Assembly: GCA_900315485.1 (NCBI GenBank)
Contig: OMZI01000012.1
Span: 1 to 64,000 of the forward strand
Origin: an uncultured Eubacteriales bacterium
GTDB lineage: Bacteria; Bacillota; Clostridia; Peptostreptococcales; Anaerovoracaceae
Length of the DNA stretch: 64,000 nt
Direction of reading: 5' to 3'
A program made the translations under genes and the position numbers. Below are positions 1-64,000 of this stretch, in pieces. The stretch's first letter is position 1, and every line of letters begins with the position of its first letter. Under the pieces are notes generated by a model. It did no database searches and was not told the DNA's origin. It worked only from the letters and a program-made list of their open reading frames with translations.

Positions 1-436
1 GGACCAGCTTCGCTGTACCGAACTTGCCGTCAAGAGATGATGCAGGCTTTGCGAAATGCATCCTGCGTCTTCCGGAAAGAGTGTTGACTGAGAACACATC
101 TCCCTTGAGAGAATAGTCTCTGTTCCACACAAGGTCATACTGGGGTTTGGAGAATCGTATGATTTTCCATGACTCACCGGAAGAGGACAGGGCCTTGTAT
201 TTAGCGACAACCGTACGGATAACAGACTCCGCCATCTGGGATCTCAGGGCAAAACGGGAGCGGATGTCCCGATAGAGTTCATCGTGAATGCGCTGTTTAC
301 TTGTCACACCGGTAGAAAACACATGCACAGAAACATAGTTGCATGCTGCAGTATATGCATGCATTGTACTGATCAGGAGATCCGTAGTCTCTTCATCGGG
401 AAGTATTCGTACTTTAGAGGTGAGGGTGATGTGCAT
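1..436 (-). CDS. tnpB: IS200/IS605-type TnpB (OrfB) transposase, N-terminal part, cut by the window edge
   Basis: About 145 codons are visible, starting at the ATG at 436, which has a GGAG five bases upstream. The translation starts MHITLTSKVRILPDEE and continues with a Tyr-Thr-Ala-Ala-Cys-Asn-Tyr stretch and a helical region (SRFALRSQMAESVIRTVV). This matches the N-terminal region of TnpB, the RNA-guided nuclease of IS200/IS605 elements. The RuvC catalytic residues, the zinc finger and the 3' guide-RNA region would lie left of the window and cannot be checked. No tnpA is visible. The family call is by recognition of N-terminal features only. The frame is open throughout, so nothing here shows decay. 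Confidence 0.75.
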   Translation of the reverse strand, partial: MHITLTSKVRILPDEETTDLLISTMHAYTAACNYVSVHVFSTGVTSKQRIHDELYRDIRSRFALRSQMAESVIRTVVAKYKALSSSGESWKIIRFSKPQYDLVWNRDYSLKGDVFSVNTLSGRRRMHFAKPASSLDGKFGTAKLV

Positions 437-484
437 GGCAGCTCCGGGGATAGATACGCAGAAAACAAAAGAACCTATGTTCGT

Positions 485-513
485 ATTATATCACTCAACC
501 CCAGTAAAATCAA
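485..513 (-). promoter_or_regulatory. Promoter of tnpB
   Basis: On the minus strand there is TTGATT (508-513), a 17-base spacer and a perfect TATAAT (485-490). It lies about 50 bases upstream of the tnpB start and overlaps the hairpin at 494-523, so element-end structure and promoter share sequence. Confidence 0.6.
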
Positions 514-523
514 GGGGGTTGAG
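494..523. repeat. Hairpin upstream of tnpB, possible left-end structure of the IS
   Basis: CTCAACCCC (494-502) pairs perfectly with GGGGTTGAG (515-523) around a 12-base loop. IS200/IS605 elements carry subterminal hairpins recognised by TnpA, and this one lies at the expected side of tnpB. A second hairpin at 663-704 is an alternative end. Confidence 0.45.
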
Positions 524-662
524 CGATGCAACATTCCGCCTAAAACCGCCAGTTATCGCCGTTATCGCCTTTTGAGGACCATGCGGATATGGTGGCTAAG
601 CCATTTATTATTCAATAGTTATTACACGGTCCACACTTTACTTTTATGCGAGAGGAGGCAAA

Positions 663-704
663 GGCAATTCCTCCCCCACTTACAGAAGAGGGGGTATCCT
701 TGCC
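663..704. repeat. Second hairpin beside tnpB, possible outer IS end
   Basis: CCCCC (673-677) pairs with GGGGG (690-694) around a 12-base loop. An outer GGCAA/TTGCC pair (663-667 with 700-704) closes a longer imperfect stem. The structure ends ten bases before the DegT start codon, so the mobile element may have inserted directly against that gene and replaced its native leader. Confidence 0.4.
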
Positions 705-713
705 GAATATTTG

Positions 714-1940
714 ATGAATAAAAAAGCAAAAAGATCCGATATTAATAACACCGCATGCACAGAACTAAAAGAGCTTCTGGCCGAACGCACAGGAACCGTC
801 AGCAGTGACTGGCACCTCACGTTCCGCGCGCGTGAAGCCATGCAGGCAGTATTCGAAGAAGTAAGGAAAGTCCGCGGCGATGGTTCGGTCATACTCCAGC
901 CCTTTACCTGCTCCACAGTACCTGAAGCGGTCCTGGCATCCGGTATGGACCTCTGCTATGCGGATATAAGCAGACAGACCCTTTCAATCGACGCAGAAGG
1001 GCTCAAACATGGAAAAGATACATCCGGCGCATCGGGGAATGCTCATTCTGTTATACTGCAGCACACATTCGGTATCGTGGATAATGAAAAGTCTGCTGCG
1101 ATAAGGTCGCTGGCAGACAGGTACGGAATGCTCCTTGTTGAAGACTCTGCTCACTGTGCAGGACGCATGGCCTCGGACAGTGACGGTAAACCTCTTGCTG
1201 ATGTTTCCGTCCACTCATTCGGAGTCGAGAAGATCCTCCCGACTCAGTTCGGAGCTGCAGTATGGATCGATCCGGATATGAAGGACCGCTTGCTGCACGA
1301 TGCAATCACAGATCATTTCAACGCGCTTCCTGCGACAGACGCAAATGCAAGCGCATCGGTCAGCAGTTACATCACCAGGTTCAGGATCCTCAGCCATCTT
1401 CCGTCTGCAGTCAGGAAACCGCTGCGTGACCGCTGGATCAGGACACACAGGTTTATCCCTGCTGTGGCTGAGACAGAGCTTTCAGGCAAAACGGTCCTCG
1501 ATCCTTCAGTGCCTGATGACAGAGTAATGAAACGTGTCCTGGACGCGTTTAGGGATATCGATCTCAACGAGAATCAGAGAAAATCAGCAGCAGAGCTCTA
1601 CAGAAAGGCATTTACTGATGCAGCATCTGCATTCACAGTCCCGGCCTCCGTGCTAACAGGAGATTCGCAGTCGCTGCTGTGGTTCCCGCTGACATGCTGC
1701 AGCAACGAGGATGCCATGAAGATCCACGACGCTCTGAATAAAGCCGGAATATACAACAGCACCTGGGGGCGCCCTCTTCTGTTCCCGGGAGTGGCTGACG
1801 ATGAGATATTCAGATTCAATGACGCAGTCAGCGGATGCCCTGTCAGCAAGAAGTGTTCTGACTGTATAGTCCTGCTTCCTACGGATAAGGATCCGCAGCA
1901 GGTCTCAGAGATCATTAAAACTGTCAGACAGGCTATATAA
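714..1940 (+). CDS. DegT/DnrJ/EryC1/StrS-type PLP aminotransferase
   Basis: The 408-aa protein is a fold-type I pyridoxal-phosphate enzyme. Visible motifs are VEDSAHCAG (the family VEDxAH cofactor loop) and SFGVEKILPTQFGAAVW, whose lysine is the likely Schiff-base residue. Family members transaminate keto-sugars or related carbonyl substrates for surface glycan or natural-product synthesis. The substrate cannot be told from sequence. The N-terminus is short for the family. No good ribosome binding site precedes the ATG at 714 (a TTG at 711 is in frame), and the IS-end hairpin stops ten bases upstream. The gene stands alone and converges on the ATP-grasp ligase gene. Confidence 0.8.
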   Translation: MNKKAKRSDINNTACTELKELLAERTGTVSSDWHLTFRAREAMQAVFEEVRKVRGDGSVILQPFTCSTVPEAVLASGMDLCYADISRQTLSIDAEGLKHGKDTSGASGNAHSVILQHTFGIVDNEKSAAIRSLADRYGMLLVEDSAHCAGRMASDSDGKPLADVSVHSFGVEKILPTQFGAAVWIDPDMKDRLLHDAITDHFNALPATDANASASVSSYITRFRILSHLPSAVRKPLRDRWIRTHRFIPAVAETELSGKTVLDPSVPDDRVMKRVLDAFRDIDLNENQRKSAAELYRKAFTDAASAFTVPASVLTGDSQSLLWFPLTCCSNEDAMKIHDALNKAGIYNSTWGRPLLFPGVADDEIFRFNDAVSGCPVSKKCSDCIVLLPTDKDPQQVSEIIKTVRQAI

Positions 1941-1987
1941 CCGGCGCATATGCATGCGGCTTATTGACCGGAATTAACAGATCATGA

Positions 1988-2020
1988 AAACAGCCTCATC
2001 TCCTGCAGATGAGGCTGTTT
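1988..2020. terminator. Terminator between convergent genes
   Basis: AAACAGCCTCATCT (1988-2001) and its perfect complement (2007-2020) enclose a five-base loop. The 14-bp stem is flanked by short A and T runs, which suits termination in both directions. Confidence 0.85.
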
Positions 2021-2035
2021 GACTTGTCATTGCTG

Positions 2036-3241
2036 TTACTTCATGTACATCTTATATTTCCTGAACAGGTTGATGTCTCTCAGTTTAAGATATACCAGTC
2101 TCTTGAGTTTTCTGTCCTTTGAATAATCAAGCGAATCACAGACTTTGCCCTGTTTTACAAGCTCTCTGATCTGTTTAAGGACCGCCTTGTCCTTCACATA
2201 CTTGTTGACGATACCCATAGGAACAACATGCCAGAAAAACGGTTCTGTAACATATTTAGGCCCCGGTATGTCCTCACGAAGGATGTAGTCACGTACATAG
2301 AGCTCGGCAAGATTGTCACCTCCGCCGGTTATCCTGTAATTGCTGCGGCCCTGCCTTATGTTGATCTCGAACATCTTGTATTTTCCGTCTCTTGCATCAT
2401 ACTTGATGTCCCCGTCGCAGGCTCCTTCCCAGCCGATGCCTTCGAGAAGTGCAGTTACCTTCTCCATCACTTCCATATTAGGCGCAACTATAGTGGCTGC
2501 ATTGTTGCCGACAGTCGTAGGACCGTGTTCCTCGAGAACGACGTTGCCCATGTTCATCATCTTGACCTTGTGGTCTGTGCCTACATAGGCATGAAGATCA
2601 TAAATACTGGTATCCTCACCCGGCACCATGTCCTGGATGACCATATGATCGTCATATCCGGCTGCATATATCTTCTTCAGAGTCTCATCGAGCTCTTCAC
2701 GGTTGTCTATGAAGAAAACTTTATGGAACCCTTCGAAAGGATGCTTGTTGTATTTGACGCTGTCAGAAGGCTTGAGTACTACAGGGAAGTCAAAACCGAG
2801 TTCGTAATCATAACCGGTCTCAGGCGTATGGATGAATGTCGCAGCATAATCAAGTCCGTACTTGTCACACAGAGCATAGAAGTCTTCTTTCAGGACCATC
2901 TTGTCCATGGCATCCTGCCCGGGATAAGTAACGATGAACTTATCTTCCAGCTTGTCTCTGTAAGTAACTATAAGTCTTACATAGTGATCCGCGCATCCGA
3001 TCAGAAGCAGCTTATTCTTACCGTATTCTGATGAAATACGGTCCATAGTTGCAAGAAAAGTTTCAGGCTCATCGAGCTCAGGCTCGAGGATGCAGTCCCA
3101 TATCACACTGGTCGTATCCAGTGCGGACAGTGAACGCGAAGCCATAACAGAGCGCACTCCGTATGCTTCGTGAAAAGCTCTTGCCATGCTGTATGCGTTG
3201 ATGCCGTTTCCGAGGAAAACAGGCGTGAATTCAGGTGTCAT
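2036..3241 (-). CDS. ATP-grasp ligase similar to D-aspartate ligase (AslfM type)
   Basis: The protein has 401 residues, close to the roughly 410 of Enterococcus faecium D-aspartate ligase as remembered. The N-terminus (PVFLGNGINAYSMARAFHE) has the pattern of that family's start. ATP-grasp features follow: FPVVLKPSDS for nucleotide binding, and late acidic metal ligands in GACDGDIKYDARDG and MFEINIRQGRSN. AslfM activates D-aspartate as the beta-acyl phosphate and joins it to the side-chain amine of the third stem-peptide residue. It is the last gene of the run downstream of murE and femX, which supports a stem-peptide role. The actual amino-acid substrate is inference. Confidence 0.7.
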   Translation of the reverse strand: MTPEFTPVFLGNGINAYSMARAFHEAYGVRSVMASRSLSALDTTSVIWDCILEPELDEPETFLATMDRISSEYGKNKLLLIGCADHYVRLIVTYRDKLEDKFIVTYPGQDAMDKMVLKEDFYALCDKYGLDYAATFIHTPETGYDYELGFDFPVVLKPSDSVKYNKHPFEGFHKVFFIDNREELDETLKKIYAAGYDDHMVIQDMVPGEDTSIYDLHAYVGTDHKVKMMNMGNVVLEEHGPTTVGNNAATIVAPNMEVMEKVTALLEGIGWEGACDGDIKYDARDGKYKMFEINIRQGRSNYRITGGGDNLAELYVRDYILREDIPGPKYVTEPFFWHVVPMGIVNKYVKDKAVLKQIRELVKQGKVCDSLDYSKDRKLKRLVYLKLRDINLFRKYKMYMK

Positions 3242-3301
3242 ATGCGATAATTTCCTTCTGTGAATATATTTATTTACCGGTAAAGTGCCTGTATAAGCGT
3301 G

Positions 3302-4588
3302 TTATTTCTGCACTTTCTTATTAAGTCTTCTGTTCACCATTCTGTGGTAAGCAGGTATCAGCTTGCTGTATGCCAGGAATACAGGCTTATTGAGGACATA
3401 ATCGAATTCTCCTATGAATTCAGTGAGTTCTCCGCCCCATTTCTTCTTGAATTCGTACAGTCCGGCTGTGCTTCCCGCTTCTTCAGGCCTTCCTACGGTA
3501 CCGAATACATCGAATACTTCGCGGCCTTCTTCCTTCGCATCTCTTATCTGCTGCTGATACACAGCATAATTAGCGAAGAATTTGCCGTAATCCATGTCAT
3601 TGGCAGCATACAGGGCCCATGTCTTGTCTGCATACTGAGCATCGAGGTAAGTAGAAACTATGACTTCGGTCTTAGGCTTGTCTGCCAGGCCTTCGAGCTG
3701 TTTTTCGACTGCGACGAGCTTCTTCTCGGCTTCCTTGATCTTTCCGGCGGTTTTCTTGCCTGTCTTTCCTTCAAGCTCAGCAAGCTCTGCCTTAACAGTC
3801 TCACGGTCATTCTCAAGCTTGGCGATTATCTCAGGTACATTCACCTTGCCGAAATACAGTCTGGCAAGTCCGCCTGAAGCCATTATGTCGTAGAAGTAGC
3901 TGAAGAATTCAGGATCATGTGAGTAGAATCCCTGCCTCTTCTCAGTCATCTCCATGAGTCTTGTGAACTCTCCGATATCTTCCCTGCCGCCTTCACAGAC
4001 AGTTACGCCTGCCTCATGCGACTGGCGGATCCTTGTCTTGGTAGTACGGCTGTATCTGGACTCGATCTCATCCATCGTCCCTTCAAGAGGTATCCTGAAG
4101 GTGAACCTCGGCTGCTCATTTTCGAATCCGTAGTTGAGAGGTTTTCTCTTATATCCGAGCTTCTCAAGATATCTTACGAGATCCTCGTTGCTCTCTCCTT
4201 CAATTACATTGCCGTCTATATCCACAGTATGAAGCTTTATATCCGGATCTATCCTGAAATACAGAGCCTTGTGCTTCTTTCCCATCGTCCTGAGACTGCT
4301 CGTAATGAATTCAAGAAGCTCACGGTCTGAATAGTCCATCGTAAAGCCTCTCGGGATATAGAAATAGGTATAACCCGCAATAAGCGACCGCTTCAGTACC
4401 AGAGCGGTCGCAACAAGTTTTCCGTCTTCATAGACGCCCGTATAATACGGTGTCCTGTTCCTTCTGGCAGAGACCTCACCCCACTCATATGAGCCTAGAA
4501 AATGCGCTTTGACGGCACTTTTCTTCGTTACGGCAAGTGAGTTGAATTCCTCTCTGCCGAGATCTTCTCTGAATGTAAAATTTCTCAT
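3302..4588 (-). CDS. FemABX-family peptidoglycan bridge aminoacyltransferase
   Basis: The 428-aa protein has the two GNAT-like halves of FemABX enzymes (YFYIPRGFTMDY in the first, a late second acetyltransferase-like half). A charged coiled-coil arm lies between them at about residues 255-305 (EKKLVAVEKQLEGL). These enzymes move an amino acid from aminoacyl-tRNA to the stem-peptide side chain on UDP-MurNAc-pentapeptide or lipid II. The start is the ATG at 4588, seven bases after the murE stop. The open frame runs further upstream into murE and is not the real start. Neighbours are a MurE-like ligase and an AslfM-like ligase, so one organism may use tRNA-dependent and ATP-grasp routes for side-chain addition. 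Confidence 0.8.
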   Translation of the reverse strand: MRNFTFREDLGREEFNSLAVTKKSAVKAHFLGSYEWGEVSARRNRTPYYTGVYEDGKLVATALVLKRSLIAGYTYFYIPRGFTMDYSDRELLEFITSSLRTMGKKHKALYFRIDPDIKLHTVDIDGNVIEGESNEDLVRYLEKLGYKRKPLNYGFENEQPRFTFRIPLEGTMDEIESRYSRTTKTRIRQSHEAGVTVCEGGREDIGEFTRLMEMTEKRQGFYSHDPEFFSYFYDIMASGGLARLYFGKVNVPEIIAKLENDRETVKAELAELEGKTGKKTAGKIKEAEKKLVAVEKQLEGLADKPKTEVIVSTYLDAQYADKTWALYAANDMDYGKFFANYAVYQQQIRDAKEEGREVFDVFGTVGRPEEAGSTAGLYEFKKKWGGELTEFIGEFDYVLNKPVFLAYSKLIPAYHRMVNRRLNKKVQK

Positions 4589-4595
4589 TATCTGT

Positions 4596-6110
4596 CTACA
4601 GATACTCGAGTACCACATCCGCATCAGACGGAGTATCGATGTACTGTATTCCTCTCTTCTCTCTTGTTTCTCTTCCCTTACCCGGCAGGAACAGTATGGT
4701 ATCGTCATCCATCAGTGTGATGGCCTTCTTTATAGCTTCAACCCGGTCTGTGATTATCTCACACTCGCCGCCTGCCGCTCTGACGAATCCTGCGATCTCT
4801 TCGCAGATCTTGTTGACATCCTCTTCGCCGTAGTCCTCTTCGGTGATGATGGAGTATACACAGTTCTGTCCTGCGATGGTACCCAGCTCTTCTCTGCGGG
4901 CAAAAGCCTTTCCGCCCGGGCATCCGAATACGATCATCATTTTCTTGTCCGGGAACTCGTCCTTTATAGTGTCGAAGAATTTCTCGTAGCTGAGCTTGTT
5001 GTGAGCATAGTCAACGATAGCTATGCGCTTGCCGTCTTCGCTGTAGAATACCTCCATGCGTCCAGGCGATGTAGCTCTTTCAAGCCCTGAATGTATGTAT
5101 TCTCTCGGTACTCCGAGCAAAGTGGCGATCGATATAGCCGCAAGTGCGTTCTCTACGTTGATGGTTCCGAATGTTCCGAGAGTGAACTCTTCGTCAAAAT
5201 CATTCCATCCCTCGACATCCGTGCAGCGGACTTTCATCGTGACTTTGCCTTCAACTGACTTTATGTCATATCCGTAGATATTTGCGGTCTCATCCTTCTG
5301 GCTGAATGCAATGACATACGGGCAGGCCTCAGCTGCTGCCCTGATCCTCTCCTGCTCATCGCAGTCGAGGTTGATAGCAGCCTTGCGGCACTGTGCGAAC
5401 AGTCTAAGCTTGGACTCAAGGTAGTCATTAAAGTCAGGATGCTCGATCTCGCTGATGTGGTCTGTTCCGATATTCAGGAACGCACCGGCCTCGAAGGTAA
5501 CACCGTCGACACGGTCATACTTCAGCGCCTGGCTGGATACCTCCATGGTCATGTATCTTATGCCGGAATTCACTGCATTATTCATGTGCTGATACAGCTC
5601 CATGATCTCCGGAGTCGTAAGATGTGATTCCTCTTCTATGACACCGTCATAATTATCTATGCCTGAGCATATTGCAGTCCTGTGACCTCCTACAGCAGCC
5701 ATGCTGTCATCAAGAATGGCCCTGACAAAATATGCTGTAGTTGACTTGCCCTTGGTTCCGGTGATTCCGACAACTCTGAGGCTGTCTGAAAGTCTTCCGT
5801 AATATGTCTCAGCTATAACAGGCATCGCACGTCTTATATCCGATACTATTATCTCCGGGCACAAAAGCGTTCCGTAGCCGTAGAGATCCTCTGAAACATA
5901 GCAGGATGCTCCGGCAGCGAGTGCATCTTTCAGATACTGTTCTCTGAAATGTGCGCCCTTGCACACGAACAGATATCCCGCCTCGACCTCTCTTGAGTTG
6001 TATGTCACTCCGGTAATGTCTTCTGAATATGCTCCTCCGTTTACTTTAACAAGGAGTTTTGCCCTTCTCAGTGCATCGATAAGTGCGTTAACTGTAATCG
6101 TTCTTGACAT
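4596..6110 (-). CDS. MurE-like UDP-MurNAc-tripeptide ligase with non-canonical substrate loop
   Basis: The 504-aa protein is a Mur ligase. The ATP loop is GTKGKST (about 118-124), and HLTTPE, GTDHISEIEHPD and VDYAHN follow. MurE adds the third residue to UDP-MurNAc-L-Ala-D-Glu. The loop that reads DNPR in diaminopimelate enzymes and D(D/N)P(N/A) in lysine enzymes reads TEEDYG here (about 423-428), so the substrate cannot be assigned to either class. It could be the organism's MurE or a second, specialised copy. ATG 6110 is chosen over GTG 6119 because AGGAAAG lies eight bases upstream of it. The gene starts 16 bases after radC and is followed tightly by femX. Confidence 0.75.
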   Translation of the reverse strand: MSRTITVNALIDALRRAKLLVKVNGGAYSEDITGVTYNSREVEAGYLFVCKGAHFREQYLKDALAAGASCYVSEDLYGYGTLLCPEIIVSDIRRAMPVIAETYYGRLSDSLRVVGITGTKGKSTTAYFVRAILDDSMAAVGGHRTAICSGIDNYDGVIEEESHLTTPEIMELYQHMNNAVNSGIRYMTMEVSSQALKYDRVDGVTFEAGAFLNIGTDHISEIEHPDFNDYLESKLRLFAQCRKAAINLDCDEQERIRAAAEACPYVIAFSQKDETANIYGYDIKSVEGKVTMKVRCTDVEGWNDFDEEFTLGTFGTINVENALAAISIATLLGVPREYIHSGLERATSPGRMEVFYSEDGKRIAIVDYAHNKLSYEKFFDTIKDEFPDKKMMIVFGCPGGKAFARREELGTIAGQNCVYSIITEEDYGEEDVNKICEEIAGFVRAAGGECEIITDRVEAIKKAITLMDDDTILFLPGKGRETREKRGIQYIDTPSDADVVLEYL

Positions 6111-6126
6111 TGATATCACTTTCCTT

Positions 6127-6813
6127 TCAGTCAGGAATCAGACCAGCGTCCCTCAGGCTCGTATATCTGCCGTTGCCGATTATAACATGGTCGACAAGTC
6201 TGATGCCCAGAATTCTTGAAGATTCCAGTAATCTTTCAGTCAGTAATATATCTTCATCGCTCGGCTCCGGATCGCCGCTCGGATGGTTGTGAGCCACTAT
6301 CACCGCGGCTGCACCCCTTCTCACCGCCGGAGAGAACACCTCGCGCGGGTGGACCAGCGTTGCATCCAGGCTTCCGATCGATATTATGCTTTTGGATTCG
6401 ACCTTCAGTCTTGTATTGAGATAGACAGCCATGAAGAGTTCCCTGTCTTCATACAGCATCTCTTTCGAAAGAAGGCCGGCGACGTCCGTACTGTCTGTAA
6501 TGCGGCACGAACTCTCCATTGCTCTGTCAGCAATCAGTCTTTTGCTTAACTCAATGGCTGCAATGATCGAACACGCCTTGGCATCTCCGATCCCTTCGAT
6601 TCCGGTCAGCTCCCTGGCGTCAGCCTTGCCGAGACCGCCTGCCCTGGAGTCAGCATATGCTATCACTTCCTCAGCAAGCTGTACAGCTGATTTTTCACTT
6701 GTTCCAGTTCTTATGACAAGAGCCAGGAGCTCAGCTTTGCTCAAAGTACCGGGACCTGCAAACATGAGTTTTTCCTGCGGTCTTTCACGCGCAGGCATAT
6801 CCTTGATCTGCAT
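6127..6813 (-). CDS. radC: RadC-family JAB-domain protein
   Basis: The 228-aa protein has an N-terminal helix-hairpin-helix (GIEGIGDAKA) and a C-terminal JAB/MPN domain with AHNHPSGDPEPSDED, the HxH and downstream Asp zinc signature. RadC was named as a DNA repair protein, but its role is unsettled; in some bacteria it supports recombination-linked processes. The ATG at 6813 follows GGAG with seven-base spacing. The open frame upstream is not used. It lies between cmk and murE in the same direction. Confidence 0.9.
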   Translation of the reverse strand: MQIKDMPARERPQEKLMFAGPGTLSKAELLALVIRTGTSEKSAVQLAEEVIAYADSRAGGLGKADARELTGIEGIGDAKACSIIAAIELSKRLIADRAMESSCRITDSTDVAGLLSKEMLYEDRELFMAVYLNTRLKVESKSIISIGSLDATLVHPREVFSPAVRRGAAAVIVAHNHPSGDPEPSDEDILLTERLLESSRILGIRLVDHVIIGNGRYTSLRDAGLIPD

Positions 6814-6856
6814 CGATTTCTCCCTTCCGGGAGCACACATCGTAAGGATATCATAC

Positions 6857-6888
6857 TTCAAGCCCCGCTCACAGGAACGAGGCTTGAA
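6857..6888. repeat. Hairpin between cmk and radC
   Basis: TTCAAGCC (6857-6864) pairs with GGCTTGAA (6881-6888), extended by CG/CG across one mismatch, with a ten-base loop. No run of T follows on either strand, so it may be a processing or attenuating structure rather than a full terminator. Confidence 0.5.
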
Positions 6889-6911
6889 CAATTTGTGTAT
6901 TATAAGTGTCG

Positions 6912-7598
6912 TTATTCTGAGGCTGCATGAAGACCGGCAAATTCCTCACCCGTCTTCTCTCTGATGAGATCAATGACAGCTTCGATGTTTTCCTCTTTGG
7001 TCATATTCGAGGTATCCAGCAGGACTGCATCATCGGCCTGCTTCAGAGGATGATAATCCCTGTGCGAATCCTGATAGTCTCTCTTCTGGATCTCATCGAA
7101 GATCTGATCATAGTCAGCCGGCTTTCCTGCGTTAAGCAGCTGGAGATAACGGCGTTTTGCCCTTACCTCAGGAGCAGCAGTCATGAATATCTTGACCTCG
7201 GCATCAGGGATGACGATCGTTCCAATGTCCCTGCCTTCCATAATGACATTCTTTGTAGCAGCCAGATGCTTGCTGAGAGCATCAGCCTTGGCTCTTACAC
7301 ATGGAAGCTTGGAGATATCAGACGCAGCCATTGAGATTTCATTCGTTCTGATAAGTCCGCTTACGTCCTCGCCGTCAAGATACATATGATTGTCATTGAA
7401 GTCTATCACTGTATCTTCGAGCATCTTTTCAACGGCTTCCGTGTCGAATGGAGAAACACCCTTGCGAAGAGCCTTCAGACCTATCGACCTGTACATCGCT
7501 CCGGTATCGATATATTCAAGGCCGAGCCTTGCTGCAACTGCTTTTGCTATACTGCTTTTGCCCGTACCTCCCGGACCGTCAATAGCTACTCTGATCAT
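6912..7598 (-). CDS. cmk: Cytidylate kinase
   Basis: The 228-aa enzyme phosphorylates CMP and dCMP with ATP. The N-terminal DGPGGTGKSS is the P-loop. IDTGAMYRS and the MEGRDIGTIVIPDAEVKIF segment are the CMP-binding signature and are intact. The start is the ATG at 7598, where homology begins; the reading frame runs 33 codons further upstream over the nrdR stop. A weak AGGAG lies 11 bases upstream. The gene follows nrdR, making a nucleotide-metabolism pair, and probably shares its transcript. Confidence 0.95.
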   Translation of the reverse strand: MIRVAIDGPGGTGKSSIAKAVAARLGLEYIDTGAMYRSIGLKALRKGVSPFDTEAVEKMLEDTVIDFNDNHMYLDGEDVSGLIRTNEISMAASDISKLPCVRAKADALSKHLAATKNVIMEGRDIGTIVIPDAEVKIFMTAAPEVRAKRRYLQLLNAGKPADYDQIFDEIQKRDYQDSHRDYHPLKQADDAVLLDTSNMTKEENIEAVIDLIREKTGEEFAGLHAASE

Positions 7599-7629
7599 AT
7601 GATTCGTCTCTCCTGAAAAAATATAATGA

Positions 7630-8076
7630 TTATCTGAGCTTGTTGATCTCATCAATGAATGTATCAACGCTCTTGAACTCCTGATATACCGAAGCAAACC
7701 TTACATATGCTACCTGGTCTATCCTCTTGAGCTCTTCCATGATAAGTCTGCCGATCATGGTCGACTGGATCTCCTTCTCCATTGTGTTGCTGAGACCGCG
7801 CTCGATGTTATCCGCGATCCTCTGGACATCCTCATAAGTGACCTTGGTCTTCTGGCAGGCCTTCATGATGCCGTTGATGATCTTGTTCTTGTCAAAGCTC
7901 TCGCGTGTGCCGTCCTTCTTGACTACAACAAGCAGAGAATTCTCGATCTTCTCGAATGTTGTGAATCTCTTGTGGCACTTGGCACACTCTCTTCTTCTTC
8001 TTGTAGCAAGACCGTCTTCAACAGGTCTTGAATCGACAACCTTGGTGTCTTCGTAATTACAATACGGGCATTTCAT
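7630..8076 (-). CDS. nrdR: Ribonucleotide reductase repressor NrdR
   Basis: The 148-aa repressor has an N-terminal zinc ribbon with Cys3, Cys6, Cys31 and Cys34 followed by an ATP-cone domain (VVKKDGTRESFDKNKIINGI). It senses ATP/dATP and represses ribonucleotide reductase genes. Length and motifs are canonical. No reductase genes lie in the window. Two sequences resembling NrdR boxes sit 60-95 bases upstream of its own start, suggesting autoregulation. A GGAGGG lies just before the ATG. Confidence 0.97.
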   Translation of the reverse strand: MKCPYCNYEDTKVVDSRPVEDGLATRRRRECAKCHKRFTTFEKIENSLLVVVKKDGTRESFDKNKIINGIMKACQKTKVTYEDVQRIADNIERGLSNTMEKEIQSTMIGRLIMEELKRIDQVAYVRFASVYQEFKSVDTFIDEINKLR

Positions 8077-8133
8077 AGCATCCCTCCGTGAAAAACTCCC
8101 TCATACCCAGGCTCCCTTAGCTGAGCCTCTGTA

Positions 8134-8170
8134 ATCCAATACATATTAAGATTACCACAATATGTAGTGT
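8134..8170 (-). promoter_or_regulatory. Pair of NrdR-box-like sites upstream of nrdR
   Basis: Site 1 (8155-8170, ACACTACATATTGTGG on the minus strand) matches the consensus acaCwAtATaTwGtgt at 14 of 16 positions. Site 2 (8134-8149) matches at about 10 of 16. Their centres are 21 bp apart, two helical turns. From memory, characterised pairs are more often about 31 bp apart. Confidence 0.55.
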
Positions 8171-8209
8171 TTTTCAATTATTGATGCACTATGTCAAAGC
8201 AGCAAATAA

Positions 8210-8226
8210 GCTCCGTATTCCGGAGC
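8210..8226 (-). terminator. Terminator after the 59-aa ORF
   Basis: GCTCCG and CGGAGC enclose a five-base loop. On the minus strand TTATTTGCTGCTTT follows. It would end transcription of the small membrane-protein gene before the nrdR promoter region. Confidence 0.6.
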
Positions 8227-8249
8227 CAGTTTATGCCTGATCTGACTGA

Positions 8250-8429
8250 TCAGGAGTCTGCATTGTTTTCTTCCTCTTTCTTCTTAAGAGCTGCTGCTTT
8301 TCTTGCTTCAGCCCTCTGCCTCTTGAGTCTGGCGTTCTTATCTGTAAGATACCACCATGCAACAGCACAGGCAGCAACAAAGCATGCAGCTATGAATATG
8401 ATTCCGATGTGACTTATAAAGTATTCCAT
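8250..8429 (-). CDS. Small membrane protein, 59 aa
   Basis: This frame is too short for most gene calls. It encodes one hydrophobic helix (about residues 8-28, GIIFIAACFVAACAVAWW) followed by a basic then acidic tail (KNARLKRQRAEARKAAALKK, then EEEN). The start is preceded by GAGGACAGGACT and the frame is closed by a terminator, so it looks like a real transcription unit. It lies after the infC-rpmI-rplT terminator. The topology suggests a single-pass protein with a charged cytoplasmic tail. No family is recognised and no function is claimed. Confidence 0.6.
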   Translation of the reverse strand: MEYFISHIGIIFIAACFVAACAVAWWYLTDKNARLKRQRAEARKAAALKKKEEENNADS

Positions 8430-8455
8430 AGTCCTGTCCTCATCATGATATGAAT

Positions 8456-8487
8456 ATCGCGGGAACAGGCAGTCCTGAACCCGCGAT
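8456..8487 (-). terminator. Hairpin after rplT
   Basis: ATCGCGGG (8456-8463) pairs with CCCGCGAT (8480-8487), and an inner AGG/CCT stem closes a four-base loop across a two-base mismatch. The following minus-strand sequence is only moderately T-rich (ATTCATAT). It ends the infC operon. Confidence 0.55.
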
Positions 8488-8507
8488 CATTATCACATAT
8501 TACCTGA

Positions 8508-8861
8508 TTAGCAATACTTCTTAGCTGTCTCGCAGAGTGTAGCGAAACCGGCTGCATCATATATTGCCATCTCGGAGAGCATCTTACGGTTGATCTCGAT
8601 GCCGGCCTTCTTGAGTCCGTTCATGAGCTTGCTGTAAGAAATACCGTTAGCTCTTGAAGCTGCGTTGATTCTTGCGATCCAGAGTCTTCTGTATTCTCTC
8701 TTCTTGTTCTTACGGCCTGCATATGCAGATCTCAGGCTTCTCATTACTGCAGGGTTAGCAGCTCTGAAAGTGTTCTTTCTTCTGCCGTAGAAACCCTTAG
8801 CCTGCTTCAGAATTTTCTTATGTCTCTTATGAGCGTTAACGCCCTTCTTTACTCTTGCCAT
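8508..8861 (-). CDS. rplT: 50S ribosomal protein L20
   Basis: The 117-aa protein has the family's typical length. It starts [16 protein letters not shown] and contains the [15 protein letters not shown] segment. L20 is an early 23S rRNA assembly protein and, in Firmicutes, represses its own operon by binding the infC leader. It is the third gene of infC-rpmI-rplT, with 18 bases to rpmI and a strong AGGAGGTG site. Confidence 0.98.
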
Positions 8862-8879
8862 ATCTATACACCTCCTGAA

Positions 8880-9080
8880 TTACTTAGCCATTGATCTCAG
8901 CATACGCTTCAGATCTGCACTTGTAAGAGTAGTAGCCTTACGGAGGCCTCTCTTTCTCTTTGCTGTCTTCTTGGTAAGGATATGGCTCTTGTATGCCTTG
9001 TTTCTCTTAACCTTGCCGGAGCCTGTAACGTGCAGACGCTTCATAGCGCCTCTGTGTGACTTCATCTTGTTCTTAGCCAT
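8880..9080 (-). CDS. rpmI: 50S ribosomal protein L35
   Basis: The 66-aa basic protein begins [15 protein letters not shown] and has [15 protein letters not shown], both typical of L35. It sits between infC and rplT in the standard order. An AGGAGGAGAG site precedes the ATG. Expression should follow the L20-controlled leader of the operon. Confidence 0.98.
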
Positions 9081-9113
9081 TTTGGGTTCTCTCCTCCTAT
9101 GTGAATGTTTTGT

Positions 9114-9644
9114 CTACTTCTTATCTTTCTTAGGTGCCAGGAACATGTTCATTCTGCGGCCTTCCATCTTGGCAGGCTTTTCAATAACACCATATTCCGA
9201 AACCATATCAGCGAACTTAGCCATGGCATCAAAGCCGAGCTGTGTGTAGTCGCGCTCTCTTCCGCGGAATCTCAGTGAAACTTTGACCTTGTCGCCGTCC
9301 TGAAGGAACTTCATTGCTGTCTTGGCCTTGACCTGGACATCATGATCCTCAATGGATGCGCTCAGTCTGATCTCCTTGATCTCTGTCACATGCTGATTCT
9401 TCTTTGCGGTCTTTTCCTTCTTCTGCTGCTCGTAACGGTATTTGCCGTAATCGAGTATCTTGCATACCGGAGGAGCTGCATTAGGCGAGATGTTGACAAG
9501 GTCAAGATCTGCCTTCTCAGCTCTGCTGAGAGCTTCGTCAATGCTGACGATACCTACCATTTCGCCGTTCTCATCGATAAGGCGGACCTCAGATGCTCTG
9601 ATCTCCTCATTGATCTGGGTCTGTTTGTTGTCCTTAGTACTAAT
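9114..9644 (-). CDS. infC: Translation initiation factor IF-3, AUU start
   Basis: IF-3 (176 aa) prevents premature subunit joining and checks initiator tRNA pairing. The frame contains NEEIRASEVRLIDENGEMVG and the C-terminal RFRGRE and MEGRRMNMFLAP segments. A TTG at 9659 opens the frame but is itself part of the ribosome binding site TTGGAGGT. Seven bases after GGAGGT comes ATT (9642-9644), giving (M)STKDNKQTQINEE. AUU is the known infC start in E. coli and Bacillus relatives, where IF-3 discriminates against it to control itself. The start choice is therefore well supported. Confidence 0.92.
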   Translation of the reverse strand: MSTKDNKQTQINEEIRASEVRLIDENGEMVGIVSIDEALSRAEKADLDLVNISPNAAPPVCKILDYGKYRYEQQKKEKTAKKNQHVTEIKEIRLSASIEDHDVQVKAKTAMKFLQDGDKVKVSLRFRGRERDYTQLGFDAMAKFADMVSEYGVIEKPAKMEGRRMNMFLAPKKDKK

Positions 9645-9659
9645 TGTTCTTACCTCCAA

Positions 9660-9795
9660 TTATCTAACCGGGAACAGTACGAATAATTAAAAATTGCGGA
9701 CACACAAGCATCCGCAACAATAGAATTCTCTCTACGTATTGAGCCCTGCCAACGCTAGTCTGCAAGGCGAGAAGCGGATAACTTCTGCTTTGACC
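9660..9795 (-). ncRNA. L20/IF3 leader, cis-regulatory RNA of infC-rpmI-rplT
   Basis: The transcribed leader begins after the promoter at 9802-9830 and contains TTATCCGCTTCTCGCCTTGC, a sequence typical of Firmicute L20 leaders. It ends in a terminator hairpin. L20 binding is known to favour termination in this RNA class. The match is by recognition, not alignment. Confidence 0.8.
9688..9717 (-). terminator. Leader terminator (attenuator) upstream of infC
   Basis: TTGCGGA (minus strand) and TCCGCAA enclose a ten-base loop and are followed by TTTTTAATT. Its position between promoter and first gene makes it an attenuator rather than an operon end. Confidence 0.85.
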
Positions 9796-9801
9796 TCAAT
9801 T

Positions 9802-9830
9802 ATTATAAGCAGAGTGTACCGCAATGTCAA
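9802..9830 (-). promoter_or_regulatory. Promoter of the infC operon
   Basis: Perfect TTGACA (9825-9830), a 17-base spacer and perfect TATAAT (9802-9807) on the minus strand. This is the strongest sigma-A-type promoter noticed in the window, as expected for ribosomal genes. Confidence 0.92.
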
Positions 9831-9849
9831 CAGAATTCTCTGATAATTC

Positions 9850-9878
9850 TTGATAATAACTGAATGATTTTCTATAAT
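9850..9878 (+). promoter_or_regulatory. Promoter of maf
   Basis: TTGATA (9850-9855), 17-base spacer, TATAAT (9873-9878), about 40 bases before the maf start codon. It is divergent from the infC promoter. Confidence 0.8.
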
Positions 9879-9916
9879 TCTGATGTCGTACTAATAATAA
9901 TCAAAAAGGGACAATA

Positions 9917-10492
9917 ATGAAAGTAATACTTGCATCAAAATCACCTCGAAGAATCGAAATACTCCACAGACACGGCATCGATGCAGCCATCATGCCTACA
10001 GATACAGACGAGACCCTGCCTGAAGGTATCGGGATGAATGCTGCTGTCGAGATGCTGGCAAAGCGCAAAGCTGAAGCCTGCTATGAAGCAGTAAAAGGTG
10101 ACCCGGAGTGGTCAGGCCACATTATCATCGGTGCAGATACAATCGTATGGAAGAATGAACTCATGGGAAAGCCTGCAGATCATGATGATGCATTCCGCAT
10201 GCTCGACTCCATAAGAGGCACCTTCCACTACGTCGTTACAGGAGTCGCACTTATAGATACAGATACCGGCACCTGCAATGTCCTGAGCGATACCACGGAA
10301 GTGTGGTGCAAGAACTATACAGATGCCGATATTTTCGATTACATATCCCGCGAAGAGCCTTACGATAAAGCCGGTTCATACGCCATCCAGGGATATTTCG
10401 GCAGATACATCGATCACATCGACGGTGACTATGAAAATGTAGTCGGTCTGCCTTTCTACAGGATCGAGCCCCTTATACAAGACTATCTGTGA
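9917..10492 (+). CDS. maf: Maf family nucleoside triphosphate pyrophosphatase
   Basis: The 191-aa protein starts MKVILASKSPRRIEIL, the Maf signature SxSPRR. It has the acidic metal site in IIGADTIVWKN and the GKP motif in LMGKPADHDDA. Maf proteins hydrolyse dTTP, UTP or modified nucleotides to monophosphates and can restrain septum formation. A GGGA lies seven bases before the ATG. It is a single gene on the plus strand between two minus-strand operons. Confidence 0.93.
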   Translation: MKVILASKSPRRIEILHRHGIDAAIMPTDTDETLPEGIGMNAAVEMLAKRKAEACYEAVKGDPEWSGHIIIGADTIVWKNELMGKPADHDDAFRMLDSIRGTFHYVVTGVALIDTDTGTCNVLSDTTEVWCKNYTDADIFDYISREEPYDKAGSYAIQGYFGRYIDHIDGDYENVVGLPFYRIEPLIQDYL

Positions 10493-10535
10493 TCCCGGGC
10501 GCATGAAGATCCGCTTATCGGACTGATCAGTCATT

Positions 10536-13500
10536 CTATCTTCTTACCCTTCTCCTTGTACTGCGTCTGGCTGCGTAGATGAATATAAGCTCGGTCACAG
10601 CAAGGACAGTTACAATACCATAAATCCTGAGCAGGTTGTCATCACCTGTCTCCGGAGCCGGAGACTTCTCCGGCTTTTTTGTTACATAAACTGTCTGTGC
10701 CTTGTTTTCAGGATCGCAGTGCTCGTCAATAAGCACATTGCCGGAGTACAGCCTTTCGAAAACAACGATCGCATGATCGGTCATGGAACTTGAATCCAGA
10801 CTGAATTTGACCTCAGTTGTTCCTTCATTGGCTTCCGGTGTGAAAACAGAAGATGAAGTGATACCGAGCAGCTTTCCGTCAGTCTGGTCGTACAGCTCTC
10901 CTTCCAGTCTGTATTCCTGTCTGACTGAGAGATTCCTGAATGCGACTTTATCAGTGATATGTGATTCCTTATCACCTGTCACCAGATGCTTCTCATCATC
11001 TCCGGTTGCTTCTGTATAGGCGATCCCGCCGTAATGTATCGTCTGATCTTCGTCATCCGGATCCTCATGTTTCTGAAGTTCAACCGGCACTTCCTCATCT
11101 GTAAGTTCGTGCACTTTACTCAGTCTGTACAGTTTTTCAAATGCTACTACCGACGAATCTTTATTAAACATCGATGAATCCACACTGAATTCGAGTTCGA
11201 CCATCATCTCATCTGATGTTGCTTCGAATTCCTGCTCTGCTTCTGCATCCTGTACAGCCTCTCCGGAATTCTTATCTATCAGCCTTCCGGTGATCTTATA
11301 TTTTCTTCCGGCGGTAAGACCTGTGACTTTTACCTTATCTGTGATTTTCTCTTCCTGCTTAAATACACCTGCATGTGATGATGTATCAGAGTCAGCAGCC
11401 TGTGTTGCAATGGTGACAGGCTTATCCTTCATGGTAACCTTGTTCGTCACCTTGTCAGCCTTGACTTCAAACTGCACATCTTCAGCAATATCGTATCCGT
11501 AAGGTGCTGTTATCTCTCTCAGCGTGTACTTTCCGTCAGGCAGGGCCTTGATAAGATGCGGTTCACTTCCGGACACCCATTCTTCGACTATGTTTCCATC
11601 TGAATTGATCACCTGAAGTTTTGCGCCCGGGAGTTCTTTGCCTGAAACCGCATCCGATTTGCTGATGTATGTCTCATGGTGCTGCTCATGCGATGTCACC
11701 TGATACTCATAGACTTCCATCTCGGTGTCAAGATCAGCTCTTGCGAGGACTATGTGTTTTCCATCCTCATATCTGTTCCTGACTTCCTTCTCGCTCATAC
11801 TGTCAATGACATAACCCGGCGATGCAGATGTCTCTTCAATGAAATATCTTCCCGGTCTCAGCTTATCGCCTGTTCTTGAATCAGTTTCCAGTGATCCATA
11901 TCCGTTTTCATCGGTAACTATCTCGCCGACCTTTTCGTTTCCGTTAAGATCAGTATCCTCAAGCCATACAGCAAACACAGCGCCTGCAAGTGAACCGGCT
12001 GAATGCTCTCTGTTTCTTCCTTCCGCCTCCGGCTGCCCTGTCTCTTCATCCACTTTCTGTACGGCCAATTTTACAGCCTTGTACTCCTCGTCATGTGTCA
12101 GTCTGTCATCATATCTCACTGTCATTGAGTCCTGACCGTTTACAGACAGTTTTGCATTGTCTCCGGTCAGTCTGACTGTCCCTGTATAGACCCTTTTATC
12201 GACTGCCATGCCTTTAGGTGCCTCGACCTCTCTCAGCCTGATGACACCGAGCGTCATCACTTTCCTGCCATCCTCGATATATGGAGTACCGCTCACAGGA
12301 TCATCTTCTGCAAAGTCTATTCCGGCTGCCTTAAGGCCATCAGACGTCTCGATATATCTCGTTTCGTATATCCATGATGACCTGAGCGTTGAGCTGTCCA
12401 GCACAGGTTCATCCGGGTCAGTATCGTAATATGACAGTTCATATTTAGTTCCGATCAGCCTCTTATAACCGTAATTATCATTCTCCTTGACGAGGATCAT
12501 TCCAAGATCTGCATAACCCGGATCCTCTTCAGAAACTATGACTGCAGGTGAATTGATATTATTATCAGTTGTGACCGTTACTGTATGTATGCTCCTGTCC
12601 AGTCTGAATCCTTTTGAAGGTGCTATCTCCTTAGCATAGTATGTGCCCGGATCAGTTTCATATATTTCAGTTGACCCGTCTGCTCCGGTTATCAGCTCGA
12701 TCCCGTTTCCGTTTACGTCTTTCGCCTGTACGGTACAGCCCGCATCCGTAAACAATCTGTACTTAGCTCCGGCTAGGGTGTACCCGTTCGGGAATTCACT
12801 GACATAATCGTAATTTCTTCCTGACTGTTTTTTCTTCAGAGTCACATACCCGGACATCGGATGAAGCGTGACATATGTGGACTTATACAGGACCTGAGTT
12901 CCGACCTTGCCTTTTGCAACATTGAAAGTATTGCTCACAGGCTTGAAGGTAATTCCGACCTGTATCTTTCCTGTCGCAGGATCCGCTGAAAGTATCTTGC
13001 AGACATATATGAATTTCGCAGTCTTCTTTGCCATGGATTTTGACGGTCCCGAAATGCATACAGCAGCAATGGACCTGAGCGTCGTGTTCTCCTTGAGCCA
13101 TCCGTTATCCGGGTCAAGATATCCGACGGAACCGTGGCTTCTCAGTATGTGATCCTTGAGAGTCGCCATACCGGTAAACTCCTGTCCGGCTCTCGGAAAG
13201 GCATTCTGTGTCTTGCCTTCCTGCGCCGCCTCTGTGCTTACATCGGAATATGTGATAGTCCCTTCCTCATCATCTGCTATCTCATATGTATGCGTGTTCT
13301 CATCTACGACAGCTTCCTTGTTCTTCGCGACCTTGATATAGATGTAACCGCTGCCGTCCTGGGCTATCGATACTGATTTTCCTTCAGCGGATATCTCCGG
13401 ATCGGGATTATTTACCGCCTCTTCTTCTGTCATTCCGTATGCGGCGCGGATATAGCTTTCACTTATACCCTGTATCCTGACAGAGCTGCCTCTCATCAGC

Positions 13501-13955
13501 TCTCTTGTGTCCCCGTCACGGATAGTTTCGCTGTAGTCCACATCAGCTTCATCAGCATCATAATCCGAGTCTATTGCAGCATTTACAGAATCTGCTCCGC
13601 TCAGAATAAATGTGATCGTTGTCACTTCCTCCGCATCGTATTCATCAATATCTGTCTGCCATTCATGATAGTCTCCATCAGCAGGATCTCCTTCAGGGTC
13701 ATCTTCTTCAGCGGATTTCTGTTCTTCTGATGAAGGCAGCCCGGCTGAGTCATTTCCATCATTGCTGCTCTGTAACAGCTCAGGTTCATTCTGATCTGCC
13801 CCCTGACCATCACCTTCACTGATTGCCTGATTCTGTACAGATGCATTTCGCGTTATATCGTTTTCTTCTGCGAGTACTCTTCCTATCCCCGCAGAAGGAG
13901 TTGCCAGTGTCAGCATGACCGCAATTGCGATCAGTATTTTCATGTATTTCTTCAT
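10536..13955 (-). CDS. Large cell-wall-anchored surface protein with SpaA/Cna-B and VaFE (T-Q ester bond) repeats
   Basis: The 1139-aa secreted protein has a signal peptide (about 1-30), a low-complexity acidic N-terminal stretch, then several prealbumin-like SpaA/Cna-B units (GAKYRLFTDAG, GAVFAVWLED, GAKLQVINSDG). Two C-terminal repeats end in VVAFEKLY and IVVFERLY and later DQTI/AQTV, as in domains cross-linked by Thr-Gln ester bonds. The C-terminus is APETGDDN, a hydrophobic helix and an Arg-rich tail. This is a sorting signal, but with Ala instead of Leu before PETG. No sortase is in the window. The gene closes the Tad pilus run, so it may be an adhesin expressed with the pilus. An AAGGAG site precedes the ATG. 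Confidence 0.85.
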   Translation of the reverse strand: MKKYMKILIAIAVMLTLATPSAGIGRVLAEENDITRNASVQNQAISEGDGQGADQNEPELLQSSNDGNDSAGLPSSEEQKSAEEDDPEGDPADGDYHEWQTDIDEYDAEEVTTITFILSGADSVNAAIDSDYDADEADVDYSETIRDGDTRELMRGSSVRIQGISESYIRAAYGMTEEEAVNNPDPEISAEGKSVSIAQDGSGYIYIKVAKNKEAVVDENTHTYEIADDEEGTITYSDVSTEAAQEGKTQNAFPRAGQEFTGMATLKDHILRSHGSVGYLDPDNGWLKENTTLRSIAAVCISGPSKSMAKKTAKFIYVCKILSADPATGKIQVGITFKPVSNTFNVAKGKVGTQVLYKSTYVTLHPMSGYVTLKKKQSGRNYDYVSEFPNGYTLAGAKYRLFTDAGCTVQAKDVNGNGIELITGADGSTEIYETDPGTYYAKEIAPSKGFRLDRSIHTVTVTTDNNINSPAVIVSEEDPGYADLGMILVKENDNYGYKRLIGTKYELSYYDTDPDEPVLDSSTLRSSWIYETRYIETSDGLKAAGIDFAEDDPVSGTPYIEDGRKVMTLGVIRLREVEAPKGMAVDKRVYTGTVRLTGDNAKLSVNGQDSMTVRYDDRLTHDEEYKAVKLAVQKVDEETGQPEAEGRNREHSAGSLAGAVFAVWLEDTDLNGNEKVGEIVTDENGYGSLETDSRTGDKLRPGRYFIEETSASPGYVIDSMSEKEVRNRYEDGKHIVLARADLDTEMEVYEYQVTSHEQHHETYISKSDAVSGKELPGAKLQVINSDGNIVEEWVSGSEPHLIKALPDGKYTLREITAPYGYDIAEDVQFEVKADKVTNKVTMKDKPVTIATQAADSDTSSHAGVFKQEEKITDKVKVTGLTAGRKYKITGRLIDKNSGEAVQDAEAEQEFEATSDEMMVELEFSVDSSMFNKDSSVVAFEKLYRLSKVHELTDEEVPVELQKHEDPDDEDQTIHYGGIAYTEATGDDEKHLVTGDKESHITDKVAFRNLSVRQEYRLEGELYDQTDGKLLGITSSSVFTPEANEGTTEVKFSLDSSSMTDHAIVVFERLYSGNVLIDEHCDPENKAQTVYVTKKPEKSPAPETGDDNLLRIYGIVTVLAVTELIFIYAARRSTRRRVRR

Positions 13956-13970
13956 GGCTAGTCACTCCTT

Positions 13971-14504
13971 CTATCCAGCTTTGCCGAATGACCGGCTCTC
14001 TATTCTCACTATATGTTTATCCAGAAACAGTTTTGCCCTGTTGATGTCTTCTGACTCTATAAGCTCTCTGAACTGAGTCAGAAGCTGTCTGTCTTCCCTG
14101 CTCAGTCCGCCTGCGAGCCTGTCCGTGAACTGCATCAGTTTCTGCGGAAGCCTCATCTTCCTTATATCCGGATAGAACATTATTCTCAGTTTCCCTGCGG
14201 TAAGTGTTCCGCCCTCCGTATATATGAGTTCAGGTTCCAGCAGGTAATTTTCAGGGCCTATCAGGTGACCCTGTGCTGCTTCACATACAGATATAAGAGA
14301 CCTCAGCAGCATAAGCCTCTCATAGATATCCAGAGTATCTGTATTGATCCTCGTAAGCCTTCCCGGTCTGTATGAGAATCTGTAGGACTGCCCGTCTCTT
14401 ATGATTGTCATTCGTACAAAATACGGACAGTAATTATGTGTAAGGATCTCCTCCATGTATGCAGGGATCCTGTATCCGTTCATACCGTGTTTTATGGTAT
14501 CCAT
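13971..14504 (-). CDS. DUF6382-like protein of the Tad locus
   Basis: The 177-aa cytoplasmic protein starts at the ATG at 14504 after GGAGGG; upstream in-frame codons overlap the TadE-like gene and are not used. Features are a beta-rich first half (TIIRDGQSYRFSYRPGRLTRI) and a helical second half. It resembles the DUF6382 domain, which in Clostridia often precedes an FHA domain beside type II/Tad genes. Here no FHA domain follows. Its position between the pilus genes and the wall adhesin suggests a role in pilus assembly or signalling. This assignment is tentative. Confidence 0.55.
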   Translation of the reverse strand: MDTIKHGMNGYRIPAYMEEILTHNYCPYFVRMTIIRDGQSYRFSYRPGRLTRINTDTLDIYERLMLLRSLISVCEAAQGHLIGPENYLLEPELIYTEGGTLTAGKLRIMFYPDIRKMRLPQKLMQFTDRLAGGLSREDRQLLTQFRELIESEDINRAKLFLDKHIVRIESRSFGKAG

Positions 14505-14547
14505 TAGTATCCCTCCGTGTATTTCTTTAAATAGTGTGTTTTGTTTC

Positions 14548-15327
14548 CTAGCCGCCGCACTTGGAGCAGGGTGTATAACCTCTTGCGACAGCATCCTTTT
14601 TATCTATCTCGATATAGTTTCTCTGAAGTGCCGGACACCCCTTAAGGTGATACGCCTCACCTGCTGCCGGAAAGTAATACACAATTGAGCCGTTTCCCGC
14701 TTTTCTGCTGCCGCACAGAGGGCATGACTTATACTTTCGTTTCAAAGACGAAGTCAGTGCACCCGATGTCGAAGCTGCTGTAAGAAAACCGCATCCGCGC
14801 GAATGATACTTTTCACCTCTCTTCGGGAATATGAAGACCGGTTCAGCATCATCACCGGCCATCTCGCCGTCACTCATGCTCTCAACATCTCTTATCTTTC
14901 CGACATATGCCCTTGTTACAAGTCCAAGATCATAAGATGCAGCAGCCCTGAGCCCTGCAGGATTCTTCGTTCTCATATTCAGCTGCATCGTAACTAATAT
15001 GAGTTCGTCCTGTCCCCACCTTGAAGTCCGAAAACCATAGTCTACAGTCCTTGCGGATTCGACCTGTGAAAAGTTGTCAGTGATATGTTTTTTCAGTCTG
15101 TGCGGGATGAGGATTCCGGTATCCGCAAATATCGCTTCGGCAGATCCCATTCTGAGCTCACCAGCAGCAATAAAGCTGCAGCTCTCAATACATGAATACA
15201 TGAGTATGACCGAGCTCATTACAAGTACGGCTATCAGGAAAAGCGGCAGCGTAACAGCCGCTTCGACTATGTAGCTGCCTTCTCTGCCTTTTATTCTTCT
15301 CGCAAGTGCTTTTCCTGTAATCTTCAT
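14548..15327 (-). CDS. TadE-like pseudopilin with two C-terminal Cys/His modules
   Basis: The 259-aa protein has a basic N-terminus, then GSYIVEAAVTLPLFLIAVLVM, the TadE-type pilin-like segment and single helix. The external part ends in two similar units, YHSRGC...CPLCG and YHLKGC...CSKCG. Each has His-x3-Cys followed by a CxxC, resembling small zinc-binding Ada-like modules. TadE/TadF minor pilins are inserted in the membrane and help assemble Flp pili. The tandem metal-binding tail is not usual for TadE and may serve in adhesion or stability outside the cell. Confidence 0.65.
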   Translation of the reverse strand: MKITGKALARRIKGREGSYIVEAAVTLPLFLIAVLVMSSVILMYSCIESCSFIAAGELRMGSAEAIFADTGILIPHRLKKHITDNFSQVESARTVDYGFRTSRWGQDELILVTMQLNMRTKNPAGLRAAASYDLGLVTRAYVGKIRDVESMSDGEMAGDDAEPVFIFPKRGEKYHSRGCGFLTAASTSGALTSSLKRKYKSCPLCGSRKAGNGSIVYYFPAAGEAYHLKGCPALQRNYIEIDKKDAVARGYTPCSKCGG

Positions 15328-15333
15328 GCGGTA

Positions 15334-16674
15334 TCACCTGTAGCTGTCTTCAAATTCATAGCTTCTTCCGTCTGCAGTAAATGCATACCTGACGCCTGTG
15401 TAGTACTCCATCAGATTGAAATCCCTGTAATACCTGTATTTCATGTCGATCGTGACGATATCCATTACTCTGAGTAACCTGGTGTTTCTGTTCATGCACA
15501 GTATCATCAGGATAAGATACTCATCATAGCTGAGACCTTCTGTCACTATCTGTGCAGCATTGTGTATGCCGGAAATGTCATGGATCTCATCACTGTTTTC
15601 ATCCAGAAGCTGTCTGGACTCATCATCAAGCTTCTTTCTGACCTCGCTGCTGCCAAGGATGCTCTCAAGATCAGTCATCCACTGGTCGCCGTTCTTGAGT
15701 ACAGGCACACGCCCGTTGTCATACAATACTTCAAGGTCCTTTTCAGTCTCAGCAGCAGCCCAGGCTTCTGAAAGGAGAAGCTGTGTAGCAGCTCCGAGCG
15801 GGCCCGGTGTGATAGTCTGGGATACAGTTGTTATAAGCTCGACCTTGGCAGGGTCCTTATACAGAGCAGCAAGGTTGAGTGCATTTCTTGCCAGGAACAG
15901 CCTCCTTCTGCATGCGCTGTAGTTGGTTTCATCCTCCGGGCTGCCCTTGATGACATACTCAAGTTCATTATTGAGATAGTGCGGTTTATCATCTGACAGA
16001 GTCACGCAGCTATTGAAGTACTGCCACATGAAGGCTATCTCTATCCCTGCTGATGCCGCAGCTGACCTGACACCCTTTCCGTCCCCTGCTGACTTCGCCT
16101 TTTCAACAAATGAATCTGTGCTGAATGAGCTGCCTGCCCCTCCTGACGGAAGAGTGTCAAGAACTACGGTATTTCCAATGCTCTTATCTTCTTCATCACC
16201 GGCATATCTTGGTTTTCTGCCTGTAGAATGTATAAGAGCGTCAGCAGCATGTGATGCAAAACCTTTTTCCAGAGCCTCACTGAAATTGTCAGGGTCTCCG
16301 AGTTCATATCCGGAAAGATCAGATGATGTCAGCCCCAGTCTCACATTAAGTCTGTCCGCCATCGAGTAATCGAGATAGTCGTCGATCTTTCTGTTTACCT
16401 CGATCTCATTTCCCCAGTAAGCCATAAGGCCGTAATCTTCAAGAAGATGCAGATCATATTCAGACAGGATGGCTCTTGTCCATACGCGTCCGTATGACTC
16501 GCATGTGCTCATAACCGTCAGCTTTCTGGATATCCCGATCCCTCCGGCTATGCAGACTGCAAATGCGAGAAACGCTATGGCAAGAAAAACTGTGGAAGAG
16601 CCCCGCCTGTCTGGCCTTATTAGTCTCTTCAGATATCCCGGCTTTCCGGTCACACTCCTAGTCAAATACCTCAC
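15334..16674 (-). CDS. DUF5702-like TadG-type pilus assembly protein
   Basis: The 446-aa protein has one N-terminal helix (STVFLAIAFLAFAVCIAGGIG) and a long extracytoplasmic domain beginning SYGRVWTRAILSEYDLHLLEDYGLMAYWG. That start is typical of the DUF5702 proteins found in Clostridial Tad loci in the place of TadG. The first codon is GTG at 16674, inside the end of the upstream TadE gene. The ribosome binding site is poor and an internal TTG or GTG could be the true start. It is translated with the neighbouring pseudopilins. Confidence 0.6.
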   Translation of the reverse strand: MRYLTRSVTGKPGYLKRLIRPDRRGSSTVFLAIAFLAFAVCIAGGIGISRKLTVMSTCESYGRVWTRAILSEYDLHLLEDYGLMAYWGNEIEVNRKIDDYLDYSMADRLNVRLGLTSSDLSGYELGDPDNFSEALEKGFASHAADALIHSTGRKPRYAGDEEDKSIGNTVVLDTLPSGGAGSSFSTDSFVEKAKSAGDGKGVRSAAASAGIEIAFMWQYFNSCVTLSDDKPHYLNNELEYVIKGSPEDETNYSACRRRLFLARNALNLAALYKDPAKVELITTVSQTITPGPLGAATQLLLSEAWAAAETEKDLEVLYDNGRVPVLKNGDQWMTDLESILGSSEVRKKLDDESRQLLDENSDEIHDISGIHNAAQIVTEGLSYDEYLILMILCMNRNTRLLRVMDIVTIDMKYRYYRDFNLMEYYTGVRYAFTADGRSYEFEDSYR

Positions 16675-17011
16675 CTGCTCTCACAAGAAGGTCTTCGTTT
16701 ATCATGTATGATCTGGTATTTATCTTCTTGGTCAGATCGAACTGAAGCAGCCCGCCCCTGAGCATCTTTACTTCTTTCTCAGCGCTGTATCTTCTGACAC
16801 CTGCGCCCCTGTACTCATCTGATGCTTCAAGTGCTGTCATATGCTCGCTTATACCTGTACTGAGAATCTCAAGATAGAACGTGAAGGTCCTCAATAAAAG
16901 CATCGAAGTCAGTATAATGACCGGCATTATAAGTGCGGCCTCCACAAGCTGTGAGCCTTGTCTGCTCTTTAAGGATCTCAAGCATGACTGCAGTAATGAG
17001 TGTATACACAT
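16658..17011 (-). CDS. TadE-like minor pseudopilin
   Basis: The 117-aa protein has SRQGSQLVEAALIMPVIILTS, the Glu-containing pilin-like motif followed by a hydrophobic helix. TadE/F proteins carry this motif and are processed by a prepilin peptidase. The gene starts ten bases after flp and overlaps the next gene by 17 bases, which implies coupled translation. No prepilin peptidase is present in the window, so that enzyme must be encoded elsewhere. Confidence 0.75.
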   Translation of the reverse strand: MCIHSLLQSCLRSLKSRQGSQLVEAALIMPVIILTSMLLLRTFTFYLEILSTGISEHMTALEASDEYRGAGVRRYSAEKEVKMLRGGLLQFDLTKKINTRSYMINEDLLVRAGEVFD

Positions 17012-17020
17012 CCTGCATTA

Positions 17021-17206
17021 TCAGAAGTTGGCAGCATTAAGGTTGCCGAATATCTTGTTCACAAAGTCAGTTACAGATGATTTGAAAATGATCCCAACGG
17101 CCACCGCAATCGCCACCAGGATCGCTACCTGAACCATTTCCATTCCCTTCTTGTTCCGGACCGGCATTGCCAGCCGGAAAGCTGCTTGTTTTACCTTGTT
17201 TAACAT
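17021..17206 (-). CDS. flp: Flp-type major pilin, 61 aa
   Basis: The short protein has a basic leader (RNKKGMEMVQVAILVAIAVAVG) with a Gly-x4 cleavage region and a glutamate followed by a 20-residue hydrophobic helix. That is the layout of Flp/Fap pilins cut by a TadV-type peptidase. AAGGAGG lies seven bases before the ATG, the best site in the operon, as expected for an abundant pilin. The mature peptide would be about 40 residues. Confidence 0.8.
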   Translation of the reverse strand: MLNKVKQAAFRLAMPVRNKKGMEMVQVAILVAIAVAVGIIFKSSVTDFVNKIFGNLNAANF

Positions 17207-17233
17207 AATGTTCCTCCTTATTCCGCCTTACTG

Positions 17234-18253
17234 TCACATGCTGAGCAGTGCAGGCGCCATAGTGATAACGATCAGGAGTATGAGCAGCATTCCGAGCGGC
17301 CAGGACATCTTCATGTCGATCATCCTTCCGCTTTCACGTGCAACTATCTTGCGGTCATCCCACAGATAACTACTCTCTCTGCTCAGACTCTCTATAACAT
17401 CGCTCCCCCTCCGCTCATTTTCGGTGAGGATCGTTGCTATCCTTACAAGCTCTTTGACGTTATGACGTGAAGCATATTCGTTTATGAGGGTCGCTGTGCT
17501 GATGCGGTGGCCGTCATTTTCTGCTATGAGTTCAGAGAGTTCTCTTTCGAAAACGGACATGTTTTCTTCACCATATCCTCTGTAGCTCTCACATATCCTC
17601 TCAACGGCATCGCTGAGTATCATCCCTGCATTCATCATCAGAAACAGCTGATTGCAGAACCTCGGAAGACCTTTCATTATCTCCCTCCTGGCAGCCGCTT
17701 CACCGTCCGTGCGCTTATCCAGGCTGCTTTTGATCACAGCGATAACGACTGCAATGTATATGAACGGGATAAGGGCGATACCGGTCCGGTCCTCCTGTTT
17801 TCTCGCTGACCACCTGACAGGAGTCCCGTCTGACAGGCTGGAAGGAAGCTTCACAGATTCATCCTCCGAATACTCAAGTTCGGTCAGCATCCTGTCTATC
17901 TCAGCATCTATCTCGGCTGCACGGATATCTTTACCGTCAGCTTTTGCAGAGGCCCCGCTTCCGGATGAAACACCCCTGAGCGCAATGGTCACATCTTTCC
18001 GGACAGCATCACTGCCGCTTCCTACATTCACAGTGACATCATATGTCTCACTGGATGACATCGAACGTCTTGAAATACTGACAAGATTGCCGTTTCTGTC
18101 AGTTATCAGGCGGCCCTGTACTTCAGGGCCCTTTATCACCATGACAAGGATGAGAAGAGCTGCAGCCAGTGTCACAGCGTATATCTGCCGCAGTATCCGC
18201 GGGTCTTTTTTAAGTTCTGCCAGTAGGCCCCTGATTCTTTCCATGATCTGCAC
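17234..18253 (-). CDS. tadC: TadC-like type II secretion F-domain protein
   Basis: The 339-aa membrane protein has an early helix (IYAVTLAAALLILVMVI), a long charged and serine-rich insert, then a C-terminal F domain. It includes the motif region GLPRFCNQLFLMMNAGMILSDAVERI, and the last helix ends the protein. Together with TadB it forms the inner-membrane platform of the pilus motor. The frame opens at GTG 18253; ATG 18244 is an equally possible start and neither has a clear ribosome binding site. The large N-terminal insert is longer than in typical TadC. Confidence 0.75.
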   Translation of the reverse strand: MQIMERIRGLLAELKKDPRILRQIYAVTLAAALLILVMVIKGPEVQGRLITDRNGNLVSISRRSMSSSETYDVTVNVGSGSDAVRKDVTIALRGVSSGSGASAKADGKDIRAAEIDAEIDRMLTELEYSEDESVKLPSSLSDGTPVRWSARKQEDRTGIALIPFIYIAVVIAVIKSSLDKRTDGEAAARREIMKGLPRFCNQLFLMMNAGMILSDAVERICESYRGYGEENMSVFERELSELIAENDGHRISTATLINEYASRHNVKELVRIATILTENERRGSDVIESLSRESSYLWDDRKIVARESGRMIDMKMSWPLGMLLILLIVITMAPALLSM

Positions 18254-18276
18254 TGAATATCTATATTCTGTTTCTC

Positions 18277-19020
18277 CTATATATCTATCTTCACTATCTT
18301 CTGGATGATCGAATATATCCCTGCTGTGGATATGATCACGCCGGTCATGATGATCCTTCCTGCCAGGGTCTCATACATAGGCGCTATGTAATCAGGCGCA
18401 CAGAGATTGAGAAACAGGATCACTATTACCGGCATCACGAATATGATCATCCCTTCGCTTTTCTTTCTTTTGACAAGCTCCTCGACTTCACGTTCTATGG
18501 TCATTTTGTCTATGATCACACTAGCAGCTCTTGAAAGAGCTATTATCAGACTTGCTCCGGTGGTCTTGCAGATGGAATATATAGTCACAAAGTCGTACAC
18601 ATCTTCCGAACCGCTTGCCGCAGCAAGGTCCATAAGCACAGAAACATCATTTTCACGGCCGACCTCCATCCTTTCATATGCCTTGGCAAGCTCTCCAGCG
18701 AGAACGCAGCTGCTGCCATGTATGCTTCTGAGTGAAGGAATGGATTCTGCAATGGCGTCCTTCATGGATCTTCCGGCACCTATCGAAGTCGATGCCATGA
18801 AGAGAAAATCCTTGAATTCATCCATATATCTCTGTCTGCGCCTGTCTGCAAGGCTTGTCCTCACTGCAGACCTGATCCTGGGAATGAGAGGTATCATCAC
18901 AACTGAGAAAAGAACATTTCTGTACATCAGGTATGAGATGACAAGCCCTGCAAGCGCAGAGGAAAGAATAATTATAGAGTTCTCATATCTATTAAGTTCG
19001 TACGTCCTCAGATCGATCAT
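18277..19020 (-). CDS. tadB: TadB-like type II secretion F-domain protein
   Basis: The 247-aa membrane protein has paired N-terminal helices, a cytoplasmic F domain (YMDEFKDFLFMASTSIGAGRSMKDAI) and two C-terminal helices. TadB pairs with TadC as the platform on which the TadA ATPase acts. The start overlaps the end of tadA by 29 bases. Motifs and position agree with the standard order tadA-tadB-tadC. Confidence 0.85.
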   Translation of the reverse strand: MIDLRTYELNRYENSIIILSSALAGLVISYLMYRNVLFSVVMIPLIPRIRSAVRTSLADRRRQRYMDEFKDFLFMASTSIGAGRSMKDAIAESIPSLRSIHGSSCVLAGELAKAYERMEVGRENDVSVLMDLAAASGSEDVYDFVTIYSICKTTGASLIIALSRAASVIIDKMTIEREVEELVKRKKSEGMIIFVMPVIVILFLNLCAPDYIAPMYETLAGRIIMTGVIISTAGIYSIIQKIVKIDI

Positions 19021-20275
19021 TGTTTTCCTTCATCATGTGCCCGTAACCTGCACGTATAAGCCGCTCCCTGTCCCTCAAAGGATTGCCTGTTGCAGTCAGG
19101 ACACCCTGTTCTGTCGTTATATACAGGTAGTTAACGATATATTCTTCTCCGTCAAAACCTACCATTTCAGCTATTTCACTCGTTCTTCGTCTTCCATCCG
19201 CATCTCTTCTGAGATGAACGAAGATGTCAACGGCATTTGCTATCTGATTTCTTACCGAAGACACACTTACCTGCGAGTCTGTAAGATACATAGTTTCAAG
19301 TCTGTTCAGCATTCCACGTATAGAGTTGCCATGTCCCGTACTCATGCTGCCGTCATGCCCCGTATTCATGGCCTGTATCATGTCCACGACTTCTCTTCCG
19401 CGTACCTCTCCGACGATTATCCTGTCCGGTCTCATTCTCAGGCTGGTGCGTATGAGTCTCTCCATAGTCACTTCGCCCTTGCCTATGGAATTCGCGGCCC
19501 GGCATTCCATCTGCACCTTGTTATCCAGGTGTGTTATCTGGAGCTCTGCTGAGTCTTCTATGATGATGACTCTTTCTTTCGGGTCTATAGATGCCGTCAG
19601 CGCATTCAGAAATGTCGTTTTGCCCGATGATGTCCCGCCGCTTATAAATATGTTGTAACCGCTCCTTACGAGCGCTCTGAGGTCATCTGCGCACTCCTGC
19701 GTGATGCTTCCGTAGGAGATGAGATCATCCATCTCGATCTCCTTATCCCTGAACTTACGTATCGTGAGTATCGGGCCGTTAAGAGCTACGGTCCTGAGTA
19801 CCCCGTTGACTCTGTATCCTGAAGGAAGCCTTGCGTCCACTATCGGGTTCGCTTCGTTTATTTCTCTGTGGACATCTGCAGCGAACATGCGGATTATCTC
19901 CTCGAGTTCTTCAGGAGATGTGAATGTGTCGTCCACCTGCACAAGCTCTCTGTTTCTCTCGATGAATATCATGTCAGGTCCGTTGACCATGATCTCATTT
20001 ACAGCCGGATCGGTCAGAAGCGGCTGCAGGAGGCCATACCTTCCGGATACCCTGTCATATATAGAGGAAATGATCAGCTTCATCTCAGCTATCTCAGAGA
20101 CCCGTGACAGTTCAGACCTGAAGAAGCATTCTTCGCATTTCTCACGTATATCGCCTTTGCCTGGAACACTGTCCCGCTCAGTTATCCATCTGCGTATGTC
20201 TCTGACTATTTCATCTATTTCTTTCCGGTATTTGAGTATTGTTTTTCTTTTCGTCAGTTCTTCCATATATCTCAC
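18992..20275 (-). CDS. tadA: TadA/CpaF secretion ATPase
   Basis: The 427-aa hexameric ATPase powers Flp pilus assembly. It has an N-terminal helical domain, the segment LLTDPAVNEIMVNGP typical of CpaF, Walker A GGTSSGKTT (about 213-221), an Asp box, and RPDRIIVGEVRG. The His-containing motif STGHGNS is present. The frame opens at GTG 20275, and ATG 20266 (MEELTK) is an alternative. It overlaps tadZ by about 60 bases. Confidence 0.95.
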   Translation of the reverse strand: MRYMEELTKRKTILKYRKEIDEIVRDIRRWITERDSVPGKGDIREKCEECFFRSELSRVSEIAEMKLIISSIYDRVSGRYGLLQPLLTDPAVNEIMVNGPDMIFIERNRELVQVDDTFTSPEELEEIIRMFAADVHREINEANPIVDARLPSGYRVNGVLRTVALNGPILTIRKFRDKEIEMDDLISYGSITQECADDLRALVRSGYNIFISGGTSSGKTTFLNALTASIDPKERVIIIEDSAELQITHLDNKVQMECRAANSIGKGEVTMERLIRTSLRMRPDRIIVGEVRGREVVDMIQAMNTGHDGSMSTGHGNSIRGMLNRLETMYLTDSQVSVSSVRNQIANAVDIFVHLRRDADGRRRTSEIAEMVGFDGEEYIVNYLYITTEQGVLTATGNPLRDRERLIRAGYGHMMKENNDRSEDVRT

Positions 20276-21233
20276 TTATAAAGTCATCTATCCCGCGGGC
20301 TTCTGCTCCTGCATCCGCGCCGGATATATGGTGTATCTTTTCTGAATTATCCGATCCGATGAATGCTGCAGGATCCTCGATACGCCTTCCGCTCCCGAAG
20401 AAAAGTATGTTATCAGCCTTCCTGAGAATGCTCAGGTTGGTATCGCTGTAACATGAGCCGATATCCAGTATCAGCGTGTCAAAATGCCTGCTCATGCTCG
20501 TTATGAGGTCTGACAGATGACCGCGCCCGAGGGATGTCAGCGGATTGATGCCTCCCGGCAGCTTGAGACAGCTGATTCCATAGCTGTCTGTGAATGTGAA
20601 TCCCTCAGGCGGATAGTCTCTTCCTTCATCGATAAAATACATGAGCTTGCGGAACCATCCGCCGCTGTCACCTTCTGCATCAGTCCGGTAATCATTTATG
20701 TAGCCGAGCGGAAGCACCAGTATTGAACCTCCATGCCTGTATGCTATCTGCCCCGCCAGGGTCCGGCATCTTACAGCAGACAGCTGATCAGCATCGCCTG
20801 CAACAGCTATAACTCTGGTCGCGGGTGTGATGGTCCCTGTATCTCCCGACCATGCGGAGTAGATAAGAGACAGCTCCGACATTATGGATATGAGGCTGCT
20901 GTATTTGAAGATAAGACGGCAGCCGGATTCAGGCATATTCTCCTGAATATATTTCACGTTATTTCCTTCATTCCCGTTCTCACAGTCCTTAAATACGGGC
21001 CTGAGTTTAGATCTCTCAACCGGGACAGGCGAAAGGAACAATGTACGCTCTTTTATCCTGGACAGAGACCTGCTCTCGATCTCTGACGGAAGTATGTCAG
21101 TCAGAATGACAGCGTCCTTTCTGATGCTTCCCGGTCCTGCGATCTCAATGAATACATCCTTGTCCATGTCTGCTATCATCTCTATCAGAGCATCACGGTA
21201 TTCAGTATCACGCATCATCATTCCTACTCTCAT
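20211..21233 (-). CDS. tadZ: TadZ/CpaE-like localisation protein with degenerate ATP loop
   Basis: The 340-aa protein heads the Tad operon. It has a receiver-like first part (DAVILTDILPSE) and a MinD/ParA-like second part. Where active ParA proteins have KGGxGKT, this one has VIAVAGDADQLSAVRCRTLA, so the deviant Walker A lysines are missing. DTLILDIGSCYSDTN matches the Walker B region. TadZ places the pilus machine in the cell, and catalytically poor members are known. AAAGGAG precedes the ATG. Confidence 0.7.
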   Translation of the reverse strand: MRVGMMMRDTEYRDALIEMIADMDKDVFIEIAGPGSIRKDAVILTDILPSEIESRSLSRIKERTLFLSPVPVERSKLRPVFKDCENGNEGNNVKYIQENMPESGCRLIFKYSSLISIMSELSLIYSAWSGDTGTITPATRVIAVAGDADQLSAVRCRTLAGQIAYRHGGSILVLPLGYINDYRTDAEGDSGGWFRKLMYFIDEGRDYPPEGFTFTDSYGISCLKLPGGINPLTSLGRGHLSDLITSMSRHFDTLILDIGSCYSDTNLSILRKADNILFFGSGRRIEDPAAFIGSDNSEKIHHISGADAGAEARGIDDFISEIYGRTDEKKNNTQIPERNR

Positions 21234-21308
21234 CCGGCTCGCTCCTTTCCGTATTGGAACTATACCCCAGCAGAAACTTCAATTCAGTACAGATTTCGGC
21301 ATCAAAAT

Positions 21309-21338
21309 AACGCCGGAATCCGTTGGATTTCCGGCGTT
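21309..21338. terminator. Terminator between hflX and the tad operon
   Basis: AACGCCGGA (21309-21317) pairs with TCCGGCGTT (21330-21338), and the minus-strand side continues TATTTTGATG. It ends hflX transcription just before the tadZ leader. Confidence 0.85.
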
Positions 21339-21356
21339 TTGCGTTATTGCTGCTGA

Positions 21357-22594
21357 TTACAGGCCTCTTTTATCTGCAAGTGCCCTCGGCACGTATGCCT
21401 TTACATGTGTCCCGTCTTCTTCGAACTCTTCGCTGAGCAGCTGTCCGTACTTTCTGATCTCTGCAATGACCGAAGCATCCTTATACGGAATGACTGTATC
21501 GATCATCACCCGGCTCTTCTTAAGTATCTCAGCCAGGGAATCATAGAAGTCATCAAGGCCCATCCCTGTCCTTGCAGATATCTTTACAGAAGCATCAGCT
21601 TCAAAGTCCCTGAATGCTCCGTCAGTCAGGTCGCACTTGTTCCATACAGTGATCACAGGCTTTCCCGTAATGTCCAGCTCCTTCAGAGTGTCCCTGACGA
21701 CCTGCATGTGAAGCTCTGAATTCTCATCAGATGCATCCACAACCTGTAGTATTTTGCCTCCTCAAGAGTACTTCTGAAGGCATCTATGAGATTGTGCGGA
21801 AGCTTGTTTATGAATCCTACTGTATCTGTGAAAAGGACTGTCTGCCCGTCAGGCAGTACCGCAGTTCTCGTGGTAGGGTCCAGCGTCGCGAACAGCTTGT
21901 CCTCAGAGAGCACTTCCGAAGATGTGAGTCTGTTCAGAAGTGTCGACTTACCGGCATTCGTATAGCCGACGATCGCTGCAGTCGGAACTGCATTTGAGGA
22001 TCTCTTCTTGCGGGTCGTATTCCGGGCACGTTTCATGTCCTCGATATCATCTGAGAGTATCTTGATCCTCTTCTGGATGACACGTCTGTCAGTCTCAAGC
22101 CTTGTCTCGCCCGGACCTCTTGTACCGATGCCGGCGCCAAGCCTGGACAGCGCATCTCCCATGCCCCTCAGCCTCGAGTATCTGTACCTCAGCTGCGCTA
22201 TCTCTACCTGCGTTTTGCCCTCTCTTGTTGTCGCGTGTGCGGCAAAAATATCCAGGATAAGCATGGTCCTGTCGAGGACCTTGGAATCGATCAGGTCGGA
22301 CAGATTCCGGAGCTGCGGCGGAGACAGCTCATCATCGCAGATGATGCCTGCCGCCTCCTGGACTTCAAGCATCTCACGGATCTCAAGCGCTTTGCCCTTG
22401 CCGATATACGTGCCTCTGTCCGGATGCTGCAGATTCTGAACCACCTGGCACGCAGTCTCGCCGCCCGCGGTATCCAGAAGCTCAGCCAGCTCATCGAGAG
22501 ATCTCCATGCCTTCTCCTCATCGTCTGTCGAGACGGCGACGAGAATGTAGCGTTCTGCCTTTTCAATTCTCTCGTTAATTTCATTTATTCTCAT
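21357..22594 (-). pseudogene. hflX: HflX GTPase, broken by a frameshift
   Basis: The upstream frame (start ATG 22594) encodes MRINEINERIEKAERY, the HflX N-domain, Walker A GYTNAGKST and DTVGFINKLPHNLIDAFRSTLEEAKY, then runs out of frame to a stop at 21683. The downstream frame resumes with VVDASDENSELHM, VWNKCD and the C-terminal domain to 21357. The expected residues A-D-I-L before LQVVDAS are missing at about 21747-21752, consistent with a small deletion of about 13 bases. An ATG at 21740 could restart translation of the second half. HflX splits stalled ribosomes and binds GTP. A sequencing error cannot be excluded. Confidence 0.85.
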
Positions 22595-22656
22595 GACAGT
22601 ATGATAGCATACAAAAGCTGTCAAATTCTCGACTCTTAGAGTAAAATCTGATTAGT

Positions 22657-23766
22657 ATGGATAAGCAGTACCACAGTGCAAAACGTTTATTATGTATATC
22701 GGTCATATTACTCGCAGCTGCGGGATTTCTTTCTGCTGCGTCAAAGATGGTCCCGGGCTTCGCGCAGTGGTACAGCACGACCGTATACCCTGTTATTCAG
22801 GGCACCCTTGGAATGCTTTCAGGTCTAGCTCCGTTCTCAGTTGCCGAGATTCTGTGCATCCTTCTTCCCATTCTGATAATCATTGACCTTATCGCAGTTA
22901 TAAGAAGATCAGACAGGATCAGCAATTACCATCCTTTCAGACGGTTCGGTTCTCATCTACTGCTGCTGGTTTCCGTGCTGTTATTCATGTATGAGGCTAA
23001 CTGTGGCGTCAACTACTACAGAGAGCCGTTCGTCGACCGCAAAGCATTCGAGTCAGCTTCTTTTACTGAAGAAGACCTCATAGAATTCTGCGAGTTTTCG
23101 ATCAGCAAACTGCAGGAAAGTTCATCAGCAGTATCATCCGGCAGCACCTTCGATTACCCTGACAGATCAGCCCTCGCTGCTGAAGCTGTAAGATCAATGA
23201 CAAAACTGTCGGCTGAGTCTTCTCCTGCCTTTAATGACTATACGGCTCTTTCCGGATTCTATCCGCAGCCAAAATATCTGACATTCATGTCGGGACTGTT
23301 CTCCGGCATGGGCGTCAGCGGCATATACTCGCCTTTCACGGTCGAAGCCAACGTAAATGGTGAGATGACAGGTCTTGAGAAACCGTTCACCTCATGCCAC
23401 GAATTATCGCATCTGAAGGGTTTCATGAATGAAGGCGAAGCGAACTACATCGGATGGCTGGCCTGCATAGGTTCAGATGATCCTGCCTTCAACAGAAGCG
23501 GCTGGCTCATGGCATGGATATACGCCGGCAATTCCCTATACGGTATCGACCCGGAGAAGTATACCGAACTACGCAAAAAGCTCCCTGATGATGTCATCAG
23601 AGAGCTTGATGAAAACCATGAGTTCTGGCAGTCGCATGAGACGCGCGCGTCAGAAGTACAGGACCGTGTGAATGATGCATACCTTAAGTCCAACGGTCAG
23701 AAGGACGGCATTCAGACATACGGTCAGCTCACAACGCTGATGCTGATGTGGTACGGTGCAAAATAA
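22657..23766 (+). CDS. DUF3810-like membrane protein with HExxH metalloprotease motif
   Basis: The 369-aa protein has three predicted N-terminal helices (about 10-30, 58-82 and 98-112) and an external or cytosolic domain with SCHELSHLKGF (HExxH at 248-252) and GEANYIGW, whose Glu261 could be the third zinc ligand. That arrangement matches the DUF3810 family, which has no assigned substrate. It is divergent from hflX and converges on the pduL-type gene. Protease activity is inferred from the motif only. Confidence 0.7.
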   Translation: MDKQYHSAKRLLCISVILLAAAGFLSAASKMVPGFAQWYSTTVYPVIQGTLGMLSGLAPFSVAEILCILLPILIIIDLIAVIRRSDRISNYHPFRRFGSHLLLLVSVLLFMYEANCGVNYYREPFVDRKAFESASFTEEDLIEFCEFSISKLQESSSAVSSGSTFDYPDRSALAAEAVRSMTKLSAESSPAFNDYTALSGFYPQPKYLTFMSGLFSGMGVSGIYSPFTVEANVNGEMTGLEKPFTSCHELSHLKGFMNEGEANYIGWLACIGSDDPAFNRSGWLMAWIYAGNSLYGIDPEKYTELRKKLPDDVIRELDENHEFWQSHETRASEVQDRVNDAYLKSNGQKDGIQTYGQLTTLMLMWYGAK

Positions 23767-23791
23767 CAGCGCAGACAGTCCTTACTGTCAT

Positions 23792-24367
23792 CTATTCAAC
23801 TACGAATCCGTCTGTTGTGCCGTCCATACCGGCTGCATTGCCTTCGTCAGTATCTATATGCATGATTGCAAGCGATTCTTCAGGGTTAGTACGGATGACC
23901 ACATCATCGAAAATCAGTGAACGCTCATCGGTCTTAATGCTGACCTTGACGATATCGTTCTTCTTAACGCCCCACTCAGCTGCTTCTCTCTCGCAGACAT
24001 GGATGTGTCTCTTAGCGATGATAGCACCTTCTTCTGCATCATATTCACCGCAGTCACCGATGATCTTGATAGGAGCGCTGCCCTTTGTATCTCCGGAGAT
24101 CCTGATCGGAGGCTCAACACCGAGCTTTCGCGCATCAGTCTTCGAGAGTTCGATCTGAACAGGTCTGTAAGGTCCGAGAATAGCGACTCTCTTCATCTCA
24201 CTCTTAGGGCCGACGAGAGTGACTCTTCTTGCATCCACGAATGCTCCGCCGCCGGTCAGATCCTTGACCGAAGTCATCTCAGCATCCTCACCGAACAGCT
24301 TTTTGTATACTTCCTCAGACAGGTGTACATGTCTTGCAGATATTTCCACACTAACTTTCTTTTCCAT
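23792..24367 (-). CDS. pduL: PduL-type phosphate acyltransferase
   Basis: The 191-aa enzyme transfers acyl groups between CoA and phosphate, as in phosphotransacetylase or phosphotransbutyrylase reactions. The zinc-binding histidines are visible in SARHVHLS and AKRHIHVCE, and GPYRPVQIELSKTDARKLG lies between. The start is ATG 24367 with AAAGGA seven bases upstream. There is no N-terminal encapsulation peptide and no microcompartment gene nearby, so it probably works in the cytosol making acyl-phosphate for ATP. Confidence 0.9.
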   Translation of the reverse strand: MEKKVSVEISARHVHLSEEVYKKLFGEDAEMTSVKDLTGGGAFVDARRVTLVGPKSEMKRVAILGPYRPVQIELSKTDARKLGVEPPIRISGDTKGSAPIKIIGDCGEYDAEEGAIIAKRHIHVCEREAAEWGVKKNDIVKVSIKTDERSLIFDDVVIRTNPEESLAIMHIDTDEGNAAGMDGTTDGFVVE

Positions 24368-24547
24368 TTCAGCGTCCTTTCTTTTGCAAATAGTAAGGGA
24401 CAAACAATACCAATCCCTGCATCATCTGTCCCGTTTAGTATTTTAACGCTATTCACTCTGTGTGTCCACTCTCATCCAGTCTCTGATCCAGTCTGTATGC
24501 GTCGCCGCATAGAAGATCAAAATGTACACCGTTTATGTTATCTGTTC

Positions 24548-26125
24548 TTATGGCAGCCTGGTCCTTGCCGGCATGCTGTTGTATACCGGAATGATGAACC
24601 CGAGGGATTCCTTGTCGATCCCAAGCTTTGCGTAGGATGTTTTGGTAATATGAGCTTCGCTGTACGGAGCCATGATATTGGTCATGTACTGATGTGTTCC
24701 GGCGTTCTTGAGGCCGTTGGCCACATTGAATCTCTGCAGGTAGATAGTGTTCTGGTTCTTGTTGATGTATCCGCTTGCGAGATATGATGCTCCGCCGTTT
24801 ACAGCCTTGGCAGGTGTTGTCCATCCCTGCTTCTTGGCATATGCCAGGCCCTGAGCTACAGGGTTGGATCCGTATGCCCCGATATTGAACGGGTTGTATA
24901 CGACGGTGCCGCCGGATTTTGAACCGTTCACTGATGCACTGTCTCCGCCAGTCTCCTGTCTGACTCTTGCAGCAAGGAATACAGGGCTGATCTTATACGT
25001 TTTGCCTGCAGCCATGAATACATTCGCGTTGAAGCCGTAGCTTGCCAGCTTGGTGCCGCTTATGATCTTGTTTACAACGCTTACTGTCTGATACTCACCC
25101 TGGTATGCCAGGTTCTCAAACATATAGATCCTGTCCTCATTGAGGAAGTTCCTCGGATCCATATAGTAAGCTACGACAGTCGTGTTAGCATTGTACCAGC
25201 CAGGCTCGGCCTGACTTCTGTAAGTCGTTGACCTGTACGATGACGGATAGCTCTTCTGTACGAGAGATACGTTCTTGGCGGTCTCTTTCTTCAGTACGTC
25301 ATTCCAGTTCAGATCTGTCTTCTGTGCCACGAATACCCAGTTAGGATGCGCTGCATGAAGGGCTCTGAGGCTCTTCTTGTAATCCTCAGGGAAGCCCTGT
25401 CTTGTAAGGTAGGACTCAAACTGTGCATTGGACAGTGTGTTGATCGCTCCTGTTGTGGAGGTGACGACCTGAGTGACCTGCGCCGGTGACGGCTGCGCTG
25501 AGCTTCCTGAACTTGAAGAGCTCTCATAATTTACAGCGCTTGCAGTGCTGATAACGCCTCCCGTTTTGACGGACTGAGAGCATACAAAGCTGAATTTTCC
25601 GTTGTGATAGATCCTGTACCAGACTTTGCTCCTGCCTCTTGTCGAATAAACAGGTCTCGAGTCAAGATAGATCGTTACCTTGGTGCCCTTCTTGAGAGTA
25701 CCTGCCTTCTTCATCCTGGTACCAGGTCCTTTGCGGATATTGACCTTGCTTTTGATCGTACCGGATACCAGTGAGTACTGCACATTGTCTACAAGATCAG
25801 CACGTATATAGCCTTTCTTGCCGTTTGATGCCTTGACATAGTACCAGATCTTGCTCTTTGAGGTGCTTGTCTTGCTCTTGTATATCTCCCTGTAGATAGT
25901 CAGTGAAGTGTTGTTGGCAAGTGTAGCAACTTTTCCGGAACTGGTCGTAGACGACTTCCTCAGATGTGCTCCGCCCGAGGCATTGACCTGACCTATGGCC
26001 TCAGGACTTGCAGCAGCAAAAGTATGTGCTGATAGTATCAGCATCATACCTGCCAGCAACATCACTATGACCAGGGCATGGATCATCCCTTTTCTGTGAA
26101 GATTTAACGATGTGAATTGTTTCAT
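24548..26125 (-). CDS. Secreted SH3-domain N-acetylglucosaminidase (autolysin)
   Basis: The 525-aa protein has a signal peptide (about 14-40, ending SAHTFAAA), two bacterial SH3 domains (about 48-105 and 110-180, each with a run of GxxLRKSS or KVNIRKGPGT type), a Ser-rich linker and a C-terminal glucosaminidase domain of the LytD/GH73 type (AARVRQETGG, YNPFNIGAYGSNP). The glutamate in RQETGG is the likely acid. Such enzymes cut glycan strands in the wall during growth or separation. The ribosome binding site is weak. Confidence 0.88.
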   Translation of the reverse strand: MKQFTSLNLHRKGMIHALVIVMLLAGMMLILSAHTFAAASPEAIGQVNASGGAHLRKSSTTSSGKVATLANNTSLTIYREIYKSKTSTSKSKIWYYVKASNGKKGYIRADLVDNVQYSLVSGTIKSKVNIRKGPGTRMKKAGTLKKGTKVTIYLDSRPVYSTRGRSKVWYRIYHNGKFSFVCSQSVKTGGVISTASAVNYESSSSSGSSAQPSPAQVTQVVTSTTGAINTLSNAQFESYLTRQGFPEDYKKSLRALHAAHPNWVFVAQKTDLNWNDVLKKETAKNVSLVQKSYPSSYRSTTYRSQAEPGWYNANTTVVAYYMDPRNFLNEDRIYMFENLAYQGEYQTVSVVNKIISGTKLASYGFNANVFMAAGKTYKISPVFLAARVRQETGGDSASVNGSKSGGTVVYNPFNIGAYGSNPVAQGLAYAKKQGWTTPAKAVNGGASYLASGYINKNQNTIYLQRFNVANGLKNAGTHQYMTNIMAPYSEAHITKTSYAKLGIDKESLGFIIPVYNSMPARTRLP

Positions 26126-26152
26126 AATCCCAAAAGCTCTACCTTCCTAGTG

Positions 26153-26365
26153 TTAACTCTGCTGCATGAATCTGTTCTCATGAACGAAGAGTTCCTCCAG
26201 CGGCAGACCGAGAAGGTCGGCCAGATCAAGGGCGAGTTCAAGCGACGGCGTGCATCTGCCGTTTTCAATCGAGCTGATCGTCTGTCTGCTTACTCCGAGC
26301 ATGTCAACAAGGTAGCTCTGCCCTATTTTCTTTTCTCTGCGAATCTGTGCTAATTTGTTTTCCAT
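26153..26365 (-). CDS. Xre-family small HTH regulator, 70 aa
   Basis: The protein is one Cro/CI-type helix-turn-helix domain: KIGQSYLVDMLGVSRQTISSIENGRCTPSLELA is the recognition region and the rest closes the five-helix bundle. Proteins of this size (YozG/YgzD type) bind DNA as dimers. It ends 28 bases before the autolysin gene and could control it or itself. The target is unknown. A 200-base stretch to the right holds a weak GC-rich inverted repeat only. Confidence 0.85.
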   Translation of the reverse strand: MENKLAQIRREKKIGQSYLVDMLGVSRQTISSIENGRCTPSLELALDLADLLGLPLEELFVHENRFMQQS

Positions 26366-26536
26366 AATATCTACCTATCCTGTCGCAAAACAATAACTGC
26401 CCCGGGACGCATATAACCTCCCGAGATTAAGTGTTATCGTCATTCTAGGCATCGGGGTATTCAATGTAAACGAATCTTTACAGGTATTAAGCCGTACCTT
26501 AACAGCTTTAAAGAAGAGTGTTTTAAGGCAAAAGAA

Positions 26537-26561
26537 AAGATCCTGAACTTGTCAGGATCTT
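26537..26561 (-). terminator. Terminator of the tRNA array
   Basis: AAGATCCTGA and TCAGGATCTT enclose a five-base loop. The minus-strand continuation is TTTCTTTTGCC. It lies four bases after the encoded CCA of tRNA-Phe. Confidence 0.9.
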
Positions 26562-26564
26562 GGG

Positions 26565-26640
26565 TGGTGCCCAGACTCGGAATTGAACCAAGGACACGGA
26601 GATTTTCAGTCTCCTGCTCTACCAACTGAGCTATCTGGGC
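26565..26640 (-). tRNA. tRNA-Phe (GAA)
   Basis: Complete 76-nt cloverleaf with encoded CCA. The anticodon loop reads CTGAAAA and the acceptor GCCCAGA pairs with TCTGGGC. It is the last tRNA of the array. Confidence 0.96.
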
Positions 26641-26648
26641 ATATTGTC

Positions 26649-26724
26649 TGGTGGGCCATCTTGGGGTCGAACCAAGGACCGACCGGTTATGAGCCGGTTG
26701 CTCTAACCTCTGAGCTAATGGCCC
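26649..26724 (-). tRNA. tRNA-Met (CAT), elongator type
   Basis: Complete 76-nt cloverleaf with encoded CCA, acceptor GGGCCAT/ATGGCCC and anticodon CAT. It lacks initiator features. A CAT anticodon modified to read AUA (Ile2) cannot be excluded from sequence alone. Confidence 0.85.
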
Positions 26725-26741
26725 ACGAGAGTCTGAGAAAT

Positions 26742-26818
26742 TGGTCGGGGTGGCAGGATTTGAACCCGCGGCCCACTGGTCCCAAACCAGTTGCGCTACC
26801 AAACTGCGCTACACCCCG
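26742..26818 (-). tRNA. tRNA-Pro (TGG), copy 1
   Basis: Complete 77-nt cloverleaf with encoded CCA, acceptor CGGGGTG. It is identical to the copy at 26834-26910, a tandem duplication with unlike spacers. Confidence 0.96.
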
Positions 26819-26833
26819 ATTAAATATTCTCAA

Positions 26834-26910
26834 TGGTCGGGGTGGCAGGATTTGAACCCGCGGCCCACTGGTCCCAAACCAGTTGCGCTACCAAACTGCG
26901 CTACACCCCG
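26834..26910 (-). tRNA. tRNA-Pro (TGG), copy 2
   Basis: Identical over its full 77 nt to the neighbouring copy; anticodon TGG, encoded CCA. Confidence 0.96.
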
Positions 26911-26934
26911 AAAGTGATAACATATTCAATGAAT

Positions 26935-27010
26935 TGGCAGGGGCAGTAGGACTTGAACCCACGGCACGCGGTTTTGGAGACCGCTGCTCTACCAACTGAG
27001 CTATACCCCT
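26935..27010 (-). tRNA. tRNA-Trp (CCA)
   Basis: Complete 76-nt cloverleaf, acceptor AGGGGTA, anticodon loop CTCCAAA, discriminator G, encoded CCA. Confidence 0.96.
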
Positions 27011-27014
27011 ATAA

Positions 27015-27108
<94 letters not shown>

Positions 27109-27139
27109 ATAGCTGCAAAAACGTTCACCAGTATGATCT

Positions 27140-27228
<89 letters not shown>

Positions 27229-27254
27229 ACAAACATAGCCGGGATAAGGTGAAT

Positions 27255-27330
27255 TGGTGACCCATCGGAGACTCGAACTCCGGACACCTTGATTAAAAGT
27301 CAAGTGCTCTACCGCCTGAGCTAATGGGTC
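27255..27330 (-). tRNA. tRNA-Lys (TTT)
   Basis: Complete 76-nt cloverleaf, acceptor GACCCAT/ATGGGTC, anticodon loop CTTTTAA, encoded CCA. Confidence 0.96.
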
Positions 27331-27335
27331 ACAAC

Positions 27336-27410
27336 TGGCTGGGGTAGCAGGACTCGAACCTACGAATGACAGAGTCAAAGTCTGTTGCCTTACCGCTTGG
27401 CTATACCCCA
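27336..27410 (-). tRNA. tRNA-Gln (TTG)
   Basis: Complete 75-nt cloverleaf, acceptor TGGGGTA, anticodon loop CTTTGAC, encoded CCA. Confidence 0.96.
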
Positions 27411-27446
27411 TTAACAGGATAGTCGTCAAACCGTAGTAAAAAAAAT

Positions 27447-27523
27447 TGGTGAGCCCACAGGGATTCGAACCCCGGACACACGGCTTAGAAGGCCGTTGCT
27501 CTATCCAACTGAGCTATGGACCC
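27447..27523 (-). tRNA. tRNA-Arg (TCT)
   Basis: Complete 77-nt cloverleaf, anticodon TCT. The acceptor GGGTCCA/TGGGCTC contains two G-T wobble pairs. CCA is encoded. Confidence 0.95.
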
Positions 27524-27552
27524 ACGATGCCCAACTATGTGTTTTAAAAAAA

Positions 27553-27626
27553 TGGAGCGGATGATGAGAATCGAACTCACGCTATCAGCTTGGAAGGCTG
27601 AAGTTCTACCATTGAACTACATCCGC
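27553..27626 (-). tRNA. tRNA-Gly (TCC)
   Basis: Complete 74-nt cloverleaf, acceptor GCGGATG, anticodon TCC, encoded CCA. Confidence 0.96.
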
Positions 27627-27631
27627 AAAAG

Positions 27632-27706
27632 TGGAGCGGAAGACGAGATTCGAACTCGCGACCCTCGCCTTGGCAAGGCGATGCTCTACCCCTGAGCCAC
27701 TTCCGC
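27632..27706 (-). tRNA. tRNA-Gly (GCC)
   Basis: Complete 75-nt cloverleaf, acceptor GCGGAAG, anticodon GCC, encoded CCA. It follows the broken tRNA-Tyr by only a few bases. Confidence 0.96.
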
Positions 27707-27708
27707 AC

Positions 27709-27768
27709 ATCGAAAGCTGAGCTAACGGATTTACAGTCCGCCCCCTTTGGCCACTCGGGAATCCCTCG
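27709..27768 (-). pseudogene. Truncated tRNA-Tyr (GTA), T arm and 3' acceptor missing
   Basis: The 5' acceptor strand, D arm (CCCGAGTGGCCAAAGGG), anticodon arm (GGACTGTAAATCC) and variable arm (TTAGCTCAGCTTTCGA) of a tRNA-Tyr are present. The sequence then passes directly into the leader of tRNA-Gly (GCC). No T loop (TTCGAATCC), 3' acceptor strand or CCA follows. The first acceptor base is C where G is usual. It cannot form a working tRNA as read. Confidence 0.85.
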
Positions 27769-27837
27769 AAATTTGTGTATATAGTCATCCGGCAGTTGGG
27801 TCACCGGAAAACTGGCAATTACTATTATGTGATTTTC

Positions 27838-27882
27838 ATCCGGAAGATGCAAGTACTTTTTAATAAACTTGCATCTCCGGAT
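27838..27882. repeat. Long hairpin inside the tRNA array
   Basis: A 16-bp stem with one bulged A joins 27838-27854 to 27867-27882 around an AT-rich 12-base loop. It lies in a 117-base gap between tRNA-Thr and the broken tRNA-Tyr, where other spacers are mostly 5 to 40 bases. No T run follows on the transcribed strand. Confidence 0.6.
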
Positions 27883-27885
27883 TCT

Positions 27886-27960
27886 TGGAGCTGATGGAGG
27901 GAATCGAACCCCCAACCTGCTGATTACAAATCAGCTGCTCTACCGTTGAGCCACATCAGC
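27886..27960 (-). tRNA. tRNA-Thr (TGT)
   Basis: Complete 75-nt cloverleaf, acceptor GCTGATG/CATCAGC, anticodon TGT, encoded CCA. Confidence 0.96.
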
Positions 27961-27964
27961 AAAA

Positions 27965-28041
27965 TGGCGACCGGGAACGGGCTCGAACCGTCGACCTCCA
28001 GCGTGACAGGCTGGCATTCTAACCAGCTGAACTACCCGGCC
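27965..28041 (-). tRNA. tRNA-Asp (GTC)
   Basis: Complete 77-nt cloverleaf, acceptor GGCCGGG, anticodon GTC, encoded CCA. Confidence 0.96.
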
Positions 28042-28046
28042 ACTTG

Positions 28047-28122
28047 TGGTGGACGCAATAGGGCTCGAACCTATGACCCCCTGCTTGTAAGGCAGGTGCT
28101 CTCCCAGCTGAGCTATGCGTCC
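28047..28122 (-). tRNA. tRNA-Val (TAC)
   Basis: Complete 76-nt cloverleaf, acceptor GGACGCA, anticodon TAC, encoded CCA. It is the first tRNA transcribed. Confidence 0.96.
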
Positions 28123-28151
28123 GCGTCCGTCTCTTTTTTTGACGCCCTATT

Positions 28152-28180
28152 ATATTAGCACAGCACCTATAGCGTGTCAA
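28152..28180 (-). promoter_or_regulatory. Promoter of the tRNA array
   Basis: TTGACA (28175-28180), 17-base spacer, TAATAT (28152-28157) on the minus strand, 30 bases before tRNA-Val. It reads through all 16 tRNA units to the terminator at 26537. Confidence 0.85.
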
Positions 28181-28199
28181 TCATTAATTTGACAAATTT

Positions 28200-28853
28200 T
28201 CAAAGTCTGATCCTTATGAGATTCTTTTCCTCTGACAGGATCTTCGCCTGCCCGCTTGTCAGGTTGGTCATCATGCCGCGGACCTCCCCTTCGTCCTCTG
28301 CAAGACATCTTATACCTGCTCTGACTACATCTGAGTATTCAGGATCCACGATCTCGAACTTCCACTGTCCTGCTCCGGTTCCCATTCCTGAACCTGCCAT
28401 GTTCTGAAGCTTGCTGAGATATGAATAATCGAATTCATATCTAATTAGGGCGCTCTCCATGACATCACATACGCCTGCAGCCTCAATGCCCAGCTTCGCA
28501 GATGCTGTATACGCCCTTGCAAGGCCGCCTGTGCCGAGTTTTATGCCTCCGAAGTATCTTGTTACTACTACAGCAAGATTGGTGAGTCCTTCGCCGGCTA
28601 TCAGCTTCAGCATCGGAAGACCCGAGGTGCCGCTTGGCTCGCCGTCATCGCTCGCCCACTGTACCTCCTGTTTTGCCCCTACGATGATCGCAGGCACATT
28701 GTGAGTCGCATCCCTGTACTCTTCCTTGACAGATGCGACATATTCTTTTGCCTCATCCAAAGAAGCCACAGGCATCGCATGCGCGATGAACCTGGACTTC
28801 TCCACTATGTATTCAGCTTCACCGTATTGGTATATCGATTTATATAAAGTCAT
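28200..28853 (-). CDS. yigZ: YigZ/IMPACT family protein
   Basis: The 217-aa protein has the UPF0029/IMPACT N-terminal domain (VEKSRFIAHA, ATHNVPAIIVG, SDDGEPSGTSGLPML and TRYFGGIKLGTGGLARAY) and a C-terminal DUF1949-type domain. Its cellular role is uncertain; structural links to elongation factor domains suggest a ribosome-related function. It lies 45 bases after hslU and probably shares that transcript. Confidence 0.93.
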   Translation of the reverse strand: MTLYKSIYQYGEAEYIVEKSRFIAHAMPVASLDEAKEYVASVKEEYRDATHNVPAIIVGAKQEVQWASDDGEPSGTSGLPMLKLIAGEGLTNLAVVVTRYFGGIKLGTGGLARAYTASAKLGIEAAGVCDVMESALIRYEFDYSYLSKLQNMAGSGMGTGAGQWKFEIVDPEYSDVVRAGIRCLAEDEGEVRGMMTNLTSGQAKILSEEKNLIRIRL

Positions 28854-28898
28854 TAAAGCTCTTCGAGAATTATCACCTGAAGATTATATACATAATGC

Positions 28899-30329
28899 TT
28901 ACAGGATATACTTATCTACGTCTACTTCCTTGACCTTCTCATGCAGCTTCTCCTGCACCATCTCTCTGTCTACCACAACATCTGTGATCGAAGGGTCAGG
29001 CAGGCTGTAGCTGATATCCTCGAGCAGGATCTCAAGGATTGTATGGAGTCTTCTGGCTCCGATGTTCTCTGTCTCCTCGTTCATGAGATAAGCCAGGCTT
29101 GCGATCTCATCGATGCCGTCTTCAGTGAACTCAAGATGGACTCCTTCTGTCTCCAGAAGTGCCTTCTGCTGCTTGGTTACAGCGTTCTCAGGAACTGTGA
29201 GGATCTTCTTGAAGTCTTCCTTGTCGAGATTCTTCAGCTCAACGTTAATAGGGAATCTTCCCTGAAGCTCAGGAATGAGGTCTGAAGGCTTGGAAACATG
29301 GAAAGCACCTGCTCCTATGAAGAGCATGTGATCGGTCTTCACAGGGCCGTATTTCGTGTTTACAACGCTTCCTTCGACTATCGGAAGGATATCCCTCTGA
29401 ACGCCCTCTCTGGATACGTCAGCGCCAGATCTCATCGAATTGCCGCTTGCGATCTTATCGATCTCATCTATGAAGATGATCCCGTTCTGTTCAGCGTTCT
29501 GGAGAGCCTCGTCAGTCACCTGATCCATATCGATCAGCTTCTGCGCTTCCTGCTCTTTGAGGATCCTTCTTGCATCCCTGACTTTGCATTTCTTGCGCTT
29601 TGTCTTCTTAGGCATCATGCTGTCGAAGATATTGCCGATAGCGATCATGCCTTCGTTCTGCATGTCGAGCTGGTTGGTCTTAGGAACATCATCGACTTCG
29701 ATCTCGATGAGCTGTTCTTCAAGAGCGCCGCTCTTAAGCTGCTCTCTCACCTGCTCCCTTGCCATCTGTATATCAGAGTACTCCTGGCTCTGCTCGTACT
29801 GAGCCTTCTGCTTCTCTTCGTACTCCTGCTTCTGAGTCTTGTAACCGAGGTTGCCGAAGATATTGCCGAGCTGCACTCCGCTGCCCTGCTTCTCCTCAGG
29901 TCCGCCCGGGATGATAGCCTTGACGATGATGTCCTCAGCTATCTTCTCAGCTATCTCAGAGTTCTCATCCATCCTCTTCTGCTTGCTGAGTCTCATGCTG
30001 GCCTCAACAAGGTCTCTGATCATGGAGTCTACATCACGGCCGACATATCCGACCTCTGTGAACTTTGTAGCCTCGACCTTGACAAAAGGAGCATCCATGA
30101 GCTTGGCAAGTCTCCTTGCGATCTCAGTCTTTCCTACACCGGTAGGTCCCATCATAAGGATGTTCTTAGGAAAGATCTCTTCTCTCATCTCTTCAGACAG
30201 GAGGCTCCTTCTGTAGCGGTTCCTGAGAGCGATCGCTACGTACTTCTTGGCCTCGTCCTGGCCGATGATGTATTTATCAAGCTCCGCAACTATCTGCTTA
30301 GGAGTCATGTTCTTGATATTGTCTGCCAT
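28899..30329 (-). CDS. hslU: HslU, ATPase of the HslUV protease
   Basis: The 476-aa AAA+ unfoldase has Walker [10 protein letters not shown], the pore motif GYVGRD, an intermediate I domain rich in Glu and Gln (about 140-240), Walker [11 protein letters not shown] and the C-terminal sensor region [10 protein letters not shown]. It feeds substrates to HslV. Its ATG overlaps the hslV stop as TAATG, so the two are translated together. Order and length are standard for Firmicutes. Confidence 0.97.
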
Positions 30330-30880
30330 TATTCTGCCTCCCCGAGCTTCTCAACTGTGATATTGTCGTTGGTGAAAACGCAGATGCTCGATGCGATCTC
30401 AAGTGACTTTCTTACGATAGTCTCTGCATCGAGATCTGTATTGTCGTACAGAGCGACAGCTGCCGAATATGCGTAGTTCCCGCCTGATCCGATGGCTACT
30501 ACATCCTTGTCCGGTGCAATGACTTCACCATTTCCGGAGATGACAAGGAGATCCTCGGCATCAGCAACTATCATGAGGGCTTCAAGGTTTCTCATGGCCT
30601 TGTCGGTCCTCCAGTACTGAGCGAGATCAACAGCAGCCCTCTTGAGGTTGCCTGCGTGCTCTCCGAGCTTGTTCTCGAACTTCTCTGTCAGGTTGAATGC
30701 ATCAGCAACCGAGCCGGCAAAACCTGTCAGCACTTTGTCCTTATAGATCTTCTTGACCTTCTTGGCGCCGTTCTTCATTATCGTCGACTGGCCCATAGTT
30801 ACCTGCCCGTCGCCGCCGATCGCAATGTCTCCATCCGGTCTTCTGACGCAGCAGATCGTTGTTGCATGGAATTCTATCAT
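30329..30880 (-). CDS. hslV: HslV, threonine peptidase of the HslUV protease
   Basis: The 183-aa N-terminal nucleophile hydrolase has [20 protein letters not shown], and Thr7 is the likely catalytic residue after removal of a six-residue propeptide. [11 protein letters not shown] and the segment [14 protein letters not shown] are typical. Twelve subunits form the chamber capped by HslU. AAAGGA lies eight bases before the ATG. It follows topA, as in many Firmicutes. Confidence 0.96.
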
Positions 30881-30902
30881 TTCTTATCCTTTCATGATGC
30901 GA

Positions 30903-30933
30903 TGTGTCATTAGGGACGGTCCTTTTTGACACA
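30903..30933. repeat. 31-bp palindromic repeat, copy 1
   Basis: TGTGTCA and TGACACA bound a 31-bp unit with a GGGAC/GGTCC core. It lies between topA and hslV. A second unit at 37599-37629 matches it at 26 of 31 positions when read on the other strand. This is typical of small REP-type elements in Firmicutes. Confidence 0.65.
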
Positions 30934-30949
30934 TTTTCAGATAGTTTAT

Positions 30950-33076
30950 CTATTTTTCTCTGTACTTGCATTCAGGGTTGGAGCACTTTATGCTCGCATT
31001 TCTGCCCTTGCTCTCAACCAGCATGGATCCGCAGTCAGGGCACATCCTGCCTACAGGCTTGTCCCAGTAGGACACGTCACATTCAGGATAACCGCTGCAG
31101 CCATAGAATACTTTGCCTGACTTTCTGCCTCTCTTCTCCACGATCTCCTTGCCGCACTTAGGGCACATGATACCCGTGGACTTGATTATAGGCTTGGTGT
31201 TCTTACACTCAGGATATCCCGTGCATGCGAGGAAGTTTCCGAATCTGCCTTCCTTGATAGCCATAGGGCGTCCGCAGAGTTCGCATACCTCATCAGAGAG
31301 GACGACTTCCTTCTCTATTCTCTCGACTTCCTCATCAGCTCTCTTCAGCTCTTCACTGAAACCCTTATAGAAGTCTGCTATGATGCTCTTCCAGTCTGCA
31401 TCTCCCAGCTCTATGCTGTCGAGCTTGTCCTCCATCTCACCGGTGAACTGTACGTCAACTATATCCGAGAAGTAATCCTGAAGGATACCGATGACATCGA
31501 ATCCGAGCTTGGTAGGCTGCAGGCTCTTCTTGACTCTCTTGACGTATCTCCTTGTTATAAGCACGGAAATAATGGAGGCATAGGTACTCGGCCTGCCGAT
31601 ATTCTTATCTTCCATCTCCTTGACAAGACTTGCCTCAGTGTATCTTGCAGGCGGCTGAGTGAACTTCTGCTCTGTAATGAGCTTCTTAAGATCGAGAACA
31701 TCACCCTCACTGATCTCAGGTACCGTAACTTCACTGTCTCCGGCCTGGCTCTTGTATACTTTGCGCCAGCCGTCGAATGTCATCCTTGATCCGTTGGCCC
31801 TGAACTCATATCTGCCGTTCTCTATATCAACAGAAACAGTATCGAATTTTGCCGCTGCCATCTGTGAGGCAACGAATCTCCTCCAGATAAGGTCATACAG
31901 CTTGTACTGTTCAGCAGTCAGTGAATCCTTGATCATATCAGGTTCAAGGCTTATATCCGAAGGTCTGATCGCCTCGTGTGCATCCTGCATTGCCTTGTTC
32001 CTGTTGGCATAGTGGTTATTGGCTGTATACTCTTCTCCGTATTTCTCACGGATGAAGCCCTTTGCCATTCCTCTCGCCTGGTCGGAAACTCTGACTGAGT
32101 CTGTTCTGATGTATGTGATGAGACCTCTTGCTCCGATACCCTTGAGAGTCACGCCCTCATAGAGCTGCTGAGCTATCTGCATGGTCCTTGCTGTCTGGAA
32201 TCCGAGCCTTATCGAAGCTTCCTGCTGCAGGCTTGAAGTAGTGAAAGGTGCATATGGCTTAGTCTGCCTCTTGCCTTCCTTGATCGTCTTTACGATATAT
32301 CTGCCGCCTTCAAGCTCAGCCTTTATCTTTTCAGTCTGCTCTGCCGATGTGACCTTGGCCTTCTTTCCGCTGATCTTACTCAGCTCCGCTATGAACTTTT
32401 TACCAAAATCAGCTGCAATATACCAGTACTCCTCCGGTATGAATGCATTGATCTCGTTCTCTCTGTCACAGATGAGCTTGAGAGCAGCTGACTGCACTCT
32501 TCCTCCGGAAAGGCCTCTGGATACCTTCTTCCACAGGAGTGGGCTTATCTGATAGCCTACGAGTCTGTCGAGAACTCTCCTCGCCTGCTGTGCATCAACA
32601 AGAGCGCGATCTATAGGCTTAGGATCCTTGATCGCCTCCTGTACCGTCTGCTTGTTGATCTCATTGAACATTACTCTGCAGTCTGCATTCTCATCGAGTC
32701 CGAGAAGATATGCAAGATGCCAGGATATCGCCTCTCCTTCACGGTCAGGGTCGGTAGCGAGAAGGACGTTCTTAGCGGACTGTGCTTCCTTCTTGAGATC
32801 CTTGATCGTCTGTGCTTTGCCTCTTATGTTTATATACTCAGGTTCAAAATTGTTATCCACATCAACGCCGAGCCTGCTCTTAGGCAGATCCCTAACGTGT
32901 CCGACGGAAGCCATTACCTTGTACTTTGACCCGAGATATTTACTTATTATCTTGGCCTTCGAAGGAGACTCAACAACAAGAAGAGTCTTGTCAGGAGCTT
33001 TCTTCTTAGCAGTCTTTCTGGTCGTCTTCTTTGCGGCCGTTTTCTTTGCAGTTGTCTTAGTAGCTGCTGTTGCCAT
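30950..33076 (-). CDS. topA: DNA topoisomerase I
   Basis: The 708-aa type IA enzyme relaxes negative supercoils. After an unusual Lys/Thr/Ala-rich N-terminal extension of about 27 residues come the Toprim domain (LLVVESPSKAKIISKYLG, DPDREGEAISWHLA), the active-site region GLITYIRTDSVR with its tyrosine, and three C-terminal C4 zinc fingers (CELCGRPM, CPKCGKEI, CPDCGSML). The last finger closes the protein. The basic leader could bind DNA. Confidence 0.97.
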   Translation of the reverse strand: MATAATKTTAKKTAAKKTTRKTAKKKAPDKTLLVVESPSKAKIISKYLGSKYKVMASVGHVRDLPKSRLGVDVDNNFEPEYINIRGKAQTIKDLKKEAQSAKNVLLATDPDREGEAISWHLAYLLGLDENADCRVMFNEINKQTVQEAIKDPKPIDRALVDAQQARRVLDRLVGYQISPLLWKKVSRGLSGGRVQSAALKLICDRENEINAFIPEEYWYIAADFGKKFIAELSKISGKKAKVTSAEQTEKIKAELEGGRYIVKTIKEGKRQTKPYAPFTTSSLQQEASIRLGFQTARTMQIAQQLYEGVTLKGIGARGLITYIRTDSVRVSDQARGMAKGFIREKYGEEYTANNHYANRNKAMQDAHEAIRPSDISLEPDMIKDSLTAEQYKLYDLIWRRFVASQMAAAKFDTVSVDIENGRYEFRANGSRMTFDGWRKVYKSQAGDSEVTVPEISEGDVLDLKKLITEQKFTQPPARYTEASLVKEMEDKNIGRPSTYASIISVLITRRYVKRVKKSLQPTKLGFDVIGILQDYFSDIVDVQFTGEMEDKLDSIELGDADWKSIIADFYKGFSEELKRADEEVERIEKEVVLSDEVCELCGRPMAIKEGRFGNFLACTGYPECKNTKPIIKSTGIMCPKCGKEIVEKRGRKSGKVFYGCSGYPECDVSYWDKPVGRMCPDCGSMLVESKGRNASIKCSNPECKYREK

Positions 33077-33162
33077 AAATGTTTCTTCCTTATATATATG
33101 TAAAATGTCTTTCGGGAAAATACTTTACTATCCTGTGTATCATTTTGCAAGAAAATTTTTCT

Positions 33163-34029
33163 TCACGCAATATATACTTTGCCTGCATACGTACTGAAGA
33201 TACCTTTGATTTCCATGACCGTGACCAGCGCATTCAGTGATCCGGCGCTCATGCCGGTATCCTCTGCAAGCCGGTCAAGAGGAGCACCGTTGTATCTCGC
33301 AGCAGCATCATACACACGTCTTTCATCCGCGCCAAGCTGCATGACAGGATCACTTGTTTTGCCCGGATCGATCCCGATGTGCCTTATGAGATCATCTATT
33401 ACCACGAGCGGAAAGGCTCCGTCTCTTATGAGAAGATTACACCCGATGCTGAACTGGCTGTTGATGTTGCCCGGCACTGCATATACAGGTCTGCCCTGCT
33501 CCATAGCATGCTGTGCTGTTATAAGAGAGCCGCTGTTGACATTGGCTTCAATTACTGCTGTGCATTTACTCAGCCCGCTTATGATCCGGTTCCGCCTCGG
33601 GTACTTGTACTTCTCTGCCGGCTCATCAGGCTCATATTCACTGAGAACAAGCCCGCCCTTCTCAAGTCCTCTCATCATCAGAGCATAGTTCCTCTTCGGA
33701 GCCATTCTGTTTATTCCGCTCGCCAGCACACCTATAACTCTGCCGCCTGCATCAAGAGCCCCTTCATGCGCGAATGCATCTATCCCGTATGCCAGTCCTG
33801 AGACAACCGGGATACCGCATTCGCCAAGTCTCCTGCCGACCATCTCCGCAACCGTTTTGCCGTATAGCGTGTATTTGCGTGATCCAACCACAGAGACTGA
33901 CATCTCTTGCAGAAGAGATATGTCGCCTGCACAGTACAACTGTTTGGGCGGATCCGGTATGTCTCTCAGTAAGTCCGGATACTCATGCGAGGTTATATCT
34001 ATTCTCTCGATATCTTTAATGGTACTCAT
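33163..34029 (-). CDS. dprA: DprA, DNA-processing protein
   Basis: The 288-aa protein has the Rossmann core VSVVGSRKYTLYGKTVAEMV, GIDAFAHEGAL and GSLITAQHAMEQGRPVYAVPG, and a C-terminal winged-helix segment. DprA loads RecA onto incoming single-stranded DNA during transformation. ATG 34029 is preferred over GTG 34038, because AGGTGG sits five bases upstream of it. Neighbouring comM and yraN fit a competence group, but no uptake genes are in the window. Confidence 0.93.
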   Translation of the reverse strand: MSTIKDIERIDITSHEYPDLLRDIPDPPKQLYCAGDISLLQEMSVSVVGSRKYTLYGKTVAEMVGRRLGECGIPVVSGLAYGIDAFAHEGALDAGGRVIGVLASGINRMAPKRNYALMMRGLEKGGLVLSEYEPDEPAEKYKYPRRNRIISGLSKCTAVIEANVNSGSLITAQHAMEQGRPVYAVPGNINSQFSIGCNLLIRDGAFPLVVIDDLIRHIGIDPGKTSDPVMQLGADERRVYDAAARYNGAPLDRLAEDTGMSAGSLNALVTVMEIKGIFSTYAGKVYIA

Positions 34030-34119
34030 CTTTTCCACCTATTGATTTATCAATGCGTTAATGATATATTACACATGCGAGCAGAAGGCTTCGAAATGCT
34101 CTTGCGAAAGTGAGAGAGG

Positions 34120-34590
34120 TTAAGCCTCTGGTCGCTTTTTTATTTCTACTCTATGTAAATGGAATCTGTTTTTAATTTCCGTTTTCTTAATATCAAATCC
34201 TACGATACATTCCGTTCCCAATACTTCAGTTTCCGTTTCGAGATAATCATATTTTGATGTTTTCCCTTCGTGATAATTATCTATATTAGAATCTCTCACA
34301 GTAGCTTTTCTAAGCAGATCAGGTATCTCAGTTACAGTTGCCAGTTTTGCAATTTTAAACCACCTGGGTAGGTACTCATAGTGTCTCTTATCCCCAAAGG
34401 TCTCTTTTATCCCTCTTTTCCCGACATCAACAGCCATTCCATTTTCTTTAATCAGGACCTCACCATAAAATTCCTCAGGTAGTGTGGCTAATACTCTTTT
34501 CTGGACATGAATGTAATCATTGATTCTTGTAATTCCAAAATACTCTAGAACCTCATGTTCCTGCTGAATGTAATCATCATTTGTCTTCAT
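34120..34590 (-). CDS. AT-rich orphan protein resembling phage polyvalent-protein accessory domains
   Basis: The 156-aa protein starts MKTNDDYIQQEHEVLEYFGI and ends with YDYLETETEVLGTECIVGFDIKKTE and FHLHRVEIKKRP. The order of a DIP-LL-KA-like helix (TEIPDLLRKATVRD), an internal His, a beta hairpin and a final FHLHRV strand recalls the LPD3/MuF-type C-terminal domains of phage polyvalent proteins. This is a by-eye resemblance, not an alignment. It is visibly more AT-rich than its neighbours and splits the usual comM-dprA order, so it may be an insertion. Function is unknown. Confidence 0.45.
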   Translation of the reverse strand: MKTNDDYIQQEHEVLEYFGITRINDYIHVQKRVLATLPEEFYGEVLIKENGMAVDVGKRGIKETFGDKRHYEYLPRWFKIAKLATVTEIPDLLRKATVRDSNIDNYHEGKTSKYDYLETETEVLGTECIVGFDIKKTEIKNRFHLHRVEIKKRPEA

Positions 34591-34605
34591 ATTTAATTCT
34601 CTGTA

Positions 34606-36147
34606 TCACTCATTTACTTGATCGAGCATTCTATAGCTTAAGGCCTCTGCAAGGTGCTCTTCATGTATCTCTCTGCTGCCTGCAATATCTGCAATCGTCC
34701 TTGCAACCTTCAAGGTCTTCTTATATGACCTTGGTGTCATCTTAAGAGCATCATAAGCCCTCTTCATGAACTTCTCCTCAGCTGGCCCCAGCGCGCAGTA
34801 CATATCTATCTCACTTTCAGACATGTCAGCGTTATACCCTGTTCTCCCGTTTCTATGGGCAAAACTAATTGCTCTCTCAACACTGATACGGACGCTGGCT
34901 GAATTCCGTCCATCTCCTTCTAATGGTCCTTCAGTCCTGAGGTCTTCGAACTCGACCTTCTCCATGCTGATGCGCATATCTATCCTGTCCATCATAGGAC
35001 CGCTGAGCTTCTTTCTGTAGCGTTCAAGCTGTGCTTCTGAACACTTGCACATCCTTTTGCTGTCTCCGAAGTATCCGCAGGGACAGGGATTGGCCGCCAT
35101 CACCAGCTGGAAATTGCAGGGAAAGACATAGCTGTCCCCCTTTCTGAAGTGGACTATCTTCTTCTCTTCAATAGGAGTTCTCAGAGCCTCAATGGTATTC
35201 GTATCGTATTCACAGACCTCATCCATGAAGAGGACACCATTATGAGCAAGAGTGATCTCTCCCGGCACAGGAATGCTGCCGCCACCGACCAGGCCTGCTC
35301 TCCCTATAGTGCAGTGAGGATTCCTGAAAGGCCTTGTCAGCAGATCTTTCTGCGCGCGCGTCTTGCCTGCGGCTGAATATATCACTGCGGTCTCCAGGCA
35401 CTCATCCTCAGTCATCGGCGGCATAATGCCCGGGAGTCTGCTTGCCAGCATCGTCTTGCCGCATCCCGGGCTTCCTACCATAAGGATTCCGTGTCTCCCT
35501 GCCACAGCGATAGTAAGAGCTCTCTTGGCGTTTTCCTGTCCTTTTATATCAGCAAAGTCTCCGGTTGAATGGCCAGCACTGGCTTCGATCACAACACCGT
35601 CCTCATCAACAGCTATACTGATGCTTTCTGCATTTCCTCCGCCGTTGATAATCTCAATGCATTCCGCCAGACTCCTCACCGGATATATTTCCAGTCCGCT
35701 CACAAGAGATGCTTCCGCTGCATTCTCTGCAGGTATTATCACCTTTCTGATCCCTGCGTCCTTCATGCATATGATCATAGGCAGCACACCGCTGACACCG
35801 AGCACGCGACCCTCAAGTGACAGTTCACCTATGATCCCGTATTCCCATGCTTTGACCGCATCTATATATGCACAGGAAGCCAGCACCCCTGCCGCGATCG
35901 GCAGATCAAGACCGCTGCCGTTCTTTCTGAGGCTTGCCGGTGTCAGACTGACCGTTATCCTGCCGCGCGGATATTCAAGATCAGAATTGATTATCGCACT
36001 CTTGATCCTCTCCCTTGACTCCATGACCATTGTTGAAGCAAGTCCAACTATGTATATCCCCGGCAGGCCCCTGGCAATGTCCGTCTCTACATATACTTCT
36101 GTCCCCTCAACACCTCTGAATACTGCTGTATGTATCCTGCTGAACAT
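34606..36147 (-). CDS. comM: ComM/YifB AAA+ ATPase
   Basis: The 513-aa protein has an N-terminal Lon-like ChlI domain (VYVETDIARGLPGIYIVGLA), the ATPase domain with Walker A GSPGCGKT and Walker B VLFMDEVCEY, and a C-terminal Mg-chelatase-like domain. Two CxC pairs (ANPCPCGYFG and RMCKCSEAQ) are visible. ComM is a hexameric branch-migration helicase in natural transformation. Translation ends 15 bases before the orphan ORF. Confidence 0.93.
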   Translation of the reverse strand: MFSRIHTAVFRGVEGTEVYVETDIARGLPGIYIVGLASTMVMESRERIKSAIINSDLEYPRGRITVSLTPASLRKNGSGLDLPIAAGVLASCAYIDAVKAWEYGIIGELSLEGRVLGVSGVLPMIICMKDAGIRKVIIPAENAAEASLVSGLEIYPVRSLAECIEIINGGGNAESISIAVDEDGVVIEASAGHSTGDFADIKGQENAKRALTIAVAGRHGILMVGSPGCGKTMLASRLPGIMPPMTEDECLETAVIYSAAGKTRAQKDLLTRPFRNPHCTIGRAGLVGGGSIPVPGEITLAHNGVLFMDEVCEYDTNTIEALRTPIEEKKIVHFRKGDSYVFPCNFQLVMAANPCPCGYFGDSKRMCKCSEAQLERYRKKLSGPMMDRIDMRISMEKVEFEDLRTEGPLEGDGRNSASVRISVERAISFAHRNGRTGYNADMSESEIDMYCALGPAEEKFMKRAYDALKMTPRSYKKTLKVARTIADIAGSREIHEEHLAEALSYRMLDQVNE

Positions 36148-36156
36148 GGCTCCCTC

Positions 36157-36492
36157 CTATATACAATCCTCAATAAGGTTGAAAGTAACCTCCGCCACAT
36201 CGATGGAGTACGCCCTCCACATAAGTCTCCTCCTGGCCATGTATATCTCTGCCGAGCGCCTGATCGTGTTCTGCTTCTCTTCAGTAACGGCATCCGCCGG
36301 ATATCCGTATTCATCGCTCGTCCTGGTCTTGACCTCTATAAAATGGACTACCCCGTCCCTGGCTGCGATGATATCTATCTCTCCTATTCTTGTGCGGTAG
36401 TTCCTCTCGAGTATCATGTAGCCTTCATCCTCAAGGATCTTTGCAGCGAATTCCTCGCCGGCATTTCCAACCATCTTGCAGTATCTTCTCAT
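36157..36492 (-). CDS. yraN: YraN/UPF0102 predicted endonuclease-fold protein
   Basis: The 111-aa protein has the Holliday-junction-resolvase-like core with GEEFAAKILEDEGYMIL, IGEIDIIAARDG and VHFIEVKTR; the Glu, Asp and ExK residues of the PD-(D/E)XK site are present. No activity has been agreed for the family. ATG 36492 follows GGAGGT; the earlier in-frame codons are not used. It lies ten bases before comM. Confidence 0.93.
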   Translation of the reverse strand: MRRYCKMVGNAGEEFAAKILEDEGYMILERNYRTRIGEIDIIAARDGVVHFIEVKTRTSDEYGYPADAVTEEKQNTIRRSAEIYMARRRLMWRAYSIDVAEVTFNLIEDCI

Positions 36493-36646
36493 GATCCACC
36501 TCCGGCTCAATTCTCAATAATCCCATACTCATGTGACGCCTTTTCACTTCCGGGTACGTAATGGTAGCATCCATCTGAAAATGTGTCGAACAGAATAATC
36601 ACGGTTTCCTGCATAAATCACACCTTTGTAAAAAAGTGCAAAACAA

Positions 36647-36686
36647 AACAGCGGTTATCCGCCATATTCCGCAGAAAACCGCTGTT
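36647..36686 (-). terminator. Terminator after the Cof-type phosphatase gene
   Basis: AACAGCGGTT (36647-36656) pairs with AACCGCTGTT (36677-36686) over an imperfect inner stem. On the minus strand TTGTTTTGC follows. The 200 bases between this gene and yraN hold nothing else recognised. Confidence 0.85.
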
Positions 36687-36713
36687 ACCAGCCTATAAAA
36701 CCGTCGGTGTCAT

Positions 36714-37541
36714 TCAGTCACAAAGCACGAACTTCTCTATAGCCTTAGCCACTCCGTCCTCGTCATTTGATGCAGTTACATAGTCTGCATGCTCCTTGGT
36801 GCCGCCCCATGCATTTCCCATTGCTACTCCGAGACCGGCGTATTCTATCATGCCGATATCATTAGGAGCATCACCGCAGCACATGAGTTCAGAGCGGTCG
36901 ACTCCGAGCATCTTAGTCAGCTCCTCAAGAGCATCCTTCTTACTCGTCTTAGGTCCGCCGATCTCGAGATTGTTAGGAAAAGATGACGTGATATTGGCTT
37001 CCGGTATAGCTTCTATCTCCGCCCTTGCTGCTTCAAGCATTTCAACGGTCCTGAAGCTGAAGTTCACGTTCTCTATACGGTCCGCATTCTCAAGCATGAC
37101 CTCTACGAGATTTTTGAGAGGCTTGCGGCTCCACAGAAGATACTCAGCGCTCCTGTACTCGCAGCCGTACTTCTTTATCTGCTCATAGAAGTCATAGTCC
37201 ATATATGCCTGTCCGTCGTAGAAGAGCTCAAGCTGCACATCCATTTTCTTCGCGAGCTCAGCGATTCTCTTTATAGCTGCTTCGGACAGGAAAGAGTCAA
37301 ACACGGATTCCCCTGTCTTTATATAGTTGATATGCGCACCATTGGATGTGATCGCATATTCTATCCACGGGATCTCAGTAACGTTGTCAGGAAGCGATGT
37401 GAAAGGTCTTCCTGTAGACACTACGATGTGCACGCCTTTTTCAGCAGCCTTTCTGAAAGCCTCAAGTGTTCCCGGTGTTATTTCTCTTTTGCTGTTCAGC
37501 GCCGTTCCATCAAGGTCAAGCGCTACCATCTTAATGCTCAT
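36714..37541 (-). CDS. Cof-type HAD-IIB hydrolase
   Basis: The 275-aa protein has motif I ALDLDGTALN, motif II VVSTGRPF, a C2-type cap and motif IV CCGDAPNDIGMIEYAGLGVAMGNA. Cof proteins dephosphorylate sugar phosphates, pyridoxal phosphate or flavin precursors. The exact substrate cannot be read from sequence. It is a single gene ended by a strong terminator and lies divergent from trkA. Confidence 0.92.
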   Translation of the reverse strand: MSIKMVALDLDGTALNSKREITPGTLEAFRKAAEKGVHIVVSTGRPFTSLPDNVTEIPWIEYAITSNGAHINYIKTGESVFDSFLSEAAIKRIAELAKKMDVQLELFYDGQAYMDYDFYEQIKKYGCEYRSAEYLLWSRKPLKNLVEVMLENADRIENVNFSFRTVEMLEAARAEIEAIPEANITSSFPNNLEIGGPKTSKKDALEELTKMLGVDRSELMCCGDAPNDIGMIEYAGLGVAMGNAWGGTKEHADYVTASNDEDGVAKAIEKFVLCD

Positions 37542-37598
37542 TATTGTCCTTACTCCTTATCGTGATGATAACGGGGACGGTTCTCACTGTCATCATTA

Positions 37599-37629
37599 TG
37601 TGTCAAAAAGGGCCTTACCCGATGACACA
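37599..37629. repeat. 31-bp palindromic repeat, copy 2
   Basis: TGTGTCA and TGACACA bound a 31-bp unit that matches copy 1 at 26 of 31 positions. It lies in the divergent region between the phosphatase gene and trkA. An extra GGGACGGTTCT just to the left looks like a partial third unit. Confidence 0.65.
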
Positions 37630-37672
37630 TTGTTAATTCGAAATCATTGTACACATTTAATTCGGATTTTGA

Positions 37673-37701
37673 TTGAAAATAACTATTCTTAGTATTACAA
37701 T
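37673..37701 (+). promoter_or_regulatory. Promoter of trkA-trkH-trkH
   Basis: TTGAAA (37673-37678), 17-base spacer, TACAAT (37696-37701). A 100-base leader follows before the trkA start codon. Confidence 0.6.
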
Positions 37702-37707
37702 CTGTGG

Positions 37708-37720
37708 GTGCATCATGCAC
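37708..37720 (+). promoter_or_regulatory. Palindrome at the trkA transcription start region
   Basis: GTGCAT-C-ATGCAC is a perfect 13-base palindrome six bases after the -10 element. It could be an operator or a small leader hairpin. It does not match a c-di-AMP (ydaO) riboswitch. Confidence 0.35.
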
Positions 37721-37806
37721 ACCAGCATTGCAGATTATATATCTCATAAACAGATATTGCAAATACACAAGACATAGTTACATATAACCACAACGGAGCA
37801 ACAGAC

Positions 37807-39174
37807 ATGAAAGTAGCTATACTCGGAGCAGGAAAGCTCGGAATAAGGATCACGGAAGCCCTTCTGGACGGCGATTATGATATCACGCTTGTCGACACTA
37901 ATGAGGACAAGCTGAATGCGCTTTCCCAGCAGTACGATGTGATGACAGTCACAGGTGATGCCAAGACAGTTGAGCTGTTAAGACAGATCAATGTCAGCAC
38001 ATTTGATTTTCTTTTCAGCTGTACTACATCTGACGACACCAATATACTTGCAGCATCCTTTGCAAAGTCGCTCGGCTGTCCTAAAGTCGCAGCCAGAGTA
38101 AGGGATCCTGAGCATATGAGCCAGATGGATTTCATCTGCGATCACATGAACATAGATTTGCTTGTAAACCCGGATACTCTCATCACATCTGAGATTTACC
38201 GCTATCTTATCGAAAAGTACACACTGAGCAACGGAATCTATACATCCAAAAATATCGGACTTATAGAGTTCGAGGCTTCGCGTTTCCCTCAGATAGTCGG
38301 ACTCAACCTCATCAAATTCCGTGAGATCGTGCCTAATATGATAATGGTCGCTATCTCGCGCGGAGGAAAGCTTATCATCCCTCACGGCAACGATGTCATC
38401 AATCCGGGAGATCTGCTCTACCTCATGGGTAACAAGCAGGATGTATTCTCTCTTGCCAAAACTGTTCATGCTAGGCTCAGATCCTCTGACGCCCGCAAGG
38501 TCATGATCATCGGCGGAGGCAAAACGGGTTACTATCTTGCGAGAAGACTCGCAGAGTACGGCTCACAGGTCAAGATCGTAGAGAAGGACAAGAAGCGCTG
38601 CCACTACCTCTCCGAGCGTCTCAGAAACGTAATGGTACTGAACGGTGACGGCGCTGACATTTCCCTTCTTGAGGAAGAAAACTTCGAGCAGATGGACGCC
38701 TTCGTTACAGCAACAGGATATGACGAGGAGAACATCCTTCTCGCTCTTACAGCCAAGAATCACGGTGTTGAAGACGTCATCTCCAAAATAAGCCACGAGA
38801 GTTACAATGACCTCATTTCTACTCTGGATCTCGACATGGTTCTGAATCCGCTTGACATAACAGCATCCACAATGCTGAGAACGATCAGAGGAAGCAAGCG
38901 TGTCATCTCATCTGTCCTGCTCCAGGGTCAGGCTGAACTGATGGAATTCTATGTTGACAAAGGGATGAGCTGCACCAACATACCTCTGAAGGATTTCAAG
39001 CTGCCTGAATACATCATCGTTGCAGCTGTCCACAGAGGGCTTGAGACGATCATACCTGATGGTAATACAAGGATGCTCCCTGGCGACAGAGTAGTCATCG
39101 TATGCCTGGTATCTCATATAGGATATGTAGAAAAGCTGTTCAAGCAGTCAACATTCCTTCACAAGCTTCCGTAA
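37807..39174 (+). CDS. trkA: TrkA, K+ uptake regulatory NAD-binding protein
   Basis: The 455-aa protein is a full tandem TrkA: an RCK_N nucleotide-binding domain (AILGAGKLGIRITEALLDGD), an RCK_C domain, a second RCK_N (MIIGGGKTGYYLARRLAEYG) and a second RCK_C. It gates TrkH in response to nucleotides. GGAG lies eight bases before the ATG. It is the first gene of a three-gene K+ uptake operon. Confidence 0.96.
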   Translation: MKVAILGAGKLGIRITEALLDGDYDITLVDTNEDKLNALSQQYDVMTVTGDAKTVELLRQINVSTFDFLFSCTTSDDTNILAASFAKSLGCPKVAARVRDPEHMSQMDFICDHMNIDLLVNPDTLITSEIYRYLIEKYTLSNGIYTSKNIGLIEFEASRFPQIVGLNLIKFREIVPNMIMVAISRGGKLIIPHGNDVINPGDLLYLMGNKQDVFSLAKTVHARLRSSDARKVMIIGGGKTGYYLARRLAEYGSQVKIVEKDKKRCHYLSERLRNVMVLNGDGADISLLEEENFEQMDAFVTATGYDEENILLALTAKNHGVEDVISKISHESYNDLISTLDLDMVLNPLDITASTMLRTIRGSKRVISSVLLQGQAELMEFYVDKGMSCTNIPLKDFKLPEYIIVAAVHRGLETIIPDGNTRMLPGDRVVIVCLVSHIGYVEKLFKQSTFLHKLP

Positions 39175-39197
39175 GCTGTTACAGGCGGCAATTATAA

Positions 39198-40664
39198 ATG
39201 AAGAAAAACGTTCTCGGTTTTTATGGATATTTTCTCATTTTTCTGGCAGGGTGCCTTATGGTTCCCCTCCTTGTTGCTTTATTGTACGGCGAAAATGACT
39301 GTGCCGTATCATTTCTTGTATCAATTGTCCTATGCGCCCTGCCGGGAATAATCATTTACAGCAGGAACAGCACAGGATTTCAGGAAGGCCGACTCAAGGC
39401 CAGATACAGCTATCTTATAGTCACATCATCATGGATCATCGCTTCCGTCGCAGGAGCGCTTCCGTATGTTATCTCCGGAAGCATCCCGGATTTTGCGGAA
39501 GCTTTTTTTGAGACCTGCTCAGGGTTCTCGACGACAGGCTCGACCATTCTTCAGGAAATAGAATCACTTCCAAAGTCTATTCTCTTCTGGCGCTGCGCTA
39601 CGCAGTGGCTCGGCGGCATGGGAATAATAGTTCTGTTCGTTGCGCTGCTTCCGAATTTCGGCATCAAGGCTCAGAACATTGCCGGCGCAGAGACCCCGGG
39701 GCCTATTTCAAGCAAAGTGTCTGCAAGGTTTTCTGAGACTGCGCGTCTTATGTACATGGCATATATCATACTCACGGGTGTTCTTGTACTTCTCCTGCTG
39801 CCGGGCGGCATGAGTTTCTATGATGCAGTATGTCATGCTATGACAGCTATGGCTACAGGTGGATACTCCACATACAATAACGGGATCGCTCATTTCAACA
39901 GCTACTATATCTACTGGGTGCTGACCGTCTTCATGTTCATAGCAGGAACCAACTTCAACCTGTTCTTTGTAGCCATTCAGGGCAGTCCGCGCAAAGCTCT
40001 TGCCGATGAAGAGTTCAGGTTCTATCTCCTGACTGTCATAACAGCTGTTGCTCTTGTAGTCATCTCTCTCATGACCGAAGGCGGTTATACGGATTTTGGA
40101 GCAGCACTTACTGATTCAGCATTTCAGGTAGTGACTCTGATGAGTACTACAGGCTATGCAACAGCAAATTACATAGAGTGGCCGGCATTTGCACAGATGA
40201 TACTGGTCCTTCTGATGTTCACTGGTGCGAGCAGCTCATCGACTGCCGGAGGAATCAAAGAGATAAGGATCCTTATTTTCCTGAGGATGATCAAATTCGA
40301 AGTAAAACGGCTCCTCCATCTGAATATCGTAGACGATATCCGCTACAACGGACGCAGGATGATGCCTGAGACACTGACTTATATAATGACATTCATGACG
40401 ACATACATACTCACCCTTGTTGCCGGCACCCTTCTCATTTCGCTTACAGGTGAAGGCAACCTCGTGTCTAATTTCACCGCTGTCCTTACCTGCATCAGCA
40501 ATGTAGGACCGGGACTTGACATGGTGGGTCCTGAGTGCAACTTCCACTTCTACTCAACATTCAGCAAGTATGTGCTGTCGTTTATAATGCTTGCAGGAAG
40601 GCTTGAACTATCTACCTTCTTTATAATTTTCACACGTTATTTCTGGAAACCTGACAGAGTATGA
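39198..40664 (+). CDS. trkH: TrkH-type K+ channel subunit, copy 1
   Basis: The 488-aa membrane protein has four pore repeats typical of TrkH. Filter-like segments include TCSGFSTTGST, TAMATGGYSTYN, LMSTTGYATANYIEWP and ISNVGPGLDMVGP. With TrkA it forms a gated K+ (or Na+/K+) uptake channel. Its stop overlaps the start of the second trkH as ATGA, so both are made from one transcript. Confidence 0.95.
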   Translation: MKKNVLGFYGYFLIFLAGCLMVPLLVALLYGENDCAVSFLVSIVLCALPGIIIYSRNSTGFQEGRLKARYSYLIVTSSWIIASVAGALPYVISGSIPDFAEAFFETCSGFSTTGSTILQEIESLPKSILFWRCATQWLGGMGIIVLFVALLPNFGIKAQNIAGAETPGPISSKVSARFSETARLMYMAYIILTGVLVLLLLPGGMSFYDAVCHAMTAMATGGYSTYNNGIAHFNSYYIYWVLTVFMFIAGTNFNLFFVAIQGSPRKALADEEFRFYLLTVITAVALVVISLMTEGGYTDFGAALTDSAFQVVTLMSTTGYATANYIEWPAFAQMILVLLMFTGASSSSTAGGIKEIRILIFLRMIKFEVKRLLHLNIVDDIRYNGRRMMPETLTYIMTFMTTYILTLVAGTLLISLTGEGNLVSNFTAVLTCISNVGPGLDMVGPECNFHFYSTFSKYVLSFIMLAGRLELSTFFIIFTRYFWKPDRV

Positions 40665-42136
40665 AACTGACCAACAACAGAAAATTCTTCCTGAATATCT
40701 TCTCTGCGGTCATGATCGCATACGGTATCGCTGCGATGCCTTCTGTTTTCGCGGCTCTGTATTTCGGTAATGACAGATCACTGATACCACTTGCGATAGT
40801 ATCATCAGCAACGATCATATGCGGAATCATCATACGTCATTTATATGACCTGAATGCCTCCGTTGTCCGCCCGAGGATGAACTACATGGCTGTTATGATG
40901 AGCTGGCTTGCCTCCATAGCGCTGACATCTGCGGTCTTCTATTTCAGCGTGGCTGAGTTCTCTGTAACGACTGCGATATTTGAGGCAACAGCATGCCTCA
41001 CAACTACAGGTGTCGGAAATCTCGGAATAGAAAGCCTGCCTGAATCACTCATGCTGTGGCGTTCAGTCCTGAGCTGGCTCGGAGGAGTCGGGATAATACT
41101 CATCGCTTTCAGTTTCATTTCAGGGAGACAGCTCAGCGGCCGCGCTCTTGTATCCGTTGAAGTTCCGGGGCCGGATTTTCTAAAGTCCACACAGACCTTC
41201 AGATACACATACAGGCATATTATCAGACTTTACGCAGTCCTTACAGCGGTTCATTTTGTGCTGCTGTGTATTGCAGGCATGACACCTTATACTTCCCTTC
41301 TGACAAGCCTGAGCAACATCAGCACTGCCGGGCTGCAGCATATCAGCAACGGTGATATAACAGCACTTCCGGGAACCCAGAAGGCGATCATCGTCTTTTT
41401 CTCGTTCATTTCGTCGCTCAACGTCTCATTCCTTCTGATGATGTTCTTCCGGAGATCTTTCAGCTTCAGGAGAACTTCAGAAATAGGCGTATACACGTTA
41501 AGGGTCGTCATAACATCTGTGGTAATTGCTGCTGTACTCTGCTTCACAAGAGGCATGGGCGCAGCGTCAGCCGTCGCTGACGCACTGATGCAGACAGTAT
41601 CATATCTGTCCACATCAGGCTACATCGTGTCTGGAAGCCGCTGCTGGCCGTTTATATGCGAGCTTCTGATTCTTCTTCAGATGTTTGTGGGTGCCTGCGC
41701 CGCATCCACCGCAGGCGGCATCAAGACTGCACGTATCCAGATAGGATTCAAGACCATGAGGTTCGGACTTTTCAGGCATGTTCATCCGAATGCAGTCAGG
41801 CCCGTCAGGATCAACGGCGAGACCGTAAAACCCGAGCAGCTGGTCGGCACAAACATCTACATAGCACTGTTCATGCTTGTTTACATCCTTGGCGCCCTGC
41901 TTCTGAGTCTGGACAATAAAAACGAGAGCGTTTTCGATGCGCTCAACTACTCCCAGGCCATGCTCACCAATACGGGTACTACCGTTGCGGATATGACCAG
42001 AATCGGAGGATACAGTGGTTTTTCCCCTCTTTCGCAGATAGTAATGTCCATTGAGATGCTGTGTGGTAGACTGGAAATATATCCGTTCCTGATGCTATTC
42101 TTCAAGAGCTTCTGGAGGACTGACAGCAACAGATAA
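40661..42136 (+). CDS. TrkH-type K+ channel subunit, copy 2
   Basis: The 491-aa membrane protein is a second TrkH family member, clearly diverged from copy 1. Pore segments include TACLTTTGVGNLGI, SNISTAGLQHISN, VSYLSTSGYIVSG and AMLTNTGTTVADM. The first filter has VG where copy 1 has STTGS, so selectivity may differ. A partner ratio of one TrkA to two TrkH is unusual; the two channels may share the regulator. Confidence 0.92.
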   Translation: MKLTNNRKFFLNIFSAVMIAYGIAAMPSVFAALYFGNDRSLIPLAIVSSATIICGIIIRHLYDLNASVVRPRMNYMAVMMSWLASIALTSAVFYFSVAEFSVTTAIFEATACLTTTGVGNLGIESLPESLMLWRSVLSWLGGVGIILIAFSFISGRQLSGRALVSVEVPGPDFLKSTQTFRYTYRHIIRLYAVLTAVHFVLLCIAGMTPYTSLLTSLSNISTAGLQHISNGDITALPGTQKAIIVFFSFISSLNVSFLLMMFFRRSFSFRRTSEIGVYTLRVVITSVVIAAVLCFTRGMGAASAVADALMQTVSYLSTSGYIVSGSRCWPFICELLILLQMFVGACAASTAGGIKTARIQIGFKTMRFGLFRHVHPNAVRPVRINGETVKPEQLVGTNIYIALFMLVYILGALLLSLDNKNESVFDALNYSQAMLTNTGTTVADMTRIGGYSGFSPLSQIVMSIEMLCGRLEIYPFLMLFFKSFWRTDSNR

Positions 42137-42137
42137 T

Positions 42138-42178
42138 AAAACAGACTGCTTTCCGGTTATCCGGATACAGTCTGTTTT
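42138..42178. terminator. Bidirectional terminator between trkH and the K+ channel gene
   Basis: AAAACAGACTG pairs with CAGTCTGTTTT and runs of T follow on both strands. It separates two convergent potassium-transport genes. Confidence 0.9.
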
Positions 42179-42204
42179 TTATTGTTGTAATTATACTGTT
42201 AATT

Positions 42205-43416
42205 CTAGAATGAAGGCTCTTCGATATAATTCTCCTTGCTCTCCTTGGTATACAGAAGAATTTTGTCTCCTGCCCTGAGAACAAGATCACCGTCCGGGAT
42301 CAGCATATTGCCACCACGGTCTACGAGGATAATAAATGACTGTCTGGACATATCTATCTCTCTTATCATCTTTCCGTTCCAGCTGTGGCTGCGCTTGAGC
42401 TCTACTTCCCTGAGATTCGTAAGGTAGTCGCCCTTGACTGCTTCAGCGCATATGATCAGCTTATCGCCTTCAATGACCTGTACATTTCCTCTAGGTATAA
42501 TAGTCCTGTTTTCCCTTACGATAGCAGCGATGATGGAGGCTTTCGGCATTCCGAGTTCCCTGATATATCTGCCGTTCCATCTATCGTTGTGCCTGATATC
42601 CACCTCTATGAAATGAATGGCTTCCTCGCGCTGAACATCAGAAAGACGTTTTGCCCTCTGATATTCCTCAACGAATCCGGCGCTTATGATACCGGTAGGG
42701 ATGGCAACCATGCCTACGCCGAGGAAAGTTATGAGGATACCGAGTATCTGTCCCATTACAGTAACAGGATATATGTCACCATAACCGACTGTAAGAAGAG
42801 TCGATGTCGCCCACCAGATGCCTGAAAAGGCATTCTTGAAAACATCAGGCTGCGCCTCGTGTTCCACGCTGTACATGCACAGGCTTGATGCCAGAATGAG
42901 CAGAATGATGATGAAAACGGATGCCATGAGCTGTGTTTTCTTGCCCTGGATGACTTTACCGATGATCCCCAGCGAGTCATAATACGCATTGATCCTGAAC
43001 AGCCTGAAGATCCTGACTACTCTGAGCATTCTGAACACTGCTGCTCCGGCCGGAAAGAATACCGGCAGGTAGTACGGCAGGAATGACAGAAGGTCTATGA
43101 TCCCGTAGCCGGAGAAAATATACGAAATGGCTGCATCCTGCTTGCTCTTGTGCGGATACAGTCTGTCCGAGGTGTACAGCCTCAGTATGTAGTCAAACGC
43201 AAAGAAAGCGACTGTCACAGCCTCAGTCCAGTGAAGCAGCTGATAATGTGCTTTATAGAAATCTTCAAATGTCATGGCAAAAGCCGTCGCGAGGTTGATG
43301 ATCAGCAGCACTGTACTGAGGATGTCGTATCCCTGGTTCAGCTTGTCATCCACGACTCCGACAGATACCATTTTGAATAATCTGTCTTTGAATTTCGATT
43401 CCGCCTTCGCTTCCAA
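42205..43416 (-). CDS. Six-helix K+ channel with voltage-sensor-like S4 and two RCK_C domains
   Basis: The 403-aa protein has S1-S6 helices. S4 reads RMLRVVRIFRLFRI (about 129-142) with regularly spaced Arg, and the selectivity filter is TVGYGD (209-214). The C-terminus carries two TrkA_C/RCK_C modules (about 258-330 and 335-400). These bind small ligands, c-di-AMP in some channels. The start is TTG at 43416 with GGAG six bases upstream. It ends a minus-strand run murT-gatD-channel. Confidence 0.9.
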   Translation of the reverse strand: MEAKAESKFKDRLFKMVSVGVVDDKLNQGYDILSTVLLIINLATAFAMTFEDFYKAHYQLLHWTEAVTVAFFAFDYILRLYTSDRLYPHKSKQDAAISYIFSGYGIIDLLSFLPYYLPVFFPAGAAVFRMLRVVRIFRLFRINAYYDSLGIIGKVIQGKKTQLMASVFIIILLILASSLCMYSVEHEAQPDVFKNAFSGIWWATSTLLTVGYGDIYPVTVMGQILGILITFLGVGMVAIPTGIISAGFVEEYQRAKRLSDVQREEAIHFIEVDIRHNDRWNGRYIRELGMPKASIIAAIVRENRTIIPRGNVQVIEGDKLIICAEAVKGDYLTNLREVELKRSHSWNGKMIREIDMSRQSFIILVDRGGNMLIPDGDLVLRAGDKILLYTKESKENYIEEPSF

Positions 43417-43443
43417 ATTATGCTCCTGCTCTTTCCTGTTACC

Positions 43444-44334
43444 CTACATTTTATCCTCAACGAACTGTTTCTTGAGTCTGAAGGATTTGACCTCAAGCTC
43501 ATAATCAGGATTATCGTTAGGGATCTCTATACCCTTGAGATCTGCAGCCGTCTTCAGCATTGTTACGGCAAGCCACGGATTTGCAACAAGAACCGGCCCG
43601 AGAAGATTGGTGAATATAGCATTGTTATATACAACACCATCTATGCCGTCCTGTCCGTTGTTGCCTCTGCCATAGATGACTGAGCCGAATCTGCTGTAAT
43701 TGGTGTTCTCATAGAACTCCACATCCGCCATCTGGATCTGTGTGCCGATGAGTTCCATGGAATATCCGCCGTATTCAGCTCTGATATCGAGGTCATTGCC
43801 GTAAACATATTCCCTCTCTTCAGAGATTGCCGGGATCATGCAGAGCCCGTCGATAGTCTCTCCGAGGCCGTTTGCTGAATCAGGATCGAATCTTCTTATC
43901 CTCTCTCCGAACATCGCCATTGTCGTTCCGGTTACAAGCATTACCTTGCCGTACGCGACGTACTCTGCAAGGCTTCTTGTATATGTGCCGATGTCCTTCA
44001 TGACGGCTTCGAACGAGCTGATCTCTCCCGGTCCGTAGAACAGGATATCGTAGTCCAGCGGATTAAAGTCTCCCGAACCCAGATCGATCCTGTGGACCTT
44101 CGGCACGAGGCCGAGATTCTGAGCATAGCGTACAAGCGCCATGACATTTCCTCTGTCTCCGTGGAGATACAGAGTGTCCGGATACATCCATGCGATGTCT
44201 ATCTCCGGCTTCAGCATGCTGATGATCCTGGTCTTGTTCTTTTCGTCTCTTGCACCTTCTTCCCTGATGATGTCCTCAACAGTCAGAAGCTGTGTATCTT
44301 TTCTGTTCTTATTCTTCTTGTTATTATCTTCCAT
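43444..44334 (-). CDS. GatD-like glutaminase subunit lacking its catalytic residues
   Basis: The 296-aa protein is the partner of the adjacent MurT. It matches GatD (MYPDTLYLHGDRGNVMALVRYAQNLGL), but has an extra charged N-terminus of about 45 residues. GatD normally has CGG at the nucleophile elbow and a catalytic His in a YLHGP-like segment. Here the sites read VTGTT (Thr135) and NLLGP, so Cys and His both appear lost. As read it could bind MurT but not release ammonia from glutamine. The ATG is one base after the murT stop, after a GGGAAG. Confidence 0.75.
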   Translation of the reverse strand: MEDNNKKNKNRKDTQLLTVEDIIREEGARDEKNKTRIISMLKPEIDIAWMYPDTLYLHGDRGNVMALVRYAQNLGLVPKVHRIDLGSGDFNPLDYDILFYGPGEISSFEAVMKDIGTYTRSLAEYVAYGKVMLVTGTTMAMFGERIRRFDPDSANGLGETIDGLCMIPAISEEREYVYGNDLDIRAEYGGYSMELIGTQIQMADVEFYENTNYSRFGSVIYGRGNNGQDGIDGVVYNNAIFTNLLGPVLVANPWLAVTMLKTAADLKGIEIPNDNPDYELEVKSFRLKKQFVEDKM

Positions 44335-44335
44335 C

Positions 44336-45721
44336 TTACTTCCCTTTCCTGACCATTTCCTGAATAATCTCAAACTTGTGAAGTGTGACGGCAAGATAAA
44401 TATTCGTGTAGCCGCAGTCCTCGATTATATCGAGTATCTCTTCCTCATCACCGGTAGGTATGATATCGACCCTGGACGGATCGACACCGCCGTACATGAA
44501 GCAGTTCGCTGCATCATATGCAACTGTATCAGTAACAAAATAGAACCGCTTTACGTTGGATCTGATGAGCTGTGAATAGTCGCAGTCGAATGCGTAGAAG
44601 GTATTCATATAGAATGGATCTATATCGTTGACTGTATCCAGCCCGATGATCACTACCTTGTCTTCCTTGTCCGCTGCGATAGTATTGATAAAGTTCTGGA
44701 ATGTCTCAGGATTCTCCTGCTTGAATCTCATGAACTTTATATGTCTGCCCTTATATGTTACCGACTCTATCCTTCCTGCAAGAAGCTTGAAGCTCTTCAG
44801 AGCCTCTGCGCACTGTGCTTCGGTGAGTCCTGCTATCTCCTTGCATGCAGCAGTGGCTGCAGCATAGTTATACAGCATATGAGGCGGATCATAAGGCATT
44901 GTGTATTCTGTTCCGTTGATGCGGAAAGTTCTTGCGGCAAAATCAGCATTTGTTGACCTGTAGTCTGCCTGTCTTCTGCGGCCTTCCTTAAGATTGCCGT
45001 TATTGTTCGTATATCCGCATTTATCGCAGTGGAATGAGCCGAGACTGTCATTGTTGTAGTAATCAAATTTGATACTGCACTGGCACTTCGGACACGGAAG
45101 AGTCACGAATGTATCGTCCTTTCTGAAGGCCTGTGAGTGCTTCTCCGCACCGTAGAATACTGTCTTAGGAGCATAATCAGCCAGTGAACAGGATCTCGGT
45201 TCATCGCCGTTCAGGAAGACATTCATGCCGAATTTCTCAATGACTCGTCTGATCTTTCTGTAGATGTAGTCCGGATCTCCGTTTCGCTGCATCTGGTCCT
45301 TGAGGATGTTCGTAACGATCAGATTGTTGCAGGGAAGCTGCTCCCTGATCTGATAGAGATATCTCTCATCAGTCTCAAAGACAAAATAATCGGCCTTGAC
45401 ATTTCCGCCAAGCGAAGAAGCCTTGAGCAGAGATGTAGCAACTCCGGTTGTAAGGTTGGCGCCTTCAAGATTGGATACTACGCTGAAACCGTTATATCTC
45501 AGGATATGAGCGACAAGATTGGTAACTGTGGACTTGCCGTCAGTTCCTGTGATGAAAATCACCTTATCGGCATCTATACCCTTGATATGGGCGATCAGTT
45601 CAGGATCAATGCGCATAGCAGTCTCACCTGCCCAGTTGGTCCCTCTGTTCTTCGCGATCAGACTTATCGCCAGATTCCCGAGCTTTCCTACTGTAATGCC
45701 TGCAGTTGTTTTAAAACTCAT
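44336..45721 (-). CDS. murT: MurT-like lipid II amidotransferase ligase subunit
   Basis: The 461-aa protein is a Mur ligase central domain (ITGTDGKSTVTNLVAHIL) with a zinc-ribbon insert (CPKC...CDKC, about 205-235) and a C-terminal DUF1727-like domain. MurT with GatD amidates the D-isoglutamate of lipid II in Gram-positive bacteria. The family loop is usually GTNGKT; GTDGKS here is a mild variant. The ATG at 45721 has a weak distant ribosome binding site. Confidence 0.9.
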   Translation of the reverse strand: MSFKTTAGITVGKLGNLAISLIAKNRGTNWAGETAMRIDPELIAHIKGIDADKVIFITGTDGKSTVTNLVAHILRYNGFSVVSNLEGANLTTGVATSLLKASSLGGNVKADYFVFETDERYLYQIREQLPCNNLIVTNILKDQMQRNGDPDYIYRKIRRVIEKFGMNVFLNGDEPRSCSLADYAPKTVFYGAEKHSQAFRKDDTFVTLPCPKCQCSIKFDYYNNDSLGSFHCDKCGYTNNNGNLKEGRRRQADYRSTNADFAARTFRINGTEYTMPYDPPHMLYNYAAATAACKEIAGLTEAQCAEALKSFKLLAGRIESVTYKGRHIKFMRFKQENPETFQNFINTIAADKEDKVVIIGLDTVNDIDPFYMNTFYAFDCDYSQLIRSNVKRFYFVTDTVAYDAANCFMYGGVDPSRVDIIPTGDEEEILDIIEDCGYTNIYLAVTLHKFEIIQEMVRKGK

Positions 45722-45827
45722 AATTATCTATCAATTCCTTTTTTTATTATATTATTCATTTTCATAAGTATACCTTGAAAAGGCTTCTCTGTGTAGTAAA
45801 AAGACACGAATCGTCTTTCAAAAGAGA

Positions 45828-45855
45828 AAGACCGGACTCTTATGAACCCGGTCTT
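45828..45855 (-). terminator. Terminator after ispH-rpsA
   Basis: AAGACCGG and CCGGTCTT enclose a 12-base loop. On the minus strand TCTCTTTTG follows. It separates the fusion gene from the murT leader. Confidence 0.9.
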
Positions 45856-45877
45856 GAATACTTATGGAAAACGACGA

Positions 45878-47899
45878 TTATTCTTCGTCCTTTGCTTCCT
45901 CAGCAACCTCTGCAGCCTCTTCAGCTGGTGCCTCTTCTTCAGGAGCTGCTTCCTCTTCAGGAAGAGCTGCCTTGATGCTCAGGCTGATTCTTCTCTTTTC
46001 AGGGTCGATCTCCATGATCTTGACCTTGACTGTCTCGCCGACCTTGAGTTCATCACTTACGTTCTCAACTCTCTTGTTAGCGATCTCGGAAATGTGAACC
46101 AGTCCATCAAGTCCTGCTTCGAGTTCAACGAATGCACCGTACTCCTTGGTCTGAACAACCTTTCCGTCGAGTACATCGCCTACCTGGTACTTGTCCCCTA
46201 CAAGAGTCCAAGGTTCAGGCTGAGTCTGCTTGAGTCCGAGAGAGATCTTGCCCTTTTCCTCGTTGAGTGAGAGGATCTTGACATTGATGATATCACCGAT
46301 CTTGAGAACTTCTTCAGGGTGCTTGAGCTTGCCCCATGAAATCTCGGAAATGTGGAGAAGTCCGTCAACTCCGCCAATATCTACGAATGCACCGTAGTCG
46401 GTGAATCTCATTACCTTACCTTCAACTACATCGCCGACATTCAGATTGCTCCAGATCTCAGCAACTGCCTTACGCTTTTCCTCTACTAGTACTGTCTTGC
46501 GAGAGAATACTGCTCTGTTACGCTTTGTATCAACTCTGATAACTCTTACATCGACATTCTGTCCGAGGAACTCATCTGCGTTCTCAACATATCTGTCGGA
46601 AAGCTGGGACATAGGGATGAAACCTGTGATTTCCTTGTAAGCTGCGATAACACCGCCGTTTACGGCTCTTACCAGCTTAACGTTGATAACATCCTTATTC
46701 TCCATTGCTTCTTCGAGCTCAGTGTAGTTCTCTACTGCTACGAGTCTCTTCTTTGAGAGGAGGATTCCGCCTTCTCCCTCATCAGACTTGATAACCTTAG
46801 CCTGGATGTCATCGCCTTCCTTGAATACGTCAGAGAGTTTCTGTCCTTCTTCGAGAACAACCTCATCAGCTCTGAGGATTCCGTCTTTCTTGCATCCCAT
46901 GTTGACGATTACTGCATCGTCCATAACCTGATCAACCTTACCGTCAATAACATCGCCTGGCTTTGGTAAACGTAAAGATTTCTCAATGTCATCCATGAAA
47001 TCCATCATCGGATTCTGTTCCATATTCTTAGTGACATTTTCGCTCATACTAGAAATAACCTCCTTGATAATCCATTCGGGCGTAGACGCGCCCGCTATAA
47101 CGCCAATTTTATTACTTTTTGAAGCTTGTTTCAATAGCTTATCGTCAGCATTTTCAATAAAAATGCTATTTTCACAATTATTTTTAGCTATTTCATACAA
47201 CTTGCCCGAGTTGGAGCTGTGCTTATCTCCCACCACGACCATCATGTCAACTTGACGGGCCAGCTGACGGCAGCTCTCCTGCCTGTCCCTCGTCGCGTTG
47301 CATATCGTCCTGCGCACATCATAGGTTTTGCCGGCTCTGTCAAACTCTGAAAGTATGTCTTCAAGAAGTTCTGCCTTGATGGTTGTCTGGCATACGATCA
47401 CAGGAATGTCAGCATTTTTATGCCCGGAAACATACTCTGCAGCTTCTTCCGCATTGCCTATAACCTCTGCCTCATATCCGCACCAGCCGCAGGTGGCTCT
47501 GACCTCCTGATGGTTTCTGTCTCCTACCATGATCACAGGTCTTCCTGCCTCATGCGCTTCACTTACGATATCATGTATCTTTTTGACAAAAACGCATGTC
47601 GTATCCACAAGTCTGATCCCGCGGCGCTCAGCTTCCTCATAGAACTCTCTCGGCTCACCGTGCGACCTGACTATAACTGTATCGCCCTCCTCTGCTTCGG
47701 AAAGCGATCCGATCATTTTGACTCCCATCGACTCCAGCCGTGAAACGACAGCGCTGTTGTGGATGAGATGTCCGCAGGTAAAAAGCCTGCCCTTTCCGTC
47801 CTGCGCGGAGGCATGCTTCTCAGCTTCTGTAAAAGCCAGATTGATGGCTCTGTCTACTCCGAAACAGAATCCGGAGTGCTCTGCTCTTATGATTTCCAA
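45878..47899 (-). CDS. ispH-rpsA: IspH-ribosomal protein S1 fusion
   Basis: The 673-aa protein joins 4-hydroxy-3-methylbut-2-enyl diphosphate reductase (about 1-285; iron-sulfur Cys12, Cys102 and Cys200) to four S1 RNA-binding domains (about 300-640) and an Ala/Glu-rich tail. This fusion is known in Clostridia. The first half makes isoprenoid precursors; the second half serves translation or another RNA role. Both halves are intact in one frame, so no assembly fault is suspected. Confidence 0.96.
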   Translation of the reverse strand: MEIIRAEHSGFCFGVDRAINLAFTEAEKHASAQDGKGRLFTCGHLIHNSAVVSRLESMGVKMIGSLSEAEEGDTVIVRSHGEPREFYEEAERRGIRLVDTTCVFVKKIHDIVSEAHEAGRPVIMVGDRNHQEVRATCGWCGYEAEVIGNAEEAAEYVSGHKNADIPVIVCQTTIKAELLEDILSEFDRAGKTYDVRRTICNATRDRQESCRQLARQVDMMVVVGDKHSSNSGKLYEIAKNNCENSIFIENADDKLLKQASKSNKIGVIAGASTPEWIIKEVISSMSENVTKNMEQNPMMDFMDDIEKSLRLPKPGDVIDGKVDQVMDDAVIVNMGCKKDGILRADEVVLEEGQKLSDVFKEGDDIQAKVIKSDEGEGGILLSKKRLVAVENYTELEEAMENKDVINVKLVRAVNGGVIAAYKEITGFIPMSQLSDRYVENADEFLGQNVDVRVIRVDTKRNRAVFSRKTVLVEEKRKAVAEIWSNLNVGDVVEGKVMRFTDYGAFVDIGGVDGLLHISEISWGKLKHPEEVLKIGDIINVKILSLNEEKGKISLGLKQTQPEPWTLVGDKYQVGDVLDGKVVQTKEYGAFVELEAGLDGLVHISEIANKRVENVSDELKVGETVKVKIMEIDPEKRRISLSIKAALPEEEAAPEEEAPAEEAAEVAEEAKDEE

Positions 47900-47921
47900 T
47901 TCAGGTTCTCCTTATGTGAAA

Positions 47922-47944
47922 GCCTGCCGGACAGACCGGCAGGC
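47922..47944 (-). terminator. Hairpin after the Mrp-like operon
   Basis: GCCTGCCGG and CCGGCAGGC enclose a five-base loop. The minus-strand continuation is only weakly T-rich (TTTCACAT). It ends the antiporter operon. Confidence 0.65.
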
Positions 47945-47964
47945 AGTTATTGACTGTTGATCGT

Positions 47965-49731
47965 TTATCTTGCCACTATTGCTGCAATTATCAGCATTGC
48001 AGCGAATACTGTAACTATGGCAGTTACTATGTCGCCGACAAGTCTGTCCTCATTCTCGAATGAGAAGTTCTTGATGCGTACGCTGCTGCTGGTTCTGGTC
48101 CAGAGAGTCGGATCTCCGAAGTGCAGTCTGAGGTATTCTGCTGCTCTGCCGCTGTGGATGCCGCACCATCTGAAGATGCTTTCAATAACATGTGAGATCT
48201 TCAGCATCAGGGTGTTGAACGGTCTTCTGTAGAACCAGTCAAAATCCACGGTCACTTCGTCGTGCGGTTTCATCTTCTTCAGATAAAGGAAGAATGGTAT
48301 CGATCCTCCGATGAAGATGGCGATGTATTCAAGAACATGTCCCATGTGATAAGGCTCTACGATCGTCTTATATGGCATAAGAGCGTAGAACTTATCCGGG
48401 AATATGCCGATCGCAACGGTAGCGGCTGTACCGAGAACCATAGCGAGGTTCATAGAGAACGGTACTTTCTTATCCACTTCTGAGACTGTCTCATCATCAC
48501 AAGGTCCGAAGAAAACAAAGTAATTGATCTTCAGTGTGATGGACAGAAGTGTACCGACGCCGCCTGCAGTAAGGAGCAGAGCCGGGATAGTATAACCCGC
48601 CTCATGGACCGCATCCATGATAAGCGCTTTGCTCACAAATCCTGAAAGACTGGGCAGACCGGCTATAGCGAGAGAACTGATAAGGAAACATCCCGCCGTG
48701 ACAGGCATCTTCTTCGCAAGTCCTCCGAGCTCGGTGATATTGCTCCTGCCCGTAGCATATATGACTGCACCGGCACCCATCATAAGCACACCCTTGAACA
48801 GAATGTTGGTGAAAGCATGTGCTGTTGCGGCGTCTATTCCGATCGCGCCGCCGACACCTGCTGCAGCTATCATCATGCCGAGCTGGCTTACGATGTGATA
48901 TGCCAGCAGTCTTCTGATGCCGTTTTCCATGATCGCCATACATGCACCATAGATAGCGACGATAGCTCCTATCCATACGAGGTCTGTCATGCCGCTCATC
49001 ATCCTCAGCATCAGATAAATTGCAGCCTTGGTAGTGAATGATGAAAGATATACAGTTCCGGTTGCAGTTGATTCAGGATAAGCGTCCGGAAGCCATGCAT
49101 GCAGAGGCGGGATAGCTGCGTTGACAGCAATTCCGATCGCTATCAGCCAGAAGCACGGCTCACCTATGCAGTCTGAAAGATGACCGAGATTGTTGTCATA
49201 GTGGAACATGTATATGATAAGTCCCGCAAGCAGCATATTGCCGCCGAATGCGTGTACCAGTATATATCTGAAGGATGCTCTCGCAGATGCCCTGTCATGC
49301 TTGCAGTAAACGACATACATCGATGCAAAAGCAGATATCTCCCAGAAAACGATCAGAGAAATACAGTCTCCTGCAAGTATGACGCCCATTACGCTGCCCG
49401 CATATACCATCGACATACCGCACTCATATCTGTGCTGGATGCCTATTCCGTATATTCCGTTGAGGATCGCTATGATGCAGAACACCAGCATGAATGTCCA
49501 TGCCAGACTGTCGAGGTGTATGAACTCCATCTGAATATACGGTGCAAGCTTATACGGAAGACTGCTGTCAGGTGTCATCTGCAGGAATGCCCACGCCGCA
49601 GTTACAGGCGCGATAATACTGAGAGGCTTTCTGAAGCCCCTCGGAAGAAGCATGACAAGAATACCGAACAGGATCATTATGATCCCCGGATGCAGTATAG
49701 TCATTAACTTGTCAGTTGTGAATCCTGCCAA
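47965..49731 (-). CDS. Mrp/Nuo antiporter-like membrane subunit (third MrpD-type protein)
   Basis: The 588-aa protein has 14 or more helices of the NuoL/M/N-MrpD type. Typical segments are IVFWEISAFASMYVVY (with the conserved Glu in helix 5), PPLHAWLPDAYPESTA and SNITELGGLAKKMP. The lysines on TM7 and TM8 that move protons are present in general form. A long C-terminal amphipathic part follows (about 490-560). It is the last gene of the operon. Confidence 0.88.
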   Translation of the reverse strand: MAGFTTDKLMTILHPGIIMILFGILVMLLPRGFRKPLSIIAPVTAAWAFLQMTPDSSLPYKLAPYIQMEFIHLDSLAWTFMLVFCIIAILNGIYGIGIQHRYECGMSMVYAGSVMGVILAGDCISLIVFWEISAFASMYVVYCKHDRASARASFRYILVHAFGGNMLLAGLIIYMFHYDNNLGHLSDCIGEPCFWLIAIGIAVNAAIPPLHAWLPDAYPESTATGTVYLSSFTTKAAIYLMLRMMSGMTDLVWIGAIVAIYGACMAIMENGIRRLLAYHIVSQLGMMIAAAGVGGAIGIDAATAHAFTNILFKGVLMMGAGAVIYATGRSNITELGGLAKKMPVTAGCFLISSLAIAGLPSLSGFVSKALIMDAVHEAGYTIPALLLTAGGVGTLLSITLKINYFVFFGPCDDETVSEVDKKVPFSMNLAMVLGTAATVAIGIFPDKFYALMPYKTIVEPYHMGHVLEYIAIFIGGSIPFFLYLKKMKPHDEVTVDFDWFYRRPFNTLMLKISHVIESIFRWCGIHSGRAAEYLRLHFGDPTLWTRTSSSVRIKNFSFENEDRLVGDIVTAIVTVFAAMLIIAAIVAR

Positions 49732-49764
49732 CCGGCGTCCTCCCCGCTTTTCTTAAGATATCTG

Positions 49765-50691
49765 TTACAGTTCACTGTCAGCAGCCTGTTCTTCAGCTGC
49801 TTCATTGATCAGGTCGAGTATTTCTCTCTTGGTAACTTTATCATGTAGCTCTATTCCCATTCCGACGGCAATCTCTGTGAGCTCCTTCTTGTTCATGTGC
49901 ATCGAAGGCTTGCGTCTTCTTTCCGTAAAGGCCTTTTCGAGGCTGTCACGTATCTCAGCATACGACTCTGTCCACTCGCTGACAGGCTCGTTCTCCGCTG
50001 CCCTGGCCTTAGCCTCATCCATAGCCGCCTTAGCCTCTTCGAGTTCTTCAGCAGCCTCTTCCTCTTCTTTTCTCTTAGGTTTCTTAGTCCTGCTTGTCTT
50101 GGCCTTGATGCTGAAGCCAAATGTCTCTTCAGGAGTCTTCGGTTCTTCAGGTTCAGCTTCAGGTTCTTCAACTGCAGGTTCCGGTTCAGGCTCCGGTTCG
50201 GTTTCTTCCGGCACTTCCGGTTCAGGCTCAGGCTCTGCTTCAGTTTCTTCAGCCACTTCCGGTTCAGGTTCAGGCTCTTCAGTGACCTCTTCTGCCTCTT
50301 TTTCAGGCTCAGCCGCTTCTTCTTCATACTTTTCAGGCTCAGAAACTGTCTCTGCGACGTCCTCTTCCTGTTCCGTATGAACTTCTATGCTCTCAGCTAT
50401 CGCATCAGGTACCTCGAGCATGATTTCTTCAGGTTCTGCTGCTTCAATATCACCGAGCTGAGCTTCAAGGTGTTTCTCCTCTATGATCTCACCTTCAGGG
50501 TTGGTCTCATGCTCTTTGGTGATACTGATGCCTCCGGCATTCAGCATGAGCTCCTCCTCCCTGAGTTCGCGGGCATTGTAATAGTCTGCAGGCCTTCTTA
50601 TAAGGGCTTGCAGTATTATCTTGCTCATGATGATCAGAATTACTGAACATATGAACGCTATTCCCAGATACTCAAGAGTTTCAAGAAGCAT
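49765..50691 (-). CDS. Membrane-anchored acidic protein with HeH/Rho-N-like C-terminus
   Basis: The 308-aa protein has one N-terminal helix (about 8-30), then an extremely acidic region of about 150 residues with Pro-Glu repeats (EPEPEPEV, EPEPEPAV), then a Lys/Arg patch (TSRTKKPKRK), a helical segment and the C-terminus RRRKPSMHMNKKELTEIAVG. It ends with TKREILDLI. That tail resembles Rho-N/HeH/SAP-like nucleic-acid folds and closely matches the tail of the MnhG-like protein of the same operon. No homologous family of the whole protein is recognised. The tail should be cytoplasmic. Confidence 0.6.
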   Translation of the reverse strand: MLLETLEYLGIAFICSVILIIMSKIILQALIRRPADYYNARELREEELMLNAGGISITKEHETNPEGEIIEEKHLEAQLGDIEAAEPEEIMLEVPDAIAESIEVHTEQEEDVAETVSEPEKYEEEAAEPEKEAEEVTEEPEPEPEVAEETEAEPEPEPEVPEETEPEPEPEPAVEEPEAEPEEPKTPEETFGFSIKAKTSRTKKPKRKEEEEAAEELEEAKAAMDEAKARAAENEPVSEWTESYAEIRDSLEKAFTERRRKPSMHMNKKELTEIAVGMGIELHDKVTKREILDLINEAAEEQAADSEL

Positions 50692-50702
50692 TGCATCTGC
50701 AC

Positions 50703-52214
50703 CTACATATATGGCATGAATATCTGATTGCCGGCCATGACAGCCAGGTCAAACAGATGAAGTCCCGCATTAGGGAATACTCCAAGGATTATGGATATTA
50801 CAGCTGTGATGATCAGCGGTACCAGCATTGCCGGAGCCGCCTCTCCGTATTTTTCAAACTCAGGATTGTCGACATTCTTCTTGAATGCAACCAGCACCAC
50901 CGGCATCAGGTATGTAAGAGCCAGAAGAGCGCTTGCAATAAGCGTGGCAACGAATACCGGCTTGCCCATTGCAACGGCACCCATAATGATATTCGCCTTG
51001 CTTACGAATCCGACGAAGAACGGGAATCCTGCGATCCCTATTGAAGCAGCCGTGAATGCGATCATCGTGTAAGGCATCCTTCTGCCTATACCGACCATCT
51101 CACGGATGTCTTTCTTATGTGTGGTAACGAATATAGCACCTGCAGCCATAAAGAGAGTGATCTTCATGAATGCATGGGCAACTATGTGGTAAAGCGCTCC
51201 CGCAGTACTGTATGGAGTCAGGATGCATATACCGAGAACGATATACGACAGCTGTCCGACAGTCGAAAATGCGAGTCTTGCCTTGAGATTGTATTTTCTC
51301 ATCGCGATAAACGATGAAACTATTATTGTAAACACGGCCATCCACGCCAGTATTTCAGCTCCCTTGCAGGCTTTCGCAGCCTCAGGACCGAATACATACA
51401 GCACCACTCTGAGAGTGCAGAAGGCTCCGGCCTTGACTACGGCTACTGCATGCAGAAGCGCGCTTACCGGTGTAGGCGCGACCATCGCAGCAGGAAGCCA
51501 GCTGTGGAGCGGCATAACACCTGCTTTGACCATACCTGCTCCTACCATCATGAAGAACACGAGCAGCATCCACGGCATCGGCATCATATCAGGCTTGATA
51601 AATCCGCCCGGTGTGAATTCCATCGTGCCGGTGACTGCATAGACTATTACTATGCCTGCGAAGAATATCTGTCCGCTTATCAGAGTATATGCCAGATACT
51701 TTCTGCCTGACATCGTGCCTTCAGCATCCCTGTAGTGCACAACGAGCGGATAAGTTGCTACTGTCAGAACTTCAAAGAAGATGAAAAATGTTATCAGGTT
51801 GGCGGCAAAACAGAGTCCCGTAGCTGCGCACAGGCACATAGCGAATGCTGCATAGTAGCCTGTCTGGTTCTGCTCTCCGTGCCCTCTCATGTATCCGATC
51901 GAATAGATCGATGTCAGTATCCAGAGCGTGGATGCGACGCACGCGAAGACCATTCCCGCCGCATCGACATTGAACGCGAAAGATACTCCCTTTACGATGC
52001 TGAAGAGTTCAAGTCTGATTTCCGTGCCCGCAAGAACAGCAGGGATCATTGAATATACGATGATGATCTTAAGGACTGCTGCTGTGAGGGTTATTCCCTC
52101 TCTTGCATTAGGACGTATATGCTCGCCGAGAACATATATCAGGCCGGATGCAATGAGCGATACAAGGACAGCATACAGAGGTCTCAGTTCAAGTGCTGTG
52201 AGGTAGTTCATCAT
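50703..52214 (-). CDS. MrpD-type antiporter subunit (copy 2)
   Basis: The 503-aa membrane protein belongs to the NuoN/MrpD family, with FFEVLTVATYPLV (conserved Glu), PLHSWLPAAMVAPTPVSALLHA and FSTVGQLSYIVLG. Its start overlaps the previous gene's stop by four bases. It carries the conserved Lys/His of the half-channels and probably translocates Na+ or H+. Confidence 0.9.
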   Translation of the reverse strand: MMNYLTALELRPLYAVLVSLIASGLIYVLGEHIRPNAREGITLTAAVLKIIIVYSMIPAVLAGTEIRLELFSIVKGVSFAFNVDAAGMVFACVASTLWILTSIYSIGYMRGHGEQNQTGYYAAFAMCLCAATGLCFAANLITFFIFFEVLTVATYPLVVHYRDAEGTMSGRKYLAYTLISGQIFFAGIVIVYAVTGTMEFTPGGFIKPDMMPMPWMLLVFFMMVGAGMVKAGVMPLHSWLPAAMVAPTPVSALLHAVAVVKAGAFCTLRVVLYVFGPEAAKACKGAEILAWMAVFTIIVSSFIAMRKYNLKARLAFSTVGQLSYIVLGICILTPYSTAGALYHIVAHAFMKITLFMAAGAIFVTTHKKDIREMVGIGRRMPYTMIAFTAASIGIAGFPFFVGFVSKANIIMGAVAMGKPVFVATLIASALLALTYLMPVVLVAFKKNVDNPEFEKYGEAAPAMLVPLIITAVISIILGVFPNAGLHLFDLAVMAGNQIFMPYM

Positions 52215-53689
52215 AAGCCCACCCCCTCAAGCGTCATCAGGAGTATATCTATGATCCTGACATTGAAGAGACCAAGCCCGAGTATGGCAAGGAAGCACAC
52301 AACTACAGGCAGAATGATGCTGACAGGAAGTTCGAATTCTTCGCTCTTCCATCTTTCCTTGAGGCCTGCGCTCTGGCGGATGAATACCTTCTCGATCAGT
52401 TTGAAGAAATATACTGCGTTGAGAAGACTGGAGATCACAAGCACTGCTATGTAGATCCATTCATGCCTTCCGGCTGCGCCGAGTGCGAGATACCACTTAC
52501 TGAAGAATCCGACTGTCGGCGGGATACCTATCATAGAAAGCGACGCTATCACAAGCAGCCCGCATGTAAGCGGCATCTTCTTGTATATCCTGCCGAAGTT
52601 GTCTATATCCGCAGTTCCGTATTTATACCTGATGGCTCCGGTGCAGAAGAAGAGCCCGCCCTTCATGAAAGCATGTCCGAGCATGTGAAGGAACGCTCCT
52701 GCAAGGGATATTGGCGTTCCGATGGCAAAACCGAGTGATATGTAGCCGATCTGTGCCACCGATGAGTATGCGAGTATTTTGCGTATATCTGACTGGCCCA
52801 TGGCCATGATCGATCCGTAGAGCATGCCTATCACCGAGAATACTCCGAGAAGTATGAGTGACAGTCTTACGAATCTGAAATCTGTGCCGTATATGCAGAA
52901 GAAGAATCTGAACATTGCAAGTGCAGGCACTTTGCCCATGACGCCTGTGATCAGAGGTCTTGAGCCGGGTTCAGCATGAGCATATGCAGATGGCTGCCAT
53001 CCGTGGAACGGGAACAGTGCCATCTTGATGCCGAACGCCGGGATCAGAAAGCACATTGCAACGAGCATGGCGTTGTCATGTCCGCCCTCATTCAGTATCT
53101 TAGCCATGTCTCCCATGTTGAGAGTTCCGGTCGCTCCGTACAGGATACCGATGCCAAGAAGATAGAATGTAGCTGCTATGGTTCCTACGAGCATGTATCT
53201 GTATGCCGATACTACGCCCCTGCTTCCGCCAAGAGATATGAGGCAGTATGCTGAAAGCGAGGTGATCTCGAGGAATACATACAGGTTGAACACATCTCCT
53301 GTAGAAGTCATGCCGAGAAGTCCCGTGATCAGCAAAGCGATCTCTGCGTTGGCTGCAGCGATCATCATAGGACGCTTTCTGTCTCCGAAGTTGCCTGCGA
53401 AGATAAGAGTAAGGATTCCTATGAGTGAGAATGCCACAAGGAGGACAGCATTCAGCGAGTCTATGACGAGCTCTATGCCGTACGGCACTGCGTAATTGCC
53501 GATCGCATAATGAATAGGACCGTTCTTTACGACTTCGGTAAGCTGTATGACAGACAACACAAAAGAGCCCAGGCAGGCTATCTTGACCACAGCGTTGCCG
53601 AGGTGTCTGTTCACCTTAGTCAGCGCGAGGCAAGGAAGTGCTGAGCACAGCGGTAGCAGTATTACCAGTACAGGTATGTTAGCTGTCAT
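52211..53689 (-). CDS. mnhD: MrpD-type antiporter subunit (copy 1)
   Basis: The 492-aa membrane protein is close to classical MrpD: VFLEITSLSAYCLISLGG (conserved Glu), LFPFHGWQPSAYAHAEP, YSSVAQIGYISLGFAIG and DNFGRIYKKMP. It is the canonical D subunit in gene order after mnhC. Confidence 0.92.
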   Translation of the reverse strand: MTANIPVLVILLPLCSALPCLALTKVNRHLGNAVVKIACLGSFVLSVIQLTEVVKNGPIHYAIGNYAVPYGIELVIDSLNAVLLVAFSLIGILTLIFAGNFGDRKRPMMIAAANAEIALLITGLLGMTSTGDVFNLYVFLEITSLSAYCLISLGGSRGVVSAYRYMLVGTIAATFYLLGIGILYGATGTLNMGDMAKILNEGGHDNAMLVAMCFLIPAFGIKMALFPFHGWQPSAYAHAEPGSRPLITGVMGKVPALAMFRFFFCIYGTDFRFVRLSLILLGVFSVIGMLYGSIMAMGQSDIRKILAYSSVAQIGYISLGFAIGTPISLAGAFLHMLGHAFMKGGLFFCTGAIRYKYGTADIDNFGRIYKKMPLTCGLLVIASLSMIGIPPTVGFFSKWYLALGAAGRHEWIYIAVLVISSLLNAVYFFKLIEKVFIRQSAGLKERWKSEEFELPVSIILPVVVCFLAILGLGLFNVRIIDILLMTLEGVGL

Positions 53690-53733
53690 GCTGTCTGTTC
53701 CTTCTCCTTCTCAGTTGTTTTCTATCTGTAAAT

Positions 53734-54165
53734 TCACTCATCATCGCCCGGATGATGAAGCTCTCTGCGTTTCTTATCTCTTCTGGCCTGCTGAGCCTGT
53801 TTCTTCAGCAGATCATCCTCTTCAATGGTCCCGTACTTTTCCTTGATCCTCAGAAGAAGCGACAGACCTACTCCCGTAGTACCAAGGCTGACTACGATAG
53901 CTGTAAGCATAAGTCCGTGCGGAAGCGGATTGATATACTCTGCCGCTTTGACCGCCTCATTCATCGCGACCGGGATCGTCCCCGGATCCTTCTGTCCGAG
54001 ACACAGGAAGAAGAATATTACTGCGACCTGCATGACGTTCATGCAGATCAGCTTCTTCATGTAATTGTTGCACACTATAACACCCGCCACTCCGAGTGAG
54101 AGAAGCAGTAATGTAAGAAGATATATTCCTTTTGCTGCCAGGAAGGCATCAATCGTTGTCATCAT
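53734..54165 (-). CDS. mnhC: MnhC/MrpC (NuoK-like) subunit
   Basis: The 143-aa protein has three helices and GTIPVAMNEAVKAAEYINPLPHGLMLTAIVVSLGTTGVGL, the NuoK-like region with the buried Glu. The C-terminal basic tail is longer than usual (QQARRDKKRRELHHPG). ATG 54165 or 54162 are both possible; the gene overlaps mnhB by 17 bases. Confidence 0.9.
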   Translation of the reverse strand: MMTTIDAFLAAKGIYLLTLLLLSLGVAGVIVCNNYMKKLICMNVMQVAVIFFFLCLGQKDPGTIPVAMNEAVKAAEYINPLPHGLMLTAIVVSLGTTGVGLSLLLRIKEKYGTIEEDDLLKKQAQQARRDKKRRELHHPGDDE

Positions 54166-54919
54166 CGAAGGAAATCCTCTCCATAAGTGCGTTAAGTATT
54201 GTAATTATCGTTCCGGCAACTCCGATGGTAACTCCTATCTCTACTGCAGTTATACCGAGAGAATGGAGCTCAGCCTGATGGACCGGAAGCGGCATTTTAT
54301 TGTATTCGAGATACAGCCCTCCGCCGATGATCGATATGAATCCGGTAAGAGCATATATGAACGGACCGATACCGGCCAGAGCAGCTGAATTATCCTTAGG
54401 AAGGTTGAAGATAGGTCTCTTCCTTCCTACTACCATGATATCGAGAAGATATGTCATGCCAATAAGAGCCCCTGCCTGGAATCCTCCGCCAAGGCTTATC
54501 TCCCCGTGGAAAAGAACATACATGGCATATATCAGGATGACAGGCTCGATAATGGATATCATTACGTCCTTGTTGACAGTCCTGTAGACAGGATTTCCGG
54601 ATGTGTCCCTTAGTCTCTTGAGAGATGCCGGAGCCGGGATCCTGCTCTTAGGACGGTTAGCAAGTATTATCACTACCGAGAGTCCTGCGAGGAACATTAC
54701 GGTAGTCTCGAACATGGTATCGAAAGCCCTGTAATCGACGATGACCGCGGTAACCATGTTAGGAGAATTGCACTCTTCAATAGCGTGCTCGATATAATAA
54801 TCGGACACGTGAGTATTAGGGGCCGATGCAGGGTCCCCGATGGCCGGCAGTACATCGAATGCGATGAACGGCACGGTGATAGACACTATTAAGAGTATGA
54901 TAGTGATCGCTCTTCTCAT
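54149..54919 (-). CDS. mnhB: MbhE-MnhB fusion-type subunit
   Basis: The 256-aa protein joins an N-terminal part like MbhE/MrpA C-terminus (NMVTAVIVDYRAFDTMFETTVMF) to MnhB (ILIYAMYVLFHGEISLGGGFQAGALIG). In full Mrp systems these segments are parts of MrpA and MrpB. The ATG at 54919 follows the stop of the MbhD-like gene by four bases; the longer frame begins with an unsuitable TTG. Confidence 0.85.
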   Translation of the reverse strand: MRRAITIILLIVSITVPFIAFDVLPAIGDPASAPNTHVSDYYIEHAIEECNSPNMVTAVIVDYRAFDTMFETTVMFLAGLSVVIILANRPKSRIPAPASLKRLRDTSGNPVYRTVNKDVMISIIEPVILIYAMYVLFHGEISLGGGFQAGALIGMTYLLDIMVVGRKRPIFNLPKDNSAALAGIGPFIYALTGFISIIGGGLYLEYNKMPLPVHQAELHSLGITAVEIGVTIGVAGTIITILNALMERISFDDDND

Positions 54920-54923
54920 CTTC

Positions 54924-55163
54924 CTACTTGGTCTTACGGTCAATAGATCTCAGAATTATGATAAAGAATACTGTCGAAATGACACCGATGACTGCCTCGG
55001 TAAAGGCAACGTCAGGCGCACCCATGATGTTGTACAGCAGCATGGTCAGGAAACTGAAAGCGCAGTAAATCACAACAGAGGTCATCAGATCCCTGCCGAA
55101 TATGATCGCGATCGTTATTCCTATCAGTCCTATAAGAAGGACAGCCTGGAGTATGAGTGTCAT
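54924..55163 (-). CDS. MbhD-like DUF4040 subunit
   Basis: The 79-aa protein has three helices and NIMGAPDVAFTEAVIGV, the DUF4040 signature found in MbhD and in the C-terminal part of MrpA. It supplies the lateral helices of the antiporter. Its presence as a separate gene, with the MbhE-like segment next door, indicates the split Mbh-like arrangement. Confidence 0.85.
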   Translation of the reverse strand: MTLILQAVLLIGLIGITIAIIFGRDLMTSVVIYCAFSFLTMLLYNIMGAPDVAFTEAVIGVISTVFFIIILRSIDRKTK

Positions 55164-55205
55164 TGTTTCTTTCTGTGTGTAATAAATGTTACGGACGGAA
55201 ACGGA

Positions 55206-55883
55206 TTATTTATCCTTGTCTGCATAAATAAGGTCAAGTATGTCTCTCTTGGTTGCTCCTTCAGGTACGCTGATCCCTCTGTTCTCTGCGGCCTTTATGA
55301 GTTCAGCCTTGTTCATACTCATTGAAGGCTTTCTTCTGCGCTTCTTCTTAGAAGCCTGCTTCTTTTCATCTTTGCCTTCAGATTTCTTCTCAGGTGCCTG
55401 TTTCTTTTCAGTCTTGACTTCAGGTTCTTTGTCAGGCTTATCCTGCTTGTCTTCCGGCTTATCTGCCTTTGTCTCTTCCTGTTTTTCTTCAGCCGGCTTA
55501 TCTGCCTCAGCCTTTTCCGGCTCATCTTCCGGTTCAGGATCAGGAGAAACATACTCAGCCGCAGTCTCTTCGCCTGACATCCTGGTCCGGTAGCCGAGAT
55601 AGTCCTCTTTATTGATAGCCGCTATCATCATAAGATTGGTGCCGATCGGGTTTGTCAGGACTATGATGATGAATATCAGGAATATCTTGACTGAAAGAAG
55701 GCCGCCGTGAACTGCAGCCATCATACCTGCCAGAATAAGGAATGCTCCGAGAGTATCCCCAACGCCCTGGGCATGCAGCCTCGTGAAGAAGTCAGGGAGT
55801 GCAGCTATGCCTATGAGCGATGCCAGCATGAACAGGAGTCCAAGTATTATGAGAACGGCCGTAATGATCATTGTAGCTGTCAT
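55206..55883 (-). CDS. mnhG: MnhG with long charged linker and HeH/Rho-N-like tail
   Basis: The 225-aa protein begins with a normal three-helix MnhG (GIAALPDFFTRLHAQGVGDTLGAFLILAGMM) of about 95 residues. A 90-residue Glu/Lys/Pro-rich linker follows, ending in KKKRRRKPSMSMNKAELI and TKRDILDLI. That tail matches the end of the 308-aa acidic protein of the operon. MnhG proteins normally stop near residue 110, so the extension is the notable part. The start overlaps mnhF as ATGA. Confidence 0.85.
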   Translation of the reverse strand: MTATMIITAVLIILGLLFMLASLIGIAALPDFFTRLHAQGVGDTLGAFLILAGMMAAVHGGLLSVKIFLIFIIIVLTNPIGTNLMMIAAINKEDYLGYRTRMSGEETAAEYVSPDPEPEDEPEKAEADKPAEEKQEETKADKPEDKQDKPDKEPEVKTEKKQAPEKKSEGKDEKKQASKKKRRRKPSMSMNKAELIKAAENRGISVPEGATKRDILDLIYADKDK

Positions 55884-56146
55884 TTTTTCCGCCCTCCTAT
55901 ATACTTCGCAAGGATGACGGATGTCACAAATCCGAGGATCGAATAGCTGAGTGCTATGTCTATGAACATGTCCTCCCTGCCGCCAACGAATCCGACAACA
56001 AGAATAAGCAGCACGATAACAGTGTTCATCGCGAAAACGTAGTTGAGCTTGTCAAGCAGCGCCTTCCTTCTGAACATCAGGACTACCATTGCTGCAAGTA
56101 TCAATATGAGTGCCGCAAGCACATACTGCCAGAAGTTCGTCATCAT
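55880..56146 (-). CDS. mnhF: MnhF/MrpF subunit
   Basis: The 88-aa protein has three helices and DKLNYVFAMNTVIVLLILVVGF and FIDIALSYSILGFVTSVILAKY, the MnhF pattern with the conserved Asp. It overlaps mnhE and mnhG by four bases each, so translation is coupled. Confidence 0.93.
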   Translation of the reverse strand: MMTNFWQYVLAALILILAAMVVLMFRRKALLDKLNYVFAMNTVIVLLILVVGFVGGREDMFIDIALSYSILGFVTSVILAKYIGGRKK

Positions 56147-56760
56147 ATGCTCTTCCTCCTGACTTTATATTTCCTGCGTACAAGTTCCGGCCTTTTCTGC
56201 GGGATCTCACGTTTTACTTCCTTTTCATCTACCGGGCAAAACTCGATCGTCTCGCCGTACAGCCATGCGACCTTGGCCTGCATGGACCCGTCAAGAAGGC
56301 CTTCGCGAAGTTCCCCGGTAAGTGCGTGAACAGAGAAAACCCCTTCATCCGTAATATCTATAGTTATAGTTCCCGGTGTCAGAGTAATTGAATTGGCCAG
56401 CATGGATAATGCTGCAGGATTATCATAATCAGCCCTGAACCATGTGACCGAAGGATCCACCTTTTTCCTGTCAAATAGGGATATCCGGGCAACATAAATG
56501 GCCGACTTGGCGATCTGCACAAGCAGCCATGCAAAATACCCTATGAATCTGAATATGTTGACTCCGAGAAGATAATATTGTCTGTCTGTCTTAGCGCCGC
56601 GCATAGTAAGCGTTCTGAGGCATACTGCAGCTATCAGCATACTTGAAACAGCGCCGAGTATGAGGAATTTAGGTTCCGTTTTTTCTGACATTACAAACCA
56701 CAGCACCATCATCAGCACTGCCGTTCCTGTCCAGTTCAATACGGGATGATTATTCCGCAC
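56143..56760 (-). CDS. mnhE: MnhE/MrpE subunit
   Basis: The 205-aa protein has the MnhE helices (WTGTAVLMMVLWFVMS) and the cytoplasmic domain with LANSITLTPGTITIDITDEGVFSVHAL. It is the first gene of the operon and starts with GTG at 56760 after GAGGGG. A clear sigma-A promoter is not seen upstream. Confidence 0.92.
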   Translation of the reverse strand: MRNNHPVLNWTGTAVLMMVLWFVMSEKTEPKFLILGAVSSMLIAAVCLRTLTMRGAKTDRQYYLLGVNIFRFIGYFAWLLVQIAKSAIYVARISLFDRKKVDPSVTWFRADYDNPAALSMLANSITLTPGTITIDITDEGVFSVHALTGELREGLLDGSMQAKVAWLYGETIEFCPVDEKEVKREIPQKRPELVRRKYKVRRKSI

Positions 56761-56896
56761 TACTCATTTCCCCTCTGTTAACCTAAAGAATATACATAGT
56801 ATACACTATCAGCGTCAGTTCTATCTACAGTAAAAAGCGGACATTTATACATACATGGAAAGCCTCTGACAATTCAAAAACTATCGTTCCCATATG

Positions 56897-56925
56897 TTTA
56901 CAAACAGTTGTTCGAATGCTATAAT
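56897..56925 (+). promoter_or_regulatory. Promoter with LexA (SOS) box, upstream of the radical SAM gene
   Basis: TTTACA (56897-56902), 17-base spacer, TATAAT (56920-56925). The spacer overlaps CAAACAGTTGTTCG (56901-56914), which reads CGAACAACTGTTTG on the other strand and fits the Gram-positive SOS box CGAACNNNNGTTYG. LexA bound here would cover the promoter. Confidence 0.75.
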
Positions 56926-56971
56926 AATTTCATCTATAATACGGCATTACCGTATAATTACACACTATCAG

Positions 56972-56985
56972 GGTGCTGCAGCACC
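56972..56985 (+). repeat. Perfect 14-bp palindrome in the radical SAM leader
   Basis: GGTGCTGCAGCACC is self-complementary and lies in the untranslated leader 22 bases before the start codon. It could be a leader hairpin or a protein site; the sequence does not decide. Confidence 0.45.
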
Positions 56986-57006
56986 TTCAGTATCGGGGAG
57001 TATTTG

Positions 57007-57837
57007 ATGAAGAAGGATTTTCCTAAGATTGGTCCTACAGTGACCATGTTTGTTCCTTATGACTGCAATAATGCATGTCCATTCTGCGTTAATAAGAAAG
57101 AGTATCGGGACACCTCTTCCTTTGACCTTAACAGATGTTTCCAGGCACTTGACCTCATGGACAGGATCTTTCCGCACAACGATGTAGTTCTTACAGGCGG
57201 AGAGCCTCTGGCAGAGCTCGGTGCACTTCAGAACATCCTTGACCACATAGCAGACGGTCATCATATCTACATCAACACAACCATGCCTGTAGGTGAAGGA
57301 CAGACCATACAGGATGTTGCTGACATCCTCAACAAGTATGCTGACAGGATCAGCTGCATCAATGTATCCAGACACCTCAAGCACTATGTCAAGGAATGTC
57401 CGGATGAGATATTCAAACTGTTCAAGTTCAGAACAAGAATCAACTGCGTAGTATTCGAAGATGCCAAGGATTCTGAGACCAGAGAAAAGCTCATTAAGTT
57501 CCTTGACAGATTCCAGGGCCATGAGATACAGCTCAGAGCCAACTATTCATATCTCACACTTGAGAATGTGTTTGATACCGAGAATGACAACCTGTTCAAG
57601 CTGATATCTGAGATCTGCGAATACAAGTATCCTCTTGAGAAGGAACGTTTCAGAACAGGCTATGTTTTTGAAAGAAACGGCAGCAAGATCACCTATCATA
57701 AGACACTTCCGTTCGCCAAGGTAGACGGAGTCGTAGGAGACATCATAATCCGTCAGACCGGCCGCATCTATGATGACTGGAACGAGTACGGACATGAACT
57801 GAATATAAACGATCTTGTAACACATCAGTATAAGTAA
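57007..57837 (+). CDS. Radical SAM protein under SOS control
   Basis: The 276-aa protein has CNNACPFC, the CxxxCxxC cluster motif that binds the iron-sulfur cluster and S-adenosylmethionine, followed by VVLTGGEPLAELG. The length and TIM-barrel-like order fit a single-domain radical SAM enzyme. The start is ATG 57007, with GGGAG six bases upstream; the frame opens further upstream but without a good site. It precedes lexA by 82 bases with no terminator between, so both probably share the SOS promoter. The substrate is unknown. Confidence 0.8.
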   Translation: MKKDFPKIGPTVTMFVPYDCNNACPFCVNKKEYRDTSSFDLNRCFQALDLMDRIFPHNDVVLTGGEPLAELGALQNILDHIADGHHIYINTTMPVGEGQTIQDVADILNKYADRISCINVSRHLKHYVKECPDEIFKLFKFRTRINCVVFEDAKDSETREKLIKFLDRFQGHEIQLRANYSYLTLENVFDTENDNLFKLISEICEYKYPLEKERFRTGYVFERNGSKITYHKTLPFAKVDGVVGDIIIRQTGRIYDDWNEYGHELNINDLVTHQYK

Positions 57838-57919
57838 CACACACTATCAGACATCAAATGAAAAATCTGCCCTACCGGGATGAGGACAGTAGAGTTCAGA
57901 AATGAGGAGATGATTCATA

Positions 57920-58561
57920 ATGAAAAAGAGCGAACAGCGTCAGCAGGATATACTGAACTTCATGAAGAAGACAATCGCTGCCAAGGGATACTCTCCTACT
58001 GTCAGAGAAATATGTCAGGCTCTCAGCATCAAGTCGACATCTACAGTACACAGTGATATCAAGACGCTTGAGGATAAGGGTCTTGTTAAGAAGGACCCTT
58101 CCAAGCCACGTACCGTGCTTCCTGTTGATATGATGCCGGCTGCAGGTTCAAGAACGACAGAGGATGACATCAACACTGTATCCCTGCCCGTGATCGGACA
58201 GGTAGCTGCAGGTGAGCCGATCCTTGCCGAACAGAATATTGTTGACCAGTTCCCTATGCCGGCAAGATTCGTAGGTCCGGGAAACAACTTTATTCTGACG
58301 GTTCACGGCGACAGCATGGTCAACGTCGGCATCAATGACGGAGACTATCTCATCGTTCAGGAATCGCACGAAGCAAACAACGGCGAGATCGTTGTTGCAC
58401 TGGTCAATGACGGATATGAATCAGGCGCAACGGTCAAGAGATTCTATAAGGAGTCAGACCACATCAGACTCCAGCCTGAGAATGATTTCATGGAACCTAT
58501 TATTGCCAGAGACGTTACCGTAGTCGGTAAAGTTAAGGGTGTTTTCAGATATCTGAATTAA
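57920..58561 (+). CDS. lexA: LexA SOS repressor
   Basis: The 213-aa protein has an N-terminal winged helix (YSPTVREICQALSIKSTSTVHSDI), the cleavage site Ala97-Gly98 (VAAGEP), Ser132 in GDSM and Lys173 in ATVKRF. LexA represses DNA-damage genes until RecA filaments trigger self-cleavage. GAGGAG lies ten bases before the ATG. It lies downstream of the LexA-box promoter, so autoregulation is likely. Confidence 0.97.
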   Translation: MKKSEQRQQDILNFMKKTIAAKGYSPTVREICQALSIKSTSTVHSDIKTLEDKGLVKKDPSKPRTVLPVDMMPAAGSRTTEDDINTVSLPVIGQVAAGEPILAEQNIVDQFPMPARFVGPGNNFILTVHGDSMVNVGINDGDYLIVQESHEANNGEIVVALVNDGYESGATVKRFYKESDHIRLQPENDFMEPIIARDVTVVGKVKGVFRYLN

Positions 58562-58903
58562 ACACTTGCTAAATGGCATCGCCATAAGTATTATTATGCC
58601 ATACCATCGTGTGACCAAATATTTCACATGGTGTTATATATGCGGGCGTTTGCGGATCCGCTTCGATTCCCTCCTTTCTTTTTACCTTGTTGAATCGAGC
58701 TCTACGGACCGGCATCAGCCCGCACTTTTTGTGCCGTACTGTAGAACTTTTCCCCTGCAGATACGGGCATTTTCTTATTATTTATCTTGACTTATCCTGC
58801 AAAGAATATAAAATATAATTGCAACGCAGTTTAGACTGCGGTTTAATAAAAGATAACCACTGCATATAATAATTAAGGATATAGGAATTACGGAGGTACA
58901 ATA
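58562..58903. other. Non-coding or uncertain 342-base stretch between lexA and proC
   Basis: It holds a short hairpin after lexA (ATGGC-ATC-GCCAT, 58573-58585), a stem CGCAGT-TTAG-ACTGCG (58825-58840) and an AT-rich proC leader. A 48-codon minus-strand frame (58569-58715, MPVRRARFNK) lacks a good ribosome binding site and is not called as a gene. A second TGCGGGCG/CAGCCCGCAC complement could pair over distance. No known RNA family is recognised. Confidence 0.4.
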
Positions 58904-59704
58904 ATGAAAATCGGATTTCTTGGTGCCGGTGCTATGGGCGGAGCCATCCTCTCAGGCGCACTCGAAACAGGCGTTGTCAAAGCTGAAGATGTATACGTAT
59001 ACGATCTGAGTGAACAGATCAAAGAAAAATATAAGGCTCTCGGATGCAACATCGTCAGCGACAATGTTGAACTCGGTAATTCTTCAGATATACTTGTCTG
59101 CTCACTCAAGCCTCAGTATGCTCAGGGCGGACTTAAGCAGCTCGGAAATACGCTCGACGGAAAAGCTATGATCTCAATCATGGCCGGTGTCACTACAGAT
59201 ACTCTCCGTCAGTGGACTGAAGGAGACTTCAGACTCCTCAGGCTCATGCCTAACACCCCTGCTCTTGTTGGCGCAGGTGCTTTTGCACTTGACTCCAATA
59301 CAGACCTTACTGAAGAGGAAAAGGAATTCGCAGAGAAGCTCTTCTCCTCCATCGGTATCGTAGAATGGATGCCTGAACCTCTGATCGATACAGCATGCGG
59401 ACTCTCCGGAGCCGGCCCTGCTTATATTTATCTCGTCATCGAGGCACTTGCTGACGGCGGAGTAATGAAGGGCCTCCCAAGAGCCACAGCAATGAAGCTT
59501 GCAGCTCAGACTGTATATGGCGCAGCCAAGATGGTTCTTGAAACAGGCAAGCACCCTGGCGAGCTTAAGGATATGGTATGCTCCCCTGGCGGAAACACTA
59601 TCGTAGGAGTCAACACCCTCGAGCAGCACGGTGTTCGCGGAGCTTTCATCGACACAGTCGGCAAAGCAACAGAAAGAGCTCAGGAGCTTGGCAAAACCAA
59701 GTAA
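58904..59704 (+). CDS. proC: Pyrroline-5-carboxylate reductase
   Basis: The 266-aa enzyme makes proline from pyrroline-5-carboxylate with NAD(P)H. It begins MKIGFLGAGAMGGAILSGA (the Rossmann GxGxMG), and contains RLMPNTPALVGAGA and the C-terminal signature CSPGGNTIVGVNTLEQHGVRGAF. CGGAGG precedes the ATG by seven bases. A strong terminator follows, so it is a single-gene unit. Confidence 0.97.
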   Translation: MKIGFLGAGAMGGAILSGALETGVVKAEDVYVYDLSEQIKEKYKALGCNIVSDNVELGNSSDILVCSLKPQYAQGGLKQLGNTLDGKAMISIMAGVTTDTLRQWTEGDFRLLRLMPNTPALVGAGAFALDSNTDLTEEEKEFAEKLFSSIGIVEWMPEPLIDTACGLSGAGPAYIYLVIEALADGGVMKGLPRATAMKLAAQTVYGAAKMVLETGKHPGELKDMVCSPGGNTIVGVNTLEQHGVRGAFIDTVGKATERAQELGKTK

Positions 59705-59743
59705 CTGATACACTTATCAGACTATAAATAACCTTCCATAACA

Positions 59744-59778
59744 AAAGAAACCTCTGCCTCATGGCAGAGATTTCTTTT
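59744..59778 (+). terminator. Terminator after proC
   Basis: CTCTGCC (59752-59758) pairs with GGCAGAG (59763-59769) around TCAT. The stem continues as A/T pairs and TTTCTTTTTAT follows on the plus strand. Confidence 0.9.
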
Positions 59779-59842
59779 TATAATCTGTTTCTCATCAGCA
59801 TCATGCAGACACGATGCTGTATCCTGCTGATCAAACGATCGT

Positions 59843-60298
59843 CTAGAACAGTGCTCCGGCTCCGTACGTGAGCGTAGTCACGATTATTCCGGCAACAATT
59901 ACACCTACGGTTATTGCAGGCATGGCTCTCTTGAGTCTCATGTTCATCATCGCAGCTACAAGTGCTCCGGTCCACGCTCCTGTTCCCGGAAGAGGTATAG
60001 CAACAAGTAACATCAGACCGAAGAACTCATATTTCTCAACGATCTCCTTGTTCTTATCCGCTTTGGCCTCAAGCTTTCTGACCATTCTGTCGAGTCCTTC
60101 ACTCTTGGTACGCAGCCATTCAAAAACCTTACGCGTAAATACGACAAGAAACGGTATAGGCGCCAGATTTCCGAGTACTGCAAGAACGAAAGCTTCAGGC
60201 ACACTCAGTCCGGCAATGACACCGTAAGGTATCGCCCCTCTCAGCTCTACTACAGGCACCATGGCCATAAGAAATGTAATGATTCTTGCTTTCAGCAT
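59843..60298 (-). CDS. COG2426 small multidrug-export-like membrane protein
   Basis: The 151-aa membrane protein has helices including ITFLMAMVPVVELRGAIPYGVIAG and VLAVLGNLAPIPFLVVF, then a basic cytoplasmic loop (KVFEWLRTKSEGLDRMVRKL). VAIPLPGTGAWTGALVAAMM follows. This matches the COG2426 export family, whose function is only predicted. It lies 80 bases after the M18 gene in the same direction. Confidence 0.85.
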   Translation of the reverse strand: MLKARIITFLMAMVPVVELRGAIPYGVIAGLSVPEAFVLAVLGNLAPIPFLVVFTRKVFEWLRTKSEGLDRMVRKLEAKADKNKEIVEKYEFFGLMLLVAIPLPGTGAWTGALVAAMMNMRLKRAMPAITVGVIVAGIIVTTLTYGAGALF

Positions 60299-60378
60299 TA
60301 ATATGATCTCTTTCTATAGTTTATTCTCAAGTCAGGATCATACAGGATCAACCTTAATCTGACCTTTACTTCTTCCTG

Positions 60379-61758
60379 TTATGCTTCAATAAGGAATGCC
60401 TTGTATCCCTTATATGCTTCATACAGATCAGCCTTGCTGATAGCTTCCCATGGCGCATGCATAGACAGTACTGCGAGTCCGCAGTCAATTACCTGCATAC
60501 CGTACAGTGAGAGAATATATGCGATGGTTCCGCCTCCGCCGACATCAACTTTGCCCATTTCAGAAGTATGGAATGCAACGTTATGCTTCTCAAGTATTGC
60601 TCGGAGCTGAGCGATGTACTCTGCATTGGCATCATTTGAACCGGACTTTCCGCCCGAGCCTGTGAACTTGTTGAATACAAGGCCGTGACCGAATTTGGCA
60701 GCATTCATCTTTTCGAACTTTTCAGCATAAAGCGGATCATATGCAGCACTTACATCAGATGAGAGCATACGGCTCCTGCGCAGGCATCTGGTGAGGTTGA
60801 TCTCGCTGTATATGCCCATTCTGTCGAGCACCTCTCTCATGGTGTCCTCGAAGAAATGCGATCTCATTCCGGTAGCACCGACACTTCCGATCTCTTCCTT
60901 ATCAACGAAGAGTCCGCATGCAGTTGTCGTTACATCAGGGCAGTCAAACATCGCGATCGCTGACGGATAAGCGCAGCATCTGTCATCATGACCGTATCCG
61001 AGGATCATGCTGCGGTCAAATCCCGCCTCCTTAGCTTTGCCTGCCGGAACAGCCTCAAGCTCTGCAGAGAGGAAATCATCCTCTTCAATTCCATAGTCCT
61101 CGCTCAGGATCTTAAGAACTGCTGCTTTGACAGCATCCTTTTCCTCGCCCTTCAAAGGAGCAGATCCGACAAGAATGTCGAGGTTCTCAGCCTCCACCAC
61201 CTCAGAAGCAGTCTTCTGCATCTGAGCCTTGGCAAGATGGATAAGGATGTCGCTTACGAAGAATACAGGATCATCATCCTTCTCTCCGATGCTGATCTTG
61301 ACTGTGCTTCCGTCCTTAAGAGCAACTACTCCGTGCAGTGCAAGCGGAAGAGTCACATAATGGTACTTCTTGATACCGCCATAGTAGTGAGTGTTCAGGT
61401 ATGCAAGCTCATCACTTTCATAAAGAGGATTCTGCTTGATATCCAGCCTTGGTGAGTCAAGATGGGCACCAAGTATGTTCATCCCCTTCTTTACAATATC
61501 TTCCCCGATGTTGAGAAGCATCAGAGCCTTGCCCATATTGACGGCATAGATCTTGTCGCCCTTTTCGAGCTTCTCTCCGTTCGCAATGATCTCATCAAGA
61601 TTCCTGTAGCCATGCTTCTCAGCCATCTCTACAAAAAGATCAGTGCACTCACGCTCAGTCTTGCCCTTGTTCAGGAAGTCTATATAGTCCCTGCTGAAAC
61701 TGTTGACGTTCCTTATGTCTTCGCTGTTGTATGTAGTCCATACGTTATCGTGTATCAT
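60379..61758 (-). CDS. M18 family aminopeptidase
   Basis: The 459-aa metallopeptidase has GAHLDSPRLD (metal His and Asp), VDKEEIGSVGATG (catalytic Glu), DVSAAYDP and SMHAPWEAISK (His). Two cobalt or zinc ions are held by these residues. M18 enzymes remove acidic or neutral N-terminal residues from peptides in the cytosol. A GGAGGAG site lies directly before the ATG. It has its own promoter at 61834-61862. Confidence 0.95.
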   Translation of the reverse strand: MIHDNVWTTYNSEDIRNVNSFSRDYIDFLNKGKTERECTDLFVEMAEKHGYRNLDEIIANGEKLEKGDKIYAVNMGKALMLLNIGEDIVKKGMNILGAHLDSPRLDIKQNPLYESDELAYLNTHYYGGIKKYHYVTLPLALHGVVALKDGSTVKISIGEKDDDPVFFVSDILIHLAKAQMQKTASEVVEAENLDILVGSAPLKGEEKDAVKAAVLKILSEDYGIEEDDFLSAELEAVPAGKAKEAGFDRSMILGYGHDDRCCAYPSAIAMFDCPDVTTTACGLFVDKEEIGSVGATGMRSHFFEDTMREVLDRMGIYSEINLTRCLRRSRMLSSDVSAAYDPLYAEKFEKMNAAKFGHGLVFNKFTGSGGKSGSNDANAEYIAQLRAILEKHNVAFHTSEMGKVDVGGGGTIAYILSLYGMQVIDCGLAVLSMHAPWEAISKADLYEAYKGYKAFLIEA

Positions 61759-61833
61759 TATTCTCCTCCGGTATGTGAAGTGTAATGTTTCATGAATTTA
61801 TAAGTGCGCCCTGCGGGCTGCACGCCAATGCGT

Positions 61834-61862
61834 ATTATAACACGATAAAAGGCCCCGCTCAA
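61834..61862 (-). promoter_or_regulatory. Promoter of the M18 aminopeptidase gene
   Basis: TTGAGC (61857-61862), 17-base spacer, TATAAT (61834-61839) on the minus strand. The -35 element lies inside the hydA terminator stem. Confidence 0.65.
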
Positions 61863-61876
61863 TAAAGAGCAGGGCC
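61851..61876 (-). terminator. Terminator after hydA
   Basis: GGCCCCGCTC pairs with GAGCAGGGCC across a six-base loop with one mismatch. TTTTATC follows on the minus strand. Confidence 0.88.
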
Positions 61877-61926
61877 TATTGTACATTACTTTTAATAACG
61901 AAGCTGTGGGTGAAAAAGACGAGTTA

Positions 61927-63693
61927 TTACTCGTGGTCAGCGTTCACCTTTCTTGCTACATAGCTTGTGTGCAGTGTGTGGTGAGCCTTCTCACTTCCAT
62001 ATGAACCGAAGTACTCATCATAGATCTTCTTGATGCTCGGATTCTCGTGAGATCTTCTGAGAGGTCTTGCGCTGTCAAGATCATACAGTCCCTTAGCTCT
62101 TACTTCACGAACATCGATGAAGTTCTTGATCTTAGATGGAACGATCGGCTGTCCGCCGCCGTTTACGCATCCGCCCGGGCAAGCCATGATCTCGATGAAT
62201 GTGTAGTTCTTCTCGCCTGACTTGACCATTTCGAGTACTTTACGTGCATTAGCAAGTCCGGATGCAACAGCAACGCTGACTTCAAGATCGCCAACCTTGT
62301 AGCTTGCTTCCTTGACACCTTCAACTCCACGTACATCTGTAAACTCGAGCAGATCCTTGCCGAGTTCCTGACCTGTGATCCATTCAACAGCTGTTCTGAG
62401 AGCAGCTTCCATAACTCCGCCTGTTGCTCCGAAGATTACAGCAGCACCTGTGCTCTCGCCAAGAGGATCATCATATCCCTCATCAGGGAGGTTCAGGAAG
62501 TCAATGCCGGCTTCGCTGATCATTCTTCCGAGTTCTCTTGTTGTCAGAGCGTAATCTACATCAGGGATTCCAGGACCTGCTGCAGACTGGTCATCTCTGC
62601 CGCACTCGAACTTCTTTGCAGTACATGGCATGATCGATACAGAAACGATGTCCTTAGGATCTATGCCCTTCTTCTCTGCATAGTATGTCTTGACAACTGC
62701 ACCGAACATCTGCTGCGGTGACTTGCAGGACGATACGTTAGGAAGAAGTTCAGGATAGTAATGCTCGATGAACTTGATCCATCCAGGTGAGCAGGAAGTG
62801 ATCATCGGCAGTACTCCGCCGTTAGTAACTCTTCCGATCAGCTCGTTAGCTTCCTCAACGATAGTGAGGTCAGCAGAGAAGTTGGTATCGAATACAGCAT
62901 CGAATCCGAGTCTTCTCATGCTGGCAGCAAGCTTGCCTTCTACCTCAGCACCGATTGGCATTCCGAAGCATTCGCCGAGTCCTACTCTGACTGATGGAGC
63001 AGCCTGAACTACTACATGCTTGGTAGGATCTGCAAGAGCAGCCTTAACAGCAGCTGTTGAATCGTTCTCGTGGAGAGCACCAACCGGGCATGCTACGATG
63101 CACTGTCCGCAGTTTACGCATGAAGTCTCAGCGAGAGGAAGTTCGAACGCACTGCTGATGTGTGTAGCAAATCCTCTGTCATTAGCGCCGATAACGCCGA
63201 CACTCTGATACTTTTCGCATGCTGCAACGCATCTTCTGCAGAGGATACACTTGTTGTTGTCTCTTACTATGGATGGTGAAGAAGCATCGATAACGAATTC
63301 ATTCTTAGCACCTGCATAGTATTCTGTGTTGTCAACTCCGTATCTCTTGCAGAGAGCCTGGAGTTCGCAGTTTGTGCTTCTTACGCAGCCGAGGCAGTCC
63401 TGATCATGATCGGACAGGATCAGCTGCAGAGTTTTACGTCTGTAGTCCTTGATCTTCTCAGTGTTGGTATGTGCTACCATACCGTCTGTGCAAGGATATA
63501 CGCAGGCAGCAACGAGAGCTCTTGCTCCTTCTACCTCACATACGCACATTCTGCAGGCACCGATTTCATTGATGCCTCTCAGATAGCACAGTGTAGGTAC
63601 GTCGATGCCGGCCTTGTGGGCTGCATCCAGTAAGGTGGAACCTTCTGGTACAGTAACCGTAATGTTATCAACTGTTACTTTGATATCTGCCAT
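61927..63693 (-). CDS. hydA: [FeFe] hydrogenase, HydA/HndD-type catalytic subunit
   Basis: The 588-aa enzyme has an N-terminal 2Fe-2S ferredoxin domain (CYLRGINEIGACRMC), a His-Cys3 cluster site (HDQDCLGC), two 4Fe-4S sites (CILCRRCVAAC and CVNCGQCIVACP) and the H-cluster motifs TSCSPGW, MPCTAKKFE and the EIMACPGGCVNGGGQP segment. It oxidises or produces H2. With HydB-type partners it forms an NADH- and ferredoxin-linked electron-bifurcating complex. GGAGGT precedes the ATG at 63693 by seven bases. Confidence 0.96.
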   Translation of the reverse strand: MADIKVTVDNITVTVPEGSTLLDAAHKAGIDVPTLCYLRGINEIGACRMCVCEVEGARALVAACVYPCTDGMVAHTNTEKIKDYRRKTLQLILSDHDQDCLGCVRSTNCELQALCKRYGVDNTEYYAGAKNEFVIDASSPSIVRDNNKCILCRRCVAACEKYQSVGVIGANDRGFATHISSAFELPLAETSCVNCGQCIVACPVGALHENDSTAAVKAALADPTKHVVVQAAPSVRVGLGECFGMPIGAEVEGKLAASMRRLGFDAVFDTNFSADLTIVEEANELIGRVTNGGVLPMITSCSPGWIKFIEHYYPELLPNVSSCKSPQQMFGAVVKTYYAEKKGIDPKDIVSVSIMPCTAKKFECGRDDQSAAGPGIPDVDYALTTRELGRMISEAGIDFLNLPDEGYDDPLGESTGAAVIFGATGGVMEAALRTAVEWITGQELGKDLLEFTDVRGVEGVKEASYKVGDLEVSVAVASGLANARKVLEMVKSGEKNYTFIEIMACPGGCVNGGGQPIVPSKIKNFIDVREVRAKGLYDLDSARPLRRSHENPSIKKIYDEYFGSYGSEKAHHTLHTSYVARKVNADHE

Positions 63694-63707
63694 AGTTCTC
63701 ACCTCCG

Positions 63708-64000
63708 CTACTTTCTGCTAACTGCACCGAATGCGCAGTTCTCCATGCAGGCACCGCACTTGATGCACTTCGATGTGTCGATAACGTGTGGCTGCTTGAC
63801 CGCACCGGAGATAGCTCCGACCGGACAGTTGCGAGCGCACTTTGTGCAGCCTTTGCACTTCTCAGGATCGATCTCGTAGTTCAGGAGAGCCTTGCAGACG
63901 CCTGCAGGACATCTCTTCTCTACGATATGAGCTTCATACTCATCTCTGAAGTGCTCGAGGGTTGACAGAATAGGGTTAGGTGCTGTCTGACCGAGTCCGC
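63708..64000 (-). CDS. hydB: HydB/NuoF-like hydrogenase subunit, C-terminal part, cut by the window edge
   Basis: The visible 97 codons start at [16 protein letters not shown], typical of the end of NuoF-like flavin subunits, and carry two 4Fe-4S ferredoxin motifs ([12 protein letters not shown] and [12 protein letters not shown]). The stop is 14 bases before hydA. The FMN and NADH domains would lie right of the window. The pair is the usual HydB-HydA order of trimeric bifurcating hydrogenases. Confidence 0.9.

Follow-up and report, generated by a model that had tools for sequence, protein, structure and literature searches.

Results

Two tailed subunits in one antiporter operon

Why should two subunits of one cation antiporter end in look-alike tails? 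The question is raised by a 64,000-nucleotide stretch of the genome of an uncultured Eubacteriales bacterium (hereafter, the window), in which an initial annotation had noticed related, HeH/Rho-N-like tails on MnhG and on a small membrane protein, here named X. Both genes lie on the minus strand in a single Mrp/Mbh-type operon. Pfam searches with the ten operon proteins and the neighbouring IspH-S1 fusion give the gene order mnhE, mnhF, mnhG with tail, mbhD, mbhE/mnhB, mnhC, mnhD, mnhD', X with tail, mnhD'' (Table 1). MnhG is encoded by the third of the ten genes and X by the ninth; the tailed subunits are thus not the flanking ones that the annotation took them for.

Table 1. Genes of the antiporter operon, its downstream neighbour, and the parts of X and MnhG discussed in the text (positions in the window)
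Feature	Position	Strand	Evidence or remark
mnhE	56143..56760	-	PF01899 1.5e-26
mnhF	55880..56146	-	PF04066 5.9e-10
mnhG, antiporter subunit G, whole gene	55206..55883	-	PF03334 3e-18
Glu/Lys/Pro-rich linker of MnhG, residues 96-181	55341..55598	-	sequence
Rho_N-like tail of MnhG, residues 182-225	55209..55340	-	end of basic patch and two-helix module; profile, AlphaFold2
mbhD	54924..55163	-	PF13244 3.8e-17
mbhE-mnhB fusion	54149..54943	-	PF20501 1.3e-10 and PF04039 2.3e-20
mnhC	53734..54165	-	PF00420 6.9e-18
mnhD, antiporter-like subunit 1	52211..53689	-	PF00361 1.2e-58
mnhD', antiporter-like subunit 2	50703..52214	-	PF00361 3.9e-56
gene X, small subunit	49765..50691	-	one TM helix by reading; RRPxDYY after TM helix
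acidic linker of X, residues 61-257	49921..50511	-	net charge -57
Rho_N-like tail of X, residues 258-308	49768..49920	-	PF07498 E 0.0028; profile, AlphaFold2
mnhD'', antiporter-like subunit 3	47965..49731	-	PF00361 3.8e-44
ispH-S1 fusion, next downstream, outside the antiporter	45878..47899	-	PF02401 and four S1 stretches

With E, F, G, MbhD, MbhE/B, C and three D-like subunits in one operon, the locus resembles both the Mrp (CPA3) antiporter and the membrane module of Mbh/Mbs. In the published Mrp structure, the cytoplasm is in contact with the MrpE domain and with parts of the helices of MrpG (PMC7419157). Subunits B, C, D, E, F and G are encoded together as in Mrp, but split MbhD, MbhE/B and separate D-like proteins take the place of a single long MrpA. 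The hydrogenase-like peripheral subunits of Mbh/Mbs were not noticed on reading the open reading frames listed at 45,878-59,713, the interval to which this look-up was confined. Two further features set the operon apart from Mrp and Mbh: the folded Rho_N-like tails, and the TM subunit X itself. Full-length X has no Pfam family, giving only a weak match (E 0.045), and its TM region finds no family in Pfam or the PDB (the best PDB hit, which matches Serrate in part, has E 0.36). MnhG gives, besides PF03334, weak Pfam matches to charged stretches.

The tails are homologous

In X, the motif KPSM begins at residue 261 and TKREILDLI at residue 287; in MnhG, KPSM begins at residue 185 and TKRDILDLI at residue 211. 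The offset is 26 residues in both proteins, and a basic patch precedes each tail. The two tails are 58% identical (E 1.8e-7 for the whole genome), and their alignment scores 107, against 53 for the best of 20,000 shuffles, none of which did as well. With the basic patch removed, the corresponding scores are 87 and 49. A tail profile, which includes each of them, matches MnhG at E 1.7e-22 and X at E 6.5e-22. The annotation's first claim, that two subunits of one operon carry related tails, therefore stands, and its alternative of convergent charged tails is ruled out by the E value and the shuffle test. X and MnhG almost certainly end in copies of one folded two-helix module of ~40 residues, preceded by a basic run.

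The linkers differ more. As cut here, the MnhG linker has 86 residues and that of X 197, both outside the 90 to 150 given before, and an EIRxSLExAY-like motif recurs close to the end of the X linker. The linker joining the module to each antiporter subunit is long, fast-changing and presumably disordered. Net charge is -2 for the X tail, counted through the final residue, and +4 for the MnhG tail.

Kinship with Rho_N

From three-row alignments, AlphaFold2 predicts a folded tail of two helices in both proteins: helices 27-36 and 47-59 for MnhG (pLDDT 89-91 in blocks 21-50, 81 in the last block), and helices 58-67 and 78-97 of the fragment modelled for X (blocks at 80-87, the last at 67). The models show the helix-extended-helix fold of Rho_N. 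The nearest solved folds in Foldseek include Rho (E at least 2), SAP, LEM and T4 EndoVII, every match having an E of 0.56 or worse; when the MnhG-tail model is superposed on chains of Rho, 32-39 columns fit at 1.3-2.4 A.

Sequence profiles point the same way. Profile A1 was built from X, MnhG, bL21, RDD, S1 and NusA tails—so that re-finding those hosts is by construction—and without Rho. In a sample of 391 genomes drawn from the class it matches the N-termini of three proteins (E 6.5e-7, 2.0e-6 and 2.8e-6 per genome), all confirmed as Rho by Pfam; the tails are by this measure homologous to Rho N-termini. Against PDB sequences the tail profile finds only three L23 sequences (E 0.45-0.47). Among 25 tails, 18 match Rho_N, seven HeH and three SAP at E up to 0.1, the best E being 0.0021 for HeH/LEM (PF12949) and 0.056 for SAP (PF02037).

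The resemblance to HeH, SAP or Rho-N domains noted earlier is supported for the Rho_N fold and for homology to Rho N-termini; formal Rho_N membership is not, since the curated Pfam cut-off (PF07498, 24.9 bits) is missed by the X tail (18 bits) and the MnhG tail has no match. One true Rho (L232, 21.3 bits) misses this cut-off too. Taking profiles and predicted models together, the module is almost certainly Rho_N-like and of the SAP/HeH superfamily. The antiporter tails differ from the Rho N-terminal domain in scoring below the cut-off, in lacking cold-shock or ATPase domains, and in their C-terminal position on membrane proteins.

The module recurs on ribosomal and other proteins

In the window's own genome, ribosomal protein bL21 ends in the same module. 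This copy, 50% identical to the MnhG tail, is the only one there to pass the Rho_N cut-off (28.1 bits in isolation and 27.9 in a six-frame search; within the whole protein it falls short, at 23.9). The genome's fourth-best profile match is the N-terminus of an S1-domain protein.

Across the 47 genomes sampled from the genus, bL21 ends in the module in 43, bS20 in 5, and an RDD membrane protein carries it in 17. bS20 was absent from A1 (Pfam was run on one of the five). Besides the antiporter, three membrane protein families bear the module: the RDD protein and two others. In some relatives it occurs on LytB-S1, NusA and sigma-70; the homologue of ispH-S1 in genome G037 (L116) ends in it. Profile A1 also found hosts absent from its own construction, namely a sigma-70 factor headed by the module (L315) and a protein with an N-terminal module followed by a single TM helix (L308, L310). 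Short, phage-like proteins and membrane proteins are among the carriers as well. A module match is present in 58 of the 67 family genomes listed (a draw from the order). Judged from these comparisons, the module is mobile in this bacterial family, serving its host proteins as a suffix or a prefix.

What is new is the company kept by the module: bL21, bS20, membrane proteins, LytB-S1, NusA and sigma-70. Searches of an open-licence library listed no title or abstract on Rho_N tails of bL21 or antiporter subunits; for bL21 the matches listed, 20 of 1,198, were swamped by strain BL21.

On the antiporter itself the tail is patchy. X carries it in 16 of 19 genus genomes and lacks it in three; MnhG carries it in 5 of 16 assessable genomes and lacks it in 11. 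None was found in 11 operon regions from other genera. Where X is tailed and MnhG readable (13 genomes), MnhG is tailed in five and untailed in eight (G166, G165, G186, G155, G154, G170, G148 and G151). The X-MnhG tail pair is hence not required, and a two-handed clamp formed by both tails is rejected as a general arrangement. The annotation had named loss of the pairing in close relatives as a ground for refutation; this ground applies to the pairing, which only part of the genus has, but not to the X tail.

Selection and descent of the tails

Near relatives show strong selection on the tail of X: dN is 0.010 at a dS of 1.12 (G157-G171), 0.031 at 0.75 (G171-G183) and 0.042 at 0.72 (G157-G183), while the X linker in these pairs has dN 0.30-0.52 and saturated dS. 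Over distance it is less clear. In the distant pair G000-G171, dN is 0.28 for the tail, 0.34 for the linker and 0.13 for the TM part, and in the MnhG pair G171-G183 it is 0.218 for the tail and 0.159 for the linker; neither pair gives a selection contrast.

In the tail tree, a branch of 15 rows (95/97) has MnhG tails among X tails, and one of 25 rows (99/93) has RDD tails among those of bL21. This nesting suggests that modules spread inside these genomes. One bL21 row of the tree, labelled L21_G020x, is from locus L020 in genome G019. With only 45 columns, a single clade of all X and MnhG tails is not rejected (p 0.378), a value compatible with one clade or several. X_G151, G_G177, NusA, Rho and one phage-like row are long branches with unsure places.

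Discussion

What the module may bind

It is unusual for an ion pump to share a small domain with one of its own cell's ribosomal proteins. That relatives carry the module on ribosomal and transcription proteins too suggests a possible tether between the pump and the machinery of gene expression. The annotation's thought of anchoring to ribosomes gains indirect support from bL21, in the same genome and in relatives, and from bS20 in relatives. As to the binding partner, we infer that the module could bind RNA, ribosomes, or else a single partner shared across transcription and translation, and we tentatively favour, without giving it quite an even chance, the explanation that membrane complexes are tethered in this way. 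In its favour count the bL21 tail of the same genome, the Rho N-termini found with a profile built without Rho, the hosts new to A1 (bS20, sigma-70 and the protein with one TM helix), the S1-domain protein, the superposition on Rho, the X tails conserved among near relatives and the nested tails of the tree. The tails of X and MnhG would face the cytoplasm. By way of X, and of MnhG as well in some species, a flexible tether would then hold the antiporter to RNA or polysomes at the membrane. The cell would probably gain by having ion and pH control, or a place to anchor resting ribosomes, next to its ribosomes. If the module does bind ribosomes or RNA, translation and membrane energetics would be coupled in this family by a link that is encoded in the genome and could be removed with ~45 residues.

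Several points count against such a tether: (i) at -2 the X tail is almost uncharged and follows a linker of -57, which does not favour nucleic acid; (ii) the Rho_N scores and Foldseek E values of the antiporter tails are weak; (iii) the tail is dispensed with in some X and most assessable MnhG of the genus; (iv) fold relatives—LEM of emerin with BAF, the CDNF/MANF SAP domain with BiP, and EndoVII—bind proteins or dimerise; (v) carriers include short, phage-like proteins and membrane proteins; and (vi) the selection contrast breaks down for MnhG and for more distant X.

Those fold neighbours, the near-neutral X tail and the diversity of hosts are also what speaks for protein docking, a possible but doubtful reading that makes the module a small domain for protein-protein contact. 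Through their tails, bL21, bS20, X, MnhG and RDD would bind one common partner or each other, much as in LEM-BAF or MANF/CDNF SAP-BiP; on the antiporter, the tails would recruit a cytoplasmic regulator or link complexes into clusters. It is weakened by the soluble hosts identified (bL21, bS20, LytB-S1, NusA, sigma-70 and Rho), which mostly handle RNA, by Rho_N being the Pfam family that most tails match, and by the tailed X that stand beside untailed MnhG.

A bolder, unlikely proposal treats the Rho_N-like suffix shared within one bacterial family as an address tag. It would hold ribosomes (through bL21, bS20 and S1) together with the apparatus of transcription (NusA and sigma-70) and with certain complexes of the membrane, among them the Mrp/Mbh-type antiporter and the RDD protein, as a built-in scaffold for expressing genes at the membrane.

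The module might instead bind nothing, being a spreading, nearly neutral suffix tolerated wherever it landed. Its patchy presence on RDD, bS20 and MnhG, the nested copies in the tail tree and the weak selection contrast for MnhG and distant X would fit; we nevertheless consider this improbable, given X-tail residues kept among near relatives over dS 0.7 to 1.1, the confident two-helix fold of the MnhG tail, the near-constant bL21 tail of the genus and the module's frequency in the family. About equally improbable, lastly, is a SAP-like module binding DNA and anchoring the antiporter to the nucleoid. SAP/HeH similarity and the module-headed sigma-70 factor speak for it; against it, the bL21, bS20 and S1 hosts suggest RNA and ribosomes more than DNA, and few tails match SAP itself.

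Relation to known systems

Membrane-anchored proteins associated with ribosomes exist in E. coli (YqjD, ElaB and YgaM). Unlike the antiporter tails, these are C-tail-anchored single proteins outside any transporter, and to our knowledge they have no Rho_N-like module. Long bL21 proteins are represented by the NCBIfam model PRK12278, and the window's own bL21 likewise exceeds the core model in length; its match to PRK12278 reaches 122.8, where the cut-off is 281, and stops at residue 150, inside the tail, so that PRK12278-type models give no description of this bL21.

The antiporter operon and its subunit X

The antiporter genes form a ten-gene operon that runs from mnhE to mnhD''. Judged by its subunits, it is assigned to the Mrp/Mbh type (subunit correspondence in PMC7419157 and PMC7684303); no redox module is in view here. 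Nine of the ten genes have a Pfam match, the exception being X, for which a Pfam search found no family covering the protein.

Features of the window relevant to the antiporter and its surroundings
Feature	Position	Strand	Description
Antiporter operon	56760 down to 47965	-	mnhE to mnhD''
MnhG	55206-55883	-	antiporter subunit G
X	49765-50691	-	one N-terminal TM helix (by reading), conserved RRPxDYY motif
ispH-S1 fusion (LytB-S1)	45878-47899	-	next after the antiporter operon
tRNA genes	26565-28122	-	cluster of 15

X is a small subunit with a single TM helix and an RRxxDYY-like motif that is conserved in antiporters of this type (loci L034-L040 and L167-L184), and tailless X occurs in other genera of the family. 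A second short conserved motif, EIRxSLExAY-like, lies within the acidic linker at about residues 245-255, and is seen in the X linkers of several species (L167-L170, L172, L174, L181).

The tails of X and MnhG are related and Rho_N-like

The initial annotation held that X and MnhG end in related tails, and this is borne out: in a whole-genome search the tails share 58% identity (E 1.8e-7), their alignment score is reached by none of 20,000 shuffles, and KPSM is followed by TKR(E/D)ILDLI at an offset of 26 residues in both. A third tail in the same genome forms the C-terminal end of ribosomal protein bL21.

The proposed likeness to Rho_N (PF07498; cut-off 24.9 bits) holds in part. The isolated X tail falls below the cut-off (E 0.0028, 18 bits), and the isolated MnhG tail matched no Pfam family; the bL21 tail passes, both isolated (28.1 bits) and in a six-frame search (27.9 bits), while bL21 as a whole protein reaches only 23.9 bits. 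Among the 25 tails of alignment A1 (from X, MnhG, bL21, RDD, S1 and NusA proteins), 18 match Rho_N, seven HeH and three SAP at E up to 0.1. In a class-wide draw of 391 genomes, the A1 profile, built without any Rho sequence, matches three proteins (G577, G673, G510) at their N-terminal domains, and all three are Rho according to Pfam (Rho_N 33.1, 33.7 and 21.3 bits); the remaining matches are family bL21 proteins and short or phage-like proteins. Three proteins of about 81-101 residues with the module at their end (L223, L228, L317), phage-like by reading only, outscore the three Rho proteins with this profile. Since neither antiporter tail reaches the Rho_N cut-off, we term these tails Rho_N-like rather than Rho_N. 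A title and abstract search of open-licence papers found no report of such tails on bL21 or antiporter subunits.

From inputs of three alignment rows each, AF2 predicts two helices for both the MnhG tail (blocks 21-50 at pLDDT 89-91, last block 81) and the X tail (blocks at 80-87, last block 67). Foldseek similarity is weak: the MnhG model retrieves T4 EndoVII, seven Rho entries, LEM and MANF/CDNF SAP (best E 0.56), and the X model Rho, CDNF/MANF SAP and EndoVII among others (E 1.1 or worse).

Distribution of the antiporter tails

X was found in 19 of the 47 genus genomes, with a tail in 16 (frames read; the G151 copy has diverged, and the G175 contig holds linker and tail only) and without one in three (G149, G152, G190). 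MnhG was found in 17 of the 47: five copies are tailed (the own genome G000, G191, G171, G183, G177), 11 are tailless, and that of G175 is interrupted by a contig end. Paired tails are not general in the genus, as a tailed X accompanies an untailed MnhG in eight of the 13 genomes in which both proteins are readable. In G157, a linker and tail adjoin mbhD, but no MnhG TM part was identified. Locus L118 (G157:C139) includes a portion of a further antiporter gene set on that contig, in which a second mnhD'' comes after one more tailed protein, itself truncated at the contig end; the MnhG tail of the first set adjoins an unrelated frame, perhaps through an assembly fault.

For family members outside the genus, 11 operon regions (L138-L148) gave no tail match by tblastn, and the tail profile against all their frames gave a best E of 31. 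Because of this absence and the tail counts within the genus, the X tail looks older than the MnhG tail. The tail tree places six MnhG tails among X tails (15-row branch, support 95/97), which fits copying of the tail inside the operon, perhaps repeatedly, within the limits set by few columns. The MnhG of G155 (L158) carries a long Lys/Ser/Asn-rich extension in place of the module, and MnhG and X of G177 (L160, L173) carry such extensions after it.

Other proteins carrying the module

At E 0.001 or better, the A1 profile has at least one match in 45 of the 47 genus genomes and none in G162 and G167. Frames were assigned by BLAST against reference proteins and by reading, with some short or unplaced frames left unclassified. 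Tailed bL21 occurs in 42 of 45 tabulated genomes and, with the own bL21 (L003, outside the tabulation), in 43 of 47. The module is also found on (i) RDD proteins of 17 genomes, beyond which a G186 fragment is taken for RDD, (ii) the C-terminus of bS20 in five species (G148, G149, G151, G152, G170; L255, L260, L262, L264, L270), (iii) a two-TM protein of G148 and G170, and (iv) the N-terminus of a single-TM protein of G185 and G188 (TM counts by reading). The tabulation shows 14 X and four MnhG, the X of G000, G151 and G175 and the MnhG of G000 having been read elsewhere. Pfam identifies the hosts RDD (one protein), NusA (one), LytB-S1, bS20 (one) and sigma-70. In the own genome, the fourth-best match is the N-terminus of a protein (L137, G000:C42:38000-42500) whose S1 domain lies downstream of the module and which has no other Pfam match.

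Beyond the genus, NusA carries the module at its C-terminal end in G113, G038 and G046, as does LytB-S1 in G037; in G005, a Rho_N-like module precedes region 1.1 of a sigma-70 factor (L315, G005:C2). These are individual cases. A draw of 247 genomes from the order yielded 61 with a match, 58 in the family and three outside it; nine family genomes are listed without one.

Selection on the tails

In X, tail and linker differ strongly for G157-G171 (tail dN 0.010, dS 1.12; linker dN 0.35, dS saturated), G171-G183 (tail dN 0.031, dS 0.75; linker dN 0.30) and G157-G183 (tail dN 0.042, dS 0.72; linker dN 0.52). For G000-G191 (tail dN 0.038, dS 0.33; linker dN 0.144, dS 0.83) the ratios are 0.12 and 0.17, and thus differ little. 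At the longer distance G000-G171, dN values for tail, linker and TM part are 0.28, 0.34 and 0.13, and dS is saturated in the first two. The contrast is weak in MnhG: dN/dS values are 0.053/0.56 (tail) and 0.107/0.55 (linker) for G000-G191, tail dN exceeds linker dN for G171-G183 (0.218 against 0.159), and dN is 0.256 and 0.365, respectively, for G000-G171. Linkers of such composition align unsurely. The case for the tail as a kept domain rests on X among near relatives.

Proposed function

This analysis establishes the tails' homology, predicted fold and spread, and selection on X among near relatives; their role can be proposed from the proteins that carry them. The tails are probably cytoplasmic, because positive residues follow the last TM helices (by reading) and because, in the Mrp structure (PMC7419157), the MrpE domain and portions of MrpG face the cytoplasm. 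As bL21, bS20, S1, NusA, sigma-70 and Rho have the module in common, its simplest function would be binding of RNA, of the ribosome or of a partner common to these machines. Counting against this, the X tail lacks an overall basic charge, the X linker is strongly acidic, and folds of this kind are often protein-binding. Were the module to bind RNA, the ribosome or such a partner, the long linkers of X and MnhG would act as flexible tethers; a precedent that works in a similar way is YqjD, a ribosome-associated membrane protein (PMC10502375).

Neighboring genes

The ispH-S1 fusion also follows the antiporter operon, in the same orientation, in several genus relatives. Its C-terminal end is acidic and bears some resemblance to the X linker.
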